NCBI RefSeq assembly: GCF_028464145.1
Contig: NZ_JAQPCG010000002.1
Span: 558,001-622,000 of the forward strand
Direction: 5' to 3'
From: Maribacter sp. PR1
GTDB taxonomy: Bacteria; Bacteroidota; Bacteroidia; Flavobacteriales; Flavobacteriaceae
Length of the DNA: 64,000 nt
Part shown: positions 1 through 64,000 of the stretch, piece by piece
How positions within the stretch are numbered: position 1 is the stretch's first letter
How the letters are laid out: each line of letters opens with the position of its first letter
Position numbers and translations under genes: made by a program
Notes under the pieces: generated by a model
Told to the model about the DNA's origin: nothing
The model's database searches: none
Seen by the model: the letters and a program-made list of their open reading frames with translations, nothing else

Positions 1-384
1 GATGCAAGGAAGGGAGTGGCAATGTTTCAACAAGACTCTATAAACGTTCCCGTTTTAGGAATTGTAGAAAATATGGCCTACTTTACTCCTGCAGAACTTC
101 CAGATAACAAATATTATATTTTTGGAAAGGAAGGTGCTAAATACCTATCGGAAGATTTAAAGGTGCCCTTTTTAGGAGAAATTCCATTGGTACAAAGTAT
201 CAGGGAGGCAGGTGACGTTGGTAGACCGGCTGCTTTACAGACCGCCACACCCATAGAGGCTGCGTTTGAGGAACTCACAAAGAATGTGGTGCAACAAGTA
301 GTTAATAGAAATAAAAATATTCAGCCTACGGAGGCGATTAAGATAACAACAATGGCAGGCTGTTCTGCTGTTAAAAAGAAGTAG
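1..384 (+). CDS. apbC: Mrp/ApbC-family Fe-S carrier P-loop ATPase, C-terminal part
   Basis: Only the last 127 residues are present; the frame is open from base 1 and the upstream part is outside the window. Visible family marks are the ARKGVAMF strand at the very start, the VLGIVENMAYF segment and the PFLGEIP motif near residues 55-60, all typical of Mrp/Nbp35 ATPases that carry and transfer [4Fe-4S] clusters in the cytoplasm. The Walker A motif must lie upstream. An apparent GTG start at 16 lies inside the conserved ARKGVAMF strand and is not a real start. The gene is followed after 2 bases by a NifU-like scaffold gene, which supports a role in Fe-S assembly. Confidence 0.9.
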   Translation, partial: DARKGVAMFQQDSINVPVLGIVENMAYFTPAELPDNKYYIFGKEGAKYLSEDLKVPFLGEIPLVQSIREAGDVGRPAALQTATPIEAAFEELTKNVVQQVVNRNKNIQPTEAIKITTMAGCSAVKKK

Positions 385-386
385 TT

Positions 387-635
387 ATGACAACAATGAC
401 TTCGGACGATTTAAAAGAAAAAGTAGAAAAGGCATTGGATGAAATACGTCCCTTCCTCCAAAGTGATGGTGGAGATATTTCCCTTATTTCTATTGACAAT
501 GGCAACTCAGTCAAGGTAAGATTACATGGCGCTTGCGTAGGGTGTACCGTGAATCAGATGACCTTGAAGAGCGGGGTAGAAATGACCATTAAAAAATATG
601 CCCCTCAAATAGAAGAAGTTGTGAATGTTGAATAA
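387..635 (+). CDS. NifU-like C-terminal domain Fe-S scaffold protein
   Basis: An 82-residue protein made only of the NifU C-terminal domain. It shows the SDGGDI strand near residue 27 and the cluster-binding CVGC motif (CxxC) near residue 51, followed by the helix that includes MTLKSGVE. Such Nfu-type proteins hold a [4Fe-4S] cluster between two monomers and hand it to target enzymes in the cytoplasm. It starts 2 bases after the Mrp gene and is very likely co-transcribed with it. The length is normal for the stand-alone form in Bacteroidetes. Confidence 0.92.
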   Translation: MTTMTSDDLKEKVEKALDEIRPFLQSDGGDISLISIDNGNSVKVRLHGACVGCTVNQMTLKSGVEMTIKKYAPQIEEVVNVE

Positions 636-702
636 CAACCTGATTAAAATCATAATTTTTAAACTTTCCCAAGAGTAGTTTAGCCCGCTAATAGCGCTTT
701 AC

Positions 703-1761
703 ATGATTAAAACAGATATACTTATTATAGGGGCCGGACCAACAGGCCTCTTTGCAGTTTTTGAAGCAGGATTATTACAATTAAAATGCCACCTCATTGA
801 TGCCCTGCCCCAGGCAGGTGGACAGTGTTCAGAAATCTACCCCAAAAAACCTATCTATGATATCCCCGGATTTCCGGAAGTATTGGCAGGTGATTTAGTG
901 GATAATCTAATGGAGCAGATAAAACCTTTTCAACCGGGTTTTACCCTTGGGGAAAGGGCGGAAACCATTAAAAAATTGGGCGACGGTACCTTTGTGGTCA
1001 CTACCAACAAAGGAACAGAACATAATGCCCCAGTTGTGGCCATAGCCGGAGGACTGGGTAGTTTTGAGCCGAGAAAACCCTTACTACAAAATCTAGCGGA
1101 TTATGAGGATAAGGGAGTCGCCTACATGATAAAGGACCCGGAAATTTACCGCGATAAAAAAGTTGTCCTTGCAGGTGGTGGGGATTCTGCTTTGGACTGG
1201 AGTATTTTTTTAGCCGATGTGGCTTCAGAGGTTACTTTGGTACATAGAAGAAATGAGTTTAGAGGAGCATTGGATTCCGTAGAAAAAGTACAGCAACTAA
1301 AGAACGAGGGTAAGATTAATTTAGTTACCCCAGGTGAAATTGTAGGTTTAAAGGGTGAGGGCAAATTGGAATCCGTAACAATCCGGAAGACCTCCAACGC
1401 TGCAGAGGATATCCATTTAAAAGTCGATGAATTCATTCCTCTTTTTGGACTTTCACCAAAACTTGGACCTATTGCGGATTGGGACTTGGAAATTGAAAAA
1501 AACGCCATTAAGGTAGATACCTTTGATTATCAAACCAATATTCCTGGGGTATATGCCATAGGTGATGTTAATACCTATCCTGGTAAATTAAAATTGATTT
1601 TATGTGGTTTTCATGAGGCTACGCTTATGTGTCAAAGTGCTTATCAAAGAATTTTTCCAGATAAAAAATATGTAATGAAGTATACCACCGTTGGTGGCAT
1701 AAGTGGTTTTGATGGTTCCAAAAAAGAAGCACCCAAAGCCGTGGTAAAAGCGATTGATTAG
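703..1761 (+). CDS. Ferredoxin--NADP reductase, thioredoxin-reductase-like type
   Basis: A 352-residue FAD/NAD(P)H oxidoreductase. The FAD-binding Rossmann motif GAGPTG is at residues 10-15, a second nucleotide motif GGGDSALDW is near residue 157, and the C-terminal YAIGDV motif that contacts FAD is near residue 285. The CxxC redox motif of thioredoxin reductase is absent from the middle domain, as expected for the YumC/type 2 ferredoxin-NADP reductases. A 2Fe-2S ferredoxin gene follows 2 bases later, so the two probably form an electron-transfer couple, perhaps feeding the Fe-S assembly genes just upstream. The ATG start gives the nucleotide fold close to the N-terminus, as usual. Confidence 0.88.
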   Translation: MIKTDILIIGAGPTGLFAVFEAGLLQLKCHLIDALPQAGGQCSEIYPKKPIYDIPGFPEVLAGDLVDNLMEQIKPFQPGFTLGERAETIKKLGDGTFVVTTNKGTEHNAPVVAIAGGLGSFEPRKPLLQNLADYEDKGVAYMIKDPEIYRDKKVVLAGGGDSALDWSIFLADVASEVTLVHRRNEFRGALDSVEKVQQLKNEGKINLVTPGEIVGLKGEGKLESVTIRKTSNAAEDIHLKVDEFIPLFGLSPKLGPIADWDLEIEKNAIKVDTFDYQTNIPGVYAIGDVNTYPGKLKLILCGFHEATLMCQSAYQRIFPDKKYVMKYTTVGGISGFDGSKKEAPKAVVKAID

Positions 1762-1763
1762 AA

Positions 1764-2096
1764 ATGACCGATATAAAAATCAAAATAACCGACAGAGAAG
1801 GTGTATTGCACGAAATTGATGCACCAACTGATATGAACATGAACTTAATGGAAGTGGTTCGTTCTTATGAACTTGCCCCGGAAGGAACTATAGGCATATG
1901 TGGCGGTATGGCCATGTGTGCATCTTGCCAGTGCTATGTTATATCGGACCATGACCTGCCAGAGAAAAGCGATGACGAGGAAGCTATGCTATCCGAGGCT
2001 TTTAACGTTCGTGAGAATAGCCGTTTAGGTTGCCAACTACATATCAATGAAGATATGGACGGACTAGAAGTAGAACTTGCTCCAGAGGAACTTTAA
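1764..2096 (+). CDS. 2Fe-2S ferredoxin, adrenodoxin type
   Basis: A 110-residue ferredoxin. The cysteine pattern is that of vertebrate/bacterial adrenodoxin-type [2Fe-2S] proteins: CGGMAMCASC (C-x5-C-x2-C, residues about 46-55) and a fourth Cys in LGCQLH near residue 91. Likely electron donor or acceptor of the reductase encoded immediately upstream (2-base gap). Its TAA stop overlaps the stop of the convergent ABC exporter gene in a shared TTAA at 2093-2096. Confidence 0.9.
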   Translation: MTDIKIKITDREGVLHEIDAPTDMNMNLMEVVRSYELAPEGTIGICGGMAMCASCQCYVISDHDLPEKSDDEEAMLSEAFNVRENSRLGCQLHINEDMDGLEVELAPEEL

Positions 2097-3829
2097 ATCC
2101 TCGCTTGATAGGTAAATAAATTATAATATCTACCCTCGGTTGCAATTAGCTCATCATGCGTGCCTTGTTCTGCTATCCTTCCATTTTCAATAACGAGTAT
2201 TTGATTGGCTTTTCTAATGGTACTTAAGCGGTGGGCAATGACAAAAGTGGTCCTGCCTTCTGTCAAAGCACCCAAACTTTTTTGAATCAAGGATTCACTT
2301 TCCGTATCCAGATTGGAAGTGGCTTCGTCCAATATCAATATTTTCGGATTGGCCAATACGGCCCTTGCAATTGCGATACGTTGGCGTTGTCCACCAGATA
2401 GTTTTACGCCACGTTCCCCAATAAGGGTGTCTAACCCTTTTTCAAACCGATCCGTAAATTCGTTTACGTAAGCCGCTTCAACGGCGGCTCGTAGTTTTTC
2501 TTCACTGGCATTTGGTCTGGGGAAAAGAATGTTCTGCCTAATCGTACCCTCGAACAAGAATTCATCTTGTAACACTACACCTAAATTCTTGCGGTAGCTA
2601 TTGAGGTTGACTTTGGAAATATCCTTACCATCAATTGTAATTGTACCCGATTCAGGATTCAAAAATGTTGCTGCCAAACCGGCTATGGTACTTTTTCCCG
2701 ATCCAGAACTACCTACCAAAGCCACAACGGAACCCGACTTAACTTCAAAATTGATATTATGCAAAACCTCTTTATCCTCTTCATAGGCAAAGGAAACATC
2801 GTTGAAAACAATATCGCCCTTTATGTTTTCTAGAACTATAGTTCTGTTTTCCTCGTCAGATTCAGGAGTCTTGTTCATGAGCTCTTCCGTTCTATCCAAA
2901 CCGGCAAGGGCTTCAGTGAGTTGACTTCCAATATTGCTCATTTGTACGATAGGGGCAATCATTTGCGCCAAAAGAATGGTAAACATTATGAATTCACCTT
3001 CGGTCAATGTGCCCTCTATAATCTTATACCCTCCGTAACCCATAATTCCAGTCGTTGCAAGGCCGATTAGAAAAGTTGAAGAACTGGTCATAAATGCTGT
3101 GGTTACCAGACTTTTCTTAACATTTCTAAACAACTCGGCAACGCCATCCTCAAAAATAGCATGTTCCTGAGCCTCAGCATTGAACCCCTTAATAACGCGC
3201 ACTCCACCCAAGGTCTCCGTTAATCTTCCCGTTACATCGGCATTTATTTTACCTCTATTTCTGAAAATAGGACGAATTATCTTAAATGCCTTTAGGGCGA
3301 TAAATCCGAAAATTGCCAATGGCACCAAAGTAAAAAGCGTCATTCCAACACTAATCTTCAATAAGATTACCAAGGAAACAACGGCCGTTATAGTACCACC
3401 TATCAACTGTACTAGACCGGTTCCAATGAGATTTCTAACTCCTTCAACATCGGTCATGATACGTGAAACTAGAGCACCGGATTTAACATTATCAAAAAAA
3501 CGTATAGGTAACGAAAGCACTTTTTTCTGTACTTGGGCTCGCAGTTCCGAAATCATAAATTGGGCTTGGACACTTAAAATATAAGTAAGAAGGAACGAGG
3601 TTACGGATTGGACCAATATGGCTACAATAACCACAATGACCAAAATTTTAAGGGTTTCCAAATCTTTGTTCGGTAGAATATCGTCAAAAAGGGACTTAGA
3701 TGCGTAGGCAGGAACAAAACTAGCTGCCTTGCTAATAACAATAAGAACTAATCCAATAAAAACCAGGTTTCTCCTGGGCCAAATAATGGTTTTGAACGCG
3801 GTAAGTATACTGACTTTTTTTTCTGCCAT
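2093..3829 (-). CDS. ABC exporter, fused permease-ATPase (MsbA-like)
   Basis: A 578-residue half-transporter. The N-terminal ABC type-1 transmembrane domain spans about residues 20-310, followed by the nucleotide-binding domain with Walker A GSSGSGKST (about 373-381), signature LSGGQ (about 477) and Walker B ILILDEATS (about 497). Such homodimers export lipids, peptides or drugs across the inner membrane; the substrate cannot be read from sequence. An open frame continues 22 codons upstream to 3895, but the ATG at 3829 (MAEKKV...) puts the first helix at the usual distance and is preferred. It stands alone on this strand and is convergent with the ferredoxin gene. Confidence 0.9.
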   Translation of the reverse strand: MAEKKVSILTAFKTIIWPRRNLVFIGLVLIVISKAASFVPAYASKSLFDDILPNKDLETLKILVIVVIVAILVQSVTSFLLTYILSVQAQFMISELRAQVQKKVLSLPIRFFDNVKSGALVSRIMTDVEGVRNLIGTGLVQLIGGTITAVVSLVILLKISVGMTLFTLVPLAIFGFIALKAFKIIRPIFRNRGKINADVTGRLTETLGGVRVIKGFNAEAQEHAIFEDGVAELFRNVKKSLVTTAFMTSSSTFLIGLATTGIMGYGGYKIIEGTLTEGEFIMFTILLAQMIAPIVQMSNIGSQLTEALAGLDRTEELMNKTPESDEENRTIVLENIKGDIVFNDVSFAYEEDKEVLHNINFEVKSGSVVALVGSSGSGKSTIAGLAATFLNPESGTITIDGKDISKVNLNSYRKNLGVVLQDEFLFEGTIRQNILFPRPNASEEKLRAAVEAAYVNEFTDRFEKGLDTLIGERGVKLSGGQRQRIAIARAVLANPKILILDEATSNLDTESESLIQKSLGALTEGRTTFVIAHRLSTIRKANQILVIENGRIAEQGTHDELIATEGRYYNLFTYQARI

Positions 3830-3981
3830 ATTGCAAAAATACTTTTTTGTTAAATAGTGAGTGGGATAAAAAGTGGTTCTTATTCCTAAAGGCATAAAAT
3901 ATAATTGTAATACTAAAAATGAACCGTGGAAATATGAAACCGAGAACAGTTGTTATCTCAAAAATTCTTCGCTACGGAGCA

Positions 3982-4656
3982 TTAATCAATTACTCTCCCA
4001 TCTTCCATTTGTATTATCCGGTCGGTAAGTCTAGCAAAATCTTCGTCATGCGTTACAACCAATAGCGAGAGTCCCTCCTCGGTGCTAAGCCGCTTAAAAA
4101 TATTAAAGACGTTTTGAGAATTATGGCTATCGAGGTTTCCCGTTGGTTCATCTCCCATTAAAATTGTTGGATTGTTTATTAAAGCCCTGGCTATGGCCAC
4201 CCGTTGCTTTTCGCCTCCGGAAATGCGTGAAGCCCGTTGTTCCGCCAGATGATCTATATGAAGCATTTTTAACTTTTCATATGCGTCATGTTTAATTTCT
4301 TTTAGTGATTTCACGGCCAGTTTTTTAGCTGGTAGCATTACATTTTCAATAACACTAAATTCTGTTAGTAAATAATGAAATTGGAAAACGAACCCTATAT
4401 TTTTATTTCGAATGCGCGATAGTTCCTCGTGGGATTTTCCAGTAATCAAACGGTCATTTAAAAAGAGCTCCCCAGTATAATCGGTATCCATGGTTGAGAG
4501 AATGTAGAGCAAGGTAGACTTTCCACAACCGGACTTGCCCATGATAGAGGCAAATTCACCTTCTTTGATCCTGAATGATATGTCTTTTAGTACATGAAAA
4601 TCCTTTGGCTTATAGAAGTGTTTGTTAACGTTTTTAGTTTCGAGAACTAGCTTCAT
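3982..4656 (-). CDS. ABC transporter ATPase, LolD/MacB type
   Basis: A 224-residue ATPase with Walker A GKSGCGKST (residues 40-48), signature ISGGEKQR (about 146) and the MGDEPTGNLDS Walker B/D-loop region. This sequence style belongs to the ATPases of lipoprotein-release and macrolide-type mechanotransmission transporters. It follows the FtsX-like permease gene by 10 bases and the membrane-fusion lipoprotein gene lies first in the same operon, so together they form a MacAB-like tripartite exporter in which the permease and ATPase are separate chains. An outer-membrane TolC-like partner is not encoded here. Confidence 0.9.
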   Translation of the reverse strand: MKLVLETKNVNKHFYKPKDFHVLKDISFRIKEGEFASIMGKSGCGKSTLLYILSTMDTDYTGELFLNDRLITGKSHEELSRIRNKNIGFVFQFHYLLTEFSVIENVMLPAKKLAVKSLKEIKHDAYEKLKMLHIDHLAEQRASRISGGEKQRVAIARALINNPTILMGDEPTGNLDSHNSQNVFNIFKRLSTEEGLSLLVVTHDEDFARLTDRIIQMEDGRVID

Positions 4657-4666
4657 ATTTCAAGTT

Positions 4667-5929
4667 TCAAGTTCCCCGGATTATTCTGACCGGATCAATA
4701 TTTTTCGCCTTGTTTGCTGGTAGATAACCTGCGACAAATGTAGATAACAAAGCAAAGCCGATGCCAATTGCATAAAACAAAGGGCTATAGTTTATTGGAT
4801 AGGTTTTGATTGTGGGTAGCGCTTCCGTCACAAAGGGCGTATTGTCAATCAATACCGAAAGTCCAAACCCGACCAGCAATCCCAACAATCCACCCAAAAG
4901 GCCTATAATCATAGCTTGACTCATAAAAATCAAGGCCACATCTCGCCCAGAAAAACCGGTGGCCTTTAAAATGGCGATATCCTTCATTTTTTCATAGATA
5001 AGCATATTCAAAATATTGTAAATGCCGAATCCGGCTACAATCAATAGGGTTATGGAAACAGCGTAGGTTATAAGGTTCCTGATATTGGAACCGGTTTCAA
5101 ACTGTGCATTGGCTTCGTTTATATCGATGGCTTTAACATTGAATTGACTCTCCAATTGTCTTGCCATTTCAGGAGCCGCCTCTATATTGAACAGTCGCAT
5201 ATTAATATCTGTAATAAAATTTTCGGGTTGCCCTAAAATGCTTTGTGCTGTTTTTAGGTTAACATAGCTCTGCACATTGTCTATCTCCGCAAGCCCGCTT
5301 TGATAAATCCCTACTATCTTTAGCGGGAAAATGTCCCCTGCGACGGTGCTCACCTGCACGCGATCGCCTACCGAGAGTGACATCTTATCGGCTAATCCGG
5401 CGCCCAATAGGATTCCATTACTGTTGTTGCGTAATGCTTCTGGAGTTCCTTCTATGATGTAATCGTTAATATTTGAAAGTCGGGTTTCTTCTATTATATC
5501 CACACCAACGAGTATTCCGCCCAGTTCAATGGAACCCGATAGATAGAATATTTGAGCTTGTAACTGTGGGGTGGCCCCTTTAATTGCATTATTTGTTTTG
5601 AGATAATCTAGTATGGGTAGTGCGTTATGTATTTTTTCCTGACTTTTTTTAGGTTTTATAGAGTTGATTACGTTAAATGTGTCCTCAAAATCTGTATATA
5701 GGGAAATGGGCTGTTTTAACGAAGGTTCAATTTCATTATATAATCGAATGTGTGGTGTTCTGTTGAGGGTAAGTCCGTCAAGTAAGTCGTTGAGTCCGGT
5801 CATAAAGCCCGCCATGGTAATATAGGCGCCTATCCCAAAGGTGACCCCTAGAGTAGCGGTTACCGTACTTTTCATCTTGGTCAGCAGATGCGTTTTGGCA
5901 ATATTGAGTATAATGCTCCAATTGGTCAT
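4667..5929 (-). CDS. ABC transporter permease, FtsX/MacB-core family
   Basis: A 420-residue permease with the family layout: one transmembrane helix near residues 20-40, a large periplasmic domain of about 240 residues, then three C-terminal helices (about 285-310, 335-362 and 380-405). The cytoplasmic loop with DIAILKATGFSGRDV and the C-terminal NIDPVRIIRGT are hallmark FtsX-domain signatures. Its ATG overlaps the TGA of the upstream membrane-fusion gene (ATGA at 5926-5929), implying translational coupling. Export substrate unknown. Confidence 0.9.
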   Translation of the reverse strand: MTNWSIILNIAKTHLLTKMKSTVTATLGVTFGIGAYITMAGFMTGLNDLLDGLTLNRTPHIRLYNEIEPSLKQPISLYTDFEDTFNVINSIKPKKSQEKIHNALPILDYLKTNNAIKGATPQLQAQIFYLSGSIELGGILVGVDIIEETRLSNINDYIIEGTPEALRNNSNGILLGAGLADKMSLSVGDRVQVSTVAGDIFPLKIVGIYQSGLAEIDNVQSYVNLKTAQSILGQPENFITDINMRLFNIEAAPEMARQLESQFNVKAIDINEANAQFETGSNIRNLITYAVSITLLIVAGFGIYNILNMLIYEKMKDIAILKATGFSGRDVALIFMSQAMIIGLLGGLLGLLVGFGLSVLIDNTPFVTEALPTIKTYPINYSPLFYAIGIGFALLSTFVAGYLPANKAKNIDPVRIIRGT

Positions 5930-7008
5930 TCCTCAGGCTTTAATATTTGCGTACTTGCATCTATACCCTCTAAAATTTCGACTTTTTCTAGGTTTTGAAG
6001 ACCAATTTTAACGGTTACAAAGCCATCTTCCGTACGTACTTTATTCTCATTGATAAGATAGGACTTAGGAAGAGTAAGCACATCGTCCTTTTGTGCAATA
6101 AGGATGTTTCCCTCTCCAGCCAAGCCTGGGTAAAGGGTTATTGGAGGGGTTTTAAAAAGCGCCTCTACCTTAAAAGTCTGTGATCGCTCGTCCTTACGGG
6201 GATAAATTTTGTTGACCTTTGCTTCAAAAACTTCATTTTGGTAAGCATCCAAGGTAATCAGTACTTTTTGCCCTTTGGCAAGTTTTACGATATCGACCTC
6301 GTCGACCAGCATTTCAATGACGAATACATTATTACTGCCTATAGATGCCAATGGTTCCATTGTGGTCACGATTTCGCCAGGTTCCTTGAATAAGGCATAG
6401 ATTTTTCCATCGATTTTACTCGTAATGGTAAAGTCGGCCGTATTGGCCTTAGCGGTTTTGTAATTGTTTTGGGCCTGTTGCAATTGTGTAGAAAGCTCAT
6501 TTCTAGTCCGTTCATAGCGGTTTTTAAGTAGACGTAGGTTGTTCACTGCAAGTTCGTAAGCTAATTTTTTGTTTTCGAACTGTACTTTTGAACCAATGTT
6601 CTGTTCCCAAAGTTTCTTTTGACGAAAGTAATTGATGGAATCGTTTTTTAAGGTAAGTTCGGCCGATTGGATTTCATCTTCCAAGGCTGACAGTACGGCA
6701 GAACTGCCCTTGTAATTGTCCCTTGCCAACCTAAGATTTAATCGGGCATTATCGGCATTCAACTCAGGAGCTGTATTTGTAATCTGAAACAAGGGAGTAC
6801 CTTTTTGGACCCAATCGCCTTCCTCCACCAAAATCTCATCCAAAATTCCAGCAACTGCTGCATAAGCTTGATAAAGACTATCAGGTTGCACAGTGACTGA
6901 TGCATAGACAGATTCTGTCATAGCAGTTCTTTTTGGATATACTTTTTCCTCCTTATTCCCACAGGAATAGAGCATCGTAACAATCAATATTAAAATGCTC
7001 TTTTTCAA
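5926..7008 (-). CDS. HlyD/MacA-type periplasmic adaptor lipoprotein of an efflux system
   Basis: A 360-residue membrane-fusion protein with a lipoprotein signal (lipobox LYSC, Cys at residue 16). Biotinyl-lipoyl-like halves flank a helical hairpin: VEEGDWVQKGTPLF near residues 60-75, a coiled segment about 85-185, then the second half with GKIYALFKEPGEIV near 200, and beta-barrel strands behind it. It links the inner-membrane permease to an outer-membrane channel. The start is TTG: an in-frame TAA lies five codons upstream and the next ATG (residue 12) would destroy the signal peptide. First gene of the three-gene efflux operon. Confidence 0.88.
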   Translation of the reverse strand: MKKSILILIVTMLYSCGNKEEKVYPKRTAMTESVYASVTVQPDSLYQAYAAVAGILDEILVEEGDWVQKGTPLFQITNTAPELNADNARLNLRLARDNYKGSSAVLSALEDEIQSAELTLKNDSINYFRQKKLWEQNIGSKVQFENKKLAYELAVNNLRLLKNRYERTRNELSTQLQQAQNNYKTAKANTADFTITSKIDGKIYALFKEPGEIVTTMEPLASIGSNNVFVIEMLVDEVDIVKLAKGQKVLITLDAYQNEVFEAKVNKIYPRKDERSQTFKVEALFKTPPITLYPGLAGEGNILIAQKDDVLTLPKSYLINENKVRTEDGFVTVKIGLQNLEKVEILEGIDASTQILKPEE

Positions 7009-7065
7009 CTTACTTTGTTTTTAACTAGATTTCTTTTCAATAATTCCATGAACCTGGTTTCATTT

Positions 7066-7122
7066 TAATCATCTTATCCAAAACTAGATTATCCGATCTA
7101 TTTTTAAGATGATTATAATCAT
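7066..7122. promoter_or_regulatory. Inverted-repeat cluster between divergent efflux and acylase genes
   Basis: An 11-bp inverted repeat pairs 7066-7076 (TAATCATCTTA) with 7105-7115 (TAAGATGATTA). The right arm runs into a perfect 14-bp palindrome at 7109-7122 (ATGATTATAATCAT). A 9-bp direct repeat AACTAGATT also occurs at 7023-7031 and 7083-7091. Between the arms, 7079-7086 reads TAGTTTTG on the minus strand, matching the Bacteroidetes -7 element TAnnTTTG for the efflux operon; the palindrome falls where its -33 region would be. This looks like an operator, but no regulator gene is adjacent. Confidence 0.4.
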
Positions 7123-7252
7123 ATGAATTTAAACAATTTGCGAACGACGGCATGGGTTATTTATCTACTGCTTTATAAAAAGAGGGGTGTTGTTCCTAAA
7201 ATTGGTAAAAGCGGATACGTTTATGTACCTTCCAAGACGTAAAAGTTGATAT

Positions 7253-9433
7253 ATGAACAAAGTATTTTATCTGGTTATTTTTTGCTCCTTTCTGGCCTGT
7301 AATTCTCCTCGGAATAAGAATCAGGAAGTGGAGTCATGGGAGGCCCGAGCTTCTCAAATTGAAATCATAAGGGATGATTTTGGAGTTCCCCATATTTATG
7401 GAAAGACCGATGCAGATGCCGTTTTTGGATTGTTGTATGCTCAGTGTGAGGATGATTTCAACCGGGTGGAACAAAATTATATTTGGGCCACCGGACGTTT
7501 GGCGGAAATAGAAGGGGAGGAAGCCATTTATAGCGATTTAAGGGCAAATCTTTTTATGACCGAAGCCGAGGCGAAGGCCAATTATGAGCAAAGTCCCGAG
7601 TGGCTAAAAAAGCTTTGTGTTGCTTTTGCCGATGGTATCAATTATTATCTATACACACATCCAGAGGTACAACCAAAACTATTAACACGGTTTGAGCCTT
7701 GGATGCCCATGTATTTTAGTGAAGGAAGTATTGGAGGAGATATAGAAAGAATTTCTACCCGTAAAATAGAATCCTTTTACGAAAGTGGAATGGAACTTCC
7801 TGAAATGGAGTTGTTAAATACGAAGAAAAAGGAAGAAATGGCCGAACCACAGGGCTCCAATGGAATTGCGATATCCGGAAAGTTAACGCAATCGGGTAAT
7901 GCCATGCTTTTGATCAATCCGCATACCTCCTTTTATTTTAGGGGTGAAGTGCACGTAGTAAGCGAGGAAGGGTTAAATGCCTACGGTGCTGTAACTTGGG
8001 GCCAGTTTTTTGTGTATCAAGGGTTTAACGAGAAAACAGGATGGATGCATACCTCTACCTATACCGATGTTATGGATGAATTTAAGGAGACCATTATAAA
8101 GAATGATGGAAACCTCTTTTATCAATACGGGGAGGAATTACTACAGGTGGATTCAACAACTGTAACTCTAAAATACAAGACAGAAAGCGGAATTAAAGAA
8201 AAGACCTTTCCCATGTACAGAACCCATCACGGTCCTATAACCCATGCTGTGGATGGACAATGGACTGCCTCTGCCATGATGTGGGAACCGGTAAAGGCCT
8301 TGGAACAGTCCTTTGTAAGGACTAAAAAAGATGGCTATAAAGAGTTTAGGGAAATGATGGACATTAGGACAAATTCTAGTAATAATACCGTTTATGCGGA
8401 TGCCGAAGGAAATATTGCTTACTTTCATGGGAACTTTGTTCCGAAGCGTAATATAAGTTTTGATTATTCTCTTCCTGTAGATGGCAGTGATCCACAAACC
8501 GATTGGCAAGGTCTACATACGGTAGATGAAAATATTTTGGTCTTAAATCCCGAAAACGGTTGGATACAGAATTGTAATTCCACTCCCTACACTTCTGCAT
8601 TGGAATTCAGCCCTAAAAAAGAGGATTATCCATATTATATGTCTCGCGACGAAGAAAATTTTAGAGGTATTCATGCAATAGAACTTCTTACGGACAGGAA
8701 CAGTTACACCTTGGATAGTCTTATCCAATTGGCACACGACCCATACTTGCCAGCATTTGAGGCCTTAATTCCCGGTTTGATAAAGGAATACAATAAGCAT
8801 GAAGATAAAAACCCGAAACTTAGAGAACCAATTGAGCTGCTTGAAAAATGGGATTTTAAAACATCCAAGGAAGCTGTTGCAATGACCCTGGCCCATCATT
8901 ATGGCATGAGGTATTATAGAGAAGGAGATTCTCCGGCCGGAATGTCTGCAATGGAACGTATTCAGTTCTGGGGGAATGAGCCTGGGGAACAGCTCAAAAT
9001 TTTTGAAGATACTATTGACCAACTTGTCGAGGATTTTGGAACATGGGATATACCCTGGGGCGATATAAACCGATACCAACGTTTAAACGGCGATATCATA
9101 CAGACTTTCAAGGATAGTTTACCCAGTGTTGGTGTTGGCTTCGCTTCGGGAACTTGGGGAGCCCTGGCTGCCTATGGGGCGAGATATACTACACCCGGAG
9201 CAAAAAAAATATACGGTACAAGAGGAAATAGCTTTGTTGCTGCCGTTGAATTCGGGGAGAAGGTTAAGGCAAAAACAATTTTGGCCGGAGGACAAAGTGG
9301 CAATCCTTCTTCACCTCATTTTGATGACCAAATAGAAAAATATATTAATGTAGATTGGAAAGATGCTGCTTATTACCGAGAAGATGTTCTAAATAGGGGA
9401 GAGGAAAGTTACAACCCCGGAAAACGCAAATAA
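7253..9433 (+). CDS. Penicillin acylase family lipoprotein (Ntn hydrolase)
   Basis: A 726-residue N-terminal-nucleophile amidohydrolase, exported as a lipoprotein (lipobox FLAC, Cys 16). The alpha chain contains the DDFGVPHIYG strand near residue 40; autocatalytic cleavage would occur before Ser202 in the QGSNG motif, which becomes the nucleophile of the beta chain. The C-terminal half keeps typical strands such as GTRGNSFV and ILAGGQSGNP. The family cleaves amide bonds of beta-lactams, N-acyl-homoserine lactones or other acyl amides; the substrate cannot be told. It is divergent from the efflux operon and ends 10 bases before a convergent gene. Size is normal for the flavobacterial group. 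Confidence 0.9.
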   Translation: MNKVFYLVIFCSFLACNSPRNKNQEVESWEARASQIEIIRDDFGVPHIYGKTDADAVFGLLYAQCEDDFNRVEQNYIWATGRLAEIEGEEAIYSDLRANLFMTEAEAKANYEQSPEWLKKLCVAFADGINYYLYTHPEVQPKLLTRFEPWMPMYFSEGSIGGDIERISTRKIESFYESGMELPEMELLNTKKKEEMAEPQGSNGIAISGKLTQSGNAMLLINPHTSFYFRGEVHVVSEEGLNAYGAVTWGQFFVYQGFNEKTGWMHTSTYTDVMDEFKETIIKNDGNLFYQYGEELLQVDSTTVTLKYKTESGIKEKTFPMYRTHHGPITHAVDGQWTASAMMWEPVKALEQSFVRTKKDGYKEFREMMDIRTNSSNNTVYADAEGNIAYFHGNFVPKRNISFDYSLPVDGSDPQTDWQGLHTVDENILVLNPENGWIQNCNSTPYTSALEFSPKKEDYPYYMSRDEENFRGIHAIELLTDRNSYTLDSLIQLAHDPYLPAFEALIPGLIKEYNKHEDKNPKLREPIELLEKWDFKTSKEAVAMTLAHHYGMRYYREGDSPAGMSAMERIQFWGNEPGEQLKIFEDTIDQLVEDFGTWDIPWGDINRYQRLNGDIIQTFKDSLPSVGVGFASGTWGALAAYGARYTTPGAKKIYGTRGNSFVAAVEFGEKVKAKTILAGGQSGNPSSPHFDDQIEKYINVDWKDAAYYREDVLNRGEESYNPGKRK

Positions 9434-9443
9434 AAAGTATATA

Positions 9444-10091
9444 TCAGTCCTTCGTAACAATTAATGTTGCCTTGGAGCCCGAGGATAGTAACCACTTATT
9501 GGAATAGAGCAGTTGGCCGGTATCGTCATACACATCCACTTGAGCGGTATTGGGTGCCGAGGAACCATGATTTAATGCCTCAAAGTCAATCTTGTTAAAA
9601 CCAGATTGAAGATCCACGTTAATGCCCTTAAAGGCACCTGTTAAAAGAAGGTTGGGTTCAACGACCATATCGTTTACAAAAATCTTTACGCGGTCTCCAT
9701 CAACAAATTCGTGGTCCCTACAGACGATACCGATAAACTTTCCATTACTTTTTATATCACCCAGATACTGATCTGGAAAGTACTGTCCGGAACCGTTCAA
9801 TCTTTCGCCCGGACCAATACGAGGGTCTATTTTAAGTCCGGTACCAGCTTGTACCAATTCTTCGTCCGGTAACATTTTCACGGGGTTCTTACGCGTCATA
9901 TCCAACTTTGGCTGTTCTTTGATAACCGAAGGTATATTGAGTACATTGCCTATATTGGTGGTGCCCTTGTTATCAATCTTGTTTACCGCTTCTATTTTCA
10001 ATGGCTTTTGCGTAGGTATATCCGTTTGGGCGTAGCTCCATCCAAATACTAAAAAGCATAATACAATAATGATTGGGCTGTGTTTACGCAT
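9444..10091 (-). CDS. Secreted protein of unknown function
   Basis: A 215-residue protein with a clear signal peptide (charged start, hydrophobic stretch to residue 20, likely cleavage after YAQ). The mature part has a Gly/Asn/Pro-rich middle (around residues 80-105) and a C-terminal half predicted as beta strands (VKIFVNDMVVEP, IDFEALNHG, AQVDVYDDTGQLL), suggesting a small beta-sandwich. I recognise no catalytic motif. No lipobox. It sits alone between the acylase (convergent) and the start-proximal side of a dipeptidase operon in the same direction, separated by 97 bases containing two short hairpins (10129-10141 and 10144-10158). A conserved envelope protein is the best guess. Confidence 0.75.
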   Translation of the reverse strand: MRKHSPIIIVLCFLVFGWSYAQTDIPTQKPLKIEAVNKIDNKGTTNIGNVLNIPSVIKEQPKLDMTRKNPVKMLPDEELVQAGTGLKIDPRIGPGERLNGSGQYFPDQYLGDIKSNGKFIGIVCRDHEFVDGDRVKIFVNDMVVEPNLLLTGAFKGINVDLQSGFNKIDFEALNHGSSAPNTAQVDVYDDTGQLLYSNKWLLSSGSKATLIVTKD

Positions 10092-10188
10092 TCGTTTTCT
10101 TAAAATATTGGAATAAAGATAACAAATACCCTGCCACAGGGACTTAACACCCTGTTAAATTCGATTAACGAAGAGGTTAAGGGATTGC

Positions 10189-11256
10189 TTAGTCTGGTAA
10201 ATGCTTTTGTAGAAACCTAGTAAAGTTCCCGTTCATAATATTTTCAATGTCTTCTGGGCTATATCCTTTTTCATTTAGTAATGATGGAATCTTTTGTAAA
10301 TCGGCTATTGTATCCAGGTCCATTGGAGATTGTTCCAACCCAAATCCACCATCCAAATCCGTACCTATTCCCACGTGCAAAGCGTTGCCCGAAAGCTGAC
10401 AGATATGATCAATATTTTGAACCATATGTTTTAAAGAAGCTCCAGTACTTCGCGGAGTAGATTTCCCCCTAACCCAGTTGGGTACCATCATCCAAGCATC
10501 CAATGCCATTCCAACAACCGCGTTTCGTTGTATTAGCTCCTTTATTTGCTCGTCGGAAAATTGACGATTGTGATTCACAAATTTTCTACAATTGTTATGG
10601 CTCGCCCAAATGGGGCCATTATAAGAATCCATGGTTTCCCAGAAACTCTGATCACAAAGGTGGGTCGCATCCAAAATCAGCTTTAGTTTTTCAATTTCCT
10701 TAAGTAATTCTCTTCCCTTTGCACCGATTCCTCCTACGGAATCTGTGCCAAATGCATAAGTTCCAGGACCATAATGTGCCGGACCAACGGCCCGAAGTCC
10801 ATGCTCATAGGACTTATGAAGATAATCCATATTTAGAATGGAATCTGCGCCCTCCAAACTCAAAATATAACCTATGGGCGTATTTTCTTTATCTTGTTTC
10901 CAGTTTTTTAAATGGACGTTAAACTGTTTCTTTGTCTTGATTTGAACCAATTGATTGGCCTCTTCCATGGTTCTGTACCAAGCAAGTTGACCTTGCGTCT
11001 GAGCCCATGCCTGTTGTGGAGATTTCCAGCCTGGCAAATTATTACTGGGCTTTACATATCTAGCAATTTGGGTAGCAACGCAAACGCCTATGTTTCCTTT
11101 TCGCATAGCATCAAAAGAAACGGTATTTTTTCCCCTATCCGGCTTGTCGGTCATTCCTTCCTCACTCGCTCGAATATCTTTCACGGACCAAGTAAGGTCC
11201 CGATTCCATTCCATGGCATTCATGGAAAGGTCTAAGTGGGCATCAAGAATAAACAT
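10189..11256 (-). CDS. Membrane dipeptidase, peptidase family M19
   Basis: A 355-residue zinc hydrolase of the renal dipeptidase fold. Metal ligands expected for the family are visible: H7 and D9 in the N-terminal AHLD motif, E135 in SLEGADS, H199 in DATHLCD and H220 in WASHNNC. No signal peptide, so probably cytoplasmic. Enzymes of this family split dipeptides, notably with a C-terminal D-residue. It is the last gene of a four-gene operon with a GntP permease, a RidA protein and a D-threonine-aldolase-like enzyme, and starts one base after the stop of the preceding gene. The context suggests release of a D-amino acid for the PLP enzyme. Confidence 0.9.
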   Translation of the reverse strand: MFILDAHLDLSMNAMEWNRDLTWSVKDIRASEEGMTDKPDRGKNTVSFDAMRKGNIGVCVATQIARYVKPSNNLPGWKSPQQAWAQTQGQLAWYRTMEEANQLVQIKTKKQFNVHLKNWKQDKENTPIGYILSLEGADSILNMDYLHKSYEHGLRAVGPAHYGPGTYAFGTDSVGGIGAKGRELLKEIEKLKLILDATHLCDQSFWETMDSYNGPIWASHNNCRKFVNHNRQFSDEQIKELIQRNAVVGMALDAWMMVPNWVRGKSTPRSTGASLKHMVQNIDHICQLSGNALHVGIGTDLDGGFGLEQSPMDLDTIADLQKIPSLLNEKGYSPEDIENIMNGNFTRFLQKHLPD

Positions 11257-11257
11257 A

Positions 11258-12370
11258 TTAGATTGTTATTTTATGGTTACGGGCAGCTACTTTCCATTTT
11301 TCGGTAATTTTCCCGTTCTCTACGATGAGTAATTCTGGATACTTTGCTACCGTTGGGCAAATATGTTTAGGAATTGCATAATGTTCCGCACCTACTTCCG
11401 TGACCTTTAAGTCATCGTACTCGACGACTAAATGTTCTTCGGATTGGCTAATTTGTTTACCATGTTCCAAACTCAAAAATTCCAATCTGGGAAAAGGCAT
11501 CTCTGGAGCAATGGATTTGTGCCCCAAATCAAAACATAAAATACCCGCTTTGGGTTTACTTATAATACGGGTAAATAATACTGCTGCCGGAAGAAATTTC
11601 ATTTCTGGAAAAAGTGCTCCGTAACCAACATCCCACAAAAGTGTGGTACCTGGACTAGCAATGACATTTTCCCTTTTACAGTGAATAGGAAAGGTGGGCG
11701 ACCCCCCAGCAATAATGATGGGTAGAGGAAGACTGGCCTTAACTACCCTGTCTTTTAGTGCTAATACCGTATCAAATACCTTATCGCAATCCTGCTTTCT
11801 AATTTTAAAATCGGGATTTCTTAGGTGACCGTCATACACATGTAAACCCTCAATTTTCAAATGGGGATTTTCCGAAATGTGTTTGTATAAATGGAAAGCC
11901 TTGTCATGGGGGACAATACCTGTTCGGTTCATACCCACATTTAAATCGATATAGAGATTGATTATTAAATTATTGGCTTTTCCCAGTTCGGACAATTGGT
12001 CCGCAATTGAAAAAGAGTCCGTGAGGGCAGAAAAATGAATCTTAGGGAATGTTTTAACGAGGGTAATAAACCGTTGCATATTTGCTCCTACGGGCTGCAT
12101 GGCCAATAGCACATCTGGAGCATTGGAAAGGGCCAAAAGCTCAGCTTCGGCAATGGTGGCGCATTTAAACTTATGGATACCAAAATCCATTTGTAACTGA
12201 ATGATTTCAGCAGTTTTGTGGGTTTTTATATGGGGTCGAAGATTTTCTGGATTCCCAGACATCCGAACCATTTCCTGAATATTATGTATTACCCTATCCT
12301 TATAGACCAATAATGAGGGAGAAATGGCTTCTGAACTGTCTTTTAACCGATACCAATTTTCTTGATTCAT
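11258..12370 (-). CDS. D-threonine aldolase / D-serine dehydratase-like PLP enzyme
   Basis: A 370-residue fold-type III PLP enzyme. The cofactor lysine is K49 in the RPHIKTHK motif; an alanine-racemase-like barrel follows with the glycine-rich GGSPTFP phosphate-binding turn near residue 225. The C-terminal domain carries the KHICP motif (H-x-C), the divalent-metal site of D-threonine aldolase and eukaryotic-type D-serine dehydratase. It would act on beta-hydroxy D-amino acids in the cytoplasm, giving glycine plus aldehyde or an oxoacid plus ammonia. It lies 5 bases after the RidA gene; RidA removing the reactive enamine/imine products of such enzymes makes functional sense. Confidence 0.88.
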   Translation of the reverse strand: MNQENWYRLKDSSEAISPSLLVYKDRVIHNIQEMVRMSGNPENLRPHIKTHKTAEIIQLQMDFGIHKFKCATIAEAELLALSNAPDVLLAMQPVGANMQRFITLVKTFPKIHFSALTDSFSIADQLSELGKANNLIINLYIDLNVGMNRTGIVPHDKAFHLYKHISENPHLKIEGLHVYDGHLRNPDFKIRKQDCDKVFDTVLALKDRVVKASLPLPIIIAGGSPTFPIHCKRENVIASPGTTLLWDVGYGALFPEMKFLPAAVLFTRIISKPKAGILCFDLGHKSIAPEMPFPRLEFLSLEHGKQISQSEEHLVVEYDDLKVTEVGAEHYAIPKHICPTVAKYPELLIVENGKITEKWKVAARNHKITI

Positions 12371-12375
12371 ACTAC

Positions 12376-12837
12376 TTATTTGTGAAGTTCGAACATAGCT
12401 TCGATCTCTACGGCAATACCTCCTGGTAACATCATTCCAACAGCACTGCGAACACCGACTCCATTTTCAGGGCCTAACACATCCGACATTAACTCACTAA
12501 AACCATTTATAACCAAGGGGTGATTTTCAAAATCTGCAGTACAATTCACCATTCCTAGTGTCTTCACCAATCTTTTAATTCGGTCTATTTCACCAAAATG
12601 CGTAACAATGGTGGACAACATGGTTAGACCTACATGTCTAGCACCTGCTTTTCCTCCTTCCAAATCCAAGTTATGACCTACTCTACCTTTATATAGGGAC
12701 CCATCCTTTAAAACAGGACCCTGACCAGAAACATATAAAAAATTATCTACCACGAGTATAGGGCGATAGAGTCCTGCTGGTGGTGGGGCAGGAGGTAGTT
12801 CCAGTCCTAATTCTTTTATTCTTTCAGATACAGTCAT
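12376..12837 (-). CDS. RidA/YjgF-family enamine/imine deaminase-like protein
   Basis: A 153-residue protein of the YjgF/YER057c/UK114 fold. It has the LYVSGQGP strand near residue 40 and the GVRSAVG segment near residue 128, whose Arg contacts the carboxylate of 2-imino acids in active RidA proteins. The longer-than-usual N-terminus (ERIKELGLELPPAPPP) is characteristic of a subgroup tied to amino-acid catabolism operons. An in-frame TTG at 12858 would overlap the permease gene by 8 bases; the ATG at 12837 avoids this and is preferred. Probable role: hydrolysis of enamine/imine intermediates released by the adjacent PLP enzyme. Confidence 0.88.
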   Translation of the reverse strand: MTVSERIKELGLELPPAPPPAGLYRPILVVDNFLYVSGQGPVLKDGSLYKGRVGHNLDLEGGKAGARHVGLTMLSTIVTHFGEIDRIKRLVKTLGMVNCTADFENHPLVINGFSELMSDVLGPENGVGVRSAVGMMLPGGIAVEIEAMFELHK

Positions 12838-12850
12838 TTCATAAAAATTT

Positions 12851-14167
12851 TTATACAAATTGATTTAATACCAAGACACCAACCAGGCCCATAACCCCTA
12901 CGGTAGTTTCCATTATCGTCCATGATTTTATGGTATCCTTAATGGACAGATTAAAATATTCCTTGAACAGCCAAAACCCACTATCATTTACATGGGAAAG
13001 CATCAAGCTACCGGAGCCAATGGCCAATACCATTAATTCTGCGCTCGCTCCCGTTCCTTCGATAAGCGGCAAAACGATGCCGGCTGCGGTTAAACCCGCA
13101 ACGGTAGCGGAACCCACACAAACCCTGATTATAGTTGCAATCAACCAAGCTAGGATAAGAGGTGATATAGAAGAGCCACTCAATGCATCACCAATATATT
13201 CACTAACCCCACTATCTATCAAAACTTGTTTTAAAGCCCCAGCACCGGCAATGATTAAGAGTACCATGGTTATACCTTTTACGGCACTGCCCACCGTATC
13301 CATGACCTCTTTCATCTTTTTACCCCGGGCCAATCCCAAGGTGTAAATCGCGACCAAAACCGAGATGAGCATTGCCATTACGGGATTTCCTGCAAAAACT
13401 AAAATTGATTTTATTGTTGATTCTGAAGGTAGAAATAATGCACCAAGAGCTGCAATTGCCATTAGAATAACCGGAAGCAGGGCCGTAAAAATACTTATAC
13501 CGGTTCCTGGCATTTCTTCCTCCTTTAGGATTTTTGGATTCATAAATTCCTTTAAAGGGGTTGCTTTTATATTTTTCATTGTTCTTGAAAGTAACGGTCC
13601 AGCAACTACGATGGCGGGTATCGCTACAATGATACCATATAATAATGTTTTGCTTATGTCCGCATCAAACGTTGCTGCAATAGCTGTTGGTGCGGGGTGA
13701 GGTGGAAGATATCCATGCGTAACGGAAAGTGAGGCAAGCATGGGTAATCCTACATATAGCAATGGCAGCCCTGTGGCTGCGGCTATAGTGAAAACCAGGG
13801 GTACCAGTATGACAAAACCAACGGAATAGAACATGGGGATGCCCACGATAAATCCAGTTAATACAACGGCCCATTGAATGTTTTTCTTTCCAAATTTATC
13901 GACAAGTTTTGTTGTAATTCTTTGGGCAGCACCACTATCGGCCACAAGTTTTCCTAGCATGGCTCCAAGTCCTAAGATAAGTACCAAAAACCCTAGAATA
14001 TTTCCTATCCCTTTTTGAATGGAATTTACGACATCAATAGGTTCCATTCCTTCAGTAATCCCAACAAATAGGGAAACTAAAATAAATGAGATGAATCCGT
14101 TTAATTTAAATTTTGCGACCAAGAGGAACAAAAGAAGAATTCCTAGGACTACGATTAATAAAGGCAT
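12851..14167 (-). CDS. GntP-family permease (gluconate/organic acid:H+ symporter)
   Basis: A 438-residue inner-membrane permease, hydrophobic throughout, with about 12 helices. Family segments seen include GNILGFLVLILGLGAMLG near residue 55, the PPHPAPTAIAATF loop near 155, SATVAGLTAAG near 352 and SHVNDSGFWLFKEY near 390, all very typical of GntP/GntT transporters. Members move gluconate, D-serine (DsdX) or other small hydroxy-acids with protons. As first gene of an operon with D-amino-acid enzymes, a DsdX-like role in D-serine or D-threonine uptake is more plausible than gluconate; no gluconate kinase is present. Confidence 0.9.
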   Translation of the reverse strand: MPLLIVVLGILLLFLLVAKFKLNGFISFILVSLFVGITEGMEPIDVVNSIQKGIGNILGFLVLILGLGAMLGKLVADSGAAQRITTKLVDKFGKKNIQWAVVLTGFIVGIPMFYSVGFVILVPLVFTIAAATGLPLLYVGLPMLASLSVTHGYLPPHPAPTAIAATFDADISKTLLYGIIVAIPAIVVAGPLLSRTMKNIKATPLKEFMNPKILKEEEMPGTGISIFTALLPVILMAIAALGALFLPSESTIKSILVFAGNPVMAMLISVLVAIYTLGLARGKKMKEVMDTVGSAVKGITMVLLIIAGAGALKQVLIDSGVSEYIGDALSGSSISPLILAWLIATIIRVCVGSATVAGLTAAGIVLPLIEGTGASAELMVLAIGSGSLMLSHVNDSGFWLFKEYFNLSIKDTIKSWTIMETTVGVMGLVGVLVLNQFV

Positions 14168-14210
14168 TGGCTGTGGTAGTTAAGTCATTATGGTGCACTA
14201 AAGATACTAT

Positions 14211-14250
14211 AAAAAATAAGTGTATCCCAACCTACTATAGGGATACGCTT
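14211..14250 (-). terminator. Terminator-like hairpin in the leader of the gntP operon
   Basis: An 11-bp stem (one G-U pair) pairs 14218-14228 with 14240-14250 around an 11-base loop. In minus-strand orientation it is followed by a U-rich run (14217 down to 14211, UUUUUUAU), the shape of a Rho-independent terminator. No minus-strand gene lies upstream of it; the gntP start codon is about 45 bases downstream. It is therefore either a leader attenuator or a stop for stray antisense transcription from the divergent gene region. The rest of 14168-14455 shows nothing recognisable. Confidence 0.5.
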
Positions 14251-14455
14251 TTGGGCTACTTTGTTTAAAGTATAGGTTCTGTTTATTTGGTTACCTACTG
14301 TTGAAAGACTTTATAGAGTAAGCAACGAGAATAGCCTCAATAATGGGTTGGAACTATAAAAACCGAAATCAGCCTATTTCCCATTCCCTAACAAAGGGTT
14401 AAAGGGCTGTTGAATCTTTTTAGTATATTTATTTAAGGACCTATTCATTAACTAT

Positions 14456-15712
14456 ATGAGAAAAAGAACTTTTTTAAAGCAATTGGGAGGTGCCGCTTTG
14501 TTTTCACCTTTTTTGGGGATGTCCCAAGACCCTTTGTCCATACCCAATAAACCCTATCCCTTGGAAGAGGATGCCTTTTGGGAACGTATTCGAGAGGATT
14601 ACATTTTAAAGCCTGAATATATCAACCTTGAAAATGGATACTATAATTTTATCCCCAGGCCTATAATGGAAAAGTATATACGGCATATTGAAATCGTGAA
14701 TTACGAGGCCTCCTATTATATGCGGACCCTACAATGGGAAAATAAGGATAAGGTAAGGGATCGTTTGGCAGGCATTGTGGGAGCTTCGTCGGAAGAACTT
14801 ATTATTACACGAAACACTACGGAGTCCTTGGATATGATTATTGGGGGGTATCCATGGCAAAGAAACGACGAGGCCATTTTTGCGGAACAGGATTATGGTG
14901 CCATGAAGAATCAATTCAACTTGATGGCAAAAAAGTATGGTATCAATAATAAAATAGTTTCCCTGCCCAACCATCCGGAGTCAGACGAAGAGATTGTCTC
15001 GCTTTATGAATCCCAGATAACACCAAAGACCAGACTACTAATGATATGTCATATGGTAAACATAACTGGGCAAATCCTACCTGTTAAAAAAATATGTGAC
15101 ATGGCTCATAAACACGGGGTGGAGGTTATGGTCGATGGTGCACATTGTATTGGCCATATAGATGTGAATATAACCGACCTTGGTTGTGATTATTATGGAA
15201 GTAGCCTCCATAAGTGGTTAAGTGTGCCTTTAGGCAGCGGCATGTTGTTTGTGGCAAAACCACATATCGCCAAAATTTGGCCGCTTTTTGCAGATCATAC
15301 AGACAACGTGCCTGAAATTAGACGTCTTAATCACACAGGTACCTTGCCCGTACATACCGATTTAGCTGTAGATGATGCCATTGATTATCTAGAGCGCATT
15401 GGACTACAACGAAAGGAAGAAAGGCTCCGTTACCTGCAGCGGTATTGGAGCGATGCTGTTCGGGATGTGGAACACATCGTAGTGAATACACCTAAGGAAC
15501 GGCACCGCAGCTGTGGTATTGCCAATGTGGGCATAGCCCACCTTAAACCGGCCGACTTGGCCAGAAGCTTATTGGAGGAATTCAACATATTTACCGTGGC
15601 GATAGATTATGCCAACGTTCAGGGCTGTAGGATTACCCCAAATATTTATACCACCACCAAGGAACTTGATGCATTCGTTATTGCCTTGAAGACATTGGCG
15701 AAGAGAGTTTAA
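14456..15712 (+). CDS. Class V aminotransferase-fold PLP enzyme with Tat-like signal
   Basis: A 418-residue enzyme of the cysteine desulfurase/isopenicillin-N-epimerase-like fold. The PLP lysine is K253 in SSLHKWLS; VMVDGAHCIGHI around residue 225 supplies the Asp that contacts the pyridine nitrogen. The N-terminus MRKRTFLKQLGGAAL resembles a twin-arginine signal (KR in place of RR, followed by xFLK) with a hydrophobic stretch to residue 22, so the enzyme may be exported folded with its cofactor. No SufE-like partner or Fe-S genes lie nearby, arguing against a desulfurase role. It diverges from the D-amino-acid operon; epimerase or lyase activity on amino acids is possible but unproven. Confidence 0.85.
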   Translation: MRKRTFLKQLGGAALFSPFLGMSQDPLSIPNKPYPLEEDAFWERIREDYILKPEYINLENGYYNFIPRPIMEKYIRHIEIVNYEASYYMRTLQWENKDKVRDRLAGIVGASSEELIITRNTTESLDMIIGGYPWQRNDEAIFAEQDYGAMKNQFNLMAKKYGINNKIVSLPNHPESDEEIVSLYESQITPKTRLLMICHMVNITGQILPVKKICDMAHKHGVEVMVDGAHCIGHIDVNITDLGCDYYGSSLHKWLSVPLGSGMLFVAKPHIAKIWPLFADHTDNVPEIRRLNHTGTLPVHTDLAVDDAIDYLERIGLQRKEERLRYLQRYWSDAVRDVEHIVVNTPKERHRSCGIANVGIAHLKPADLARSLLEEFNIFTVAIDYANVQGCRITPNIYTTTKELDAFVIALKTLAKRV

Positions 15713-15713
15713 C

Positions 15714-16841
15714 TTATTTCGGTCGTTTCTTTTTTAAACCTAAGAAGGGCTGTAATAAAGGGGTTTTTAGAATTATAAAATGATAAATAAACCAACTAAA
15801 TCCAAATGTTCCCAAAATTAGGATGGATGCTTTTGGAAATAATCCCCATGACAAATCCATAAGGAAATAGGCCAAAATAATGGTTATGGTTTGGTGAAGA
15901 ATATAAAAAGGGTAAACAGCCCGATTGGCATAAGTGAGCGAATTACTTTTACGGTTTAAATATTTGGCTGAATAACCAAAAAGCACCAGAATCCAAGACC
16001 ATATATTGCCAACTTTTAAAAGAGCCTCCGTGAAATGAACTAGATAGCCGTCCTCTAGAAATATCCAAATAAAAACTTGACCAAAGAAAGTAAAAATACC
16101 CACTAGGAGCGCCTTTGATTTTATTTTATCTACGCTAGTCCAAAATACATTTCCTGCCGAGATTAATAAAAATCCATAGAAGAATAGAACTAGGCTAAAA
16201 CTAAAATTGAACCAGTCATCTATCAAGGCGTGCGTAATATCAAAGAAGGGTTCCAAACAAGCTTCCAATAAATAAAGGGGTATTATCAGCCAATATAGTC
16301 CGAAGGTTTTGCTAAAGATTTTCTTAATCCAATTAATGAAACCAGGTTCTTTCTTTAGCAAATAGATAAATACAGGTCCTAAAAGAAGCGAAAAAATTAA
16401 TAGATAAGGGAGGAACCATAAATGATGCCAACTAACATTTCCTTCAGGATAGACACCATTAAAAGCAACTGAAGTAAAATAATCCCAATAGGAACCTGAG
16501 AATTGATTTTTTGTCAAGCGTTCTAAATATACTTGTGGCGGGACAATGAAAAGCATACCAAATATTAAAGGAATTCCTAACCTTCTGATACGTTCCCAAC
16601 TGAACTGACAAAGATTTCTTTTCGAAAAGGCATAATAGGTGCCCATACCAGAAATGACAAAGAGAATAGGAAGTCTCCATTGGTTTAAAAAAAGCATGGG
16701 CCATTTTATCCATTCATAAATATGATTGTTCTTAATATGCCAGCCCCAAGGGACAAAAAACATGCCTACATGATAAAATATAAGTAATGCAAATACAATG
16801 ACACGTAGCCAATCCAAATCGTATCTCCTAATTCCCTTCAT
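15714..16841 (-). CDS. Membrane-bound acyltransferase (acyltransferase 3/OpgC-like)
   Basis: A 375-residue integral membrane protein with about ten helices. The N-terminus RRYDLDWLRVIVFALLIFYH carries the conserved acyltransferase-3 arrangement with the essential His in the first helix, and WRLPILFVISGMG near residue 60 matches the second family segment. These enzymes transfer acyl groups to sugars or glucans at the inner membrane; OpgC succinylates periplasmic glucans. A TTG at 16859 is possible, but the ATG at 16841 is preferred. It lies downstream of the AraC regulator in the same direction; its stop is one base from the stop of the convergent PLP enzyme. Confidence 0.85.
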   Translation of the reverse strand: MKGIRRYDLDWLRVIVFALLIFYHVGMFFVPWGWHIKNNHIYEWIKWPMLFLNQWRLPILFVISGMGTYYAFSKRNLCQFSWERIRRLGIPLIFGMLFIVPPQVYLERLTKNQFSGSYWDYFTSVAFNGVYPEGNVSWHHLWFLPYLLIFSLLLGPVFIYLLKKEPGFINWIKKIFSKTFGLYWLIIPLYLLEACLEPFFDITHALIDDWFNFSFSLVLFFYGFLLISAGNVFWTSVDKIKSKALLVGIFTFFGQVFIWIFLEDGYLVHFTEALLKVGNIWSWILVLFGYSAKYLNRKSNSLTYANRAVYPFYILHQTITIILAYFLMDLSWGLFPKASILILGTFGFSWFIYHFIILKTPLLQPFLGLKKKRPK

Positions 16842-16914
16842 GATTTTTGTTTTTGTCAAAGATTAAATTAGAAAGTTGCCCGACAAATATTTGGGGTGCC
16901 GTTTCTGTCCTGAA

Positions 16915-18090
16915 TTACAATTTTGGAGAAAATGACTTCATGAATGACGAGGGAGATGTTCCCGTATGTTTTTTAAATGCGTTATAGAAAGCAGATTTGG
17001 ATTTGAAACCTACAGATACCCCAATAGCCTCTATGGTTAAATTGGAAAAGTTTGGATCTATTAGTTTCTTTTTTGATTGCTCAATTCTCTTTTGATTTAA
17101 AAAATCATTGAAGTTGGATTGACGACTCTGATTAATGACCTTGGATAAATGATTAGGATGAATTTGTAAAACTGTGGCTAAATCTTTTAAAGATGCTTTT
17201 GGGTTGAGGAAGTATTCGTTGTCGATTACATAAGATTCAACGGCTTCTATATTTATTTCTTGTTTTGGATTACTTAGTGTTTCGTATTTGTCCGCAATCC
17301 ATGATTTTTCAAAAAAGCGAGATTCTGATAGGAGTACGTAGGTGGTTAAAAGTGTTATGAGGGTATGAAAAATACCTAAGTAGTGGTCACCTCCGTCATC
17401 GTCATAAGAATAATAGATAGAAAATATAAAGATTAATAATAATAGAAGTACTAGTCCCGTGTTTCTTGTAAAGATGTACTTTCTTGATTTTGCTGTTATT
17501 CCCAAATCGGTCAATCTTACTTTTTCTTTCCACACAAGCAATAATGATAAAATCACATAAAGGAGAAAGCTGAATAAAACTAACCAATCGAATAGATCTT
17601 TAATGTAATGATAACCATAACTGAAAGAATCGGGAACCACAGCGGCATCCAAAGTTGAATAATAAGCTCCTAAATAGGCATTATATTTTACAGGCAAAGG
17701 AGCAAAATAAAATGGTATTTGGGATAGAAAGTAAGTAATAGGTATTACAAAATGCCACCAACTTTCTTTCAACGAAATATTTTGGCGTTTTAGAAAAACA
17801 TATATAGAAAAATATGAGGTGGGGCCAATTAATAAAACTAATACCTCCGTGGAGTCATTGAGAAACATCACATGTTTTATAAGTCCTGTATAGCATAAAT
17901 AGGTATCCAAAAAGATAATTGCGGATGCCAGCATACAGCCGGCCAACCATTTTATTCCGGTGTTGGTACCAGATCGCAAGAAAAGTACGGACGCAAGGAA
18001 AAAACTTTGCACAACTCCCAAAAACATAAAGCTAGAAACCAAATTATGTCTTATAGGAAGATTTTCTATTAATTGTTCTATTTGGTCCAC
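16915..18090 (-). CDS. Membrane-anchored AraC-family transcriptional regulator
   Basis: A 391-residue protein with about seven hydrophobic helices in residues 20-260 followed by a C-terminal AraC DNA-binding domain (about 280-385). The two helix-turn-helix units are visible in SLKDLATVLQIHPNHLSKVI and TIEAIGVSVGFKSKSAFYN, and the GTSPSSFM ending is typical. Such 7TM-AraC proteins are common in Flavobacteria and probably sense an envelope or extracellular signal; the ligand is unknown. The start is GTG at 18090, 2 bases after the stop of the phosphoesterase gene; an ATG exists 21 codons inside but would remove the first part before helix one. Confidence 0.88.
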   Translation of the reverse strand: MDQIEQLIENLPIRHNLVSSFMFLGVVQSFFLASVLFLRSGTNTGIKWLAGCMLASAIIFLDTYLCYTGLIKHVMFLNDSTEVLVLLIGPTSYFSIYVFLKRQNISLKESWWHFVIPITYFLSQIPFYFAPLPVKYNAYLGAYYSTLDAAVVPDSFSYGYHYIKDLFDWLVLFSFLLYVILSLLLVWKEKVRLTDLGITAKSRKYIFTRNTGLVLLLLLIFIFSIYYSYDDDGGDHYLGIFHTLITLLTTYVLLSESRFFEKSWIADKYETLSNPKQEINIEAVESYVIDNEYFLNPKASLKDLATVLQIHPNHLSKVINQSRQSNFNDFLNQKRIEQSKKKLIDPNFSNLTIEAIGVSVGFKSKSAFYNAFKKHTGTSPSSFMKSFSPKL

Positions 18091-18092
18091 TA

Positions 18093-18992
18093 TTATTTTT
18101 TTTCAATATAGTCGACCAGTTTCTGAGGTCCTTCAAGCAATAACCTTACTACCTTTAAGGTTCCGTCCAAAGTGGTATCAATATGCCATTTTATTAGGGA
18201 AATTTGTCCGTTTTCAATTTCTATTCCGGTAATGCTCCTTGGGTGGACACAACTACCATCATTAAAAAAAGGAATGTCCCCAGGTTCCGGGAACCTAGGT
18301 CTATGGGTATGTCCTACAATGGTAATCAGTAAATTGTTTTTGAGTATCCATCTTTTAATTCTTCTTTCCAGTTTTATTAATTCCTTGTAATTTTTGGCCG
18401 GACTTGTTGGGTCTGCTATTCCCCAAACTTGCAATGGTTTCCATAATACCCTTACCAAAAACCGTCCCCATCGCCAGAAAGTATAGTTCCACCAATCCGC
18501 TTGATGGCCATGGGTGAGAAATAGTTCTTGATTGGTTTCCGTATGTTTCAAAATTATGGCCTCATTATAGGTTATTCCCTCGAACAATTCTTTATCTGTA
18601 TCATCTATGGGTTCAAAGTAACTGGATAGATGGTTGTCTACATAATCCTTATCCTTGTAAACCATATCATGGTTTCCCCAAATCATATGAAGTCGTTGTC
18701 CCAAATGAAATTTACGTAGAAGTTGGTACACATTTTTATGGGCTTCAAAGATGGATTCGAAATGAATATTTTCCCAAAGCTCATCTCCATCCCCAAGTTC
18801 GCAATAATCAAAACCTTCGTTATAGTAGTGGTTCAGGGCATGAAAGTAAATGTTTCTGTTGTTGGCAAAATCATCTGCAAAACTATTGTCCCCACGATGG
18901 CAATCACTAAAAAGAATGAATTTTGAAGTATCGTCAAACTGAATGTACTTTGCATTGGAGTATGCTCTTGAAAGTCTTTTTGAGGAGGACAT
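18093..18992 (-). CDS. Metallophosphoesterase, LpxH-like
   Basis: A 299-residue calcineurin-type phosphoesterase. Metal-binding motifs are in order: FSDCHRGD (D30, H32), ELGDGDELW (D68, D70), IWGNHDM (N107, H108), LTHGHQAD near residue 180 and VGHTHRPRF near 245. The DCHRGDN and HGHQ arrangement is close to UDP-2,3-diacylglucosamine hydrolases, but the protein is longer than LpxH (about 240). It may act on a lipid-A precursor or another phosphodiester. First gene of a short operon with the AraC regulator and possibly the acyltransferase. Confidence 0.87.
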   Translation of the reverse strand: MSSSKRLSRAYSNAKYIQFDDTSKFILFSDCHRGDNSFADDFANNRNIYFHALNHYYNEGFDYCELGDGDELWENIHFESIFEAHKNVYQLLRKFHLGQRLHMIWGNHDMVYKDKDYVDNHLSSYFEPIDDTDKELFEGITYNEAIILKHTETNQELFLTHGHQADWWNYTFWRWGRFLVRVLWKPLQVWGIADPTSPAKNYKELIKLERRIKRWILKNNLLITIVGHTHRPRFPEPGDIPFFNDGSCVHPRSITGIEIENGQISLIKWHIDTTLDGTLKVVRLLLEGPQKLVDYIEKK

Positions 18993-19080
18993 CTACTAAG
19001 TTTTTATAAATATCCGAAAAACTGTAAAATGTGCTAAATAAACTTTAACAAAAAACAATCTCAGGTTTTGTAATTTTAAG

Positions 19081-19095
19081 AGTCTATTCTAGACT
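19081..19095. promoter_or_regulatory. Short inverted repeat before the GAF-protein gene
   Basis: AGTCTA at 19081-19086 and TAGACT at 19090-19095 form a perfect 6-bp inverted repeat with a 3-base centre, ending 10 bases before the ATG at 19106. It is placed to act as an operator or a small leader hairpin. Nothing else is evident in this 113-base divergent spacer. Confidence 0.25.
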
Positions 19096-19105
19096 AACGT
19101 AGCAT

Positions 19106-21475
19106 ATGGAAAATGAGGATAAGATACGGCCGCTCCAGTACCAAATAAGTTTTGGTAAGCTTTTAAAGGAGTATGAAAGGTTGAGCAAGGGCAACGATAA
19201 GATATTGGCGGAAAGGGCCAAACAAATACTGGATGCCCAAAAACCGTATCCGATACTTCGGGAAGGCTTTGCGGATTTTGAATTGCTTGAAGAACATAAG
19301 GAGGTAATCTCCCTTATGCTTCAGGATAGTTTTTCACCCATATTAGGCGAGAATGAAATTAAAGTGGCTTCTATTCCATATTTTGACTTTTTCTTTAATC
19401 CTTCTAAGCGTTTCCAGAATATCGTAAAAGAAGCTGGACCTAACTTTAAGCCCAAAATCAGAAATCAAGAAAAAGGGATTGATTATATCATGGGGTGTAC
19501 AGTGATATTAAAATTCCATTATGGTGTGGAGCTAGACTTTAGCCGACCTTATTTTTATGATATTCCGGATTCCAATGGGGTTATGCGCCATTACCGCATT
19601 ATGTACAACGCGGATTTTATGGAGATACTTCCTACTGAACGATCAAAGGAACTTTCGCAGGAAGATATTGATGAGTTGATGGAAAGCCCAGATAATCTAA
19701 GTCTGTGGAAAGAAAAGATACCGCCAGATAGTTTTGTTGCAAAAGGATTTATAATTTCCAACATGTTCGATGTCACCTCCGAACATTCAATATCTGAAAT
19801 TAAGTCCAATCTAATCGCAAGCGATAAAAGATCTAGTGAAAGTTTTATGAGTAACCTTCAGGAAACCTTTAGGTCATTTTTTAGGTTGCCGGGTATTAAA
19901 GTAGGTTTCGTCGTCTATAACTCCAAAAAGGACCAATTTGAACCGGTTTACGGAAAAGATATGGGAAGCTTTATCCTTAATGGACAGGATTCCAAATCGT
20001 GTCACGAGGCCCTTTGTCAATACTCCTATAAGAAACTTATTAAAGAGAATTCTTATTTCGCCATTCCCGATGTTGCAAAATACGATGAGAAGTCGCATGG
20101 AAGTGACCCATACCATGTGCTTGAAGACCAAAATATCAAGAGCGCCATTTTGGCACCGATTGCTTTTGAAGGTGAGCTCTTAGGTGTGTTGGAAGTAGTT
20201 TCTGGCCGAAAAAACGAACTAAATGGGGTCAATGCAAGAAAGCTTAACGATGTAATGCCCTATATCGTTTCTGCAGTAGTGAGATCAAAGGTCGAGGAGG
20301 AAAATTTAATAGATGCCATTATACAGAATGAATGTACCTCTGTACACTCCTCTGTATATTGGAGATTTCAAGAGGAAGCGAAATTTTTTATTAAAGATCA
20401 GTTGGAAAGTAGATCACCATCTTTCAAGGAAATTGTCTTCAAAGATGTATATCCACTTTACGGTCAAATAGATATTAAGGATTCTTCGAAAGCTAGAAAC
20501 AAGGCAATTCAAAGGGACTTGATGATTCAGTTGTCTCAAATAAATGTGGTTTTAGAGCTTGCACTTGGGAAGAATAGACTCCCTATTTATGAAGAACTTG
20601 TATATAGGGTGAACAATCATTTAGAAAGCATTAAGGAAATGCTTTACACCAATAGTGAGCAGGCTATATTTGATTTTGTTAAAGAAGAAATTGATCCGGT
20701 TTTTGCCCACTTAAAGGATTCGGACACTGAAATTGCCAAACATATACAGACCTATGAGGCAAAAATAGATATGGGCACAGGCTCCTATTATGATCATAGG
20801 AAAAATTATGACGAGAGCGTAACAATGATTAATAAAAAATTGGTTTCGGTCTTGGATAAAAAGCAGGAAAATGCCCAGGCCATGTTCCCGCATTATTTTG
20901 AGCGATACAAAACGGATGGCGTTGAACATAATATGTACATCGGTGCGAGTATTTCTGAAAATGGAGGATTCAATAGTTTGTACCTGAACAATTTAAGGTT
21001 GTGGCAATTACAGGTAATGTGTGAAATGGAGAATGTACATTATAAGTTAAAACCAGAATTACCTATACCCTTAAATGCTACTTCGTTGATTTTGGTATAT
21101 AGTTCATCTTTATCCATACGTTTCCGGATGGATGAGAAGAAATTTGATGTGGATGGAACCTATAACGCACGTTATGAGGTTATCAAAAAACGAATTGACA
21201 AAGCCTATATAAAAGGAACAGAGGAGCGACTTACCCAAACAGGAAAAATAGCCATTGTATATTCCCAAAAAAAGGATGAGTTGGAGTATTTAAGGTACAT
21301 TAAGTTCTTAAAGTCCAAAAACTACTTTACCGACAAAATTGAAATTGTGGAACTTGAAGGTTTACAGGGTGTTTCAGGACTAAAAGCTATACGCGCAGAA
21401 ATTCTCTATAAAAAAGACCAAGAATCTCAAGAATCCTATACCTATGAAGATTTAATGGCCACTCTAAAAGAATAG
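19106..21475 (+). CDS. GAF domain-containing protein of unknown function
   Basis: A 789-residue cytoplasmic protein. A GAF-like sensor domain is readable at about residues 245-395 (IKVGFVVYNS, SYFAIPDV, SAILAPIAFEGELLGVLEVVS). The N-terminal 240 residues contain no recognised motif but start with a helical segment; the C-terminal 390 residues are helix-rich and include acidic coiled stretches (about 500-620). No HTH, kinase, cyclase or GGDEF motif is visible. GAF domains bind cyclic nucleotides or small molecules, so a sensory role is likely, but the output is unknown. Its stop overlaps by 12 bases the stop of the convergent HD-PycTM gene. Confidence 0.8.
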   Translation: MENEDKIRPLQYQISFGKLLKEYERLSKGNDKILAERAKQILDAQKPYPILREGFADFELLEEHKEVISLMLQDSFSPILGENEIKVASIPYFDFFFNPSKRFQNIVKEAGPNFKPKIRNQEKGIDYIMGCTVILKFHYGVELDFSRPYFYDIPDSNGVMRHYRIMYNADFMEILPTERSKELSQEDIDELMESPDNLSLWKEKIPPDSFVAKGFIISNMFDVTSEHSISEIKSNLIASDKRSSESFMSNLQETFRSFFRLPGIKVGFVVYNSKKDQFEPVYGKDMGSFILNGQDSKSCHEALCQYSYKKLIKENSYFAIPDVAKYDEKSHGSDPYHVLEDQNIKSAILAPIAFEGELLGVLEVVSGRKNELNGVNARKLNDVMPYIVSAVVRSKVEEENLIDAIIQNECTSVHSSVYWRFQEEAKFFIKDQLESRSPSFKEIVFKDVYPLYGQIDIKDSSKARNKAIQRDLMIQLSQINVVLELALGKNRLPIYEELVYRVNNHLESIKEMLYTNSEQAIFDFVKEEIDPVFAHLKDSDTEIAKHIQTYEAKIDMGTGSYYDHRKNYDESVTMINKKLVSVLDKKQENAQAMFPHYFERYKTDGVEHNMYIGASISENGGFNSLYLNNLRLWQLQVMCEMENVHYKLKPELPIPLNATSLILVYSSSLSIRFRMDEKKFDVDGTYNARYEVIKKRIDKAYIKGTEERLTQTGKIAIVYSQKKDELEYLRYIKFLKSKNYFTDKIEIVELEGLQGVSGLKAIRAEILYKKDQESQESYTYEDLMATLKE

Positions 21476-22684
21476 ATTTTGGGATATTAATTCGTGTAAT
21501 TGCCGTTCTGGACCGTAAACTTTAAAGAAAATGGCAAATGCAATGACCGAAATAATCATACCTATCATAAAGATAGTGTAAGTCCAACGTAGTAACATAT
21601 ATTTCCTATTCAAAACTTTGCCAAGAAAGTAAAGATCTTTGGTCAGGGAAGAATAGATATAATCCTTGTCCTTTACCAATTCATTTATAGCCCATTCGTA
21701 GTCGGTTAAGCTCATTTTATGAAAATTCCCAAAAAATAGTAGGTTGACTTTCTTCTGCAGAACGTCCTCATGGGTAAATTCCCCACTTGTAACGTTTGGT
21801 CTAGTGGCTAGAACGGCCATAATCATTGAGGCCACACTAAATAGTACAAAAATAGCGGTAGGGTATATTAAGTAATCGTTAGATGGGTTGTCCAGTTTTG
21901 GTATAAGATTGGAAAGTGCCAGTGAAATAATTATGGCATTAACGGAGAGAAGTATATTGGCCTTGGTATCCGCAATATCACTAAGTGTAATATGGTTTTT
22001 TAAAGTAACCCTGAAAAGTGTTTGGATTCCCCTGTCCGGACTTTCGCCTTTAAACTTTGCCTTTAAAGCTTCTTTTTTTGCAAGGCCTTTTATGGATTTT
22101 TTTTCTTTAATGAGTTTTCTTAGGTTTTCATCTTTTTTTTCTTGCCAATTTTCTTTGGCATATTCCGTAAAGTAACGATGTTGATTACCCAACATTTTAA
22201 TATTGACTTCTACCCAATCACTATAGCTGAAATTTGCAAGGTTTAATAGTTTAAGTTCTTCCCTTAACAACTCCGAAGTTTCTAAATAACTACTCTGTGC
22301 AAAATGCGAAGCATCTGCATCCCTTAAAATTTTTTCTGAAAGGGAATTGGGTACAGAGTTTTTTTCCGTTGCCATAATACAATCATTCACTTTGGCAATT
22401 AATTCTGGATCATATTCTTGGTCTTTCAAAAATTGGGTAGCAATACTACAACTGTTCTTTTCATGGTTTTTGCTTTCCACCGTGTATCCCGTATCATGAA
22501 ACCAAGCCGCAAGTAGTAAAACCTCCAATTCCTGTGTGGATAGGGCACATTCGTTCGATATTTCTTTAGTACTTTTAACGACACGTTGCGTGTGCCTTAA
22601 ATTATGGTAAAGGTAGTTGGGACTTAGTTTCTTAGATAAAAGTTCCTCAACATAATTTTTGGATTTCTGAAGGATATCAGACAT
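21464..22684 (-). CDS. HD-domain phosphohydrolase fused to a PycTM (DUF5706) membrane domain
   Basis: A 406-residue two-domain protein. The N-terminal HD domain has H31, the H63-D64 pair in WFHDTGY and D124 in RDADASH. After a basic linker (about 183-215) comes a segment matching the Pycsar-effector transmembrane family: the hallmark ADTKANILLSVNA at 238-250, two helices at about 250-265 and 272-292, the NLLFFGNF turn at 314-321 and a last helix at 368-388. In Pycsar defence, PycTM proteins kill the cell on binding cyclic pyrimidine nucleotides; here the fused HD domain could hydrolyse such a nucleotide. No cyclase is adjacent. Single-gene HD-PycTM proteins seem common in this family, so a housekeeping role is possible. 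Confidence 0.85.
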   Translation of the reverse strand: MSDILQKSKNYVEELLSKKLSPNYLYHNLRHTQRVVKSTKEISNECALSTQELEVLLLAAWFHDTGYTVESKNHEKNSCSIATQFLKDQEYDPELIAKVNDCIMATEKNSVPNSLSEKILRDADASHFAQSSYLETSELLREELKLLNLANFSYSDWVEVNIKMLGNQHRYFTEYAKENWQEKKDENLRKLIKEKKSIKGLAKKEALKAKFKGESPDRGIQTLFRVTLKNHITLSDIADTKANILLSVNAIIISLALSNLIPKLDNPSNDYLIYPTAIFVLFSVASMIMAVLATRPNVTSGEFTHEDVLQKKVNLLFFGNFHKMSLTDYEWAINELVKDKDYIYSSLTKDLYFLGKVLNRKYMLLRWTYTIFMIGMIISVIAFAIFFKVYGPERQLHELISQNLFF

Positions 22685-22740
22685 AGGGAAATGAATTAGG
22701 AAAATCCAAATTACAAAAAATTGAACACAGGGAATTTTAT

Positions 22741-25700
22741 ATGAAAAAAAATTGCGCTTTTCTCTTATTGGTATTGTTAATTACGGGCTGTGCGACCTAT
22801 AAATCTAAATATGCCAACATTAAGGATGCCGAGGATATCGTATTGGATAACGAGATAAAGCACACCTTTTATCTTGTTGGGGATGCGGGCCTATCTCCTC
22901 TTGGAGATATGAATCCAGTATTAAAAAACTTCAAGAAACGACTGGACAGCGCGGAGGAGAACAGCACAGCTATTTTTTTGGGAGATAACATTTACCCAGC
23001 TGGCCTTCCCGACCCAAAGGATTCTACCGTTGCTTATTTAACCGCAAAGAATCACTTAGACGCTCAGTTAAATACTTTGACCAACTATAAGGGAAGAAAA
23101 TTGTTTATACCGGGAAATCACGATTGGTATACTGAAGGTCTTGTTGGTTTGGAAAGAGAGGAAAATTATGTAAAAGAAGTTTTGAATGATAAAGATGCAT
23201 TCCTTCCCAAAAACGGATGTCCAATTGAAGTAATCGAAGTCAGCGATGAAATTGTAATTATAGCACTCGATACGGAATGGTATCTGACCAACTGGAACAA
23301 ACGTCCCGATATTAACGATAAGTGTGAAATAAAAAGTAGGGAGAAATTTCTCCTTGAATTGGAGGATGCCATAAAAGATTACAGGGATAGAACCACCGTC
23401 ATTGCGATGCATCATCCCATGACCAGTTATGGCCCCCATGGAGGGCAATATTCCTTTAAAAAACACTTTTATCCAAAAGATCAGCCAGTTCCACTCCCGG
23501 GATTGGGGACATTTATAAACGTACTTAGGCGCACATCGGGTGCATCCACGGAGGATATGAGTAATAAAAGGTATTTAGATTTGGTCAAAAAGGTGACTAC
23601 ATTGGCGCAATTTTCAGAGAAGGTGATTTTTGCTTCGGGACATGAGCATACTTTGCAATATATCGTTGAAAATAATACACCACAGATTGTAAGTGGGTCT
23701 GGGGCAAAAGAGGGAGACACCAGATTATTAAATGGGTCAAGGTTTTCCACGGGAAGAATGGGATATGCAATCTTGGAAGTCTATGGAGACGGTTCTTCAA
23801 GAGTACGTTATTATGGGGTAGGCGAACAAGGGGAAGAGGAGTTTCTTTTTACTTCTGCTGTCCTACCACCTGAAGTGCAAAAAGCGGACACGCTTTACTC
23901 AAGAACAACAATAAAGGAAGTTAAGGCCTCCGTCTATACCGAAGAGGAAATTGATAAGTCTGGATTTTTTAAAGCCATTTGGGGAGAAAGGTATCGAAAA
24001 TACTACGGCAAGGAAGTGACAGCCCCGGTGGTTTATTTGGATACTATTTTTGGTGGTCTTAAGCCGGTAAAAAAGGGAGGGGGACACCAATCTAAATCGT
24101 TGAGGTTAAGACATGCTTCGGGCAAGGAGTATGTGATGAGGGCTTTGAGAAAACTTCCTGAGTTGTATCTCCAATCCATGGCCTTTCAAAATCAGTATGT
24201 CATGGATGATTTAAAGGAGACGTACACCCAGGAACTTTTGGCGGATTTTTATACGGGTTCACATCCTTATGCACCTTTTACGATTGGTAAGCTCTCCGAT
24301 GCCGTTGGGTTGTTACATACCAATCCCACCCTATATTACATACCAAAACAGAATGCCCTTGGAAAATACAATGAGGATTTTGGGGACGAATTGTACATGA
24401 TTGAGGAACATGCCGGTGATGGTCATGGAGACCTTGAAAGTTTTGGGTATGCCAATGAGTTAAAGAGCACGGATTCCATGCTTGAGGATTTAAGGGATGA
24501 TGAGAAATATGAAGTGGATACGGATGAATATATAAAGGCCAGGTTGTTCGATATGGTCATTGGAGATTGGGACAGACATGTGGACCAGTGGAGATGGGCA
24601 GAATTTAAGGAGGATGGTAAGGTAATCTATCGGCCCGTACCTCGGGATAGGGATCAGGCTTTTTCCCAAATGGGGGATGGACTGTTAATGGGTTTGGCAA
24701 CTAGGATTATTCCAGGTTTACGATTAATGGAAGGATTCAATGAAGAAATACGCAGTGTTAAAGGATTTAATTCTTCACCAAAGACTTATGTACTAGACTT
24801 GGCATTATTGTCCGAAAGTACGCTGGATGATTGGTTAAAGCAAGCTAGATATATCAAGGAAAACCTTGGAGATAAGGATATCGACGAAGCTTTTGCCATG
24901 TTTCCAAAAGCCGTACAGGATTCGAAAACTGAGGAGATGAAAAGAATTCTTCTGTCAAGAATAGATAATGTGGAAGATACCGCGATTAAATATTTCAGGG
25001 TACTTAACAAATTTGCTACGGTTGTTGGAACGGATAAAGATGATTGGTTTGAAATTAATAGGTTCGATGAAAATCGAACCGAGGTAAAGGCATACCGAAT
25101 CATAGATGGAGAGAAAAAGAAACAATTTTTCAATAAAGTTTTCTATGCTTCCAGTACCAATGAAATTTGGATTTACGGATTGGATGATGATGATATTTTT
25201 GAATTGGAAAACCCAGAGGATTATGGTGGAATAAAGGTTCGTATCATTGGGGGGCAAAACAATGATATTTACAGAATAAAAAATGGCAAGGGAGTCTCTG
25301 TTTATGACTATAAAAGTAAAGATAATACCTTGGAAGAAACTTCAAGAACCAAGGTCAGGTTAACGGACGATTATCCCGTGAATACCTATAACCCTTTGAA
25401 TATTCGGAGTAGCAATAACCAGGTCATACCCACAGTAGGGTTTAATCCTGATGATGGTATTAAAATTGGTTTTTTAGATACCTATACATACAATGGCTTC
25501 AGACAAAATCCTTTTACCCAACAACATACTTTAAAAGCGTCTTATTATTTCGCTACAAGTGGGGTAGAACTTCAATATAATGGTGAGTTTGCCAATATTT
25601 TCGAGGATTGGAACCTTGAATTAAAGACAAGGTTCACAACGCCTAATTTTGCCATTAACTTTTTCGGGTTTGGGAACAATAGTGAAAATTTGGATGATGA

Positions 25701-26451
25701 TTTGGGATTGGATTATAATAGGGTAAGAATTCAAAATTTTGAATTTTCTCCGTCTTTGGTTTGGAGAAGTCCTTTGGAAGCAAAGTTTAGACTTGGAGTT
25801 TCTTACGAAATTATTGAGGTAGAAGAAACTGCTGATAGATTCATTAATACATTTTATCAAGGAAATGGGGAAGAGACAGGGAATAGCTTCGTAGGTGTTC
25901 ATGGAGAATACACCTATGAGAATCATGATAATCAAAGTTTTCCCACTATGGGCATGGCAACTTCGGTAAAGGTTGGTTTTAAAGATAATATAAATATAGA
26001 AGGAAAGAATTTCGGTTATTTTATTCCCAGTATTTCGTTTGATTATAAATTGATTCCAAGCGGGCGTTTGGTCTTGGCAACAAAATGGAAAGGTCATCTT
26101 AATATGGGGAACGGTTATGAGTTTTACCAGGCGGCCAGTATTGGTGGTACGAATGGTTTGCGAGGTTTCAGAAATCAAAGGTTCACCGGTAAGGCTGCGT
26201 ATTTTCAGAACACGGATATAAGATTTAGTCTAAGAAAAATAAGAACTCAAATAGTACCTACTGCTATAGGGTTCTTTGGAGGATTCGATTATGGCAGGGT
26301 TTGGTCTCCCGGTATTTCCTCTAACCAATGGCATACTTCGTACGGCGGAGGTTTTTTTCTTAACGGAGCAGATATTTTAAGTGTAAGCCTTGCCCTATTT
26401 AATAGTGCAGATGGGGCTCGTTTTACTTTTGGTTTGGGTTTTGGGTTTTAA
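22741..26451 (+). CDS. Lipoprotein: metallophosphoesterase + kinase-like domain + outer-membrane beta-barrel
   Basis: A 1236-residue chimera with a lipobox (ITGC, Cys 17). Residues 40-380 form a calcineurin-like phosphoesterase: GDAG (D48), GDN 81-83, GNHD 125-128, MHHP 223-226, GHEH 300-303. Residues about 410-780 form a second domain: YLDTIFGG 432-439, a Gly-rich KKGGGHQSKSL 444-454, LGKYNEDFG 540-548, IGDWDRHVDQW 607-617 and PRDRDQAF 634-641. The last two resemble the catalytic DRH and metal-binding Asp motifs of HipA/FAM20/PI3K-like kinases, an inference of mine. Residues about 870-1236 are amphipathic strands ending in Phe (GLGFGF), an Omp85/surface-antigen-like barrel. It is probably anchored in the outer membrane with both enzyme domains in the periplasm. 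The middle domain recurs alone at 59507-60778. Confidence 0.85.
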   Translation: MKKNCAFLLLVLLITGCATYKSKYANIKDAEDIVLDNEIKHTFYLVGDAGLSPLGDMNPVLKNFKKRLDSAEENSTAIFLGDNIYPAGLPDPKDSTVAYLTAKNHLDAQLNTLTNYKGRKLFIPGNHDWYTEGLVGLEREENYVKEVLNDKDAFLPKNGCPIEVIEVSDEIVIIALDTEWYLTNWNKRPDINDKCEIKSREKFLLELEDAIKDYRDRTTVIAMHHPMTSYGPHGGQYSFKKHFYPKDQPVPLPGLGTFINVLRRTSGASTEDMSNKRYLDLVKKVTTLAQFSEKVIFASGHEHTLQYIVENNTPQIVSGSGAKEGDTRLLNGSRFSTGRMGYAILEVYGDGSSRVRYYGVGEQGEEEFLFTSAVLPPEVQKADTLYSRTTIKEVKASVYTEEEIDKSGFFKAIWGERYRKYYGKEVTAPVVYLDTIFGGLKPVKKGGGHQSKSLRLRHASGKEYVMRALRKLPELYLQSMAFQNQYVMDDLKETYTQELLADFYTGSHPYAPFTIGKLSDAVGLLHTNPTLYYIPKQNALGKYNEDFGDELYMIEEHAGDGHGDLESFGYANELKSTDSMLEDLRDDEKYEVDTDEYIKARLFDMVIGDWDRHVDQWRWAEFKEDGKVIYRPVPRDRDQAFSQMGDGLLMGLATRIIPGLRLMEGFNEEIRSVKGFNSSPKTYVLDLALLSESTLDDWLKQARYIKENLGDKDIDEAFAMFPKAVQDSKTEEMKRILLSRIDNVEDTAIKYFRVLNKFATVVGTDKDDWFEINRFDENRTEVKAYRIIDGEKKKQFFNKVFYASSTNEIWIYGLDDDDIFELENPEDYGGIKVRIIGGQNNDIYRIKNGKGVSVYDYKSKDNTLEETSRTKVRLTDDYPVNTYNPLNIRSSNNQVIPTVGFNPDDGIKIGFLDTYTYNGFRQNPFTQQHTLKASYYFATSGVELQYNGEFANIFEDWNLELKTRFTTPNFAINFFGFGNNSENLDDDLGLDYNRVRIQNFEFSPSLVWRSPLEAKFRLGVSYEIIEVEETADRFINTFYQGNGEETGNSFVGVHGEYTYENHDNQSFPTMGMATSVKVGFKDNINIEGKNFGYFIPSISFDYKLIPSGRLVLATKWKGHLNMGNGYEFYQAASIGGTNGLRGFRNQRFTGKAAYFQNTDIRFSLRKIRTQIVPTAIGFFGGFDYGRVWSPGISSNQWHTSYGGGFFLNGADILSVSLALFNSADGARFTFGLGFGF

Positions 26452-27314
26452 TTAACCTGTACTTTACTTAAGTCTAATGTATAAAGATTATTTCCAGTCC
26501 CATGGGAACGTTCGTCGGATAGCAATATGATATCTTCATTAACGAAGCAAATGGATTCCAGTTGCGTTCTTATTCCTAAATCTATTTCTTCTATTTTACC
26601 ATTTGAAAAATTATCCCATGAAAAATCTGTAAAGATGAAGAGTTTGCCGTAACTGAGGGCAACTACCTTTTCTCCGCTTGGAGATATATCGATACCCGTA
26701 ATTTGACATGTTTCCCATTCATCACATAAATTCACTTTTGCTACCAAGGTAGCTTCATATTCACCCTTAGTGTCGGGTACGCTATAAATATGGGCGACAC
26801 CGGTAAATGGGTTAGATCTATTTTTAGTTACGATAAATAGCTTGTCCCCATAATGGAAAAGTGCCTCTGCGTCAAAAAAACGTTCGGACTTTTTGGGTGG
26901 AAACTCTTTTTGATCTGGATAGTTAAGTTCTATTTTTTCTGCATCGATTTTATCCCCAGGTTCTATTTCTGGATTTGGAACTTTGTATATCGTTAGATTA
27001 TCTCGACTGTTATCATTGTTTCCAATGTCGGCAATATATAAGTTTCCTAATTTGTCCTTGGTTAAATCTTCCCAATCGTCGTTGTCTCCATTCTTTACTT
27101 TCAAAGACTTAACAATATCTCCATTAAAGTCAACCTTATAGAGTATGTCTTTATTTCCACCGTCCTCAATCACCCAAATTGTAGAATCCTTTAGGCTTAC
27201 CATACCCGAGTTTTCCTTAAGGCTTCCCGGTAAGTCGGTGACCACGGTCAACTGTCCGTAGTTGCTGCAAGAAACAGTTGTTAAGAAAGTCAATATTAAT
27301 AAAGTTCTAATCAT
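26448..27314 (-). CDS. Beta-propeller-like lipoprotein of unknown function
   Basis: A 288-residue lipoprotein (lipobox TVSC, Cys 16). The mature part has repeated blade-like strands: SGMVSLKDSTIWVIEDGG, WEDLTKDKLGNLYIADIGN, ERFFDAEALFHYGDKLFIVTKN, ITGIDISPSGEKVVALSY and LESICFVNEDIILLSDE. This pattern of acidic turns and hydrophobic strands fits a six-bladed propeller, as in SdiA-regulated/phytase-like families; no catalytic set is certain. Its TAA overlaps the stop of the large phosphoesterase-barrel gene in the shared TTAA at 26448-26451. Envelope location; function unknown. Confidence 0.8.
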   Translation of the reverse strand: MIRTLLILTFLTTVSCSNYGQLTVVTDLPGSLKENSGMVSLKDSTIWVIEDGGNKDILYKVDFNGDIVKSLKVKNGDNDDWEDLTKDKLGNLYIADIGNNDNSRDNLTIYKVPNPEIEPGDKIDAEKIELNYPDQKEFPPKKSERFFDAEALFHYGDKLFIVTKNRSNPFTGVAHIYSVPDTKGEYEATLVAKVNLCDEWETCQITGIDISPSGEKVVALSYGKLFIFTDFSWDNFSNGKIEEIDLGIRTQLESICFVNEDIILLSDERSHGTGNNLYTLDLSKVQVN

Positions 27315-27449
27315 GTCTTAAGAATCTCGAATAAGAATTGATGAATTTGGCTCGAACCAATACCCATAAGTTGTGAGAACCACCAGGTAATTTACCCGGA
27401 ATGCTAAAACTTAACTAGATAGTAGATGAAATTACGAATCTAAATAAAA

Positions 27450-28814
27450 CTAGTCCTGGTTTGCGGCAACGGTATTGTCGTTTTGCATTTTGATTTTATC
27501 AATGAGCAATGCTCCTAACTCCCTACCTTGGCCAACACCTATTTCTACGGCTGCGCGATAGTGGATACCTCCATACATTCTACTGATAGCCGCTTCATCT
27601 GCCGCTTCGTTAAAAGAGTTGAACTTTCTCATGGGTAAACCATAAGGCATTTCGGTATCGTCCTCAAAACTAAATCCATCGCCGAAAATATCTGTTAGAG
27701 CAGTTGCCGCTGCACCGGATACAACACTATGCCCACTAGTATATTCGGGGAAAGGAGGAGTTTGTAAAATAGGCACCCAGTTTTCGTCGATATGCTGATT
27801 AATTAATGTCTCAGGTCGAATAAGATTGCTTCTGTATTTTTCATCCCAACAGCTGATAAAAGCATCGGCAATGGCCATTGATGTTTTGGTATAGGCAAAA
27901 ACAGTTTTTTCGAAATCACTTTCCGTATCCTTACAGGCTATTTTTGTAATACCGATCCAATGTGCACCAGGCGTAATTTTTTTTGTGGCGAACATTAAGT
28001 GTCCACGGGTAACGGAGACATACGGATTACAATCCCAAAACTTGGCAATGGCAACTTCTTCAGATGAGTCACCAACAGCCGTAATCCTATTACTGGTATC
28101 ATAAACTTCTTTCAATTCTTTATAAAATTTCGAATTTTCATCCATAGAAAATGGTGGAGGGGGCACGGGCTTAAATTGTGCGGCCGAATCCAGAAAAAAT
28201 GGCCTGATTTTATTCCAGTGTGGTTCAATACCATCCATATATGCAGGAGGTGTTGGTTGCCATCTGGCCGGGTCATCCGTATTGACCGTAAACTTGGGCA
28301 TAGTGCGCGTTTGGCTATAATTGTCCTTACCCATCCACTTTTTTATATGCTCAGCTACTTTTTCACCATATGCTTTTGAGGCATCAAATTCAACTTTGTT
28401 GGTCGTCTCCCACTTATTGAATAGGCTGTCTTGTAAAACATTAAATTTATCCTCGGAGAAAATCAGCTGTTTGCTAATGTTCATATGGGCAATCATAGCT
28501 GCCAAGTGAGCGTTCACATTGGGAACAGAATCAAGTTTTGGTATTGGTGTAAGCTCGTTTACTTGCCCTGCCAAGGAATTGTATTCTGGGTTAACCTGAG
28601 CTATAATCTCATATGCCGCGATATTTGGGTAAGCAAAAATTCTACTTGCTACGGGCGGAGAAAAGATATCATGTATCATAATCTCTACAACTTTATCTAT
28701 AGAGGTATGTAAATCTTCCGCGGTTATATTGATAGGTTCATTGCTTTGCGGCTTTTCTTGGGTACAAGAAAATGAAATCAATAAAAGAAGTAGTGCCGAA
28801 ACTTTCCTGAACAT
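27450..28814 (-). CDS. Vanadium-dependent haloperoxidase-like / PAP2-superfamily lipoprotein
   Basis: A 454-residue lipoprotein (lipobox SFSC, Cys 17). The vanadate/phosphate-binding signature KX6RP is exact at K326-R333-P334, followed by TSGH at 359-362 (usual PSGH; H362 would be the catalytic or acid-base His) and SRX5H at 411-418. The final Asp/His position of the classical motif is Ala422, a difference from animal and plant phosphatases but seen in bacterial VHPO-like proteins. The enzyme could be a haloperoxidase or an acid phosphatase; sequence alone does not decide. It is exported and single-gene, with a good promoter at 28863-28892. Confidence 0.85.
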   Translation of the reverse strand: MFRKVSALLLLLISFSCTQEKPQSNEPINITAEDLHTSIDKVVEIMIHDIFSPPVASRIFAYPNIAAYEIIAQVNPEYNSLAGQVNELTPIPKLDSVPNVNAHLAAMIAHMNISKQLIFSEDKFNVLQDSLFNKWETTNKVEFDASKAYGEKVAEHIKKWMGKDNYSQTRTMPKFTVNTDDPARWQPTPPAYMDGIEPHWNKIRPFFLDSAAQFKPVPPPPFSMDENSKFYKELKEVYDTSNRITAVGDSSEEVAIAKFWDCNPYVSVTRGHLMFATKKITPGAHWIGITKIACKDTESDFEKTVFAYTKTSMAIADAFISCWDEKYRSNLIRPETLINQHIDENWVPILQTPPFPEYTSGHSVVSGAAATALTDIFGDGFSFEDDTEMPYGLPMRKFNSFNEAADEAAISRMYGGIHYRAAVEIGVGQGRELGALLIDKIKMQNDNTVAANQD

Positions 28815-28862
28815 AACTTGTCTATTTTTGTTTTTACAATATAATTATTGTTAAATGGTAGG

Positions 28863-28892
28863 CAAAATTACACTATTTTGTCTGCTATTCAA
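28863..28892 (-). promoter_or_regulatory. Bacteroidetes-type promoter of the haloperoxidase-like gene
   Basis: On the minus strand TTG (28892-28890), a 19-base spacer and TAATTTTG (28870-28863) match the TTG-N19-TAnnTTTG consensus of the principal Bacteroidetes sigma factor. The ATG of the downstream gene is 48 bases from the -7 element. Best promoter match in the window. Confidence 0.6.
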
Positions 28893-28981
28893 TTCTTTAG
28901 GCTTAAAAATGGACGCTACAGGACGACATTAAACTTTCATTAATCTTTTTTAAGAATTTCTTAGTGCCAAATGTTTTAAAG

Positions 28982-29893
28982 TCAGTCAATACTTGGCGAA
29001 GAATCGATTGGTAAATAAACTTCAGTCACCCATTTTCTGGTGTCGCCCCCCATTTGAGGGTTATTGTGAAATACCTCCAAAGGAGTTTCTGTCACTTTAA
29101 TATTATTTTTTTTAGCGTGATTTATTAAAGCATACCAAGCTCTATCCGATGAAATATAATTTCCATTAAAGATGGCCTTGATTCCTTTTTTAGATTCTAA
29201 ATTTTTGAATTTTATTTCACCCAAGTCGGGTAAAGTATCCATTTTTTTTACTGGAAAACCAAAATTATAGGTAAGGCTGTCGTTTTTCTTGTCCCAACTA
29301 ACCACCTCGACCATTGGGAGACCATCGAATTCAATTTTATTCTTGAGGAGAACATCACTAATAAAATTTGTGTTATTCATCATACCTTGTGCCTTATGAA
29401 CCTGTTCTTTGGTAATGGTGACATACGCTAACAGTTTAGCTGGCATCTCTTCTTCCCCTATTATCGTTACTTTAAAATTATCTACATGGTCTTTTAATAC
29501 GGTCATAAAATCGTACACGGTTTTCTCAGACCGTTTTACAAAATCAGTTTTGCTAAAAGGTACTTTTAGCTTATTCACAATACTGTGCATCAAATTATCA
29601 TCCTTTACACCGACAGAAACCTTTGAAAGGGAATCGTTAATTGGGATTATAGTCCAGTTATATTGATGCACGGAATCTGAAAAAGTAAATGTTTGTAAAA
29701 TATTAAGAGGGTCCTCTTGTTTTGGACTCGTAGAATTTTTAATTCCCTTACCCCAAAGTTTTAGCGATTGATTAATGGTACCTGGCAATGACTTTGACGA
29801 GAAATTAATGGTATAGTCTGATGGTTTAAAAAACAAATACCATACAATTAAAATGGAAATAATAATCACTAAGATTTTAATACCTTTTTTCAT
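28982..29893 (-). CDS. SRPBCC/GyrI-like effector-binding domain membrane-anchored protein
   Basis: A 303-residue protein with one N-terminal transmembrane segment (about residues 6-22). Residues about 30-160 look like an SRPBCC (polyketide cyclase-like) domain, seen in other flavobacterial proteins of this build, and residues about 150-300 look like a GyrI/AraC effector-binding domain with its closing TEVYLPID strand. No HTH is present. Likely a ligand-binding protein exposed to the periplasm; ligand unknown. A TTG lies two codons upstream, but the ATG at 29893 is the natural start. Confidence 0.7.
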   Translation of the reverse strand: MKKGIKILVIIISILIVWYLFFKPSDYTINFSSKSLPGTINQSLKLWGKGIKNSTSPKQEDPLNILQTFTFSDSVHQYNWTIIPINDSLSKVSVGVKDDNLMHSIVNKLKVPFSKTDFVKRSEKTVYDFMTVLKDHVDNFKVTIIGEEEMPAKLLAYVTITKEQVHKAQGMMNNTNFISDVLLKNKIEFDGLPMVEVVSWDKKNDSLTYNFGFPVKKMDTLPDLGEIKFKNLESKKGIKAIFNGNYISSDRAWYALINHAKKNNIKVTETPLEVFHNNPQMGGDTRKWVTEVYLPIDSSPSID

Positions 29894-29957
29894 TATCAAT
29901 ATTAGATTTTTTGAAAATTTGTCAATGGGTTTTAATTGAAAATTAGGATACCGATTT

Positions 29958-32900
29958 TTAAGGTATTAGTTTGTACAATTGCGCTTTTTCATCATTGAAA
30001 GTTGCCAGTAAATATGGCCGGTCCTTAAAACGTAGAATATTGAGGTGCCGGAGGGATTTAAACATAAAATTTAAACCTATATCGTTACCCATTTGGATTT
30101 CATCAGGTGACTTTATCAGGGCCCCAGAAAAGGAATCAAATCTACCGTGATAAGGTTTCACACCAAAATAATTTCCGCCGGCCAGTACTTCTTCCCTTCC
30201 GTCTCCATTAAAATCGAATCTGAGAAAATCCATAATTGGAGCCAATTGCAATTCAAAAGGAAAAGGAACGAATTCAAAACGGCCATTTTCATTTTTGAGA
30301 TAACCGGATTTAAGCTCTCCTACTGTGAGCAACCTTGACTTTTCAAGTAGCTCATTGCCCAATACCTCCTCAATGGGTTTACCTGCAAAGGAGGTATAGG
30401 TATTAAATTTTTTACGTAAAAACACCAATTGGCTGGATAATTCATTGAGTCCGTCTAAAGGGTAATATCCATCTTGGTTATAGTTACAGACGATGGTTTC
30501 GGTGTTACCGTTGTCATCAAAGTCATTATAATACATTTTTAACGGATGCTTTTTAGAAGCTGTGAATTTCGAATTTGCACCCCAATTTCCCAATAAATAA
30601 TCAAGGTCACCATCCTGATCAATATCAAAGCTCTCTATACTTTGCCATAGGCCTGTTAAATTCTCGTCCAACAGTCCTTCCTCCAATACAAGATTACCGT
30701 TGTCATTTTTGAAGAATTTTGGGCTCATCCATTCCCCGACAATGATTAAATCTGTTTTACCATCATTATTGAAGTCTTCGGCAATTGCATCCGTGACCAT
30801 ACCTAAAGCTTCGAAAGATTTGGTATTTTTCACGGAGTACTTACCATTATCGTTTAAAAGAAGATACGATTTAGGGAGCTTGCCAAAATCACCCGAAACA
30901 GATTGACTCCCAATAAAAAGGTCCAAATCCCCATCCGAATCAATGTCAATAGGGACTATGACCGAAGTGTTTTCGTACAATTCCGGAAAATCCAAACGAA
31001 TTGCTTCGCCCTCTTTTATATGGAAATTGTAATAACTATTCTTCAGTGCTTTGGCCTGTCCGAAAAAGTCTGCCCCTCCCGTACCTACCAATAATTTAGG
31101 AGAACTATTGCTGTCTGGCTTAAAAATAATGGATACCACGTCCTCCTTAACAGAATCTTTTTGAATGCTGGGGTAAGTAGAACGGACGAAATTTGTGTCT
31201 TTTTGAATATAGATTTGTGCAGGAACAAATTTGGAACCGCCAAAGTATATGTCATCCTTACCGTCATTATTGATATCACCTATACTAGTAGCAGGACCAC
31301 GGTCCGACGCTTTGTAGGGGATAAGTTTTTGTCGATTAAAATCGGTATAAGCATCTTCCTTGTGTTCAAAATCTAAACCAAGACCATCTTCAACGAGGGT
31401 AAATAATGGTTTGACTTCTGTTTTCCTTGATCTTGAGTTTGGAAAAGTACTTTCTGGCGAAATTTCTAAGGTTTGATTTACCGCCACGTTTTTCAATACT
31501 TGATGGGATCGATCTGGCCAAATTATTTCCAGTGAATCTATATTAGTCAATTGGCTATACCCAAAGTGTACTATAGGTTGGGAAGAGGACTGGAACCCAC
31601 GAACCGTGTATAATTCCCTAAACTGTATTTTTCCCTTAGAATAAGACGTGACTTTTGTTCCAATACCTAAGGTGTTTCCTTTCTTATAGTTCAGTTTCAC
31701 CTTTAAATAATTAGAGGTCATATTGGTTAGGTTTTCATAGAAGGTAACCTGGCTATTAAGGTTATTGGTAATAATATCCAAGTCTCCATCATTGTCTAAA
31801 TCACCATAGGCAGTAGCTCCTGAAACCAGCGTATCTTGAGGAATCCATTCCTTGGATTGGTCAACGAAAGTTGGCCCGGAACCTCCTTGAAAAATTTTAT
31901 TACCAACATGGCCAGAGGGCATTAATTCCAAGGCTTTTTTGTCTATTAAATTTGTATTGTTGATTTTTTTTTCAACATTTTCATTCGATAGAAAGTTTAT
32001 ATAATCCAGGTCATTAGGACGTTTTGGAATACCGTTACTAATAAAAATGTCCTGCTCCCCATCTTGATTATAGTCACCAAAAAGTGCGCTCCAACTCCAA
32101 TCCGTGGCAGCCACACCACTTGCCAGTGCAGTTTCCTGGAACGTGCCGTTAGATTGATTTAAATAGAGCATGTTGCGGGTAAATTGGTAATGATATCCGT
32201 AATCGTTAATGCGAAGTTTTTGGACTTGAATATTATCATCGCCTTCGGACGATTTAATTACTTTTTCATCCTCAGGAAGCATATCCAAGGATATTAAATC
32301 AGGGCGACCGTCATGGTTCAAGTCTGCCACGTCGCTACCCATTGAAAATCTCGAAGTATGACCAAAATAATTCCTTAGACTTTCCGTAAAAGTACCATCG
32401 CCATTGTTGATGTAATAGTAATCATCTTCATGAAAATCGTTACCTATGTAAAGGTCTGGATAACCGTCCAAGTTGAAATCCGAAACAGCTACTCCAAGTC
32501 CATAACCATTTATTCCCCCAAAAATACCTGCCTCCTCACTCACATCGACAAATTTTCCATTATCGTTTCTAAGCAGTTTATCTCCTGTTTCGTAACTGCG
32601 TTCGTACCTGAGTTTAACGTTTCCAAAAGTATCTTGTGAATGTACGGCATGATTTAAAAGATAGATATCCAAATCGCCATCTAAGTCATAGTCTAAAAAT
32701 GCGGCATTGGAACTATAGGATTCATAATCTAATCCATATTCGGCCGATTGCTCCTTAAATGTTTCATCCCCTTGATTAATAAATAACTCATTATGTCCAT
32801 TGAAACCGTTTAACCCTACAACGGCACAAACGTAAATATCCAAAAGACCGTCCCCATTTACATCGCCCATTACAGCCCCTGTATTCCAAGAGCTTTTTCC

Positions 32901-33215
32901 GGAAACGCCGGCTTTTTCAGTAATATCCTGGAACTTTAAATTACCTTGGTTTATATAAAGTTTATTTTCGGTCTGGTTGGCAGATAAATAGATATCCGGC
33001 AAATTGTCATTGTTGATATCACCAATGGCTACGCCACCACCATTATAAAAATAGAGATAATCCAAGATGTTGAGGTCATCTGTTTCTCGAAGGGTATTGG
33101 CAAAGTCAATACCTGTATCCTCAGCCTTGAGTTTTTTAAATACCTCACCAGAATTAGTATCGGAACAACTTAAAAGCACGATGCATATGAAAAAAACAAG
33201 ATATCTAATTCTCAT
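29958..33215 (-). CDS. VCBS/FG-GAP repeat and ASPIC/UnbV-domain lipoprotein (third of three)
   Basis: A 1085-residue surface-type lipoprotein (lipobox LLSC, Cys 17 from the start used). It contains many calcium-loop repeats of the form DxNxDGxxD (for example GDVNGDGLLDIYV, DYDLDGDLDIYLL, DINNDGKDDIYFG) that build beta-propellers, with an ASPIC/UnbV segment in the middle (TVRGFQSSSQPIVHFG, IWPDRSHQVL). An upstream ATG at 33242 is in frame, but the ATG at 33215 puts the signal peptide first. It overlaps the preceding paralogue by 11 bases. The family is found with SusC/SusD genes in marine Bacteroidetes; glycan or protein binding at the cell surface is a guess. Confidence 0.87.
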   Translation of the reverse strand: MRIRYLVFFICIVLLSCSDTNSGEVFKKLKAEDTGIDFANTLRETDDLNILDYLYFYNGGGVAIGDINNDNLPDIYLSANQTENKLYINQGNLKFQDITEKAGVSGKSSWNTGAVMGDVNGDGLLDIYVCAVVGLNGFNGHNELFINQGDETFKEQSAEYGLDYESYSSNAAFLDYDLDGDLDIYLLNHAVHSQDTFGNVKLRYERSYETGDKLLRNDNGKFVDVSEEAGIFGGINGYGLGVAVSDFNLDGYPDLYIGNDFHEDDYYYINNGDGTFTESLRNYFGHTSRFSMGSDVADLNHDGRPDLISLDMLPEDEKVIKSSEGDDNIQVQKLRINDYGYHYQFTRNMLYLNQSNGTFQETALASGVAATDWSWSALFGDYNQDGEQDIFISNGIPKRPNDLDYINFLSNENVEKKINNTNLIDKKALELMPSGHVGNKIFQGGSGPTFVDQSKEWIPQDTLVSGATAYGDLDNDGDLDIITNNLNSQVTFYENLTNMTSNYLKVKLNYKKGNTLGIGTKVTSYSKGKIQFRELYTVRGFQSSSQPIVHFGYSQLTNIDSLEIIWPDRSHQVLKNVAVNQTLEISPESTFPNSRSRKTEVKPLFTLVEDGLGLDFEHKEDAYTDFNRQKLIPYKASDRGPATSIGDINNDGKDDIYFGGSKFVPAQIYIQKDTNFVRSTYPSIQKDSVKEDVVSIIFKPDSNSSPKLLVGTGGADFFGQAKALKNSYYNFHIKEGEAIRLDFPELYENTSVIVPIDIDSDGDLDLFIGSQSVSGDFGKLPKSYLLLNDNGKYSVKNTKSFEALGMVTDAIAEDFNNDGKTDLIIVGEWMSPKFFKNDNGNLVLEEGLLDENLTGLWQSIESFDIDQDGDLDYLLGNWGANSKFTASKKHPLKMYYNDFDDNGNTETIVCNYNQDGYYPLDGLNELSSQLVFLRKKFNTYTSFAGKPIEEVLGNELLEKSRLLTVGELKSGYLKNENGRFEFVPFPFELQLAPIMDFLRFDFNGDGREEVLAGGNYFGVKPYHGRFDSFSGALIKSPDEIQMGNDIGLNFMFKSLRHLNILRFKDRPYLLATFNDEKAQLYKLIP

Positions 33216-36200
33216 AAAGGCTATAGATTTTTGGAGTAGCATCGTTTATAGCCGCTACAATAAATTCTTTTCCCGATTTATCCTTTAGTATTTTTAGGTG
33301 TTTGACCTCTTCCCTTATGAAAAAACCACTTTCGTTATAGTTCTGCCAATCGAATCCCAGTTTTCCATCCCCTAAAAGAACGTTTCCGTAATTGGCGTCC
33401 AGTCTAGAAAACTGTGGCTTGAACTCAAAATTATTGCCTGCCATAATCAAATCTAAGTTCCCATCAGCGTTTACATCCGTACACTCTATACCACAAATAC
33501 AGGAAAATTGAACCTGTGGTGGTAATACCTTGAAGGAAAATTTTCCTTCCCCTTCGTTGATGGCAATCATTGACTCTGAAGTTGCCGCTTCCTTAACAAT
33601 TGAATTCGCTATCACTTCCTTTGAAAAGAGTTGGTCTACCCTGCGTTTGGCATAGTCGGAAGCTTTAATATTCTCTTTTTTTAGGGCCAAAATCTGGGTG
33701 GTCAGTTCCTTTTTTTGATGAAGGGGATAGTCACCTCCATTATAGCGTTGCGTTACGATTTGCTCAATGGTTCCGTCATTGTCAAAATCATTGACCCACA
33801 TTTTCATTGGTTTTCCCGGTGCAGGTTTATAATGCAGATTATTGCCGGCATTACCCAGAATTAAATCAAGATCTCCGTCGTTATCCAAATCTTTAGCATT
33901 AACTGCTCCCCACCATCCACTTAAACTATCCAAGTTACTTTCCAATTTACTGAGCCTACGACCAGAATTTTTAAAAATTTGTGGGGTTCCCCAATCCGAA
34001 ACGGTTATTAGGTCCTTCTTATCATCTTCATCGATGTCTACCCAAATTGCATCGGTAATCATACCCGCATTCTTTAGGTCGTATGCAGATTTTTCGGTTA
34101 CATCAGAGAATGTATTGTCTCCATTATTTAGAAGTAATAAATGGTTTGGTTCTACTCCATAGGTACCCACAACACTGCGGGATCCAATAAAAATATCGGT
34201 ATACCCATCTCCATTAAAGTCGAAAGGAGCCACCACGGAAATGTTCTTGTTTGTACTTGGAAGCTTAGCATCTAGTTTGGAAAAATTGGCTTTGCCATCA
34301 TTGATATAAATTCTTGCGCCGTACGTACTTTGCATGCCCAACTCGTTTCCTCCATTTCCTACTATTAAGTCTAGGTCACCATCATTATCGGAATCAAAAA
34401 ATGAAGCAGAAACATCTTCAAATTCTGCATCTACTTCAAAATAAGAAGTATTGGGACTACCTACTTTTCCATTTCCGCTATGAAGATAAAGTGTAGCGGG
34501 TTGCCCTTTGGCACCTCCTATAAAAAGATCTTCGTTACCATCCCCGTTCACATCTCCTATGGCCATAGCAGGTCCCTCTTCGGCAAGGGATTGGTATATT
34601 AACCCTTCATTGTCAAAATCGTTATACTCGTTTTCTTTATGGGTATAAAAAGTTGGATTATTTACCTCTTGTAAAAATGGGAGACTATTCTTTGTTTTAG
34701 GTAACGTATATTTTGTTGAAGCATCGTTATAGTTTAAAGTCAAAGTTTGGTTTGCTTTAACTTTTGTTAGTTTTTGAGTTGAATCATCGGGCCAGATAAT
34801 TCTTATAGAGTCTATTTCTTGTATTTTCCCCAGACCGATGGTCATTGGGTATTCTACGGAAGATTGGAATCCTCTAGATGGAATTAAGGTTTGACCTATG
34901 ACTTGATTATCAAAATATAATTTGGCAACAGTTCCTATGGCGAACTTATTTTTATCAGGCCCCTCAAAATCAAGTTTAATGAAATTATGTTCTTTTTTCT
35001 TTTCGGTATTGTTTCTGTAAACAAAACTTTCCATGTTCACATTATTTACAACCAAATCCAAGTCCCCGTCATTATCCAAATCGGCATAAGCAGCACCATT
35101 CGATTTACTAGGAACTTCAAAACCCCATTCTTCGTTTGCGTTTTTAAAGGTTATATCGCCGTTATTCTTGTAGGCGTAATTCGGTAAGGGTGTCATGGGC
35201 ATTTTGTTGATAATGGAATCAATAGACTCCTTTCGTCCTGTCAATGCCATTTTTTGGATAATTTCATTCGCGAAAAAGTCCACAAAATCCAAATCGGTAA
35301 GGTCGTGGTTAATGCCATTGGTTATAAAAATATCTTTTAGCCCGTCATTATCCATATCGAACAAGAGGCCGGACCAACTCCAATCTGTTGCCTCAATTCC
35401 GCTATAATAAGCGACTTCTGAAAAAGAACCATTACCATTATTCAACTGTAGGGTATTCTGGATATATTGCTGGTGGAAATCCTTACTCTGTTTCAATTTA
35501 AAAATATTATAACCTTCAAACTCCATGACGGATTTAACGCGTTGGTCAGGTTCCGGAAGCATATCGGTAATAAAAATGTCACTGAGCCCATCGTTGTTTA
35601 TATCTGCGATGTCAATTCCCATGGCGGATAGGCTTAGATGGTTGGTCCATTTTTTTATTTCCTCACTAAATGTACCGTCATGATTGTTGATGTATAAATA
35701 ATCTCGCTCATAAAAATCGTTAGAAACATAAATATCCGGGTAAAGGTCTTGATTGATATCTGTAATCATTACACCCAAACCAAAACCAATGAGACTTCCA
35801 TAAATACCTGAATCCTCGCTAACATCTACGAATTTACCATCATCGTTTCGTAATAACATATCACCAACACCCTTGAATATGTCCGGAACTCCTTCCCAAT
35901 CTTGAGCTCTAACTTCGCGTTGTTCTGCATACCCTAAACTACTAACTGGAATGTTGCTATTGTTGAGGATATAAGCATCTAGATCTCCATCTTTGTCGTA
36001 ATCGAAAAAAGTGGCGTGTGTGGAAAAACCAGTTTTGGCCAAATTAAATTCAGAGGCCCGTTCCGTGAAGGTTAAATCACCATTGTTAATGAACAAATCA
36101 TTATCGTGGTTGTTCCCTTCCATATTACCCGCATTACTAACATATATATCCAGAAGACCATCGTTATTAATGTCAGCCATGGTTACCCCTGTGGACCAAG

Positions 36201-36558
36201 GTTTATTTCCCTGTGTACCTGATTTTTCGGTAATATCCTCGAATTTGAAATTTCCCTTGTTCAGGTATAAACGATTTGACACCATGTTTCCGGTCATATA
36301 GATATCCGTTAAGCCATCGTTATTGATGTCCCCCAAGGCAACTCCTCCGCCATTATAGAAGTTTCTATATTTAAAAATGTTGAAATTCTTCTGGTTTTCT
36401 ATTCTATTAAAAAACTTTATGCCCGTACTATCCGGCGACATCAAAGTAAATAGTGTATTTTCCTTTTTTTCTTTTTCATTATCTACACTCGATTTATCCG
36501 TACAGGAAAAACCTAGTAGTATTATTGATATGGATATAAGAAAATAGGGCTTATTCAT
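33205..36558 (-). CDS. VCBS/FG-GAP repeat and ASPIC/UnbV-domain lipoprotein (second of three)
   Basis: A 1117-residue paralogue of its two neighbours. The lipobox is GFSC (Cys 19 from the start used). The same order is visible: N-terminal propeller repeats (ADINNDGLLDIYVSN, FDYDKDGDLDAYIL), the conserved GIEATDWSWSGLLFDMDNDG stretch, ASPIC/UnbV (SRGFQSSVEYPMTIGLG, RIIWPDDSTQKL), then a second set of repeats (GDVNGDGNEDLFIGG). An open frame reaches 36606, but the ATG at 36558 (MNKPYF...) starts the signal peptide. It overlaps the first paralogue by 8 bases, so the three are translationally linked. Confidence 0.87.
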   Translation of the reverse strand: MNKPYFLISISIILLGFSCTDKSSVDNEKEKKENTLFTLMSPDSTGIKFFNRIENQKNFNIFKYRNFYNGGGVALGDINNDGLTDIYMTGNMVSNRLYLNKGNFKFEDITEKSGTQGNKPWSTGVTMADINNDGLLDIYVSNAGNMEGNNHDNDLFINNGDLTFTERASEFNLAKTGFSTHATFFDYDKDGDLDAYILNNSNIPVSSLGYAEQREVRAQDWEGVPDIFKGVGDMLLRNDDGKFVDVSEDSGIYGSLIGFGLGVMITDINQDLYPDIYVSNDFYERDYLYINNHDGTFSEEIKKWTNHLSLSAMGIDIADINNDGLSDIFITDMLPEPDQRVKSVMEFEGYNIFKLKQSKDFHQQYIQNTLQLNNGNGSFSEVAYYSGIEATDWSWSGLLFDMDNDGLKDIFITNGINHDLTDLDFVDFFANEIIQKMALTGRKESIDSIINKMPMTPLPNYAYKNNGDITFKNANEEWGFEVPSKSNGAAYADLDNDGDLDLVVNNVNMESFVYRNNTEKKKEHNFIKLDFEGPDKNKFAIGTVAKLYFDNQVIGQTLIPSRGFQSSVEYPMTIGLGKIQEIDSIRIIWPDDSTQKLTKVKANQTLTLNYNDASTKYTLPKTKNSLPFLQEVNNPTFYTHKENEYNDFDNEGLIYQSLAEEGPAMAIGDVNGDGNEDLFIGGAKGQPATLYLHSGNGKVGSPNTSYFEVDAEFEDVSASFFDSDNDGDLDLIVGNGGNELGMQSTYGARIYINDGKANFSKLDAKLPSTNKNISVVAPFDFNGDGYTDIFIGSRSVVGTYGVEPNHLLLLNNGDNTFSDVTEKSAYDLKNAGMITDAIWVDIDEDDKKDLITVSDWGTPQIFKNSGRRLSKLESNLDSLSGWWGAVNAKDLDNDGDLDLILGNAGNNLHYKPAPGKPMKMWVNDFDNDGTIEQIVTQRYNGGDYPLHQKKELTTQILALKKENIKASDYAKRRVDQLFSKEVIANSIVKEAATSESMIAINEGEGKFSFKVLPPQVQFSCICGIECTDVNADGNLDLIMAGNNFEFKPQFSRLDANYGNVLLGDGKLGFDWQNYNESGFFIREEVKHLKILKDKSGKEFIVAAINDATPKIYSLYEN

Positions 36559-39500
36559 TGTTATCATCATAAATAAAGAAAATAGGCGAATTATTGTTCC
36601 GCCCAATTATGTAAGATTCAGTATTCTTAAGTTTTATCTTTTGTATTTCTCTTGCCGCACCATCGATTTCCAACATTTTGTACCTACTCGTATAAGGTTG
36701 TTGATTGTCCTTGGAATGATACAAAATTAAGCCATGCAATGCGTCTAACCTCCCCAATTGAGTGCTAATTTCATATGTATTGCCAACAATTAACAGATCT
36801 TTAAAGCCATCCTTGTCAAAATCATCAATGGCTATATCGTGTATGGATGATGCCTGCGCTATTATGGGCAAAGGTTGTTTTAAAAATTTACCACCACCTT
36901 GGTTTATGAACAAACAGCTTCTTAGTTCATACACATATTTTTTATTGGATTTATTTAAGGAAGCATTTCCAAATATATCCTCAATACTAGCTTTAGCAAA
37001 CGAGTCATAGGATAAATATTTCTTATTCAAGAAAGGCATCTGTTTTACTAGTTCGTCCTTAGAGGCAAAAGGTGTTTCCGTGCCTCCGTGGTAATAAGTA
37101 ATTAAAGGGTCATTTTGTCCATTGGAGTCAAAATCGTAATTATACAAAGTTATTGGCTTTGTCCTAGATGCTTTGAATTTCGTATTTGCCCCCCAGTTAC
37201 CGGCGATGAAATCTTGGTCACCGTCATTGTCGACATCCATCGAAACTACTGTGTTCCACCATCCATGAGTAGTGCTGAGGTCATTAGATTTTAGTAGGGT
37301 TAGCTTTTTTCCATCGTTTATAAAAATTGAAATCGGCATCCAGTGGCCAGCTACGAGTAAATCATCGATACCATCATCATTAAGGTCTGTCCAAACCAAG
37401 TCCTTAACGTTGCCCAAGTTTTTAAGTTCTGGGACAATTAGTTCTGTTGCATCAGAAAAATTTCCCTTTCCATCATTTATGAAAAAATATTGTTGTGGTA
37501 CTTCTCCGAATTGGGTTGGAACCAAATCCGAGGCAATTATAACATCAACATCTCCATCATTGTCGTAATCGTTAGTGGATATTTTAGAAGCATTAGTACT
37601 GATATTGGAAAAAGCTAAGGTTTCTTCCATAAAATCACCTTCTATATTCAGGTATAATCGTGGCCTTAATGGTTCACCATTAAGATATTCGTTTCCGCCA
37701 CTTGCCACTAACAAATCTAAATAGTCGTCACCGTTAGCATCAAAAAATATACTGGTAACGTCTTCGTTGTTAACTTTTGATTCAAATGGATTGGTTTGAC
37801 TTTCTCTGAAATTCCCTTCTACATTTTGAAGATAAATTTTTGAGGATTGGGTTTTAGCTCCCCCTATAAAAAAGTCATCCAGGCCATCCCTGTTTATATC
37901 CGCAACGGAAATGGTAGGGCCCTCGTTCGACCTAACAAAAGGAACTAATGGTTCCCTGTTAAAATCCAAAGTTTGTTTTTCTTCATGAACAAAGTCAACG
38001 GACAAATCTTTTGCAATTATATATTGATTGCTCCCGTTTGACGGTGTAAACTTTGAATCATTTATGTTTTTTTCAAAAACTACTAACCTTTCTTGGTTAG
38101 GTTTTATATCTGTGATTTTTTTTATCGTCTTGTCTGGCCAGACAATTTTCAATGAATCAATTATAGAATCGTTTCCAACTCCAAAGTGAAGTATGTTTCC
38201 ACCTGAGGATAAATAATTATTCGAAGGATAGTGTTCCTGGTATTGTTCTTTTCCTAAGGAATACACAAATACTTTGGAGCCTATTCCATTAATATTCTTT
38301 GGAGGTCCTTTTAGTTTTATTTTAATGAAGTTATTTTCCTTCTGATTGTTTTGCAAAATGGAAACAGGCTCATCTAGATTGTTTACGACGATATCTAAAT
38401 CACCGTCGTTGTCCAAATCGGCATATGCACATCCATTACTGAATGTTGCTTCATCTTTAAACCAAGTTGTGGTGTAATTTGAAAATGTTAAATCACCATT
38501 ATTTTTAAAAAAATAATTGGATACTTTTTTTTCGGGAATCTCGTCGATTAAGGGCATGTCCGTATTCCTCATTCCAGCATCTATCCTTTTTTGAATATCC
38601 TCATTTGCAATGAAATTCATATAGTCCATATCATTGGTGGCACCCTTGATACCATTTGTGATAAAGACATCTTTGTATCCGTCGTTGTCAAAATCGGCCA
38701 ATAAAGGTCCCCAAGACCATTCTGTTGCAGATAATCCACTTAAAAAACCTATTTCAGAGAAATTTGAGCCTTTGTTGTTTAGGTGCAAGGTGTTTTGCAT
38801 GTATTGCGGTGCAAAACCATTCTTTAAATATTGTTGGTAGATAGGATAGCCATATTCCAGCCCAGAGGTCTTGTAGGTATGCAGGTTTTCCGGTAGCATA
38901 TCCAATGAAATAATATCGGAATACCCATCATTGTTTATGTCCGAAATAGCATTGCCCATGGAAAAGTGTGAGGTATGGCCCAATTTTTTGTCATCAAGAG
39001 AAATAATCTCTTTAAAAGTTCCGTCTTGCTGATTTAGATAGAGATAGTCATTTTCAAAAAAATCATTTCCAATATATATGTCCGGGTAACCGTCCCGATC
39101 AATATCTGAAATAGAAATCCCTAACCCATAGCCACTTTTTCCTTGAAAAATACCTGCTTTTTCACTGATATCTATAAATTTCTCATTGACATTTTCGTAG
39201 AGTCTATCCCCGGAAAGGGTGTCTCTTTTTGACCTGTTATTGCCTCTGCCATAGTTTAGGTTTGGGTGAACGGAATGGTTCAAAAGGTACATGTCTAAAT
39301 CGCCATCGAGGTCGTAATCAAAAAAGACGGCTTTTGTTGAGAGTCCTGAAAAATCCAATCCATAATCTTCCGCTTCATCTTTAAAGGATGGGTTACCTAA
39401 TTCATCCAGGCCCTGATTCACCAATAATTTGTTTTTTCCTTGTAATGCTCTATATCCGGAGGCTTGACAGATATACAAATCTAACAAACCATCATTGTTT

Positions 39501-39853
39501 ATATCAACTTGCGTTACCCCAGTGGTCCAATTGCCTAGTTTTTTTGTATTCCAATCCATTGATAACCGTTTAAACGTCATGTTTCCTTGGTTTAAATATA
39601 AATTGGGAGCTACTTGATTCCCTGCTAGGAACAAGTCAATAAGGTTATCATTATTGAAATCTGCGGTAATTACTCCGGCCCCGTTATAGTAGTACAAGTA
39701 ATTAAGGATATTTAATTCAGGAGTACTTGTTATGGTATTGGTAAATGTGACACCTGTACTATTAGAGGGTAATTGTATAAATAGTTTGTCCTCAGTATCG
39801 CTACATCCCAAGGAAAGTAGGAGAAAACCAAAATATACTAAATGTTTTCGCAT
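36551..39853 (-). CDS. VCBS/FG-GAP repeat and ASPIC/UnbV-domain lipoprotein (first of three)
   Basis: A 1100-residue lipoprotein (lipobox SLGC, Cys 17) with the same architecture as the two genes downstream: calcium-loop propeller repeats (DFNNDNLIDLFLAGN, DINNDGLLDLYICQ, DYDLDGDLDMYLLNH), the GLSATEWSWGPLLADFDNDG stretch, an ASPIC/UnbV segment (IVWPDKTIKKI) and further repeats. The ATG at 39853 is preferred over a TTG three codons upstream. First gene of the trio; the SusD terminator at 39962-39995 lies between it and susD, so it needs its own promoter in 39854-39961, where I see no perfect consensus. Confidence 0.87.
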   Translation of the reverse strand: MRKHLVYFGFLLLSLGCSDTEDKLFIQLPSNSTGVTFTNTITSTPELNILNYLYYYNGAGVITADFNNDNLIDLFLAGNQVAPNLYLNQGNMTFKRLSMDWNTKKLGNWTTGVTQVDINNDGLLDLYICQASGYRALQGKNKLLVNQGLDELGNPSFKDEAEDYGLDFSGLSTKAVFFDYDLDGDLDMYLLNHSVHPNLNYGRGNNRSKRDTLSGDRLYENVNEKFIDISEKAGIFQGKSGYGLGISISDIDRDGYPDIYIGNDFFENDYLYLNQQDGTFKEIISLDDKKLGHTSHFSMGNAISDINNDGYSDIISLDMLPENLHTYKTSGLEYGYPIYQQYLKNGFAPQYMQNTLHLNNKGSNFSEIGFLSGLSATEWSWGPLLADFDNDGYKDVFITNGIKGATNDMDYMNFIANEDIQKRIDAGMRNTDMPLIDEIPEKKVSNYFFKNNGDLTFSNYTTTWFKDEATFSNGCAYADLDNDGDLDIVVNNLDEPVSILQNNQKENNFIKIKLKGPPKNINGIGSKVFVYSLGKEQYQEHYPSNNYLSSGGNILHFGVGNDSIIDSLKIVWPDKTIKKITDIKPNQERLVVFEKNINDSKFTPSNGSNQYIIAKDLSVDFVHEEKQTLDFNREPLVPFVRSNEGPTISVADINRDGLDDFFIGGAKTQSSKIYLQNVEGNFRESQTNPFESKVNNEDVTSIFFDANGDDYLDLLVASGGNEYLNGEPLRPRLYLNIEGDFMEETLAFSNISTNASKISTNDYDNDGDVDVIIASDLVPTQFGEVPQQYFFINDGKGNFSDATELIVPELKNLGNVKDLVWTDLNDDGIDDLLVAGHWMPISIFINDGKKLTLLKSNDLSTTHGWWNTVVSMDVDNDGDQDFIAGNWGANTKFKASRTKPITLYNYDFDSNGQNDPLITYYHGGTETPFASKDELVKQMPFLNKKYLSYDSFAKASIEDIFGNASLNKSNKKYVYELRSCLFINQGGGKFLKQPLPIIAQASSIHDIAIDDFDKDGFKDLLIVGNTYEISTQLGRLDALHGLILYHSKDNQQPYTSRYKMLEIDGAAREIQKIKLKNTESYIIGRNNNSPIFFIYDDNNE

Positions 39854-39961
39854 ACGAACCAAACAATCGAAAATGGGGTTAAAGAAACGGAATTTATTGG
39901 CTTTGGCACGAATTTTTAACCTTGTGCTAACTGTTTTAAACTTTTATTAAGTTTTTAATCT

Positions 39962-39995
39962 AAAAAAAAGAATCCCTTAATAGTAAGGGATTCTT
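39962..39995 (-). terminator. Rho-independent terminator after susD
   Basis: A perfect 12-bp stem pairs 39968-39979 (AAGAATCCCTTA) with 39984-39995 around a 4-base loop. In minus-strand orientation it is followed by a U-run (39969 down to 39962). It lies 23 bases past the susD stop and separates the SusC/SusD transcript from the VCBS trio. Confidence 0.9.
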
Positions 39996-40017
39996 ATATA
40001 CTCAATAAATAGAACTA

Positions 40018-41649
40018 CTATTCGTAACCTGGATTCTGTACCAAATTAGGATTGGCCAAAAGTTGAGGTAACGGAATAGGGAATAACAATCTCTTCTCGT
40101 TTCCAATTTCTCCATCATTTTTAAACTGCCAAGCTCTAAGGTATTCTCCAAAACGAATAAGATCTCCTCTTCTCCAACCTTCGGTATATAGTTCTCTTCC
40201 CCTTTCATCAAGGATATCACTTTCGCTTACGGAACCTAGGGGGTTAGCATCTCTTATAACACGAAGGGTGTTAATCATCTCCGTAGGGTCACCACCGGTT
40301 CTAAACATGGCTTCGGCTTTCATCAGATAGGCATCTGCGTATCTAAATTGAACTTTATGTAACGTAGTTTCACCGAAACGAGGATTGTACTTTATAATAC
40401 GAATACCTGTTCTTTCACTGTTATTAATTAGGTTAGTAGATCCAGTACCATCAACAAATTCTCTGGTAAAAGCTAAATCTACACCTTGTCTATCCTGTAA
40501 TTTGGATCCATCCAAGTCATATTGTTGGTTGACCAAAAACCCAAAACCAACATTGGAACCAAATTCATAACCTTCCGCATCTTCCGTAAATTCCCTACCA
40601 GTAAAAGAAAGTCCTTCTGGCGGAACACCACCACGTCTTTCCTCTTGTCCATCCAAGGGGGTAAGATCTGTTTCTACTCTATTACTTTCAGGGTCACCTT
40701 CAAATAAATCGTAGTATTCAGCCAATGTGCTAAATCCATTCCAGCCACCACCACCGGCAAGACCATATTGGTTCAAGTGCATTGGGGCATAAATCACATT
40801 TTGAACGTTGGACTCCGTAAACCAAATAGTTTCACTATCTGCAGATTCCTTAAAGATTTCAAAATAATCATCTTCTAATGCATACCCATCAGCCGTAATA
40901 GCGTCTACCAAGGAAATGACTTGGGCCATATCACCTGCGTCAGGAGATCCTCCGCCTCCCGTAAGTTGGTTGACATAAATATGTTTGTTCAAAAGAATTT
41001 TGGCTTTTAAGAATCTAGCGGCCGCTTTTCCTGGTCTTAGAAGTTCATCACCGGAATTTCCTGTGAGTACAGGTAATCCTGAAATACAAGTATCCAGGTC
41101 AGCTAAAATGAAATCAACAGCTGCTTGCCCGGATAGAACTTCTGGTAATGCCGTGGAGGGTAAACTCGTATCCCTAAATGGTATTTGACCATAAAGGTCT
41201 AGAATTCTCCACATGGCATAGGCTCTAAGGAAACGTGCCTCAAGTTTTACGTCTTCTGGCGAATTACTTCTTTCATCCAAAATTTGTGAAGCAGACAATT
41301 GGTTTTTATTCCATTGCTCAAATGGTGTAATAACATCTGACTCTTCAAGACCCCACTCGTGTTGGTGTAATTTTCTCCAACGACCATTGTCCCCCCAATC
41401 CGCACCCCTAGTGGGTATAATTTGGGCATCCGTAGTCACTTCTAAAAGTGCATAGGTGTTAGCTTGATCAGCAAGTTGTCCTCTGACATCACCATAAAGT
41501 GCTTCGAGTGCTGAAGCAGGATTTTCGAGCCCTTGAAATCCTTCACTTATGAAGGAATCCGTTTCCTCAATTTCCAAATCGGTACAGGACACGAAGCCCA
41601 GACCTAAAAGGAAACTGGTTAAATAAATTTTTAATTGAACTTTTTTCAT
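40018..41649 (-). CDS. susD: SusD/RagB-family outer-membrane glycan-binding lipoprotein
   Basis: A 543-residue lipoprotein (lipobox FVSC, Cys 22). It shows family features: the TPR-like helical core (PEDVKLEARFLRAYAMWRIL, AARFLKAKILLNK), the conserved R-A-Y-A segment near residue 145 and the C-terminal RYADAYLMKAEAMFR, RRGDLIRFGEY and LFPIPLPQLLANP stretches. SusD proteins form the lid of the SusC channel and bind the oligosaccharide at the cell surface. The gene follows susC by 20 bases. The neighbouring GH65, GH13 and pgmB genes point to malto-oligosaccharides as ligand. Confidence 0.93.
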   Translation of the reverse strand: MKKVQLKIYLTSFLLGLGFVSCTDLEIEETDSFISEGFQGLENPASALEALYGDVRGQLADQANTYALLEVTTDAQIIPTRGADWGDNGRWRKLHQHEWGLEESDVITPFEQWNKNQLSASQILDERSNSPEDVKLEARFLRAYAMWRILDLYGQIPFRDTSLPSTALPEVLSGQAAVDFILADLDTCISGLPVLTGNSGDELLRPGKAAARFLKAKILLNKHIYVNQLTGGGGSPDAGDMAQVISLVDAITADGYALEDDYFEIFKESADSETIWFTESNVQNVIYAPMHLNQYGLAGGGGWNGFSTLAEYYDLFEGDPESNRVETDLTPLDGQEERRGGVPPEGLSFTGREFTEDAEGYEFGSNVGFGFLVNQQYDLDGSKLQDRQGVDLAFTREFVDGTGSTNLINNSERTGIRIIKYNPRFGETTLHKVQFRYADAYLMKAEAMFRTGGDPTEMINTLRVIRDANPLGSVSESDILDERGRELYTEGWRRGDLIRFGEYLRAWQFKNDGEIGNEKRLLFPIPLPQLLANPNLVQNPGYE

Positions 41650-41669
41650 AATGTAAACAATTTTTTTAA

Positions 41670-44600
41670 TTAAAATGAAGCGTTAATTCCGAATGTAAAT
41701 GTACGCGGGTTAGGGAATGTCATAAAATCGATACCCCTACTTGGAATTTCTGAAGCATTTAAATTACCTGTATTTACAGTCACTTCTGGGTCAATTCCAC
41801 TATAATCTGTGATTAAGAACAAGTTTTGTCCCGTCAGGGATAATCTTAAACTTTTTAATGCGCCTTCACCAGATAAAGGCACCTTATATCCTATGGACGC
41901 GTTTTGGAATCTTACGAAATCACCTTTTTCCAAGAATCTGCTAGAAACTGCCGTAGATGCTCCTGGATCTTCGCCCAAGGCAAGTACATCTTGTGTTACG
42001 TTTCTTGCTGTACCTAACTGACCGGCATTAAAGAAAGAGTTTGCCGTGTTGTTATATACAGAGAAACCAAATTGGCCCGTAAAAAAGGTAGCTACATCCC
42101 AATTCTTATATCTTAAGTTTAGGGAAAGTCCACTTGTAATATCGGGTAATGCATCCTCTCCAACAAATGTTTTATCCACATCAGGATCTCCAACCCCATT
42201 ACCGTCAACATCTGTATACACAGGGTTTCCAGTGCTGTCAAAACCTTCAAAAATAGCCATGTAATAGGAGAATAAGGACTGGCCAGCTTCAAAACGTTGG
42301 GCGAAAGCACCAGTTAAACCAGGCCCATTAATTGGCCCTGTATTGATGGCACCTGCGAAATCTTGGATTTCATTTTGGTTATAGGCAATATTGAAATTGG
42401 CCGAGAAATTTAGGTCTTCTTGTTGAATAAAGTCATACCCTATGGCAAATTCTATACCTTGATTTATGATACTCGCATCCACATTACCAAACTGGAAAGG
42501 CGTTATTGCAGGAAATGCTGGAGGAGTTCTTAGCAATAAATCTTTCGTGTCTCTACGATAAAAATCTATGCTACCGTTCAATCGGTCACTGTTAAATCCG
42601 AAGTCCAATCCTACGTTAAAGTCCAATGTACTTTCCCATTTTAATTCTGGGTTGTCAGCGGCTACGATGGCCAAACCATTTTGTTGAACTACTGCATCAT
42701 TGTTACTGCCTAGTCCTCCATAACGTTGTCTTGCTACAAAGTTACCATATCCCAGTCCAGCTTGGTTACCGGTTAAACCTGCACTTAACCTAAGTTTTAG
42801 AGTGGAGATATTTTCACCGATAAAATCTTCTTCTCCTATTTGCCATGCAAAAGCACCAGAAGGGAAGTAACCGTATTGATTCTCTGGTCCAAATCTTGAA
42901 GATCCATCAGCTCTCATAGTAGCCGTAAATAGATATTTACTATTTAAGCTATAGTTAATCCTTCCAAAAAAGGATTGTAGTTCATCCGTATTATCAAATG
43001 TATCAGCAGTAACCGCATCTACTCTTCTATCAAATGCATAGGCGACATTATCGGTTGTTGAAGATGGAAATAAACGATTTACTACTAAATCTGTAGTGTT
43101 AGTTGCATAGTAAAATTGTTGGAACGAACCATCAATCGTACTTTCGGCACCTTCAACTGAGCTTACCAAATCGTCTCCCATTTGATTGAGGTCCGTAGTG
43201 CTGAATCCTCTACCGGTAGTGTTACGTCCTTGCGTCCTAAAATCCTGGTAGGCATAACCGACAACAACATCTAAGTTGGAGTTTTCAAACTCCTTATTAT
43301 AGTTAACCGTTGTTTCCAAGGTTTTATTGTCTCTATCCAAGGTGTAGAATGTACCAAAACCAATATCACTAATTCCTGGATAATTAATATTATTGGCTGA
43401 CTGTACAGATACGTTTTCACTATTGGATTTATCGTAACCTGCATTTACTTTAGCTGAAATTTCGGGAGTAAACTTGTATTCTACGGAACCATTTAATAAG
43501 AACCTGTCCGTATTACTTATGTTTTGCGACTCAAGTAAAAGGTTAAGTGGGTTTCTAGAAATACTGCCCGGAGGTTGAAAGGTTGGGCTAAGCGGCCAAG
43601 TGGGGTTCGCGGAATACGAAGCTCCCAAAAGATCTCCTTCTACGCCTGCTCCAGAATTAATAGGAGGTTGGGATTTATTAACCCTAGAAATTGAAGATTG
43701 TAGCGTAAACAACAATTTGTCATCTAAAAACCTTTGATTTAAGTTTAGTCTACCTGTGATTCTTTCGAATTCTGACTTCTCAATGGTACCAAATTGTTTG
43801 GAATAACCAAAAGTGGCTCTCACATTACCAGAACCGTAGTTGTTAGAATAGGAAAGGTTATTATTGGTAGAGGCGGCCGATCTAAAGATAGCCTCTTGCC
43901 AATCTGTACTTGACCCAAAATCGTTAGCAGCAGGATCAGCACCGTAATCTGGTAAAGCCGTTAAAAATTCGTCTCTATCCAATAAGTCAAACAACCGAAC
44001 AGGCTGCGCAACACTTAAATTAGTAGAAAATTCGAAAGATCCTTGAGAAGCTCCTTTTCCACTTTTGGTAGTTATTATAACGACACCATTGGCACCACGA
44101 GAACCATAAATAGCGGTTGCAGAGGCATCCTTTAAGATACTCATACTTTCGATATCATTAGGGTTTAAGAAGTTTAATGGGTTACCTACTTGTCCACTTC
44201 CTGTTCCACCTGCGTTGGACCCAACGGCTTCAGTACTTTCTCCAAATAGCGGAACACCGTCTACAACAAATAAAGGGTTGTTGTTTGCTCTAACCGAGTT
44301 TGCACCTCTAATGTTAATTTGAATACCTGCTCCGGGTTCACCCGTAGTTTGCTGAATATTAACACCAGCAGTTTTACCTTGTATTAATTGTTCTGGTGAA
44401 GCTATATTACCACCGTTGAAATCCTCGGAAGTTACAGCGGATACCGATCCAGTCGCATCCTTTACGGTTGTAGTACCATAACCAATAATTACTACTTCTT
44501 CCAAAGCCTCAGCATCTTCTTCCAAAGTGAAATTAATTGTTGTTCTTCCGTCTACAGACACTTCTTGTGTTTTGTAACCAATATAGCTTACGACTATAAC

Positions 44601-44801
44601 GGCGTCTTCACTAACCGAAAGGGTTTAGTTTCCGTCAAAATCAGTCTGTGTACCGTTTGTTGTTCCCTTTTCCAAAACACTTGCGCCGGGCAAGGGGCCA
44701 GAAGCATCGGAAACGGTACCGGAAACTTCTTGTGCCTGTGCTACTCCAAAAGACAAAAGTGCCCCAAGAATAACTAGGCTTTTTAGTAGCGTAATCTTCA
44801 T
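41670..44801 (-). pseudogene. susC: SusC/RagA-family TonB-dependent transporter interrupted by an in-frame stop
   Basis: From the ATG at 44801 the frame encodes a signal peptide (cleaved near AQAQ, residues 21-24) and the start of a carboxypeptidase-regulatory-like domain up to FDGN (residues 55-58). Codon 59 (44627-44625) is TAA. The same frame then continues without another stop for 984 codons through SYIGYKTQEV, the TonB-box/plug start EEVVIIGYGT, the plug motifs VDGVPLFG and AIYGSRGANGVVII and the beta-barrel to a terminal Phe. Tyr is normal at position 59 in this family (DGNY), so one base change from TAT or TAC explains it. Without correction or readthrough no exported receptor is made; a GTG at 44561 lacks a signal. 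SusC normally imports glycans with SusD. Confidence 0.9.
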
Positions 44802-44893
44802 AAATAGTTAATTTAAGTTGAGTTTAATTAATTTCAAGAGTTAAAAATATGTAAAAATGTCAAAAACACACGTATAGAATCTAATATATAGTT

Positions 44894-44909
44894 ACGAAAC
44901 CGTTTTCGT
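44894..44909. promoter_or_regulatory. Candidate LacI-family operator upstream of susC
   Basis: ACGAAACC-GTTTTCGT is a 16-bp near-perfect palindrome (one mismatch) with the central CG typical of LacI/GalR-family sites. It lies 93 bases before the susC start and downstream of the candidate -7 element at 45019-45012, where a bound repressor would block transcription. The LacI-family gene at 45167 is the obvious candidate to bind it. Confidence 0.55.
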
Positions 44910-45083
44910 GTTAATAACTTTAGGTAGTCTTTTGGAATTCTAAATTAAAACAACGTCACTTTGGTCAATTCGTAAAAATACTAAGCCTAAAATGTGAATT
45001 TGCAATTTTGGCAAATATAAGGATTTTAATTTTCCTTAATGTTTTATTGTTGTTTTATTAATTTAAGTTAAATCTTTAACACT

Positions 45084-45122
45084 AAACCTTCCCAAGGTTT
45101 TTTTAGTCATTTTTTGACTAAA
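45084..45122 (+). promoter_or_regulatory. Two stacked hairpins in the lacI leader
   Basis: AAACCTT (45084-45090) pairs with AAGGTTT (45094-45100) around CCC and runs into TTTT, a weak intrinsic-terminator shape on the plus strand. Immediately after, TTTAGTCA (45102-45109) pairs with TGACTAAA (45115-45122) around five T. Both precede the lacI start by 44-83 bases. They may attenuate or protect the lacI mRNA, or be chance AT-rich structure. Confidence 0.35.
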
Positions 45123-45166
45123 TTTCACCACATATTTCAAATTAATGACTACTTAGTTATAGAAAA

Positions 45167-46183
45167 TTGAAAAAGAGAGTTACATTAAAACAAATAGCAA
45201 AGGAATTGGAGGTATCTGTCTCAACCGTTTCCAAAGCTTTAAAGAATAGTGAGGAAATTAGTAGGGATACCAAGGATAAAATTCAGGCTTTTGCAAAACT
45301 TTATAATTATAGGCCCAATAATATTGCACTAAGCCTAAAGAACAAGAAGACTAAGAATATTGGGGTCATTATACCTGACATTGTCCATCATTTTTTTACA
45401 ACGGTTTTTAGGGGGATTGAACATTATGCGGGTAAGAGGGGGTACAATGTAATGATTTGCGTTTCGGATGAGTCATTTGAAAAAGAGGTTTTGAATATGG
45501 AGCTACTGGCCAACGGGAGTATAGATGGCTTTATAATGTCCTTATCCGCAGAAACCCAGGAGAAAAATGATTACAATCACTTGAATGAGGTATTGAATCA
45601 GGGAATTCCCCTTGTATTATTTGATAGGGTTACGGATGATGTCCTATGTGATAAAGTGGTTATCAATGATGAGGAAATTGCATATCAAGCAGTCTTTTCC
45701 ATGATTAAATCAGGGAAAAGAAACATAGCATTAGTAACTACCGAAAGATATTTCAATGTTAGTACCAATCGGGCAAAAGGCTATGAAAAGGCATTAAAGC
45801 GAAATGGAATTGAATTTAATGAAAAATTAATTTTAACGCTGCCTTACGAAAAAGCTGATGATTTTGTTATTTCCAAATTCTTTGATGAAAATGAAATAGA
45901 TGCTGTTTTGTGCGTGAATGAAATCTTTGCCATTCAATGTATGGATATAGTTCAGCGTCAAGGAAAAAAAGTTCCACTAGATGTTGGGTTTATTGGATTT
46001 ACTAACGGAATCTTGTCCAAATACTCCGTTCCAAAATTAACCACGGTAGCACAACACGGTGAAAGGATGGGTGAAATGGCTGCAAAACTGCTTATTGACC
46101 GTATTGAGAACGATTTGGAAGGAAATTTTAAGACGGAGGTCATTTCTGCTACGCTGATTCAACGTGGTTCTACCATCAATTAG
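45167..46183 (+). CDS. LacI-family transcriptional regulator of the alpha-glucan locus
   Basis: A 338-residue regulator. The N-terminal HTH and hinge are clear (TLKQIAKELEVSVSTVSKAL at residues 6-25, then YNYRPNNIALSLK), followed by a periplasmic-binding-protein-like sensor domain (NIGVIIPDIVHHFF, GSIDGFIMS, LVLFDRV, DVGFIGFTNG). The start must be TTG at 45167: an in-frame TGA lies seven codons upstream and no ATG is available near the N-terminus. It is divergent from susC and upstream of pgmB, GH65 and GH13, so it likely responds to maltose or a phosphorylated derivative. A candidate operator is at 44894-44909. Confidence 0.92.
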   Translation: MKKRVTLKQIAKELEVSVSTVSKALKNSEEISRDTKDKIQAFAKLYNYRPNNIALSLKNKKTKNIGVIIPDIVHHFFTTVFRGIEHYAGKRGYNVMICVSDESFEKEVLNMELLANGSIDGFIMSLSAETQEKNDYNHLNEVLNQGIPLVLFDRVTDDVLCDKVVINDEEIAYQAVFSMIKSGKRNIALVTTERYFNVSTNRAKGYEKALKRNGIEFNEKLILTLPYEKADDFVISKFFDENEIDAVLCVNEIFAIQCMDIVQRQGKKVPLDVGFIGFTNGILSKYSVPKLTTVAQHGERMGEMAAKLLIDRIENDLEGNFKTEVISATLIQRGSTIN

Positions 46184-46196
46184 TATTTTTGCCGCC

Positions 46197-46850
46197 ATGG
46201 AGAAAGAGGGAATTATTTTTGATCTGGACGGTGTAATCGTGGATACTGCGAAATATCACTATCTCGCATGGAAAAAACTGGCCAATGAGCTGGGGTTCGA
46301 ATTTACACAAGAACAAAATGAATTGTTTAAGGGGGTGAGTAGAAAATGTTGTTTGGAAATTTTGCTCGACATTGGCAATATTGATGCTTCCCAAAGTCAA
46401 TTTGATCAATGGATGATTGAAAAAAACGAGGATTATTTATCCTATATAGAAAAGATGGATGCTTCGGAAATTTTACCGGATGTGCCAAGGGTGTTACGAT
46501 ATTTTAATGAAAGAAACGTACCTATGGCATTGGGTTCAGCTAGTAAAAATGCCAAACCGATATTAGAAAAAGTGGGACTACTATCCTATTTTGATAGCAT
46601 AGTAGATGGGAATAATGTTACTAAAGCCAAACCCGACCCTGAAGTTTTTTTAATAGCTTCGAAAAATTTGGGAGTGGTCGCAAACAAATGTGTTGTTTTC
46701 GAGGATGCCGTAGCAGGAATACAGGCGGCCAACCTAGCAGATATGACTAGTATTGGTATTGGAGACCCAAAAACTTTACGGGAAGCAAATTATAATTTTA
46801 CGGATTTTACAGAAATTTCAAACGAATTTTTGGATAGCCTTATTCAATAG
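46197..46850 (+). CDS. pgmB: Beta-phosphoglucomutase
   Basis: A 217-residue HAD-superfamily phosphomutase. The nucleophile motif FDLDGVIVDT is at residues 8-17, the cap has KGVSRKCCLEIL near 40, motif II GSASKNA is near 115, the Lys of motif III is in KAKPDPE near 145 and the acidic motif IV is FEDAVAGIQA near 168. It converts beta-glucose-1-phosphate, the product of the GH65 phosphorylase encoded next, to glucose-6-phosphate. The open frame extends to a GTG at 46164 inside lacI, but the ATG at 46197 places the motif at the family position. Confidence 0.93.
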   Translation: MEKEGIIFDLDGVIVDTAKYHYLAWKKLANELGFEFTQEQNELFKGVSRKCCLEILLDIGNIDASQSQFDQWMIEKNEDYLSYIEKMDASEILPDVPRVLRYFNERNVPMALGSASKNAKPILEKVGLLSYFDSIVDGNNVTKAKPDPEVFLIASKNLGVVANKCVVFEDAVAGIQAANLADMTSIGIGDPKTLREANYNFTDFTEISNEFLDSLIQ

Positions 46851-46907
46851 TTCTTTACTTATTCCTATTTTAATCCAATTACATTAAACAATATTTATCC
46901 GACAACT

Positions 46908-49214
46908 ATGAATCAGGATTATATACAAGCCGACGAATGGTCCATAATAGAAGAGGGTTTTGATAAGCAACATGTAAAGGCTTCCGAAAGTTTATTCAGT
47001 CTGGGCAATGGTGCCATGGGACAGCGAGCAAACTTTGAAGAGACCTATACAGGTGAAACTTTCCAGGGAAGCTATATTGCGGGAGTTTATTATCCGGATA
47101 AAACCCGTGTTGGCTGGTGGAAAAATGGATATCCAGAATATTTTGCCAAAGTGTTGAATGCTCCCAATTGGATAGGTATAAAAGTATTCGTAAATGGCCA
47201 TGAATTCGACTTGGCTACTTGTACTAAGGTTTCTGGATATAAACGTGAATTGAACATGAAAGAGGGCTGGCACAAAAGAACTTTTAGTGCTGTCTTGCCC
47301 AATACTATTGAAATAAAGGTCGAGGTAACCCGCTTTCTAAGTTTGAAATTGGATGAGGTCGGGGCTATCGAATTTAAACTAACATTGCCGAACAGTGATG
47401 CGGAAGTTTCTTTTGTTCCATATTTAGACAGTGGCATTACCAATGAAGATAGTAATTGGGATGATAAATTCTGGAATACGACGAATGTGTCAACTTCAGG
47501 GAACCGTGCCTTTATAGAGGCGCATACAATGAAGACCAACTTTAAGACCTGTGCCTTTATGCAGGCAAGTTTAGATTATAATGGGAAATCAATTCAAGGC
47601 AAGTTGGAAGAATCTCAGGAAAACTTCATATCCATGAAATTTTCCCAGAAAATTAAAAGGGGAGAAGATCTAACACTTGTAAAATTCGGAGGATATACAG
47701 TATCTCGTAATCATGACGAAGGAGAATTGGTAAGCGCTGCCAACCAAGCATTGGACCAAGCTTCGATTCTTGGTTTTAAAGGATTGTTGGAAGAACAAAA
47801 ACAGGCCTGGGCCAACATATGGGAAATGAGCGATATCGTAATTGAAGGTGATATCAAAGCACAACAAGGTATTCGATTCAATATTTTTCAACTGAACCAA
47901 ACCTATCTAGGAACCGATTCTAGATTGAATATTGGCCCAAAAGGTTTTACGGGAGAAAAGTATGGCGGGAGTACCTATTGGGATACGGAAGCGTATTGCA
48001 TTCCATTTTATATGGCGACCAAGGACGAAAAGGTTGCTAGAAAATTATTAAAATATAGATACAATCACCTAGAAAAGGCCATTGTAAATGCGCAAAAACT
48101 TGGATTTTCGAATGGTGCAGCACTTTATCCCATGGTAACCATGAACGGCGAGGAATGCCATAACGAATGGGAAATAACCTTTGAGGAAATTCATAGGAAT
48201 GGTGCCATAGCCTTCGCTATATATAACTATTATCGATATACCGGTGATTATAGTTACATCCCGGAAATGGGGCTAGAGGTCCTTATAGGTATCGCTAGGT
48301 TTTGGCATCAAAGAGCCAATTTTTCAGGTCACAAGAAAAAGTATGTCATTTTAGGGGTTACGGGCCCCAACGAATATGAAAACAACGTCAATAATAATTG
48401 GTATACCAATTACTTGGCACAATGGTGTATCAATTTCGCAATAGAACAACTCGGCCGTGTAAAAGAAGGATATCCTAATGATTATAAAAGAGTTGTAGGG
48501 AAGACAAATCTTACACCAACAGAATGCGAGGCCTGGAAAAAAGTAGCGGACAATATGTATTTTCCATATTCGGATGAATACAAGGTCTTTTTACAACAAG
48601 ATGGGTTTTTGGATAAAGATTTGGTCAAGGTAAGTGACCTGAACAAGACGGAAAGACCCATCAACCAAAAATGGAGTTGGGATAGAATTTTAAGGTCGCC
48701 CTATATCAAGCAGGCCGATGTATTGCAAGGATTCTATTTCTTCGAAGATAATTTTTCTACAGAAGAATTGGAAAAGCATTTTGATTTCTATGAGCCTTTT
48801 ACCGTACATGAGTCATCATTATCACCTTGTGTACACAGTATTCAGGCAGCTAAGTTGGGAAGAATGGATCAAGCCTATCAATTTTATCTAAGAACATCAA
48901 GGTTAGACTTGGATGATTATAATAAAGAGGTCGAGGAGGGTCTTCACATTACCTCCATGGCTGGCACTTGGATGAGTATCGTGGAAGGTTTTGGTGAAAT
49001 GAGGGTGATTAATGACCAACTTTCTTTTAATCCCAGAATACCTGAGCAATGGAATGCATATTCATTCAAAGTCAATTTTAGAAATAGAATTATAAAAGTA
49101 AAAGTTTCTGCGGATGAAGTAACCTTTGAAATGACCGGGGAAAAAGGAATTCTAATCATGGTAAAAGGAAAGCAAAGGGAGCTGTTACCTAATAATAAAT
49201 TGACTGTAGGATAG
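46908..49214 (+). CDS. GH65 maltose phosphorylase-type glycoside phosphorylase
   Basis: A 768-residue cytoplasmic GH65 enzyme of normal length. The general acid is E489 in VTGPNEYENNV, with the substrate-binding YWDTEAYCIPF stretch near 357 and the KQADVLQGF and VHESSLSPCVHSI phosphate-site region near residues 600-645. Such enzymes split maltose with phosphate into glucose and beta-glucose-1-phosphate; trehalose or kojibiose phosphorylases have the same fold, so exact specificity is inferred from the context (pgmB upstream, GH13 downstream, SusD). No signal peptide. Confidence 0.9.
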   Translation: MNQDYIQADEWSIIEEGFDKQHVKASESLFSLGNGAMGQRANFEETYTGETFQGSYIAGVYYPDKTRVGWWKNGYPEYFAKVLNAPNWIGIKVFVNGHEFDLATCTKVSGYKRELNMKEGWHKRTFSAVLPNTIEIKVEVTRFLSLKLDEVGAIEFKLTLPNSDAEVSFVPYLDSGITNEDSNWDDKFWNTTNVSTSGNRAFIEAHTMKTNFKTCAFMQASLDYNGKSIQGKLEESQENFISMKFSQKIKRGEDLTLVKFGGYTVSRNHDEGELVSAANQALDQASILGFKGLLEEQKQAWANIWEMSDIVIEGDIKAQQGIRFNIFQLNQTYLGTDSRLNIGPKGFTGEKYGGSTYWDTEAYCIPFYMATKDEKVARKLLKYRYNHLEKAIVNAQKLGFSNGAALYPMVTMNGEECHNEWEITFEEIHRNGAIAFAIYNYYRYTGDYSYIPEMGLEVLIGIARFWHQRANFSGHKKKYVILGVTGPNEYENNVNNNWYTNYLAQWCINFAIEQLGRVKEGYPNDYKRVVGKTNLTPTECEAWKKVADNMYFPYSDEYKVFLQQDGFLDKDLVKVSDLNKTERPINQKWSWDRILRSPYIKQADVLQGFYFFEDNFSTEELEKHFDFYEPFTVHESSLSPCVHSIQAAKLGRMDQAYQFYLRTSRLDLDDYNKEVEEGLHITSMAGTWMSIVEGFGEMRVINDQLSFNPRIPEQWNAYSFKVNFRNRIIKVKVSADEVTFEMTGEKGILIMVKGKQRELLPNNKLTVG

Positions 49215-49270
49215 ATGGTCTTAAAAGAATCAAGTGTTATCGCTTTATCTCAGGAAAAAGAGATTTAAAA

Positions 49271-51040
49271 ATGAAAGGGAAGATTGTAATCTATCATGTT
49301 TTCACAAGACTGTTTGGTAATACCAACACTACAAACAAACCATGGGGAACCATTGAGGAAAATGGGGTGGGTAAGTTTGCGGATTTTAGCGATAAGGCCT
49401 TGGCTGAAATTAAGGATTTAGGAATTTCGCATATTTGGTATACAGGAGTTCCTCATCATGCCGTTATAAGGGATTATACGGATTTTGGCATTTCCAATGA
49501 TGATGCAAATGTAGTGAAAGGGCGCGCAGGTTCTCCCTATGCTGTAAAGGATTATTACAATGTGAACCCTGACTTGGCGACAGACCCGGCCAAACGGCTA
49601 GAGGATTTCAAGGCACTAATCGATAGAACTCATAAGCACGGAATTAGGGTAATTATAGATATTGTACCTAATCATGTTGCAAGAAATTATGAGGGTATTT
49701 CTAATCCGGAAGGGGTTTCTGGTTTTGGAGTACACGATGATACCAGTCTGGAATATAAAAAGGACAACAATTTCTATTATATCCCTAATTCTGTATTTCA
49801 GGTTCCAGATTGGCATGACGGCTACCAGCCTTTGGGAGGTGAAAATCATAAGGCCATAGGGACACTTGAGGAGAAACCGGCAAAGTGGACCGGTAACGGT
49901 GCTAGAAGTCCCAAGCCTGATATGAACGACTGGTACGAAACGGTACGCATAAATTATGGGGTTCGCCCAGATGGAGAAATAGATTTTGACCTTCTACCTT
50001 ATGATTTTGGAGAACGGGACTACAAAGAACACTTTAATTTTTGGAAGCACAAAGAGGTTCCTAATTCTTGGATTAAGTTTAGGGATATAGCCTTGTTTTG
50101 GTTGGATTTAGGTGTAGATGGCTTTCGGTACGATATGGCCGAGATGGTTCCTGTAGAATTCTGGAGCTTTATGAATTCATCCATCAAAATGAAAAATGAA
50201 GACACCTTTTTAATGGCCGAGGTCTATAACCCAGATTTGTATAGAACTTTTATTCACAAAGGTAAGATGGATTACTTGTACGATAAGGTAGATTTTTATG
50301 ATGGTCTTAAGCATATCATGAAAGGTTACGGTTGGTCCGATCATATACCAGTAGTACAAAATGGACTAAAGGATATTGAACATCATATGCTCCATTTTCT
50401 GGAAAACCATGACGAACAAAGAATTGCAAGTCCGGAGTTTGTTGGCAAGGCCGAAATAGCCAAACCTGCAATGGTGGTTTCTGCAACCATAAGTACCTCT
50501 CCCACAATGATTTATTTTGGACAAGAAGTGGGTGAGCCGGCGGCCGAGAACCCAGGCTTTGGAAGTCCGTCGAGGACATCGATATTCGATTATGTTGGAG
50601 TTCCGAATCACCAACGTTGGGTAAACGATAAAAAGTTTGATGGAGGTCAGTTAAGCTCGGAGGAAAGAGGCCTAAGAGATTTTTATAAAAGGGTATTAAA
50701 TTTTACTTTGAAGAGTGAGGCCTTAATGGGCAATTATCGAGAGATTCATTTCTATAATAAGGAACTTACCCAAAACTATAATCATAGGGTCTTATCGTAT
50801 GTACGTTGGTCAAAGAACCAAAAGCTTATTGTAATCGCTAATTTTGATGTTCAAGAATCATTTTCTTTTGAATTAAAGTTACCTGTCGACTTGATAGAAG
50901 AATGGGAACTTAAGAATGAGGAGTTTGTTTTAAAGGAAATGCTTTACGGGGGGAATAATCAATTAAAAATTAGCAACAAAGAGGGATTTATAGATATTCA
51001 TCTTGCTCCTTTGGAATCATTAATTTTTGAAATACAATAG
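49271..51040 (+). CDS. GH13 alpha-amylase family enzyme, cytoplasmic
   Basis: A 589-residue GH13 barrel enzyme without signal peptide. The four family regions are present: DIVPNHV near 135, GFRYDMAE with the nucleophile D288, LMAEVYN with the acid/base E317, and ENHDEQR with D381. The short N-terminus begins directly with the first barrel strand (IVIYHVFTRLFG). It probably trims imported malto-oligosaccharides to maltose for the GH65 phosphorylase. It follows the phosphorylase gene by 56 bases in the same direction. Confidence 0.92.
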   Translation: MKGKIVIYHVFTRLFGNTNTTNKPWGTIEENGVGKFADFSDKALAEIKDLGISHIWYTGVPHHAVIRDYTDFGISNDDANVVKGRAGSPYAVKDYYNVNPDLATDPAKRLEDFKALIDRTHKHGIRVIIDIVPNHVARNYEGISNPEGVSGFGVHDDTSLEYKKDNNFYYIPNSVFQVPDWHDGYQPLGGENHKAIGTLEEKPAKWTGNGARSPKPDMNDWYETVRINYGVRPDGEIDFDLLPYDFGERDYKEHFNFWKHKEVPNSWIKFRDIALFWLDLGVDGFRYDMAEMVPVEFWSFMNSSIKMKNEDTFLMAEVYNPDLYRTFIHKGKMDYLYDKVDFYDGLKHIMKGYGWSDHIPVVQNGLKDIEHHMLHFLENHDEQRIASPEFVGKAEIAKPAMVVSATISTSPTMIYFGQEVGEPAAENPGFGSPSRTSIFDYVGVPNHQRWVNDKKFDGGQLSSEERGLRDFYKRVLNFTLKSEALMGNYREIHFYNKELTQNYNHRVLSYVRWSKNQKLIVIANFDVQESFSFELKLPVDLIEEWELKNEEFVLKEMLYGGNNQLKISNKEGFIDIHLAPLESLIFEIQ

Positions 51041-51043
51041 AAT

Positions 51044-51787
51044 ATGAAAAGAGTATTACTAGTTTTGATTACAGGTTTAACTTTAGTTTCTTGTAATATG
51101 AAAAAACCGCTAATAATCGGCCATAGAGGCGCAATGGGCCATGAGACAGAAAACACCTTGGCTTCCGTACAAAAAGCCATGGACTTGGGAGTGGATATGA
51201 TAGAAATCGATGTGTTCAAAGTTAAAAGTGGTGAAATTGTAGTATTTCACGATGAAAACGTGGAAAGACTAACAAATGGTCCAGGAAGTATAGAGGATTA
51301 TAATTATATAGATTTAAAAAAACTAATTGTGGATGGTGGACATAAAATACCAATGCTTCAAGATGTCCTCAAATTAATTGATAACAAAGTTGCACTGAAT
51401 ATTGAGTTGAAAGGTGCAAATACTGCGGACCGTGTTAACCACATAATGACTTATTATATAGAAAACAAAGGCTGGTCCGCTGAAAATTTCATTATTTCAA
51501 GTTTTAATTGGGATGAATTAAGGGAAATGAGAACGCTTAACCCAAACGTGAAATTAGCCATTCTTACCGAAGAAGACCCAACGGAAGCTATACCCATAGC
51601 CAAGGAATTGAATGCGGTTGCAATCAACCCCTATTATAAGAATGTAAATCTCCAAGTTGCTAATACAATAAGAGAAGCCGGACTCAAAATTTATGTATGG
51701 ACGGTAAACGAAGAAGAAGATATTAACGCCATGAAAAGAATCGATGTAGATGGGATTATTACAAACTACCCAGAAAGAATAAACTAA
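51044..51787 (+). CDS. Glycerophosphodiester phosphodiesterase family lipoprotein
   Basis: A 247-residue GDPD-fold enzyme exported as a lipoprotein (lipobox LVSC, Cys 17). Catalytic and calcium-site residues are in IGHRGAMGHETENT (H27, R28, E37 region), MIEIDV and VVFHDENVERLT, and the C-terminal IYVWTVNEE is typical. It would hydrolyse glycerophosphodiesters to glycerol-3-phosphate and an alcohol in the periplasm. It starts 3 bases after the GH13 stop, so it may be carried on the alpha-glucan transcript, although its function is unrelated. Confidence 0.9.
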   Translation: MKRVLLVLITGLTLVSCNMKKPLIIGHRGAMGHETENTLASVQKAMDLGVDMIEIDVFKVKSGEIVVFHDENVERLTNGPGSIEDYNYIDLKKLIVDGGHKIPMLQDVLKLIDNKVALNIELKGANTADRVNHIMTYYIENKGWSAENFIISSFNWDELREMRTLNPNVKLAILTEEDPTEAIPIAKELNAVAINPYYKNVNLQVANTIREAGLKIYVWTVNEEEDINAMKRIDVDGIITNYPERIN

Positions 51788-53073
51788 TGTACGATGTGGT
51801 TATTGTTGGGGGCGGGGCTGCAGGATTTTATGCAGCTATTCATGTCGCAGAGGCAAGACCAAAAATTAAAATAGCGATTTTAGAACGCGGGAAGGAAGTG
51901 CTTGCCAAAGTTAAGGTTTCTGGAGGGGGAAGGTGTAATGTTACCCATGCCGAGTTCCGACCAAAAGAACTCGCTTCTCACTATCCTCGCGGAGAAAGGG
52001 AGCTTTTAGGTCCTTTTCATTCCTATGCCAGTGGAGATACCGTTGAATTCTTTGAAAAAAGGGGAGTTGACCTAAAAATAGAAGAGGATGGTAGAATATT
52101 CCCAACGACCGACTCCTCGCAAACTATCATAAATTGTTTGACTTCAGAAGCTAAAAAGTTAGGAGTACAAACCTTTCTTCTATGTAGTGTTACCGGGATA
52201 GAACCATTTACCGAAGAGAATGAAAAATTATGGCACGTTGCTACAACTACCCAAACTTTTAAAACAAAAAAATTACTCCTTGCAACTGGTAGTAATTTAA
52301 AGGTTTGGAAGATGCTGACGCAGTTGGGACACAATATAATTACTCCGGTACCCTCCCTTTTTACATTCAATATTCAGGACGAAAGAATAAAGCATATTCC
52401 CGGTCTAAGTACCTACGCTGAGGTAACCGTACTGGACAAAAAAAAGTCGCGGAGGAATTATCAGAAGAATAGTGCGCAAAGTGAGATACTTTTTGCGGAG
52501 GGTCCATTGTTAATTACACATTGGGGAATGAGCGGTCCCGCTATTTTAAGGCTCTCGGCTTGGGGCGCTAGAATACTGGAGTCCTATAACTATAGTTTTA
52601 GAATTAAAGTTAATTGGGTGCCAGAGTATCATTCAGATGGACTCCTAGAGCTATTTATGAAGGTGAAACAGGTAGAAAAGAAGACTATCCTTAGAACTAA
52701 GATAGTTGATGTTCCAAAAAGATTATGGGCCAGTCTTGTCCGTGCTTCAGGTATAAGTGATAAACTTACATGGCCCGAGGTCAGTAAAATTCAACTACAG
52801 GAGTTAGCGAATCAACTTACCAGTGGATTGTTTCACGTTAATGGAAAAAGTACGTTCAAGGAAGAATTTGTAACGGCTGGCGGGGTAGATCTAAAAGACA
52901 TAAATTTTAAAACGTACGAAAGTAAGATACAGCCTAATCTATATTTTGCAGGTGAAATTTTAAATATAGATGCAATTACGGGTGGTTTTAATTTTCAGAA
53001 CGCATGGACCGGAGGGTTTATAGCGGCTCAGGGCATCGTGAATGGCTTAAGTGAAATTGGAGAGAATGAGTAG
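51787..53073 (+). CDS. BaiN/HI0933-family NAD(P)/FAD-dependent oxidoreductase
   Basis: A 428-residue flavoprotein. The FAD motif IVGGGAAGFYAAIH is at residues 6-19, GGGRCNVTHA follows near 45-54, and the C-terminal GGVDLKDIN and ITGGFNFQNAWTGG strands are the family signature. Members are often annotated as aminoacetone oxidase-like or flavoprotein YhiN; the physiological substrate is not established. The A of its ATG is the last base of the GDPD TAA stop, indicating coupling, and it overlaps the following DUF1697 gene by 8 bases. Confidence 0.88.
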   Translation: MYDVVIVGGGAAGFYAAIHVAEARPKIKIAILERGKEVLAKVKVSGGGRCNVTHAEFRPKELASHYPRGERELLGPFHSYASGDTVEFFEKRGVDLKIEEDGRIFPTTDSSQTIINCLTSEAKKLGVQTFLLCSVTGIEPFTEENEKLWHVATTTQTFKTKKLLLATGSNLKVWKMLTQLGHNIITPVPSLFTFNIQDERIKHIPGLSTYAEVTVLDKKKSRRNYQKNSAQSEILFAEGPLLITHWGMSGPAILRLSAWGARILESYNYSFRIKVNWVPEYHSDGLLELFMKVKQVEKKTILRTKIVDVPKRLWASLVRASGISDKLTWPEVSKIQLQELANQLTSGLFHVNGKSTFKEEFVTAGGVDLKDINFKTYESKIQPNLYFAGEILNIDAITGGFNFQNAWTGGFIAAQGIVNGLSEIGENE

Positions 53074-53608
53074 GTACATTGCTTTTTTAAGGGGAATCAA
53101 TGTAAGTGGGCAAAAGAAAGTACCTATGGTAGAACTGCGTTCCATCATGTCCAATATCGGTTTGGAGGAGGTAAAAACCTATATACAAAGTGGAAATGTC
53201 ATTTTTACAAGTAAGCGTACATTAATATCAAAATTAGAAGAACAAATAGAAAAGGCTATTAAGAAAAATTTCGGTTTTGATGTTCCGGTTTTAGTAAAGT
53301 CGGTTGAAGATTTACAGAAAATTTTAAAAAATAATCCTTTCGATGATGGAGATAATTTAGCGGTAAATAAGATTTATTTCGTACTTCTGTTTCAAAATCC
53401 GGGCCTAGAAAAAATAAATGCTTTTAAGAATGAAGTATTTCCCAGTGAAAAATGGGAATTTAATAATAATTGTATCTACCTATGTTGTGAGAACGGCTAT
53501 GGTAAAGCTAAACTGAATAACAATATGATAGAACGAAAGTTAAAGGTCGATGCGACGACTAGGAATTACAGAACTATGCACAAGCTAATAGAAATGGGCA
53601 TAAATTAA
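53066..53608 (+). CDS. DUF1697 domain-containing protein
   Basis: A 180-residue protein with all marks of DUF1697: YIAFLRGINVSGQKKVPM at the start, TYIQSGNVIFTS near residue 36 and the C-terminal TTRNYRTMHKLIEM. The biochemical role is unknown. A GTG at 53051 is possible, but the ATG at 53066 begins with the usual MSRYIAFLRG. Its TAA overlaps the stop of the convergent tspO gene in TTAA at 53605-53608. Confidence 0.9.
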   Translation: MSRYIAFLRGINVSGQKKVPMVELRSIMSNIGLEEVKTYIQSGNVIFTSKRTLISKLEEQIEKAIKKNFGFDVPVLVKSVEDLQKILKNNPFDDGDNLAVNKIYFVLLFQNPGLEKINAFKNEVFPSEKWEFNNNCIYLCCENGYGKAKLNNNMIERKLKVDATTRNYRTMHKLIEMGIN

Positions 53609-54078
53609 TTAAGTTCCCATAATTTATAATTTAGGATGGTTGCAAAACAAACCCATGCCAAATAAGGAATCAATAAAACCGCGGCTACCTTACTAACTAA
53701 TTTAAACCATTTTATGGTAAATAGTATCATTACCAACAAAGCTAGAATAACCAGTAAAGCCCAAAAGGGAGATTTTAGACCAAAAAAGACAATACTCCAA
53801 AGCGCGTTTAACAACAATTGGAAACCAAAGTGATATAAGGCGGTCTTAACCCATTTATGATGAAATCCCTTGGCCCAAACCCATCCTGCGGAAACCCCCA
53901 TTAACACGTAAAGCACCGTCCATACTGGCGCAAATAGCCAATTCGGCGGATTAAAGCTTGGCTTGTTTAAAGTTAGGTACCAATCGTTTACTGAACTTTG
54001 TGTAACCACGCTGGAGAGGAACCCAATAATCAGGCATACCGCAACGCTGATAAAAACATACATTAGTTTTTTCTTCAT
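53605..54078 (-). CDS. tspO: TspO/MBR-family membrane protein
   Basis: A 157-residue protein with five hydrophobic helices. The conserved LNKPSFNPPNWLFAPVWTVLY segment lies near residues 37-57, MGVSAGWVW follows, and the ALWSIVFFGLKSP helix and PYLAWVCFATILNYKLWELN end match TspO. These proteins bind porphyrins or other tetrapyrroles in the inner membrane. The ATG at 54078 is chosen over a TTG five codons upstream. It is divergent from the mevalonate gene mvaD. Confidence 0.9.
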   Translation of the reverse strand: MKKKLMYVFISVAVCLIIGFLSSVVTQSSVNDWYLTLNKPSFNPPNWLFAPVWTVLYVLMGVSAGWVWAKGFHHKWVKTALYHFGFQLLLNALWSIVFFGLKSPFWALLVILALLVMILFTIKWFKLVSKVAAVLLIPYLAWVCFATILNYKLWELN

Positions 54079-54135
54079 CTGGGTGGTGTTCAAGCTCTAA
54101 AATAATCATTTATTTTAATTGCTCCGGCTAAAAAC

Positions 54136-54143
54136 TATCTTTG
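54136..54143 (+). promoter_or_regulatory. -7 element before mvaD
   Basis: TATCTTTG matches TAnnTTTG exactly and lies 16 bases before the mvaD ATG. A TTG occurs only 14 bases upstream of it, shorter than the usual 19-21, so the -33 part is weak. Confidence 0.35.
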
Positions 54144-54159
54144 CACAAAGGTTGTTTTA

Positions 54160-55248
54160 ATGACAGAAAAAGATTTCATCCCTTCTGGATATTTACAGTT
54201 AATAAAAGAAGGTAAGGTTGGCTATAAATCCCCTAGTAACATTGCTTTGGTAAAATATTGGGGCAAAAAAGAAGGGCAAATTCCGGCAAATCCATCTATT
54301 AGCTTTACTTTAAGTGCATGTTCGACTACCACGATACTCAGCTTTAATAAACTACCAAAACCAACGAAATATTATTCATTTGAGCTTTTATTTGAAGGGA
54401 AGCCCAAGCTCGATTTTAATCCAAAAATCATCACCTTTTTTGATAGAATACTACCTTATTTTCCTTTTTTAAAAGAATACCATTATGTTATTGAGACAGG
54501 CAATTCATTTCCCCATAGCAGTGGTATTGCATCTTCTGCTAGTGGTATGGCAGCATTGGCGCTCTGTCTCCTGGAAATAGAACGACTACATCTTCCCAAT
54601 TTAGAAGAAAAATATTTCATGAAAAAAGCTTCTTTTTTGGCCCGTTTGGGTTCTGGAAGTGCTTGTAGAAGTCTAGAAGGGCCAATAGTGGAATGGGGAC
54701 TTCATAAGGATATACCTGAAAGTTCTAATTTGTATGGAGTAAAATATTCAAGTGAAGTACATCCTATATTCAAAAATTTTCATGACACCATATTGCTGGT
54801 GGATAAAGGGGAGAAACAAGTAAGTAGTACTGCAGGTCACGATTTGGTCAATGGACACCCATTTGCTGAACGCCGTTTTGAACAGGCTCATAAGAACTTA
54901 ACTCGATTAAAATCCGTTCTAAAGGAGGGGGATTTATCAGGATTTGTAAAAATTGTTGAAAGCGAGGCATTGACCTTGCATGCCATTATGATGACTGGTG
55001 ACCCTTACTTTATTCTAATGAAGCCCAATACCCTGGAAATCATTAATAAAATATGGTTATTTAGGGAGAAATCAGGAACACACGTTTGCTTTACTTTGGA
55101 TGCAGGTGCCAATGTTCATGTACTATATCCGGAGAACGAGAAAGAGATGGTGAATCAATTTATTGTGAATGAGTTAGTTGTATACTGTCAAAACCAGCAG
55201 TATATTTGTGATAGAATTGGGTTGGGAGCTAAAAAACTAGTGGTTTAG
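54160..55248 (+). CDS. mvaD: Diphosphomevalonate decarboxylase
   Basis: A 362-residue GHMP-fold enzyme. It shows SPSNIALVKYWGKK at about residues 25-38, the phosphate-binding loop PHSSGIASSASGMAALA near 115-131 and SGSACRSLEG near 165. It converts mevalonate diphosphate to isopentenyl diphosphate with ATP. The next genes encode a mevalonate-kinase-like protein and a UbiA prenyltransferase, which fits an isoprenoid cluster. The ATG start is well supported. Confidence 0.92.
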   Translation: MTEKDFIPSGYLQLIKEGKVGYKSPSNIALVKYWGKKEGQIPANPSISFTLSACSTTTILSFNKLPKPTKYYSFELLFEGKPKLDFNPKIITFFDRILPYFPFLKEYHYVIETGNSFPHSSGIASSASGMAALALCLLEIERLHLPNLEEKYFMKKASFLARLGSGSACRSLEGPIVEWGLHKDIPESSNLYGVKYSSEVHPIFKNFHDTILLVDKGEKQVSSTAGHDLVNGHPFAERRFEQAHKNLTRLKSVLKEGDLSGFVKIVESEALTLHAIMMTGDPYFILMKPNTLEIINKIWLFREKSGTHVCFTLDAGANVHVLYPENEKEMVNQFIVNELVVYCQNQQYICDRIGLGAKKLVV

Positions 55249-55392
55249 GAGCATACTTTAAATACTATTTTGACGTTTTTAAGGTAAATTTTTAAGCAAA
55301 ACACTTAATTTTTTGAAGAGAAAACCCAGAAATTGGTGTTTTAGTTGCTTATATTTATATAGTTGTAGCGCCTTACAGACTTATATTTAAAA

Positions 55393-56328
55393 ATGAAAGG
55401 ACCATTATTTTATTCTAAGATCCTACTTTTTGGAGAATATGGAATCATCAAAGACTCTAAAGGGCTTTCCATTCCTTATAATTTTTTTAAAGGGGCCTTG
55501 AAAATCAATGACAATTCTGAGATTGCTAAAAAATCCAATAAGGCATTAAAGGATTTTGCCATCTATTTAAAAGGGCTTTCCAAAAATGAACCTGAATTGG
55601 TTTCGTTTGATTTTGAATCGATGGAACAGGATATTGAAGAGGGCATGTACTTTGATAGCTCAATTCCTCAAGGATATGGTGTTGGAAGTAGCGGAGCTTT
55701 AGTTGCTGCAATCTATGATAAGTATGCAACGGATAAAATTACGGTTCTCGAAAATCTTACCAGAAATAAACTTTTAAGCCTAAAAGATATTTTTGGTAAA
55801 ATGGAGTCTTTTTTCCACGGAAAATCTTCTGGATTAGATCCATTGAATAGTTATTTAAGCCTTCCAATTCTTATAAACAGTAAGGATAATATAGAGTCTA
55901 CCAGCATTCCATCACAAAATTTAGAGGGCAAGGGTGCTGTATTTTTATTGGATAGTGGTTCCATTGGTGAGACAGCACCCATGGTTCAGATTTTTATGGA
56001 GCAAATGAAAAATGACGGTTTTAGAAATATGTTGAAAAACCAATTTATAAAACATACGGATGCGTGCGTTGAAGATTTTGTAAATGGAAATATAAAATCA
56101 CTTTTCGGCAACCTAAAAAAACTGTCCCACGTTGTATTGGATAATTTCAAACCAATGATTCCTACAAAATTTCATGAGGTTTGGAAACAGGGTATCGAAT
56201 CAAATGACTACTATTTAAAACTCTGTGGCTCTGGAGGTGGAGGTTATTTTTTAGGATTTACCGAGGATTTTGAGAAGGCAAAAAGGGCATTAAAAGACTA
56301 CAAATTAGAAGTGGTTTATAACTTCTAG
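55393..56328 (+). CDS. GHMP-family kinase, probable mevalonate kinase
   Basis: A 311-residue GHMP kinase. Motif 1 is KILLFGEYGII (residues 9-19), motif 2 the ATP loop PQGYGVGSSGALVAA (about 95-109), and motif 3 LCGSGGGGYFLGF (about 278-290). The position next to mvaD makes mevalonate kinase the most likely role, supplying mevalonate-5-phosphate; phosphomevalonate kinase is the alternative. The 144 bases before it hold no obvious structure. Confidence 0.85.
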   Translation: MKGPLFYSKILLFGEYGIIKDSKGLSIPYNFFKGALKINDNSEIAKKSNKALKDFAIYLKGLSKNEPELVSFDFESMEQDIEEGMYFDSSIPQGYGVGSSGALVAAIYDKYATDKITVLENLTRNKLLSLKDIFGKMESFFHGKSSGLDPLNSYLSLPILINSKDNIESTSIPSQNLEGKGAVFLLDSGSIGETAPMVQIFMEQMKNDGFRNMLKNQFIKHTDACVEDFVNGNIKSLFGNLKKLSHVVLDNFKPMIPTKFHEVWKQGIESNDYYLKLCGSGGGGYFLGFTEDFEKAKRALKDYKLEVVYNF

Positions 56329-56342
56329 TACACCTAAAATAC

Positions 56343-57248
56343 ATGCTTAGTAGAAAAGACAAACTCTTGCTATTAAAGGTTTTGAGTCTCTTTTCCGTTG
56401 TACGTGGGTATAATCTCTTGATGATTGTTATCGCACAGTACTTGGCATCTATATATATTCTTTCTCCTGATCTCCCCTTAAGACAAGTGGTTTTCGATGT
56501 AAATCTTTTTATTATTGTTATAGCTTCCAGTTTGGTCATAGCAGGTGGTTATATTATTAATAATTTCTATGATGCGGAGAAAGACTTAATTAACAAGCCT
56601 AGAAAAAGTATGTTGGATAGGTTGGTAAGTCAACGGTTTAAATTATCCGCCTACTTTATTCTGAATTTTTTGGCCGTATTTGCCGCTAGCTATGTTTCTT
56701 TTAAAGCGGTTCTTTTCTTTTCGGCCTATATTTTCGGTATTTGGTTGTATTCCCATAAGCTCAAAAAAATCCCTTTTTTAGGAAATTTTGTTTCTGCAAC
56801 ATTGGCCATAACCCCTTTTTTTGCTGTATTTGTGTACTATAAGAATTTTGAATCGGTAATCTTTGTCCATGCCATGTTTCTATTTCTTTTGATTTTGGTA
56901 AGGGAGGTTATTAAGGACTTGGAAAATATTTCAGGAGATGTTGCTCAAAATTACAGGACCGTACCTATTATTTATGGTGTGGGTGTTTCTAAAATTTTAA
57001 TTGTTATACTGCTCCTATTTACACTTATTCCGTCTTTGCTATTAACTTTTAAGTTCGATGTGGGCTACATGAATTATTATTTTGCCGGTTGTATTGGTTT
57101 GTTCATAGTATTTACGATTATCTTGGCCAAATCTAGCACTAGAAAGCATTTTGTATGGTTGCATAACATTCTAAAATTGATCATTGTTGTTGGTGTGTTT
57201 AGTATACTACTTATTGATGTTGACTTGGTACTGAACCGTATTTTATAG
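56343..57248 (+). CDS. UbiA-family prenyltransferase (GGGP/DGGGP synthase-like)
   Basis: A 301-residue membrane prenyltransferase with about eight to nine helices. The first Asp-rich motif is NNFYDAEKDLINKPRK (NxxxDxxxD) near residue 75, and the second is REVIKDLENISGD (DxxxD-like) near residue 187. It transfers a prenyl chain to an acceptor; in this gene context the enzyme is usually named geranylgeranylglycerol-phosphate geranylgeranyltransferase, but quinone or haem prenyl transfer cannot be excluded. It starts 14 bases after the mevalonate-kinase-like gene, so its prenyl donor is made from the same operon. Confidence 0.85.
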   Translation: MLSRKDKLLLLKVLSLFSVVRGYNLLMIVIAQYLASIYILSPDLPLRQVVFDVNLFIIVIASSLVIAGGYIINNFYDAEKDLINKPRKSMLDRLVSQRFKLSAYFILNFLAVFAASYVSFKAVLFFSAYIFGIWLYSHKLKKIPFLGNFVSATLAITPFFAVFVYYKNFESVIFVHAMFLFLLILVREVIKDLENISGDVAQNYRTVPIIYGVGVSKILIVILLLFTLIPSLLLTFKFDVGYMNYYFAGCIGLFIVFTIILAKSSTRKHFVWLHNILKLIIVVGVFSILLIDVDLVLNRIL

Positions 57249-57335
57249 TACCCATATCGAGCTTTGTTTTGGTCCTATTTCAATTTTCTGTGTTAAACAA
57301 AAACCGAATTCCATATTTCATACATTTCCCTTTGC

Positions 57336-57343
57336 TACCTTTG
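57336..57343 (+). promoter_or_regulatory. -7 element before the pseudouridine synthase gene
   Basis: TACCTTTG matches TAnnTTTG exactly and lies 17 bases before the ATG at 57361. No TTG occurs at the usual -33 spacing, so this is a partial promoter match. Confidence 0.35.
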
Positions 57344-57360
57344 TACAAAATCAGGAAGTT

Positions 57361-58203
57361 ATGAGTAGGGATGATTCCAAAAAAGGGAACAAGGCGTCTG
57401 GAAGACAAGGAGGGAATTTCAGAAAAAAGAGTTATGCTCGGGGAAATGCTCCAATAAAGAAAAACACTTCTTCCAAACAGTTTAGTGACCCGGATTCCAT
57501 TAGACTAAATAAATATGTGTCAAATTCAGGAGTTTGTTCAAGAAGGGATGCAGATATCTATATTGCCGCCGGTAGTGTAACGGTAAATGGAAAGCCAATT
57601 ACTGAAATGGGGTATAAAGTTAAGCTCACCGATGAGGTGAAATTTGATGGTCAGTTACTAAATCCCGTTAAAAAGGAATATGTGTTGCTAAACAAACCCA
57701 AGGATTTTACCACTTCAATCAGGGATGAAAAGGGGAAGCGCCATGTTTCTGGGTTAATTTCTAGCGCTTCAAAGTCAAAATTACTTCCTGTGGACAAATT
57801 GGATAAGGAAGATGTTGGCCTACTTTTATTCACCAATGACGGCGACCTTACCAAGCGATTAAAAAGCCCTATTAATGGATTGCGAAAAATCTTTCATCTT
57901 GTATTGGACAAGGATTTAAGAAGCGCCGATCTTAAAAAAATCCAAGAAGGTGTGCTGGTCGATGAAAAAATAGTAAAGGTCCAAGATATAAGCTATATCA
58001 CAGATGCTCCAAAAAGGGAAGTGGGTATTGAAATTTATAGTTCCAGAGGTAAGATTGTGCAACGGTTGTTTGAACAATTGGATTACAAAATCATAAAACT
58101 GGACCGTGTCGTTTATGGTGGACTCACAAAAAAAGATTTACCTAGAGGACATTGGCGCTACCTTACCGAACAAGAAATCATCAACTTAAAGATGATTAAA
58201 TAG
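57361..58203 (+). CDS. RsuA/RluB-family pseudouridine synthase with altered catalytic motif
   Basis: A 280-residue protein with a basic, low-complexity N-terminus (residues 1-42), an S4 RNA-binding domain (RLNKYVSNSGVCSRRDAD and VTVNGKPI, about 48-82) and the RluB/RsuA catalytic fold. Motif II, normally GRLDxxTxGLL, reads DKLDKEDVGLLLFTNDGDL at 145-163: the candidate catalytic Asp148 is kept, but Gly-Arg before it is Asp-Lys. Motif III is GLRKIFHLVLDK. The family isomerises uridine in 23S or 16S rRNA; the changed motif suggests a divergent paralogue whose activity should be treated with caution. Confidence 0.85.
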   Translation: MSRDDSKKGNKASGRQGGNFRKKSYARGNAPIKKNTSSKQFSDPDSIRLNKYVSNSGVCSRRDADIYIAAGSVTVNGKPITEMGYKVKLTDEVKFDGQLLNPVKKEYVLLNKPKDFTTSIRDEKGKRHVSGLISSASKSKLLPVDKLDKEDVGLLLFTNDGDLTKRLKSPINGLRKIFHLVLDKDLRSADLKKIQEGVLVDEKIVKVQDISYITDAPKREVGIEIYSSRGKIVQRLFEQLDYKIIKLDRVVYGGLTKKDLPRGHWRYLTEQEIINLKMIK

Positions 58204-58224
58204 GAGTACTAAAATAACTAACGA

Positions 58225-59289
58225 ATGAAATTGTTTCAATGCACTAACTGCAACAATACTGTTGTCTTTGAAAACAATATCTGCGTTAGTTGTGGCCATT
58301 ATTTGGGTTTTTCCTCCTACTATAACCAAATGGTTGCTCTGGACCCTAATTCAATACAATGGAACATACCGGCCTTAGATGGTAATGATTACACTTACTG
58401 TTCCAATAACCAACACGGTACTTGCAATTGGTTGGTTCCCGTGCGACACTCATCAAATTTTTGTTTGGCCTGCTCATTAAATAGGACTATACCTGACTTA
58501 AGCAACGAAGAAAACTTAAAGCGCTGGAAACGAATCGAATTTGCCAAGCATAGATTGGTATATCAACTTTTGCGACTGAGGTTGCCCGTTATAAGCAAAA
58601 CTATCAATTCTGAAAACGGACTTTGTTTCGACTTTCTTTCGAAGGAAGATTTTGACAGTGCTGACAAGGATATAAAAACTGGACATGCCAATGGGGTAGT
58701 AACTATTTTAATTTCAGAGGCCGATGCAGTAATTAGAGAGAAGGTAAAGCAAGAAATGGAAGAGCGTTACAGAACGCTTTTAGGACACTTTAGACATGAA
58801 GTGGGACATTATTATTGGGATAGACTTGTACGTTTTGATAATGCAGTTCTTGATGGATTTAGAAATGTTTTTGGTGACGAATCCACCTCTTATCCCGATG
58901 CTCTGAGTAAGCATTATTTTAACGGCCCAATGGGCAATTGGCAAGATTTCTATATAAGTAAATATGCTTCTTCACATCCTTGGGAAGACTGGGCCGAAAC
59001 CTGGTCTCATTATCTTCATTTAATGGATGCCCTTGAAACGGCCTTTAATTTTGGATTAAGAACAGCGCCAAAACTCAATAAAGAAAGCGAGCTAGAAATG
59101 AAAGCCAATTTTGACCCTTACCAAGAAAAGAATTTTGGGGTTATCTTGGAAACTGGCATACCCTTGTTGTATACGATGAACAGTATGAATCGCTCTATGG
59201 GGGAGGATGACCCCTATCCTTTCGTAATATCCGATCCTGTAAAAATAAAATTAGAGTTTATTCATAACCTCCTAAATCGAAGGGGTTAG
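58225..59289 (+). CDS. Putative zinc-binding metallopeptidase (DUF2248-like)
   Basis: A 354-residue cytoplasmic protein. The N-terminus has a zinc ribbon (C6, C9, C20, C23) and a second Cys cluster around residues 59-83 (YCSNN, GTCNW, FCLAC). The peptidase-like motif HEVGHYYW is at 191-198 (HExxH), with a downstream DWAETWSHYLH helix near 255 that can give the third ligand. This matches the DUF2248/putative zinc-binding peptidase family with a zinc-ribbon head. Substrate unknown. It starts 21 bases after the pseudouridine synthase gene. Confidence 0.85.
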   Translation: MKLFQCTNCNNTVVFENNICVSCGHYLGFSSYYNQMVALDPNSIQWNIPALDGNDYTYCSNNQHGTCNWLVPVRHSSNFCLACSLNRTIPDLSNEENLKRWKRIEFAKHRLVYQLLRLRLPVISKTINSENGLCFDFLSKEDFDSADKDIKTGHANGVVTILISEADAVIREKVKQEMEERYRTLLGHFRHEVGHYYWDRLVRFDNAVLDGFRNVFGDESTSYPDALSKHYFNGPMGNWQDFYISKYASSHPWEDWAETWSHYLHLMDALETAFNFGLRTAPKLNKESELEMKANFDPYQEKNFGVILETGIPLLYTMNSMNRSMGEDDPYPFVISDPVKIKLEFIHNLLNRRG

Positions 59290-59365
59290 CATTTGAACCA
59301 AATTTTGACTCAAAAGGGTTATCTATTTTATCTTATTAAAGCTTTATTGAGGTAAAACAAATAAC

Positions 59366-59533
59366 ATGAATATATCACCGGTATTAGGCTTTGCAAAATT
59401 ATTGGTTAAGAGTAGAAAGACAAAACTTCTGTTAATTGGGGCCCAGCTGGGCTATGTGGGTTATAAATATTTAAAAAACAGAAAACAAAAGTACCCTAAA
59501 CCCAAATCAAAGGCAGTCAAAACAACGGATTAA
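59366..59533 (+). CDS. Small membrane-associated protein (55 residues)
   Basis: An ATG at 59366 opens a 55-residue frame: a short start MNISPVLGFAKLL, a basic patch KSRKTK (15-20), one hydrophobic stretch LLLIGAQLGYVGY (21-33) and a very basic tail rich in Lys, Pro and Asn (34-55). The charge layout is that of a single-helix membrane protein with a cytoplasmic basic tail. The 3' end overlaps by 27 bases the end of the convergent kinase-like gene. I recognise no family; the balanced start and topology make it more likely real than chance. Confidence 0.5.
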   Translation: MNISPVLGFAKLLVKSRKTKLLLIGAQLGYVGYKYLKNRKQKYPKPKSKAVKTTD

Positions 59534-60778
59534 AGGACTGGGTAAACCCAAATCCTCCGAACCTTTTAAAGGTGTATTTAGATATTCCTTCTCGGTTAGA
59601 ATTTCATAAAAATCCTCGGCTATTTGGGGAAGGTTCTTTTTTCGGGATTGAATATTACCAATAATCTCTTTTGCATCTAATTTGTAAAGTTGTTCTGGCC
59701 ATACCTTAAAGCTATTCGCTATCATACGATCTGTTAACATGCTTTGTAATTTTTCGGCCTCGGTCAAAAATTCCTTCTTGGAGCTATTTTTTAGGAAGTA
59801 AACATCAAAAGGCATGACTAAACCCGGAAGATAATCTATGTCCTTTTCAAAGGACTGTAGTCCAGGGAGCAAGTGCCTATTTGAAATGATGGTTGGAATT
59901 AAACCGCCAATGTTAAAAAATGCATTATCCCTGTCTCCTGCAATGGGCACTGCGGTATAGCTTCTTTCCTTCTTTGTTACTGCCCATCCCCATTGTTTGG
60001 AATGTCTGTCCCAGTCGCCAATTATAATGTCGAACAATCTGGCCCTTATCAGTGTTTTTCTGTCAATTTTTAAATCAGACCCAAGGTCAACTTTTAATTC
60101 TTGGAGGTCGTCGGTATCGATGATTTCTTCAACTCCTTGATAAGGAATCCAGTTTCTACCGCCCTCGGTTTCATGCTCCAAAAGGTAGATTCTATTTCCA
60201 TAATTTTCATTATATTTTCCTAAGGACTTTTGTTGTGGAATGAATACGGCCCTAGGTTGGGTATGAATTAAATTTGCCTTGTCCGCCAATCTAGCGACGG
60301 CTAATGCCGAAAAAGGATGCTGTGCGGAAATACCATCTACGATAATATTTTCTAAACCTAATGTTTTTGCCCATTCCGGAATTAAAGGTTTTGGGTCTTT
60401 GTTTATACTTCTTAATGTATAGATGTATCCCTCTTTAGATTTCAACTTTAAACTGTGTGTTTGTTTTCCTCCGCCTTCCTCTAAAATTTCCACTCCCCCG
60501 AAAAGTGTATCCAAATATACGATAGGGAAATTTACGGGGGTGGACCAAGCTTCGCGGTACTGTTCACCCTGTATTATTGTTTTTATAGGGTTTGCCTTGT
60601 ATAGCATACTGGGCGAAATGGTAACAGAATCATGTTTGGAAAAATCAAATGATTCCAAATCTTCTGTAGTTTTAACGATACAAGTGGTAAATTCTTTATC
60701 CGTGGAAGAAATTGAAAAATAGGTCAAAAGGATTAATACCAAGATGATAATACCTACACCTAAACCAATTTTTTTCAT
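59507..60778 (-). CDS. Membrane-anchored kinase-like protein, paralogue of the 22741-26451 middle domain
   Basis: A 423-residue protein with one N-terminal transmembrane helix (about residues 4-21) and a periplasmic domain. It repeats, in order, the motifs of the middle domain of the large phosphoesterase-barrel lipoprotein: YLDTLFGG 88-95, GGGKQTHSL 102-110, SLGKYNENYG 185-194, IIGDWDRHSKQWGW 252-265 and GDRDNAF 281-287. The DRH and DRDxAF pair (D257, D284) resembles the catalytic and metal-binding residues of HipA/FAM20/PI3K-like kinases; this assignment is inference. The ATG at 60778 is chosen over TTG 60784. It follows the M1 peptidase gene by 59 bases on the same strand, possibly in one operon. 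Confidence 0.8.
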   Translation of the reverse strand: MKKIGLGVGIIILVLILLTYFSISSTDKEFTTCIVKTTEDLESFDFSKHDSVTISPSMLYKANPIKTIIQGEQYREAWSTPVNFPIVYLDTLFGGVEILEEGGGKQTHSLKLKSKEGYIYTLRSINKDPKPLIPEWAKTLGLENIIVDGISAQHPFSALAVARLADKANLIHTQPRAVFIPQQKSLGKYNENYGNRIYLLEHETEGGRNWIPYQGVEEIIDTDDLQELKVDLGSDLKIDRKTLIRARLFDIIIGDWDRHSKQWGWAVTKKERSYTAVPIAGDRDNAFFNIGGLIPTIISNRHLLPGLQSFEKDIDYLPGLVMPFDVYFLKNSSKKEFLTEAEKLQSMLTDRMIANSFKVWPEQLYKLDAKEIIGNIQSRKKNLPQIAEDFYEILTEKEYLNTPLKGSEDLGLPSPLIRCFDCL

Positions 60779-60837
60779 TCGCAAAAGTTACCCAATCAAG
60801 AGAACTTTTTGTAATTCAGAAACAAGTTTTAAGAGCC

Positions 60838-62436
60838 CTAAAACTTTCTTTCTTCGAATAATAACCACAAATCAGGGTCTAAAAGGATTTCTTTAGGTGC
60901 TGCTTTTAATGGAATTTCAAAAGTCGTCTTTTTGCTATTGATGTCCAGTGAGTAGGTTCTATCAATAACTCCGTCAACCTGAATTTCCAATGGAAAAGAA
61001 AATATATGATAATCCTGTACTTGTTCTATATCTATATAGAGCTTATTCTTTTCATAATGCCACTCCCATTTCAATTCAGGATAACCTTTGGTAAATACCC
61101 ATTGCTGGAAAAATTTATCCAGCTCTTTTCCGGATACTTGCTCCATCACTTCTTTAAAATCCTCCGTCATAGCATTGGCATTCTGATACCTTTTGTAGTA
61201 GGAAACTATCCCTTCCCAAAAAAGTTCATCTCCTAGCTCGCGACGTAACATATTAAGGACCCAACCCCCTTTTTGATATGTATTTACACTTAAAACCTTT
61301 AAAGGTTCTTTTATGGAAGGGTCAACTATAGGAGAGGGGTTTTTCTTGAAATAATCAATGATTTCATTCCTGTCTAGCAATAATTCTTGTTTTCTTTTAT
61401 CATCACCATACACACTTTCTTGATATAAAATAGCAAAGTAAGTGGCAAAACCTTCACTGAGCCATACATGGTTCCAATCATTTTCCGAAGCGGAATTTCC
61501 AAACCATTGATGGGCAATTTCATGAGCAATAAGTCCTTCCACTTCATTTTTACCATTGACGGAATTTTCAAAATAAGCAATGGTACCCGCATTTTCCAGT
61601 CCGCCCCATTGGGTTTTTGCCTGCATATTGGCCAATTTGGCATAAGAGTAGGGACCGATCTGGTCTATAAAGTACTTTAGGACTTTGGTAGCAACACCAT
61701 AATCTGAAAAACCATCCAATCGGTTTTCAGGATATACCCAGGCTGATACCGGAATATCGTAGACCTTGTCCAATAGTCTACTCGCAAACTTGGTAACGCC
61801 TATAGTGACCACTTTCATGGCAACTGGCGCAGGCTCTTTATAAACGGTTAATTTTTTACCATTCTCGAGGTAGCTTTCTTCGATTTTTTCTCCTGTGGCC
61901 ACTACATCATAATGGTCAGGTGCGGTGATTTGAAATTCTATTGAAGCTTTATCATAGGGATGGTCGACCGACGGTAACCAATGGCGTGCTAAATTGGGCC
62001 AATTATCCCCAAAAAAGGAACGTTGACCAAATTTAGTGGTGTCAATTACCAATCCTCTTTCGGGTACCCCATGGTAGGATACTTTAAAAACTTGATAATC
62101 ATGGCTATTTTGGCTTGGTGAAATCTTTATTTTATTGTTTTCAAAGGAATAGTTGACATTTTCATCACCTTCCAAAACCTGAGTAATCTCCATCCCAAAT
62201 TCTCCGGATTTACCTATTAAATCTACACTAAAAGGTTTTGCATCACCCTTAAAATCCACTAAAATTTCGGCTGTTCCTTTTATTTCATCGTTCTCGTCGC
62301 TTAACTCAAGATTGAAGATGTAACTTTTAACATCAGCGGAATCATTTCTAATATAGGTATCCTGACAATGAAGAGAATAGTTAAGAAGAAGAAATAAACT
62401 AAAGAAAGCAGTGAAACCTAAAAATCGATTTTTCAT
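60838..62436 (-). CDS. M1-family metallopeptidase
   Basis: A 532-residue exported aminopeptidase-like enzyme with an N-terminal signal peptide (cleavage near residue 24, after LHC/Q; Cys24 could be a weak lipobox). The zinc site is HEIAH at 305-309 with E328 in WLSEGFA; the substrate-binding motif, usually GxMEN, reads GGLEN at 278-282. The N-terminal beta domain and thermolysin-like domain are present, but the long C-terminal helical domain of larger M1 enzymes is missing, which gives the short length. It probably trims peptides in the periplasm. Confidence 0.9.
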   Translation of the reverse strand: MKNRFLGFTAFFSLFLLLNYSLHCQDTYIRNDSADVKSYIFNLELSDENDEIKGTAEILVDFKGDAKPFSVDLIGKSGEFGMEITQVLEGDENVNYSFENNKIKISPSQNSHDYQVFKVSYHGVPERGLVIDTTKFGQRSFFGDNWPNLARHWLPSVDHPYDKASIEFQITAPDHYDVVATGEKIEESYLENGKKLTVYKEPAPVAMKVVTIGVTKFASRLLDKVYDIPVSAWVYPENRLDGFSDYGVATKVLKYFIDQIGPYSYAKLANMQAKTQWGGLENAGTIAYFENSVNGKNEVEGLIAHEIAHQWFGNSASENDWNHVWLSEGFATYFAILYQESVYGDDKRKQELLLDRNEIIDYFKKNPSPIVDPSIKEPLKVLSVNTYQKGGWVLNMLRRELGDELFWEGIVSYYKRYQNANAMTEDFKEVMEQVSGKELDKFFQQWVFTKGYPELKWEWHYEKNKLYIDIEQVQDYHIFSFPLEIQVDGVIDRTYSLDINSKKTTFEIPLKAAPKEILLDPDLWLLFEERKF

Positions 62437-62637
62437 GAATATAAATGGGCAATAAAAGATAAGGGTCTAATATAGAATATATATCCATTTTATCCACACA
62501 AAGAGGGCACCATAAGTCTTAAAAATCAAAAATGGGTCAATAAGAACCTCTCTATAGTCTTCTAGTTTAAAACTCTTTTCAAATTAAATGTGCTTTGAAA
62601 AATAACAATAGTTATTATTTAATAAAGAGCACTAAAA

Positions 62638-62670
62638 TTTTGATTTGCATCAAGGATGATCTATTCTTTG
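62638..62670 (+). promoter_or_regulatory. Possible promoter of the YihY-family gene
   Basis: TTTTG (62638-62642), a 19-base spacer and TATTCTTTG (62662-62670) approach the Bacteroidetes consensus, but the -7 element has one extra base. The ATG at 62709 is 38 bases downstream. The rest of the 272-base divergent spacer 62437-62708 shows no gene or clear repeat. Confidence 0.3.
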
Positions 62671-62708
62671 TTCTACCTTGATTCAGGTTAAATAAAAATA
62701 GGATTGAG

Positions 62709-63563
62709 ATGAGGTTTTCTTTAAGGCAGCTGCCAAAATTATTACTAAGCACTTTTAACGCTTGGTTAGAAAAAGAACCGTTTAAAATTAGTGCGGTAAT
62801 AGCCTATTATGCGATTCTTTCCTTGCCTGGGTTATTGATAATTATTTTGGAAGTTGTTGGTGCTATTTGGGGCAAAGAAATTGTTAAAGGGGAACTCTTT
62901 TCAGAAATATCCTCAGCCATGGGGCCGGAAACCGCTCAATCGATTCAAGGAATGTTGTCCGATCCTGGTAGTGAGAATACCTCTACTTTAGCCACTTTTT
63001 TGGGGATTTGTGTGCTAATTTACGGAGCAACTGGAGTTTTTTACCAACTGCAGAACGCGTTGAACGATATTTGGGGTGTATCACCAAACTATTCCAATGA
63101 AATTATAGCCACTCTTTTTGGTAGGTTGAAGAGTTTCGGCTTTATTCTGATATTTGGATTCTTATTGCTCATTAGCTTTGTAATCACCTCATTTTTATCT
63201 GCCTTTTCCAAGCAACTGTCAAGGTTGCTTTCTACCAGTATAGTGGAATGGACTTTTGTCATGGATATTTTACTGTCCCTCGTTTTTATATATTTCTTGT
63301 TTGGCGCTATGTTCAGATATCTTCCAAGTGTGAGAATTAAATGGAGTGCCGTAAAAATTGGAGCTGGACTGACCGCCCTTTTGTTTCTGTTGGGGAAATA
63401 TGCGCTTGCCTTTTATTTTGGAAAAGCCGAGCCGGGCTCTACTTATGGAGCTGCAGGCTCTATAATCTTGGTCATGCTCTGGGTTTCATATTCCAGTTTA
63501 ATAGTGACCTTTGGGGCCCAGTTTACAAAGGTTTACTCAGATAAGTATATAAAATCGGCTTAA
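62709..63563 (+). CDS. YihY/BrkB-family inner-membrane protein
   Basis: A 284-residue polytopic membrane protein with about six helices. Family features are AVIAYYAILSLPGLLIIIL near residues 29-47, VFYQLQNALNDIWGV near 112-126 and the C-terminal YGAAGSIILVMLWVSYSSLIVTFGAQF. The function of YihY proteins is not firmly known. Its TAA overlaps the stop of the convergent argH in TTAA at 63560-63563. Confidence 0.9.
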   Translation: MRFSLRQLPKLLLSTFNAWLEKEPFKISAVIAYYAILSLPGLLIIILEVVGAIWGKEIVKGELFSEISSAMGPETAQSIQGMLSDPGSENTSTLATFLGICVLIYGATGVFYQLQNALNDIWGVSPNYSNEIIATLFGRLKSFGFILIFGFLLLISFVITSFLSAFSKQLSRLLSTSIVEWTFVMDILLSLVFIYFLFGAMFRYLPSVRIKWSAVKIGAGLTALLFLLGKYALAFYFGKAEPGSTYGAAGSIILVMLWVSYSSLIVTFGAQFTKVYSDKYIKSA

Positions 63564-64000
63564 CCCTTTTTTTTCATTTTAGCACGGATTTCTTCAAGGC
63601 ATAGATTTCCCAGACTGCCTTCATGGGTATGGGAAATATCTCTTTTTGGAACGAAACTCCCTTCATTGATTTCCATCCCCATTTTTTTGTAGGCATCCCT
63701 AAATGGCATTCCATTTTGGACGAGCTCATTCAAGGTGTCAACACTATAGAGATAATCGTATTTCTCGTCCTCCAAAATGTTTTTGTTCACTCGAATTTCT
63801 TTTAAACTAAAGGTCAGTATTTCCAGACAAGCCTTCATATCCTGAATTGCGGGAACAATGATTTCCTTTACCAATTGTAAATCTCTGTGATAACCACTTG
63901 GTAAATTATTGATGACTAAAGTCAACTGGTTGGGTATGGATTGCAGTTTATTACACTTTCCTCTAACCAACTCAAATACATCGGGGTTTTTCTTATGTGG
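63560..64000 (-). CDS. argH: Argininosuccinate lyase, C-terminal part
   Basis: The last 146 residues of the lyase; the frame is open to the window edge and the start lies outside. The visible sequence begins HKKNPDVFELVRGKC, continues with the typical LPSGYHRDLQLVKE and ends with the C-terminal helices (MPFRDAYKKMG, HTHEGSLGNL). The enzyme cleaves argininosuccinate to arginine and fumarate in the last step of arginine synthesis. The catalytic SSxMPxKKNP loop is only partly in the window. Confidence 0.92.
   Translation of the reverse strand, partial: PHKKNPDVFELVRGKCNKLQSIPNQLTLVINNLPSGYHRDLQLVKEIIVPAIQDMKACLEILTFSLKEIRVNKNILEDEKYDYLYSVDTLNELVQNGMPFRDAYKKMGMEINEGSFVPKRDISHTHEGSLGNLCLEEIRAKMKKKG

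Follow-up and report, generated by a model that had tools for sequence, protein, structure and literature searches.

An atypical kinase-like domain fused to a purple acid phosphatase in a predicted Omp85-barrel lipoprotein of Maribacter sp. PR1

We analyzed a window of 64,000 nucleotides from Maribacter sp. PR1 (contig NZ_JAQPCG010000002.1, positions 558,001 to 622,000); all coordinates below are those of this whole stretch. An open reading frame at 22741..26451 on the forward strand starts with ATG and encodes 1236 residues without an internal stop. According to its sequence, its translation, and a predicted structure (residues 38 to 1236; pLDDT 83.3, pTM 0.82), it is the gene of a lipoprotein with a purple acid phosphatase domain, a kinase-like domain, and an Omp85-type β-barrel in one polypeptide. 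An earlier examination of the letters and translations only (here called the sequence-only reading) had proposed a lipobox and a three-domain architecture. The lipobox is LITGC with Cys17, within the signal peptide region at 22741..22791, and the architecture was borne out by models and fold comparison. On the same strand follow the phosphatase domain (residues 39 to 372; 22855..23856), the kinase-like domain (residues 413 to 783; 23977..25089), a β-rich linker with short Asp-rich strands according to DSSP of the model (residues 784 to 887; 25090..25401), and the barrel of 16 strands in the model (residues 888 to 1236; 25402..26451). The barrel had been placed at about 870 to 1236; it is indeed there, with its first strand shifted to about 888, after the linker. 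A Pfam search with the 1236-residue protein gave PF00149 at residues 58 to 240 (6.7e-7) and a sub-threshold ShlB match (E of 1). NCBIfam gave Omp85_fam at 1.1e-17, under the cut-off of that model, and a PDB sequence search with the whole protein gave no relative at an E of 1.

Two genes on the reverse strand flank this gene. The divergent one (21464..22684) encodes a 406-residue protein with an HD domain and PycTM (PF01966 and PF18967), and the convergent one (26448..27314) a small protein assigned by clustering to a propeller-like cluster. Further downstream, also on the reverse strand, homology revealed that the kinase-like domain occurs a second time, on its own (59507..60784), in a 425-residue protein with a hydrophobic N terminus.

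The sequence-only reading had located a metallophosphoesterase at residues 40 to 380. This range is close to that covered by the profile of the relatives, 39 to 372, and contains the PF00149 match. In the predicted structure, this domain had a purple acid phosphatase fold. D48, D82, Y85, N126, H224, H301, and H303, which we take to be the metal ligands of purple acid phosphatases, were all found, so that the seven positions, including the tyrosine, are complete.

The next domain had been left unnamed and suspected of being a kinase. Its AF2 model (pLDDT 89.7, pTM 0.89) had a two-lobed kinase-like fold. A Gly-rich turn, GGGH (residues 446 to 449; 24076..24087), joins strands 1 and 2 (43 to 48 and 54 to 61 in model numbering), and the third strand (66 to 74) contains RALRK (residues 467 to 471; 24139..24153), in which the Lys position is Arg and the last residue is a conserved Lys471. 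A helix (197 to 210) leads to D611-R612-H613, which is followed by a hairpin of two strands (220 to 227 and 230 to 237) and then by D636-R637-D638. In the model, this order of helix, D611-R612-H613, hairpin, and DRD is the one that kinases show for their catalytic loop and their DFG motif. The translation contains IGDWDRHVDQW at 607 to 617 and PRDRDQAF at 634 to 641, exactly where the sequence-only reading had put them; the catalytic-loop-like motif is DWDRHVDQWRW (residues 609 to 619; 24565..24597), and PRDRDQAF (24640..24663) is the DFG-like motif. Located at opposite ends of one hairpin, the DRH and DRD residues are expected to be close to each other, as that reading assumed. Neither a fold unrelated to kinases nor a wide separation of these residues was seen.

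The kinase-like domain was carried by 111 of the 296 Bacteroidota genomes sampled, over a third of them. Flavobacterium johnsoniae also has a relative of the protein (L202). The domain from the window matched no Pfam family at an E of 5, no NCBIfam model of its own, and no PDB sequence. The fetched loci yielded 149 homologous domains, including the two in the window: 114 had the order phosphatase, kinase-like domain, and barrel, a class inflated by 80 members that a single scan contributed as its 80 nearest loci; 21 had the kinase-like domain and barrel, 8 a linker without a barrel, and 6 stood alone. A tree was built from 76 of the 149 domains, after thinning close relatives and dropping short rows, with the placement of the long branches L095 and L118 being unsure. 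Phosphatase-fused proteins were found on either side of its midpoint, the four architectures needed 8 changes (the possible minimum is 3), and the stand-alone copies, to which the second copy in the window belongs, formed one clade of six rows with full support. The phosphatase site was incomplete in 9 of the 114 fused relatives, one of the nine being cut by a contig edge, and the phosphatase domain was absent from 35 of the 149 copies. All nine retain the kinase motif, and these counts do not support the earlier idea of an opposing phosphatase and kinase pair acting on one substrate. Judged from the sequences, the phosphatase is dispensable to the family, and the constant part is the kinase-like domain rather than the phosphatase, every count having started from searches with the kinase-like domain. 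A single-sequence scan of IMG/VR, with a reach of close relatives, confirmed no viral relative. Plasmid records gave five matches, all from Bacteroidota genera and annotated as "hypothetical protein" or lacking any listed gene. The stand-alone copy in the window, a full-length paralogue in the same genome (38% identity), and the conserved neighbors described below are additions to the sequence-only reading.

Next, the conservation of the putative active site was examined in the 149 copies. Both G446 and G447 of the turn were kept in 143 copies, K471 in 144, D502 in 145, and E555 in 144. In the catalytic-loop-like motif, D611 was found in 142, R612 in 146, H613 in 139, Q616 in 144, and W617 in 147, and in the DFG-like motif D636 was found in 143 and D638 in 142. 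The pairing of the two motifs is thus more than a chance occurrence. The sequence-only reading had chosen D611 as the catalytic-loop Asp, which agrees with these results; its choice of D638 alone as the metal-binding Asp may be too narrow, for D636, or D636 and D638 together, may serve. A kinase site usually has Lys at β3 and Asn as a metal ligand. The β3 position was occupied by Arg467 in 143 of the 149 copies and by Lys in one, so that the Arg pointed out earlier at the ATP-binding Lys position is nearly invariant; Lys471, conserved at the end of the strand, could act as a substitute. Five residues past the catalytic Asp, Gln616 (144/149; Asn in 2/149) was found, and it aligned with an Asn of CtkA in a sequence alignment. 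Because of these two replacements in nearly all copies, the domain may not bind Mg-ATP in the ordinary way.

The same replacements, together with the loss of D611 or D638 in 10 of the 149 copies, would suit a pseudokinase or sensor whose ligand, be it a nucleotide, polyphosphate, or another phosphorylated compound, is bound without phosphate transfer and which relays its bound state to the phosphatase or barrel; being joined to a hydrolase and a barrel may also fit a sensing module. We consider this reading, at which the sequence-only reading had hinted, unlikely. D611, H613, D636, and D638 were each kept in 139 to 143 of the copies, and D611 and D638 were both intact in 114/114 phosphatase-fused, 6/6 stand-alone, 6/8 linker-only, and 13/21 barrel-only copies; such retention, complete in the phosphatase-fused class, would be unusual for a mere binder. 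Moreover, a predicted Legionella kinase family is reported to have a Lys-to-Arg change in a site that is otherwise conserved (PMC9758233). From the sequences and the model, we read the domain as a predicted functional enzyme whose handling of nucleotide or metal is altered.

We then compared the domain with known kinases. The top Foldseek match of its model was CtkA (3akk; 1.4e-5), with TM-scores by query length of 0.37 or less among the 50 matches listed, and the top VIA matches were PI4KII-beta and PI4KII-alpha. A profile comparison gave a probability of 54% for CotH and of 7.5% for HipA_C, the latter hardly better than a barrel control. The CotH alignment paired both Asp residues of DRD with two Asp residues of CotH. 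Inactivating changes in CotH are reported at D228 and D251, 23 residues apart (PMC7821199); in the Maribacter protein, D636 and D638 lie 25 and 27 residues after D611. In a sequence comparison, the match to CtkA was not significant (E of 0.096), with an alignable DRH catalytic loop. When 48 family members were searched against Pfam, Fam20C and 32 other families appeared at an E of ≤1, and the unrelated Dna2 reached 0.0013. Sequence evidence by itself would not convince us of kinship with kinases; it is the predicted structure and the Foldseek and VIA searches that place the domain among kinase-like folds of the HipA, FAM20, CotH, and PI4K kind, as the sequence-only reading had supposed.

The fold does not reveal the class of substrate, since PI4KII, a lipid kinase, and CotH, a protein kinase, are its best matches. 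The kinase-like fold is common to enzymes of differing chemistry, and with these diverse matches and a nonstandard active site, the domain might catalyze AMP transfer, glutamylation, or phosphorylation of a small molecule. No result speaks specifically against such chemistry, which we regard as quite unlikely. With PI4KII-beta and -alpha leading the VIA matches, and inositol lipids being made by some Bacteroidota, a kinase for which outer-membrane inositol lipids would be the substrate was also considered. Inositol-1-phosphate synthase (PF01658; 34 matches in the 196 of 198 genomes searched) was unmatched in this genome and in every genome of its family among those searched, which makes this reading scarcely credible. 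As a general role of the kinase-like domain, inositol-lipid phosphorylation was rejected, since PF01658 was also missing from 53 of the 70 domain-bearing genomes according to a hand count.

The predicted barrel had 16 strands and was of the BamA/TamA type of the Omp85/TpsB proteins. An Omp85 barrel with an even number of strands has its two ends on the inner side, and the phosphatase and kinase-like domains are therefore most likely periplasmic. No POTRA match was found in Pfam at an E of 1, and the phosphatase, kinase-like domain, and linker stand before the barrel instead. The patatin-Omp85 protein PlpD carries its passenger to the surface, and the protein studied here could likewise be a secretion or assembly protein whose N-terminal domains are such a passenger or a mere scaffold. 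The BamA/TamA-like barrel would fit, and the study of Heinz and Lithgow (2014) accepts Omp85 subfamilies without POTRA and discusses such roles for a PF00149-Omp85 subfamily (PMC4104836). Set against this, 14 of the 149 kinase-like copies (the 8 linker-only and 6 stand-alone copies) have no barrel, and 12 of the 14 keep D611 and D638. We thus rate a secretion or assembly role as very improbable.

To describe the genetic context, neighbors were surveyed at 62 loci chosen for spread over 23 family labels, including the weak-match locus L123 and the stand-alone loci; for these counts, ORFs were called mechanically and overlaps were settled by length. HD-PycTM-type genes were found near the kinase-like family in 16 of the 23 families, within three genes in 15. 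Of the 37 proteins in their cluster, 31 had at least 300 residues and came from 12 families, in 11 of which they were no more than three genes away; the remaining six were short and only PycTM-like or HD-like, and four families showed only a short PycTM-like protein. A secreted SdiA-regulated/propeller gene was present in 12 families, in 11 of them within three genes, or in 13 families and near 23 of 55 barrel-bearing genes when a related flavobacterial version was counted. The protein encoded at 26448..27314 had no Pfam match; hhalign linked its cluster to the SdiA-regulated one (probability 98.5), and one of its relatives gave weak NHL, SMP-30, and SdiA-regulated matches in Pfam. The polyphosphate kinase PPK1 was nearby in 8 families and no more than three genes away in 6 of them; for a SixA-type phosphatase the figures were 7 and 5. 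For comparison, a cluster of the response-regulator type, which ranked third in spread, occurred in 10 families and was that close in only 3.

In the phylum sample, HD-PycTM was within three genes of 25/34 phosphatase-fused, 6/21 barrel-only, 0/8 linker-only, and 0/6 stand-alone copies. A PycTM match was found in 62 of 70 domain-bearing genomes versus 14 of 128 without the domain (Fisher 1.6e-28, uncorrected for kinship), and domain and PycTM lay within 5 kb of each other in 40 of the 70. A defense system was considered and set aside: PADLOC marked only the PycTM part of the neighbor and gave weak PDC-M03A matches at the DRH region. At least 18 of the 70 genomes had PPK1 no farther than 15 kb away, 15 of these 18 being from one family, f23. 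Since PPK1 was present in 183 of 198 genomes, and in Maribacter sp. PR1 is on another contig, where it adjoins a SixA-like gene, the link to polyphosphate is one of gene order only. The recurrent HD-PycTM, secreted propeller, PPK1, and SixA-type neighbors are circumstantial evidence that suggests a role in phosphate or polyphosphate homeostasis.

Taking these results together, we think that the protein is probably an outer-membrane enzyme. The N-terminal lipid and the 16-strand Omp85-type barrel would hold it in the outer membrane, with two catalytic-type domains, the phosphatase and the atypical kinase-like domain, standing before the barrel and likely in the periplasm. The kinase-like domain, as the conserved core, would most likely modify a component of the envelope as an active phosphotransferase or related transferase. 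The phosphatase, when present and intact, might undo this modification or handle phosphate of the same pool, and the gene order may place the system in phosphate or polyphosphate homeostasis. A more specific version is unlikely: a kinase facing the periplasm that uses polyphosphate or another periplasmic donor rather than ATP, has the purple acid phosphatase as its partner, and, in connection with polyphosphate kinase and HD-PycTM, switches the phosphate state of envelope lipids or proteins. Such a protein would, as far as we know, be the first example of an Omp85 protein that incorporates a kinase-like enzyme. We know of no ATP supply at the outer membrane, and the sequence-only reading had for this reason expected an unusual donor, an idea to which our results lend no support of their own. 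If the domain is an active kinase, phosphorylation would take place at the outer membrane, and which donor supplies the phosphoryl group could be addressed directly with the purified domain. The protein may point to a novel handling of phosphate at the bacterial surface, and the HD-PycTM proteins of Bacteroidota gain a possible partner.

Each of the systems that the protein resembles also differs from it. Human and pig purple acid phosphatases share its first domain, which in Maribacter is fused to a kinase-like domain and a barrel. The CotH kinases (PF08757; 5jd9 and 5jda) are spore-coat proteins for which we know of no barrel or phosphatase fusion; the 1236-residue protein (P0001), with PF00149 and the sub-threshold ShlB as its only Pfam matches, did not reach the PF08757 cut-off. 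The type II PI4K lipid kinases (9hhm and 4wtv) are eukaryotic, have about 10% identity to the domain, and carry the β3 Lys and the metal-ligand Asn where the Maribacter domain has Arg and Gln. CtkA of Helicobacter pylori (3akk) and the HipA kinases have the DRH catalytic loop in common with it and are without a barrel or phosphatase. A simple HipA-type protein was rejected as an identity: no match exceeded the HipA_C (PF07804) cut-off, with P0002 at 11.1 versus 30.5 bits and P0001 unmatched, and the three HipA_C matches of the genome are on other contigs. The FAM20 kinases of the secretory pathway are animal proteins, and the sole Fam20C (PF06702) match in 198 genomes remained under the cut-off (20.4 versus 26.8 bits). 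Searches of the open-access literature gave no report of the kinase-like middle domain. In domain architecture, the protein resembles the Omp85 "Metallo" subfamily, described by Heinz and Lithgow (2014) as PF00149 plus an Omp85 barrel without POTRA; the word "kinase" is absent from the main text of that paper (PMC4104836). There, PF00149 is called a metalloprotease domain and "Metallo" is read as protease (PMC4104836), whereas PF00149 in the Maribacter protein is a phosphoesterase of the purple acid phosphatase type, which suggests that the 2014 label is wrong for such Omp85 proteins. The combination of a phosphatase and an Omp85 barrel has thus already been partly described, and what appears to be new is the Pfam-unlisted kinase-like family.

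The genome carries a full-length paralogue of the 1236-aa protein at locus L002 (contig C18, 1483-5265). In this paralogue the phosphatase site is degenerate; D611, H613, Q616, D636 and D638 of the kinase-like domain are kept, and Gln is found at the position of E555. Among the copies from other loci, D611 or D638 was lost in eight of the domain-barrel class (L095, L116, L117, L118, L119, L120, L121 and L122). The eight copies look like natural pseudoenzymes. At L117, the copy with the lost residue sits beside an intact one. Family f9 has clustered linker-only copies, which lack a barrel, with three in L088 and two in L099, and one copy at each of these two loci carries Ser where D611 would be.

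The linker of the 1236-aa protein (window 25090-25401) contains short, repeated Asp-rich strands, reminiscent of a small beta-roll. No Pfam match was obtained for it. A profile of the linker region aligned with that of the end of the kinase-like domain, and this profile alignment perhaps reflects an internal repeat.

Two further putative phosphatases are encoded in the vicinity of the main gene, a metallophosphatase (window 18093-18992) and a PAP2-family protein (window 27450-28814), each named after relatives in its own cluster. The minus strand carries three ORFs in tandem, 1094, 1133 and 1103 codons long, whose ends overlap (window 29958-39862). A stand-alone copy of the kinase-like domain (window 59507-60784) adjoins an M1-family peptidase gene (window 60838-62436). 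At L103 (genome G118), about 6 kb separates a stand-alone copy from one of the genome's two genes for polyphosphate kinase (PPK1).

A gene fusing an HD domain to a PycTM domain is present at window 21464-22684, and a PycTM-bearing gene adjoins the L002 paralogue as it does the main gene. Genes of the HD-PycTM type were repeated neighbours of the kinase-like-domain family; for some families, just the PycTM-like or the HD-like half was found, not the whole fusion. In at least 6 of the 198 genomes scanned, a PycTM match also lay no more than 5 kb from PPK1. The PycTM domain is known from Pycsar effectors.
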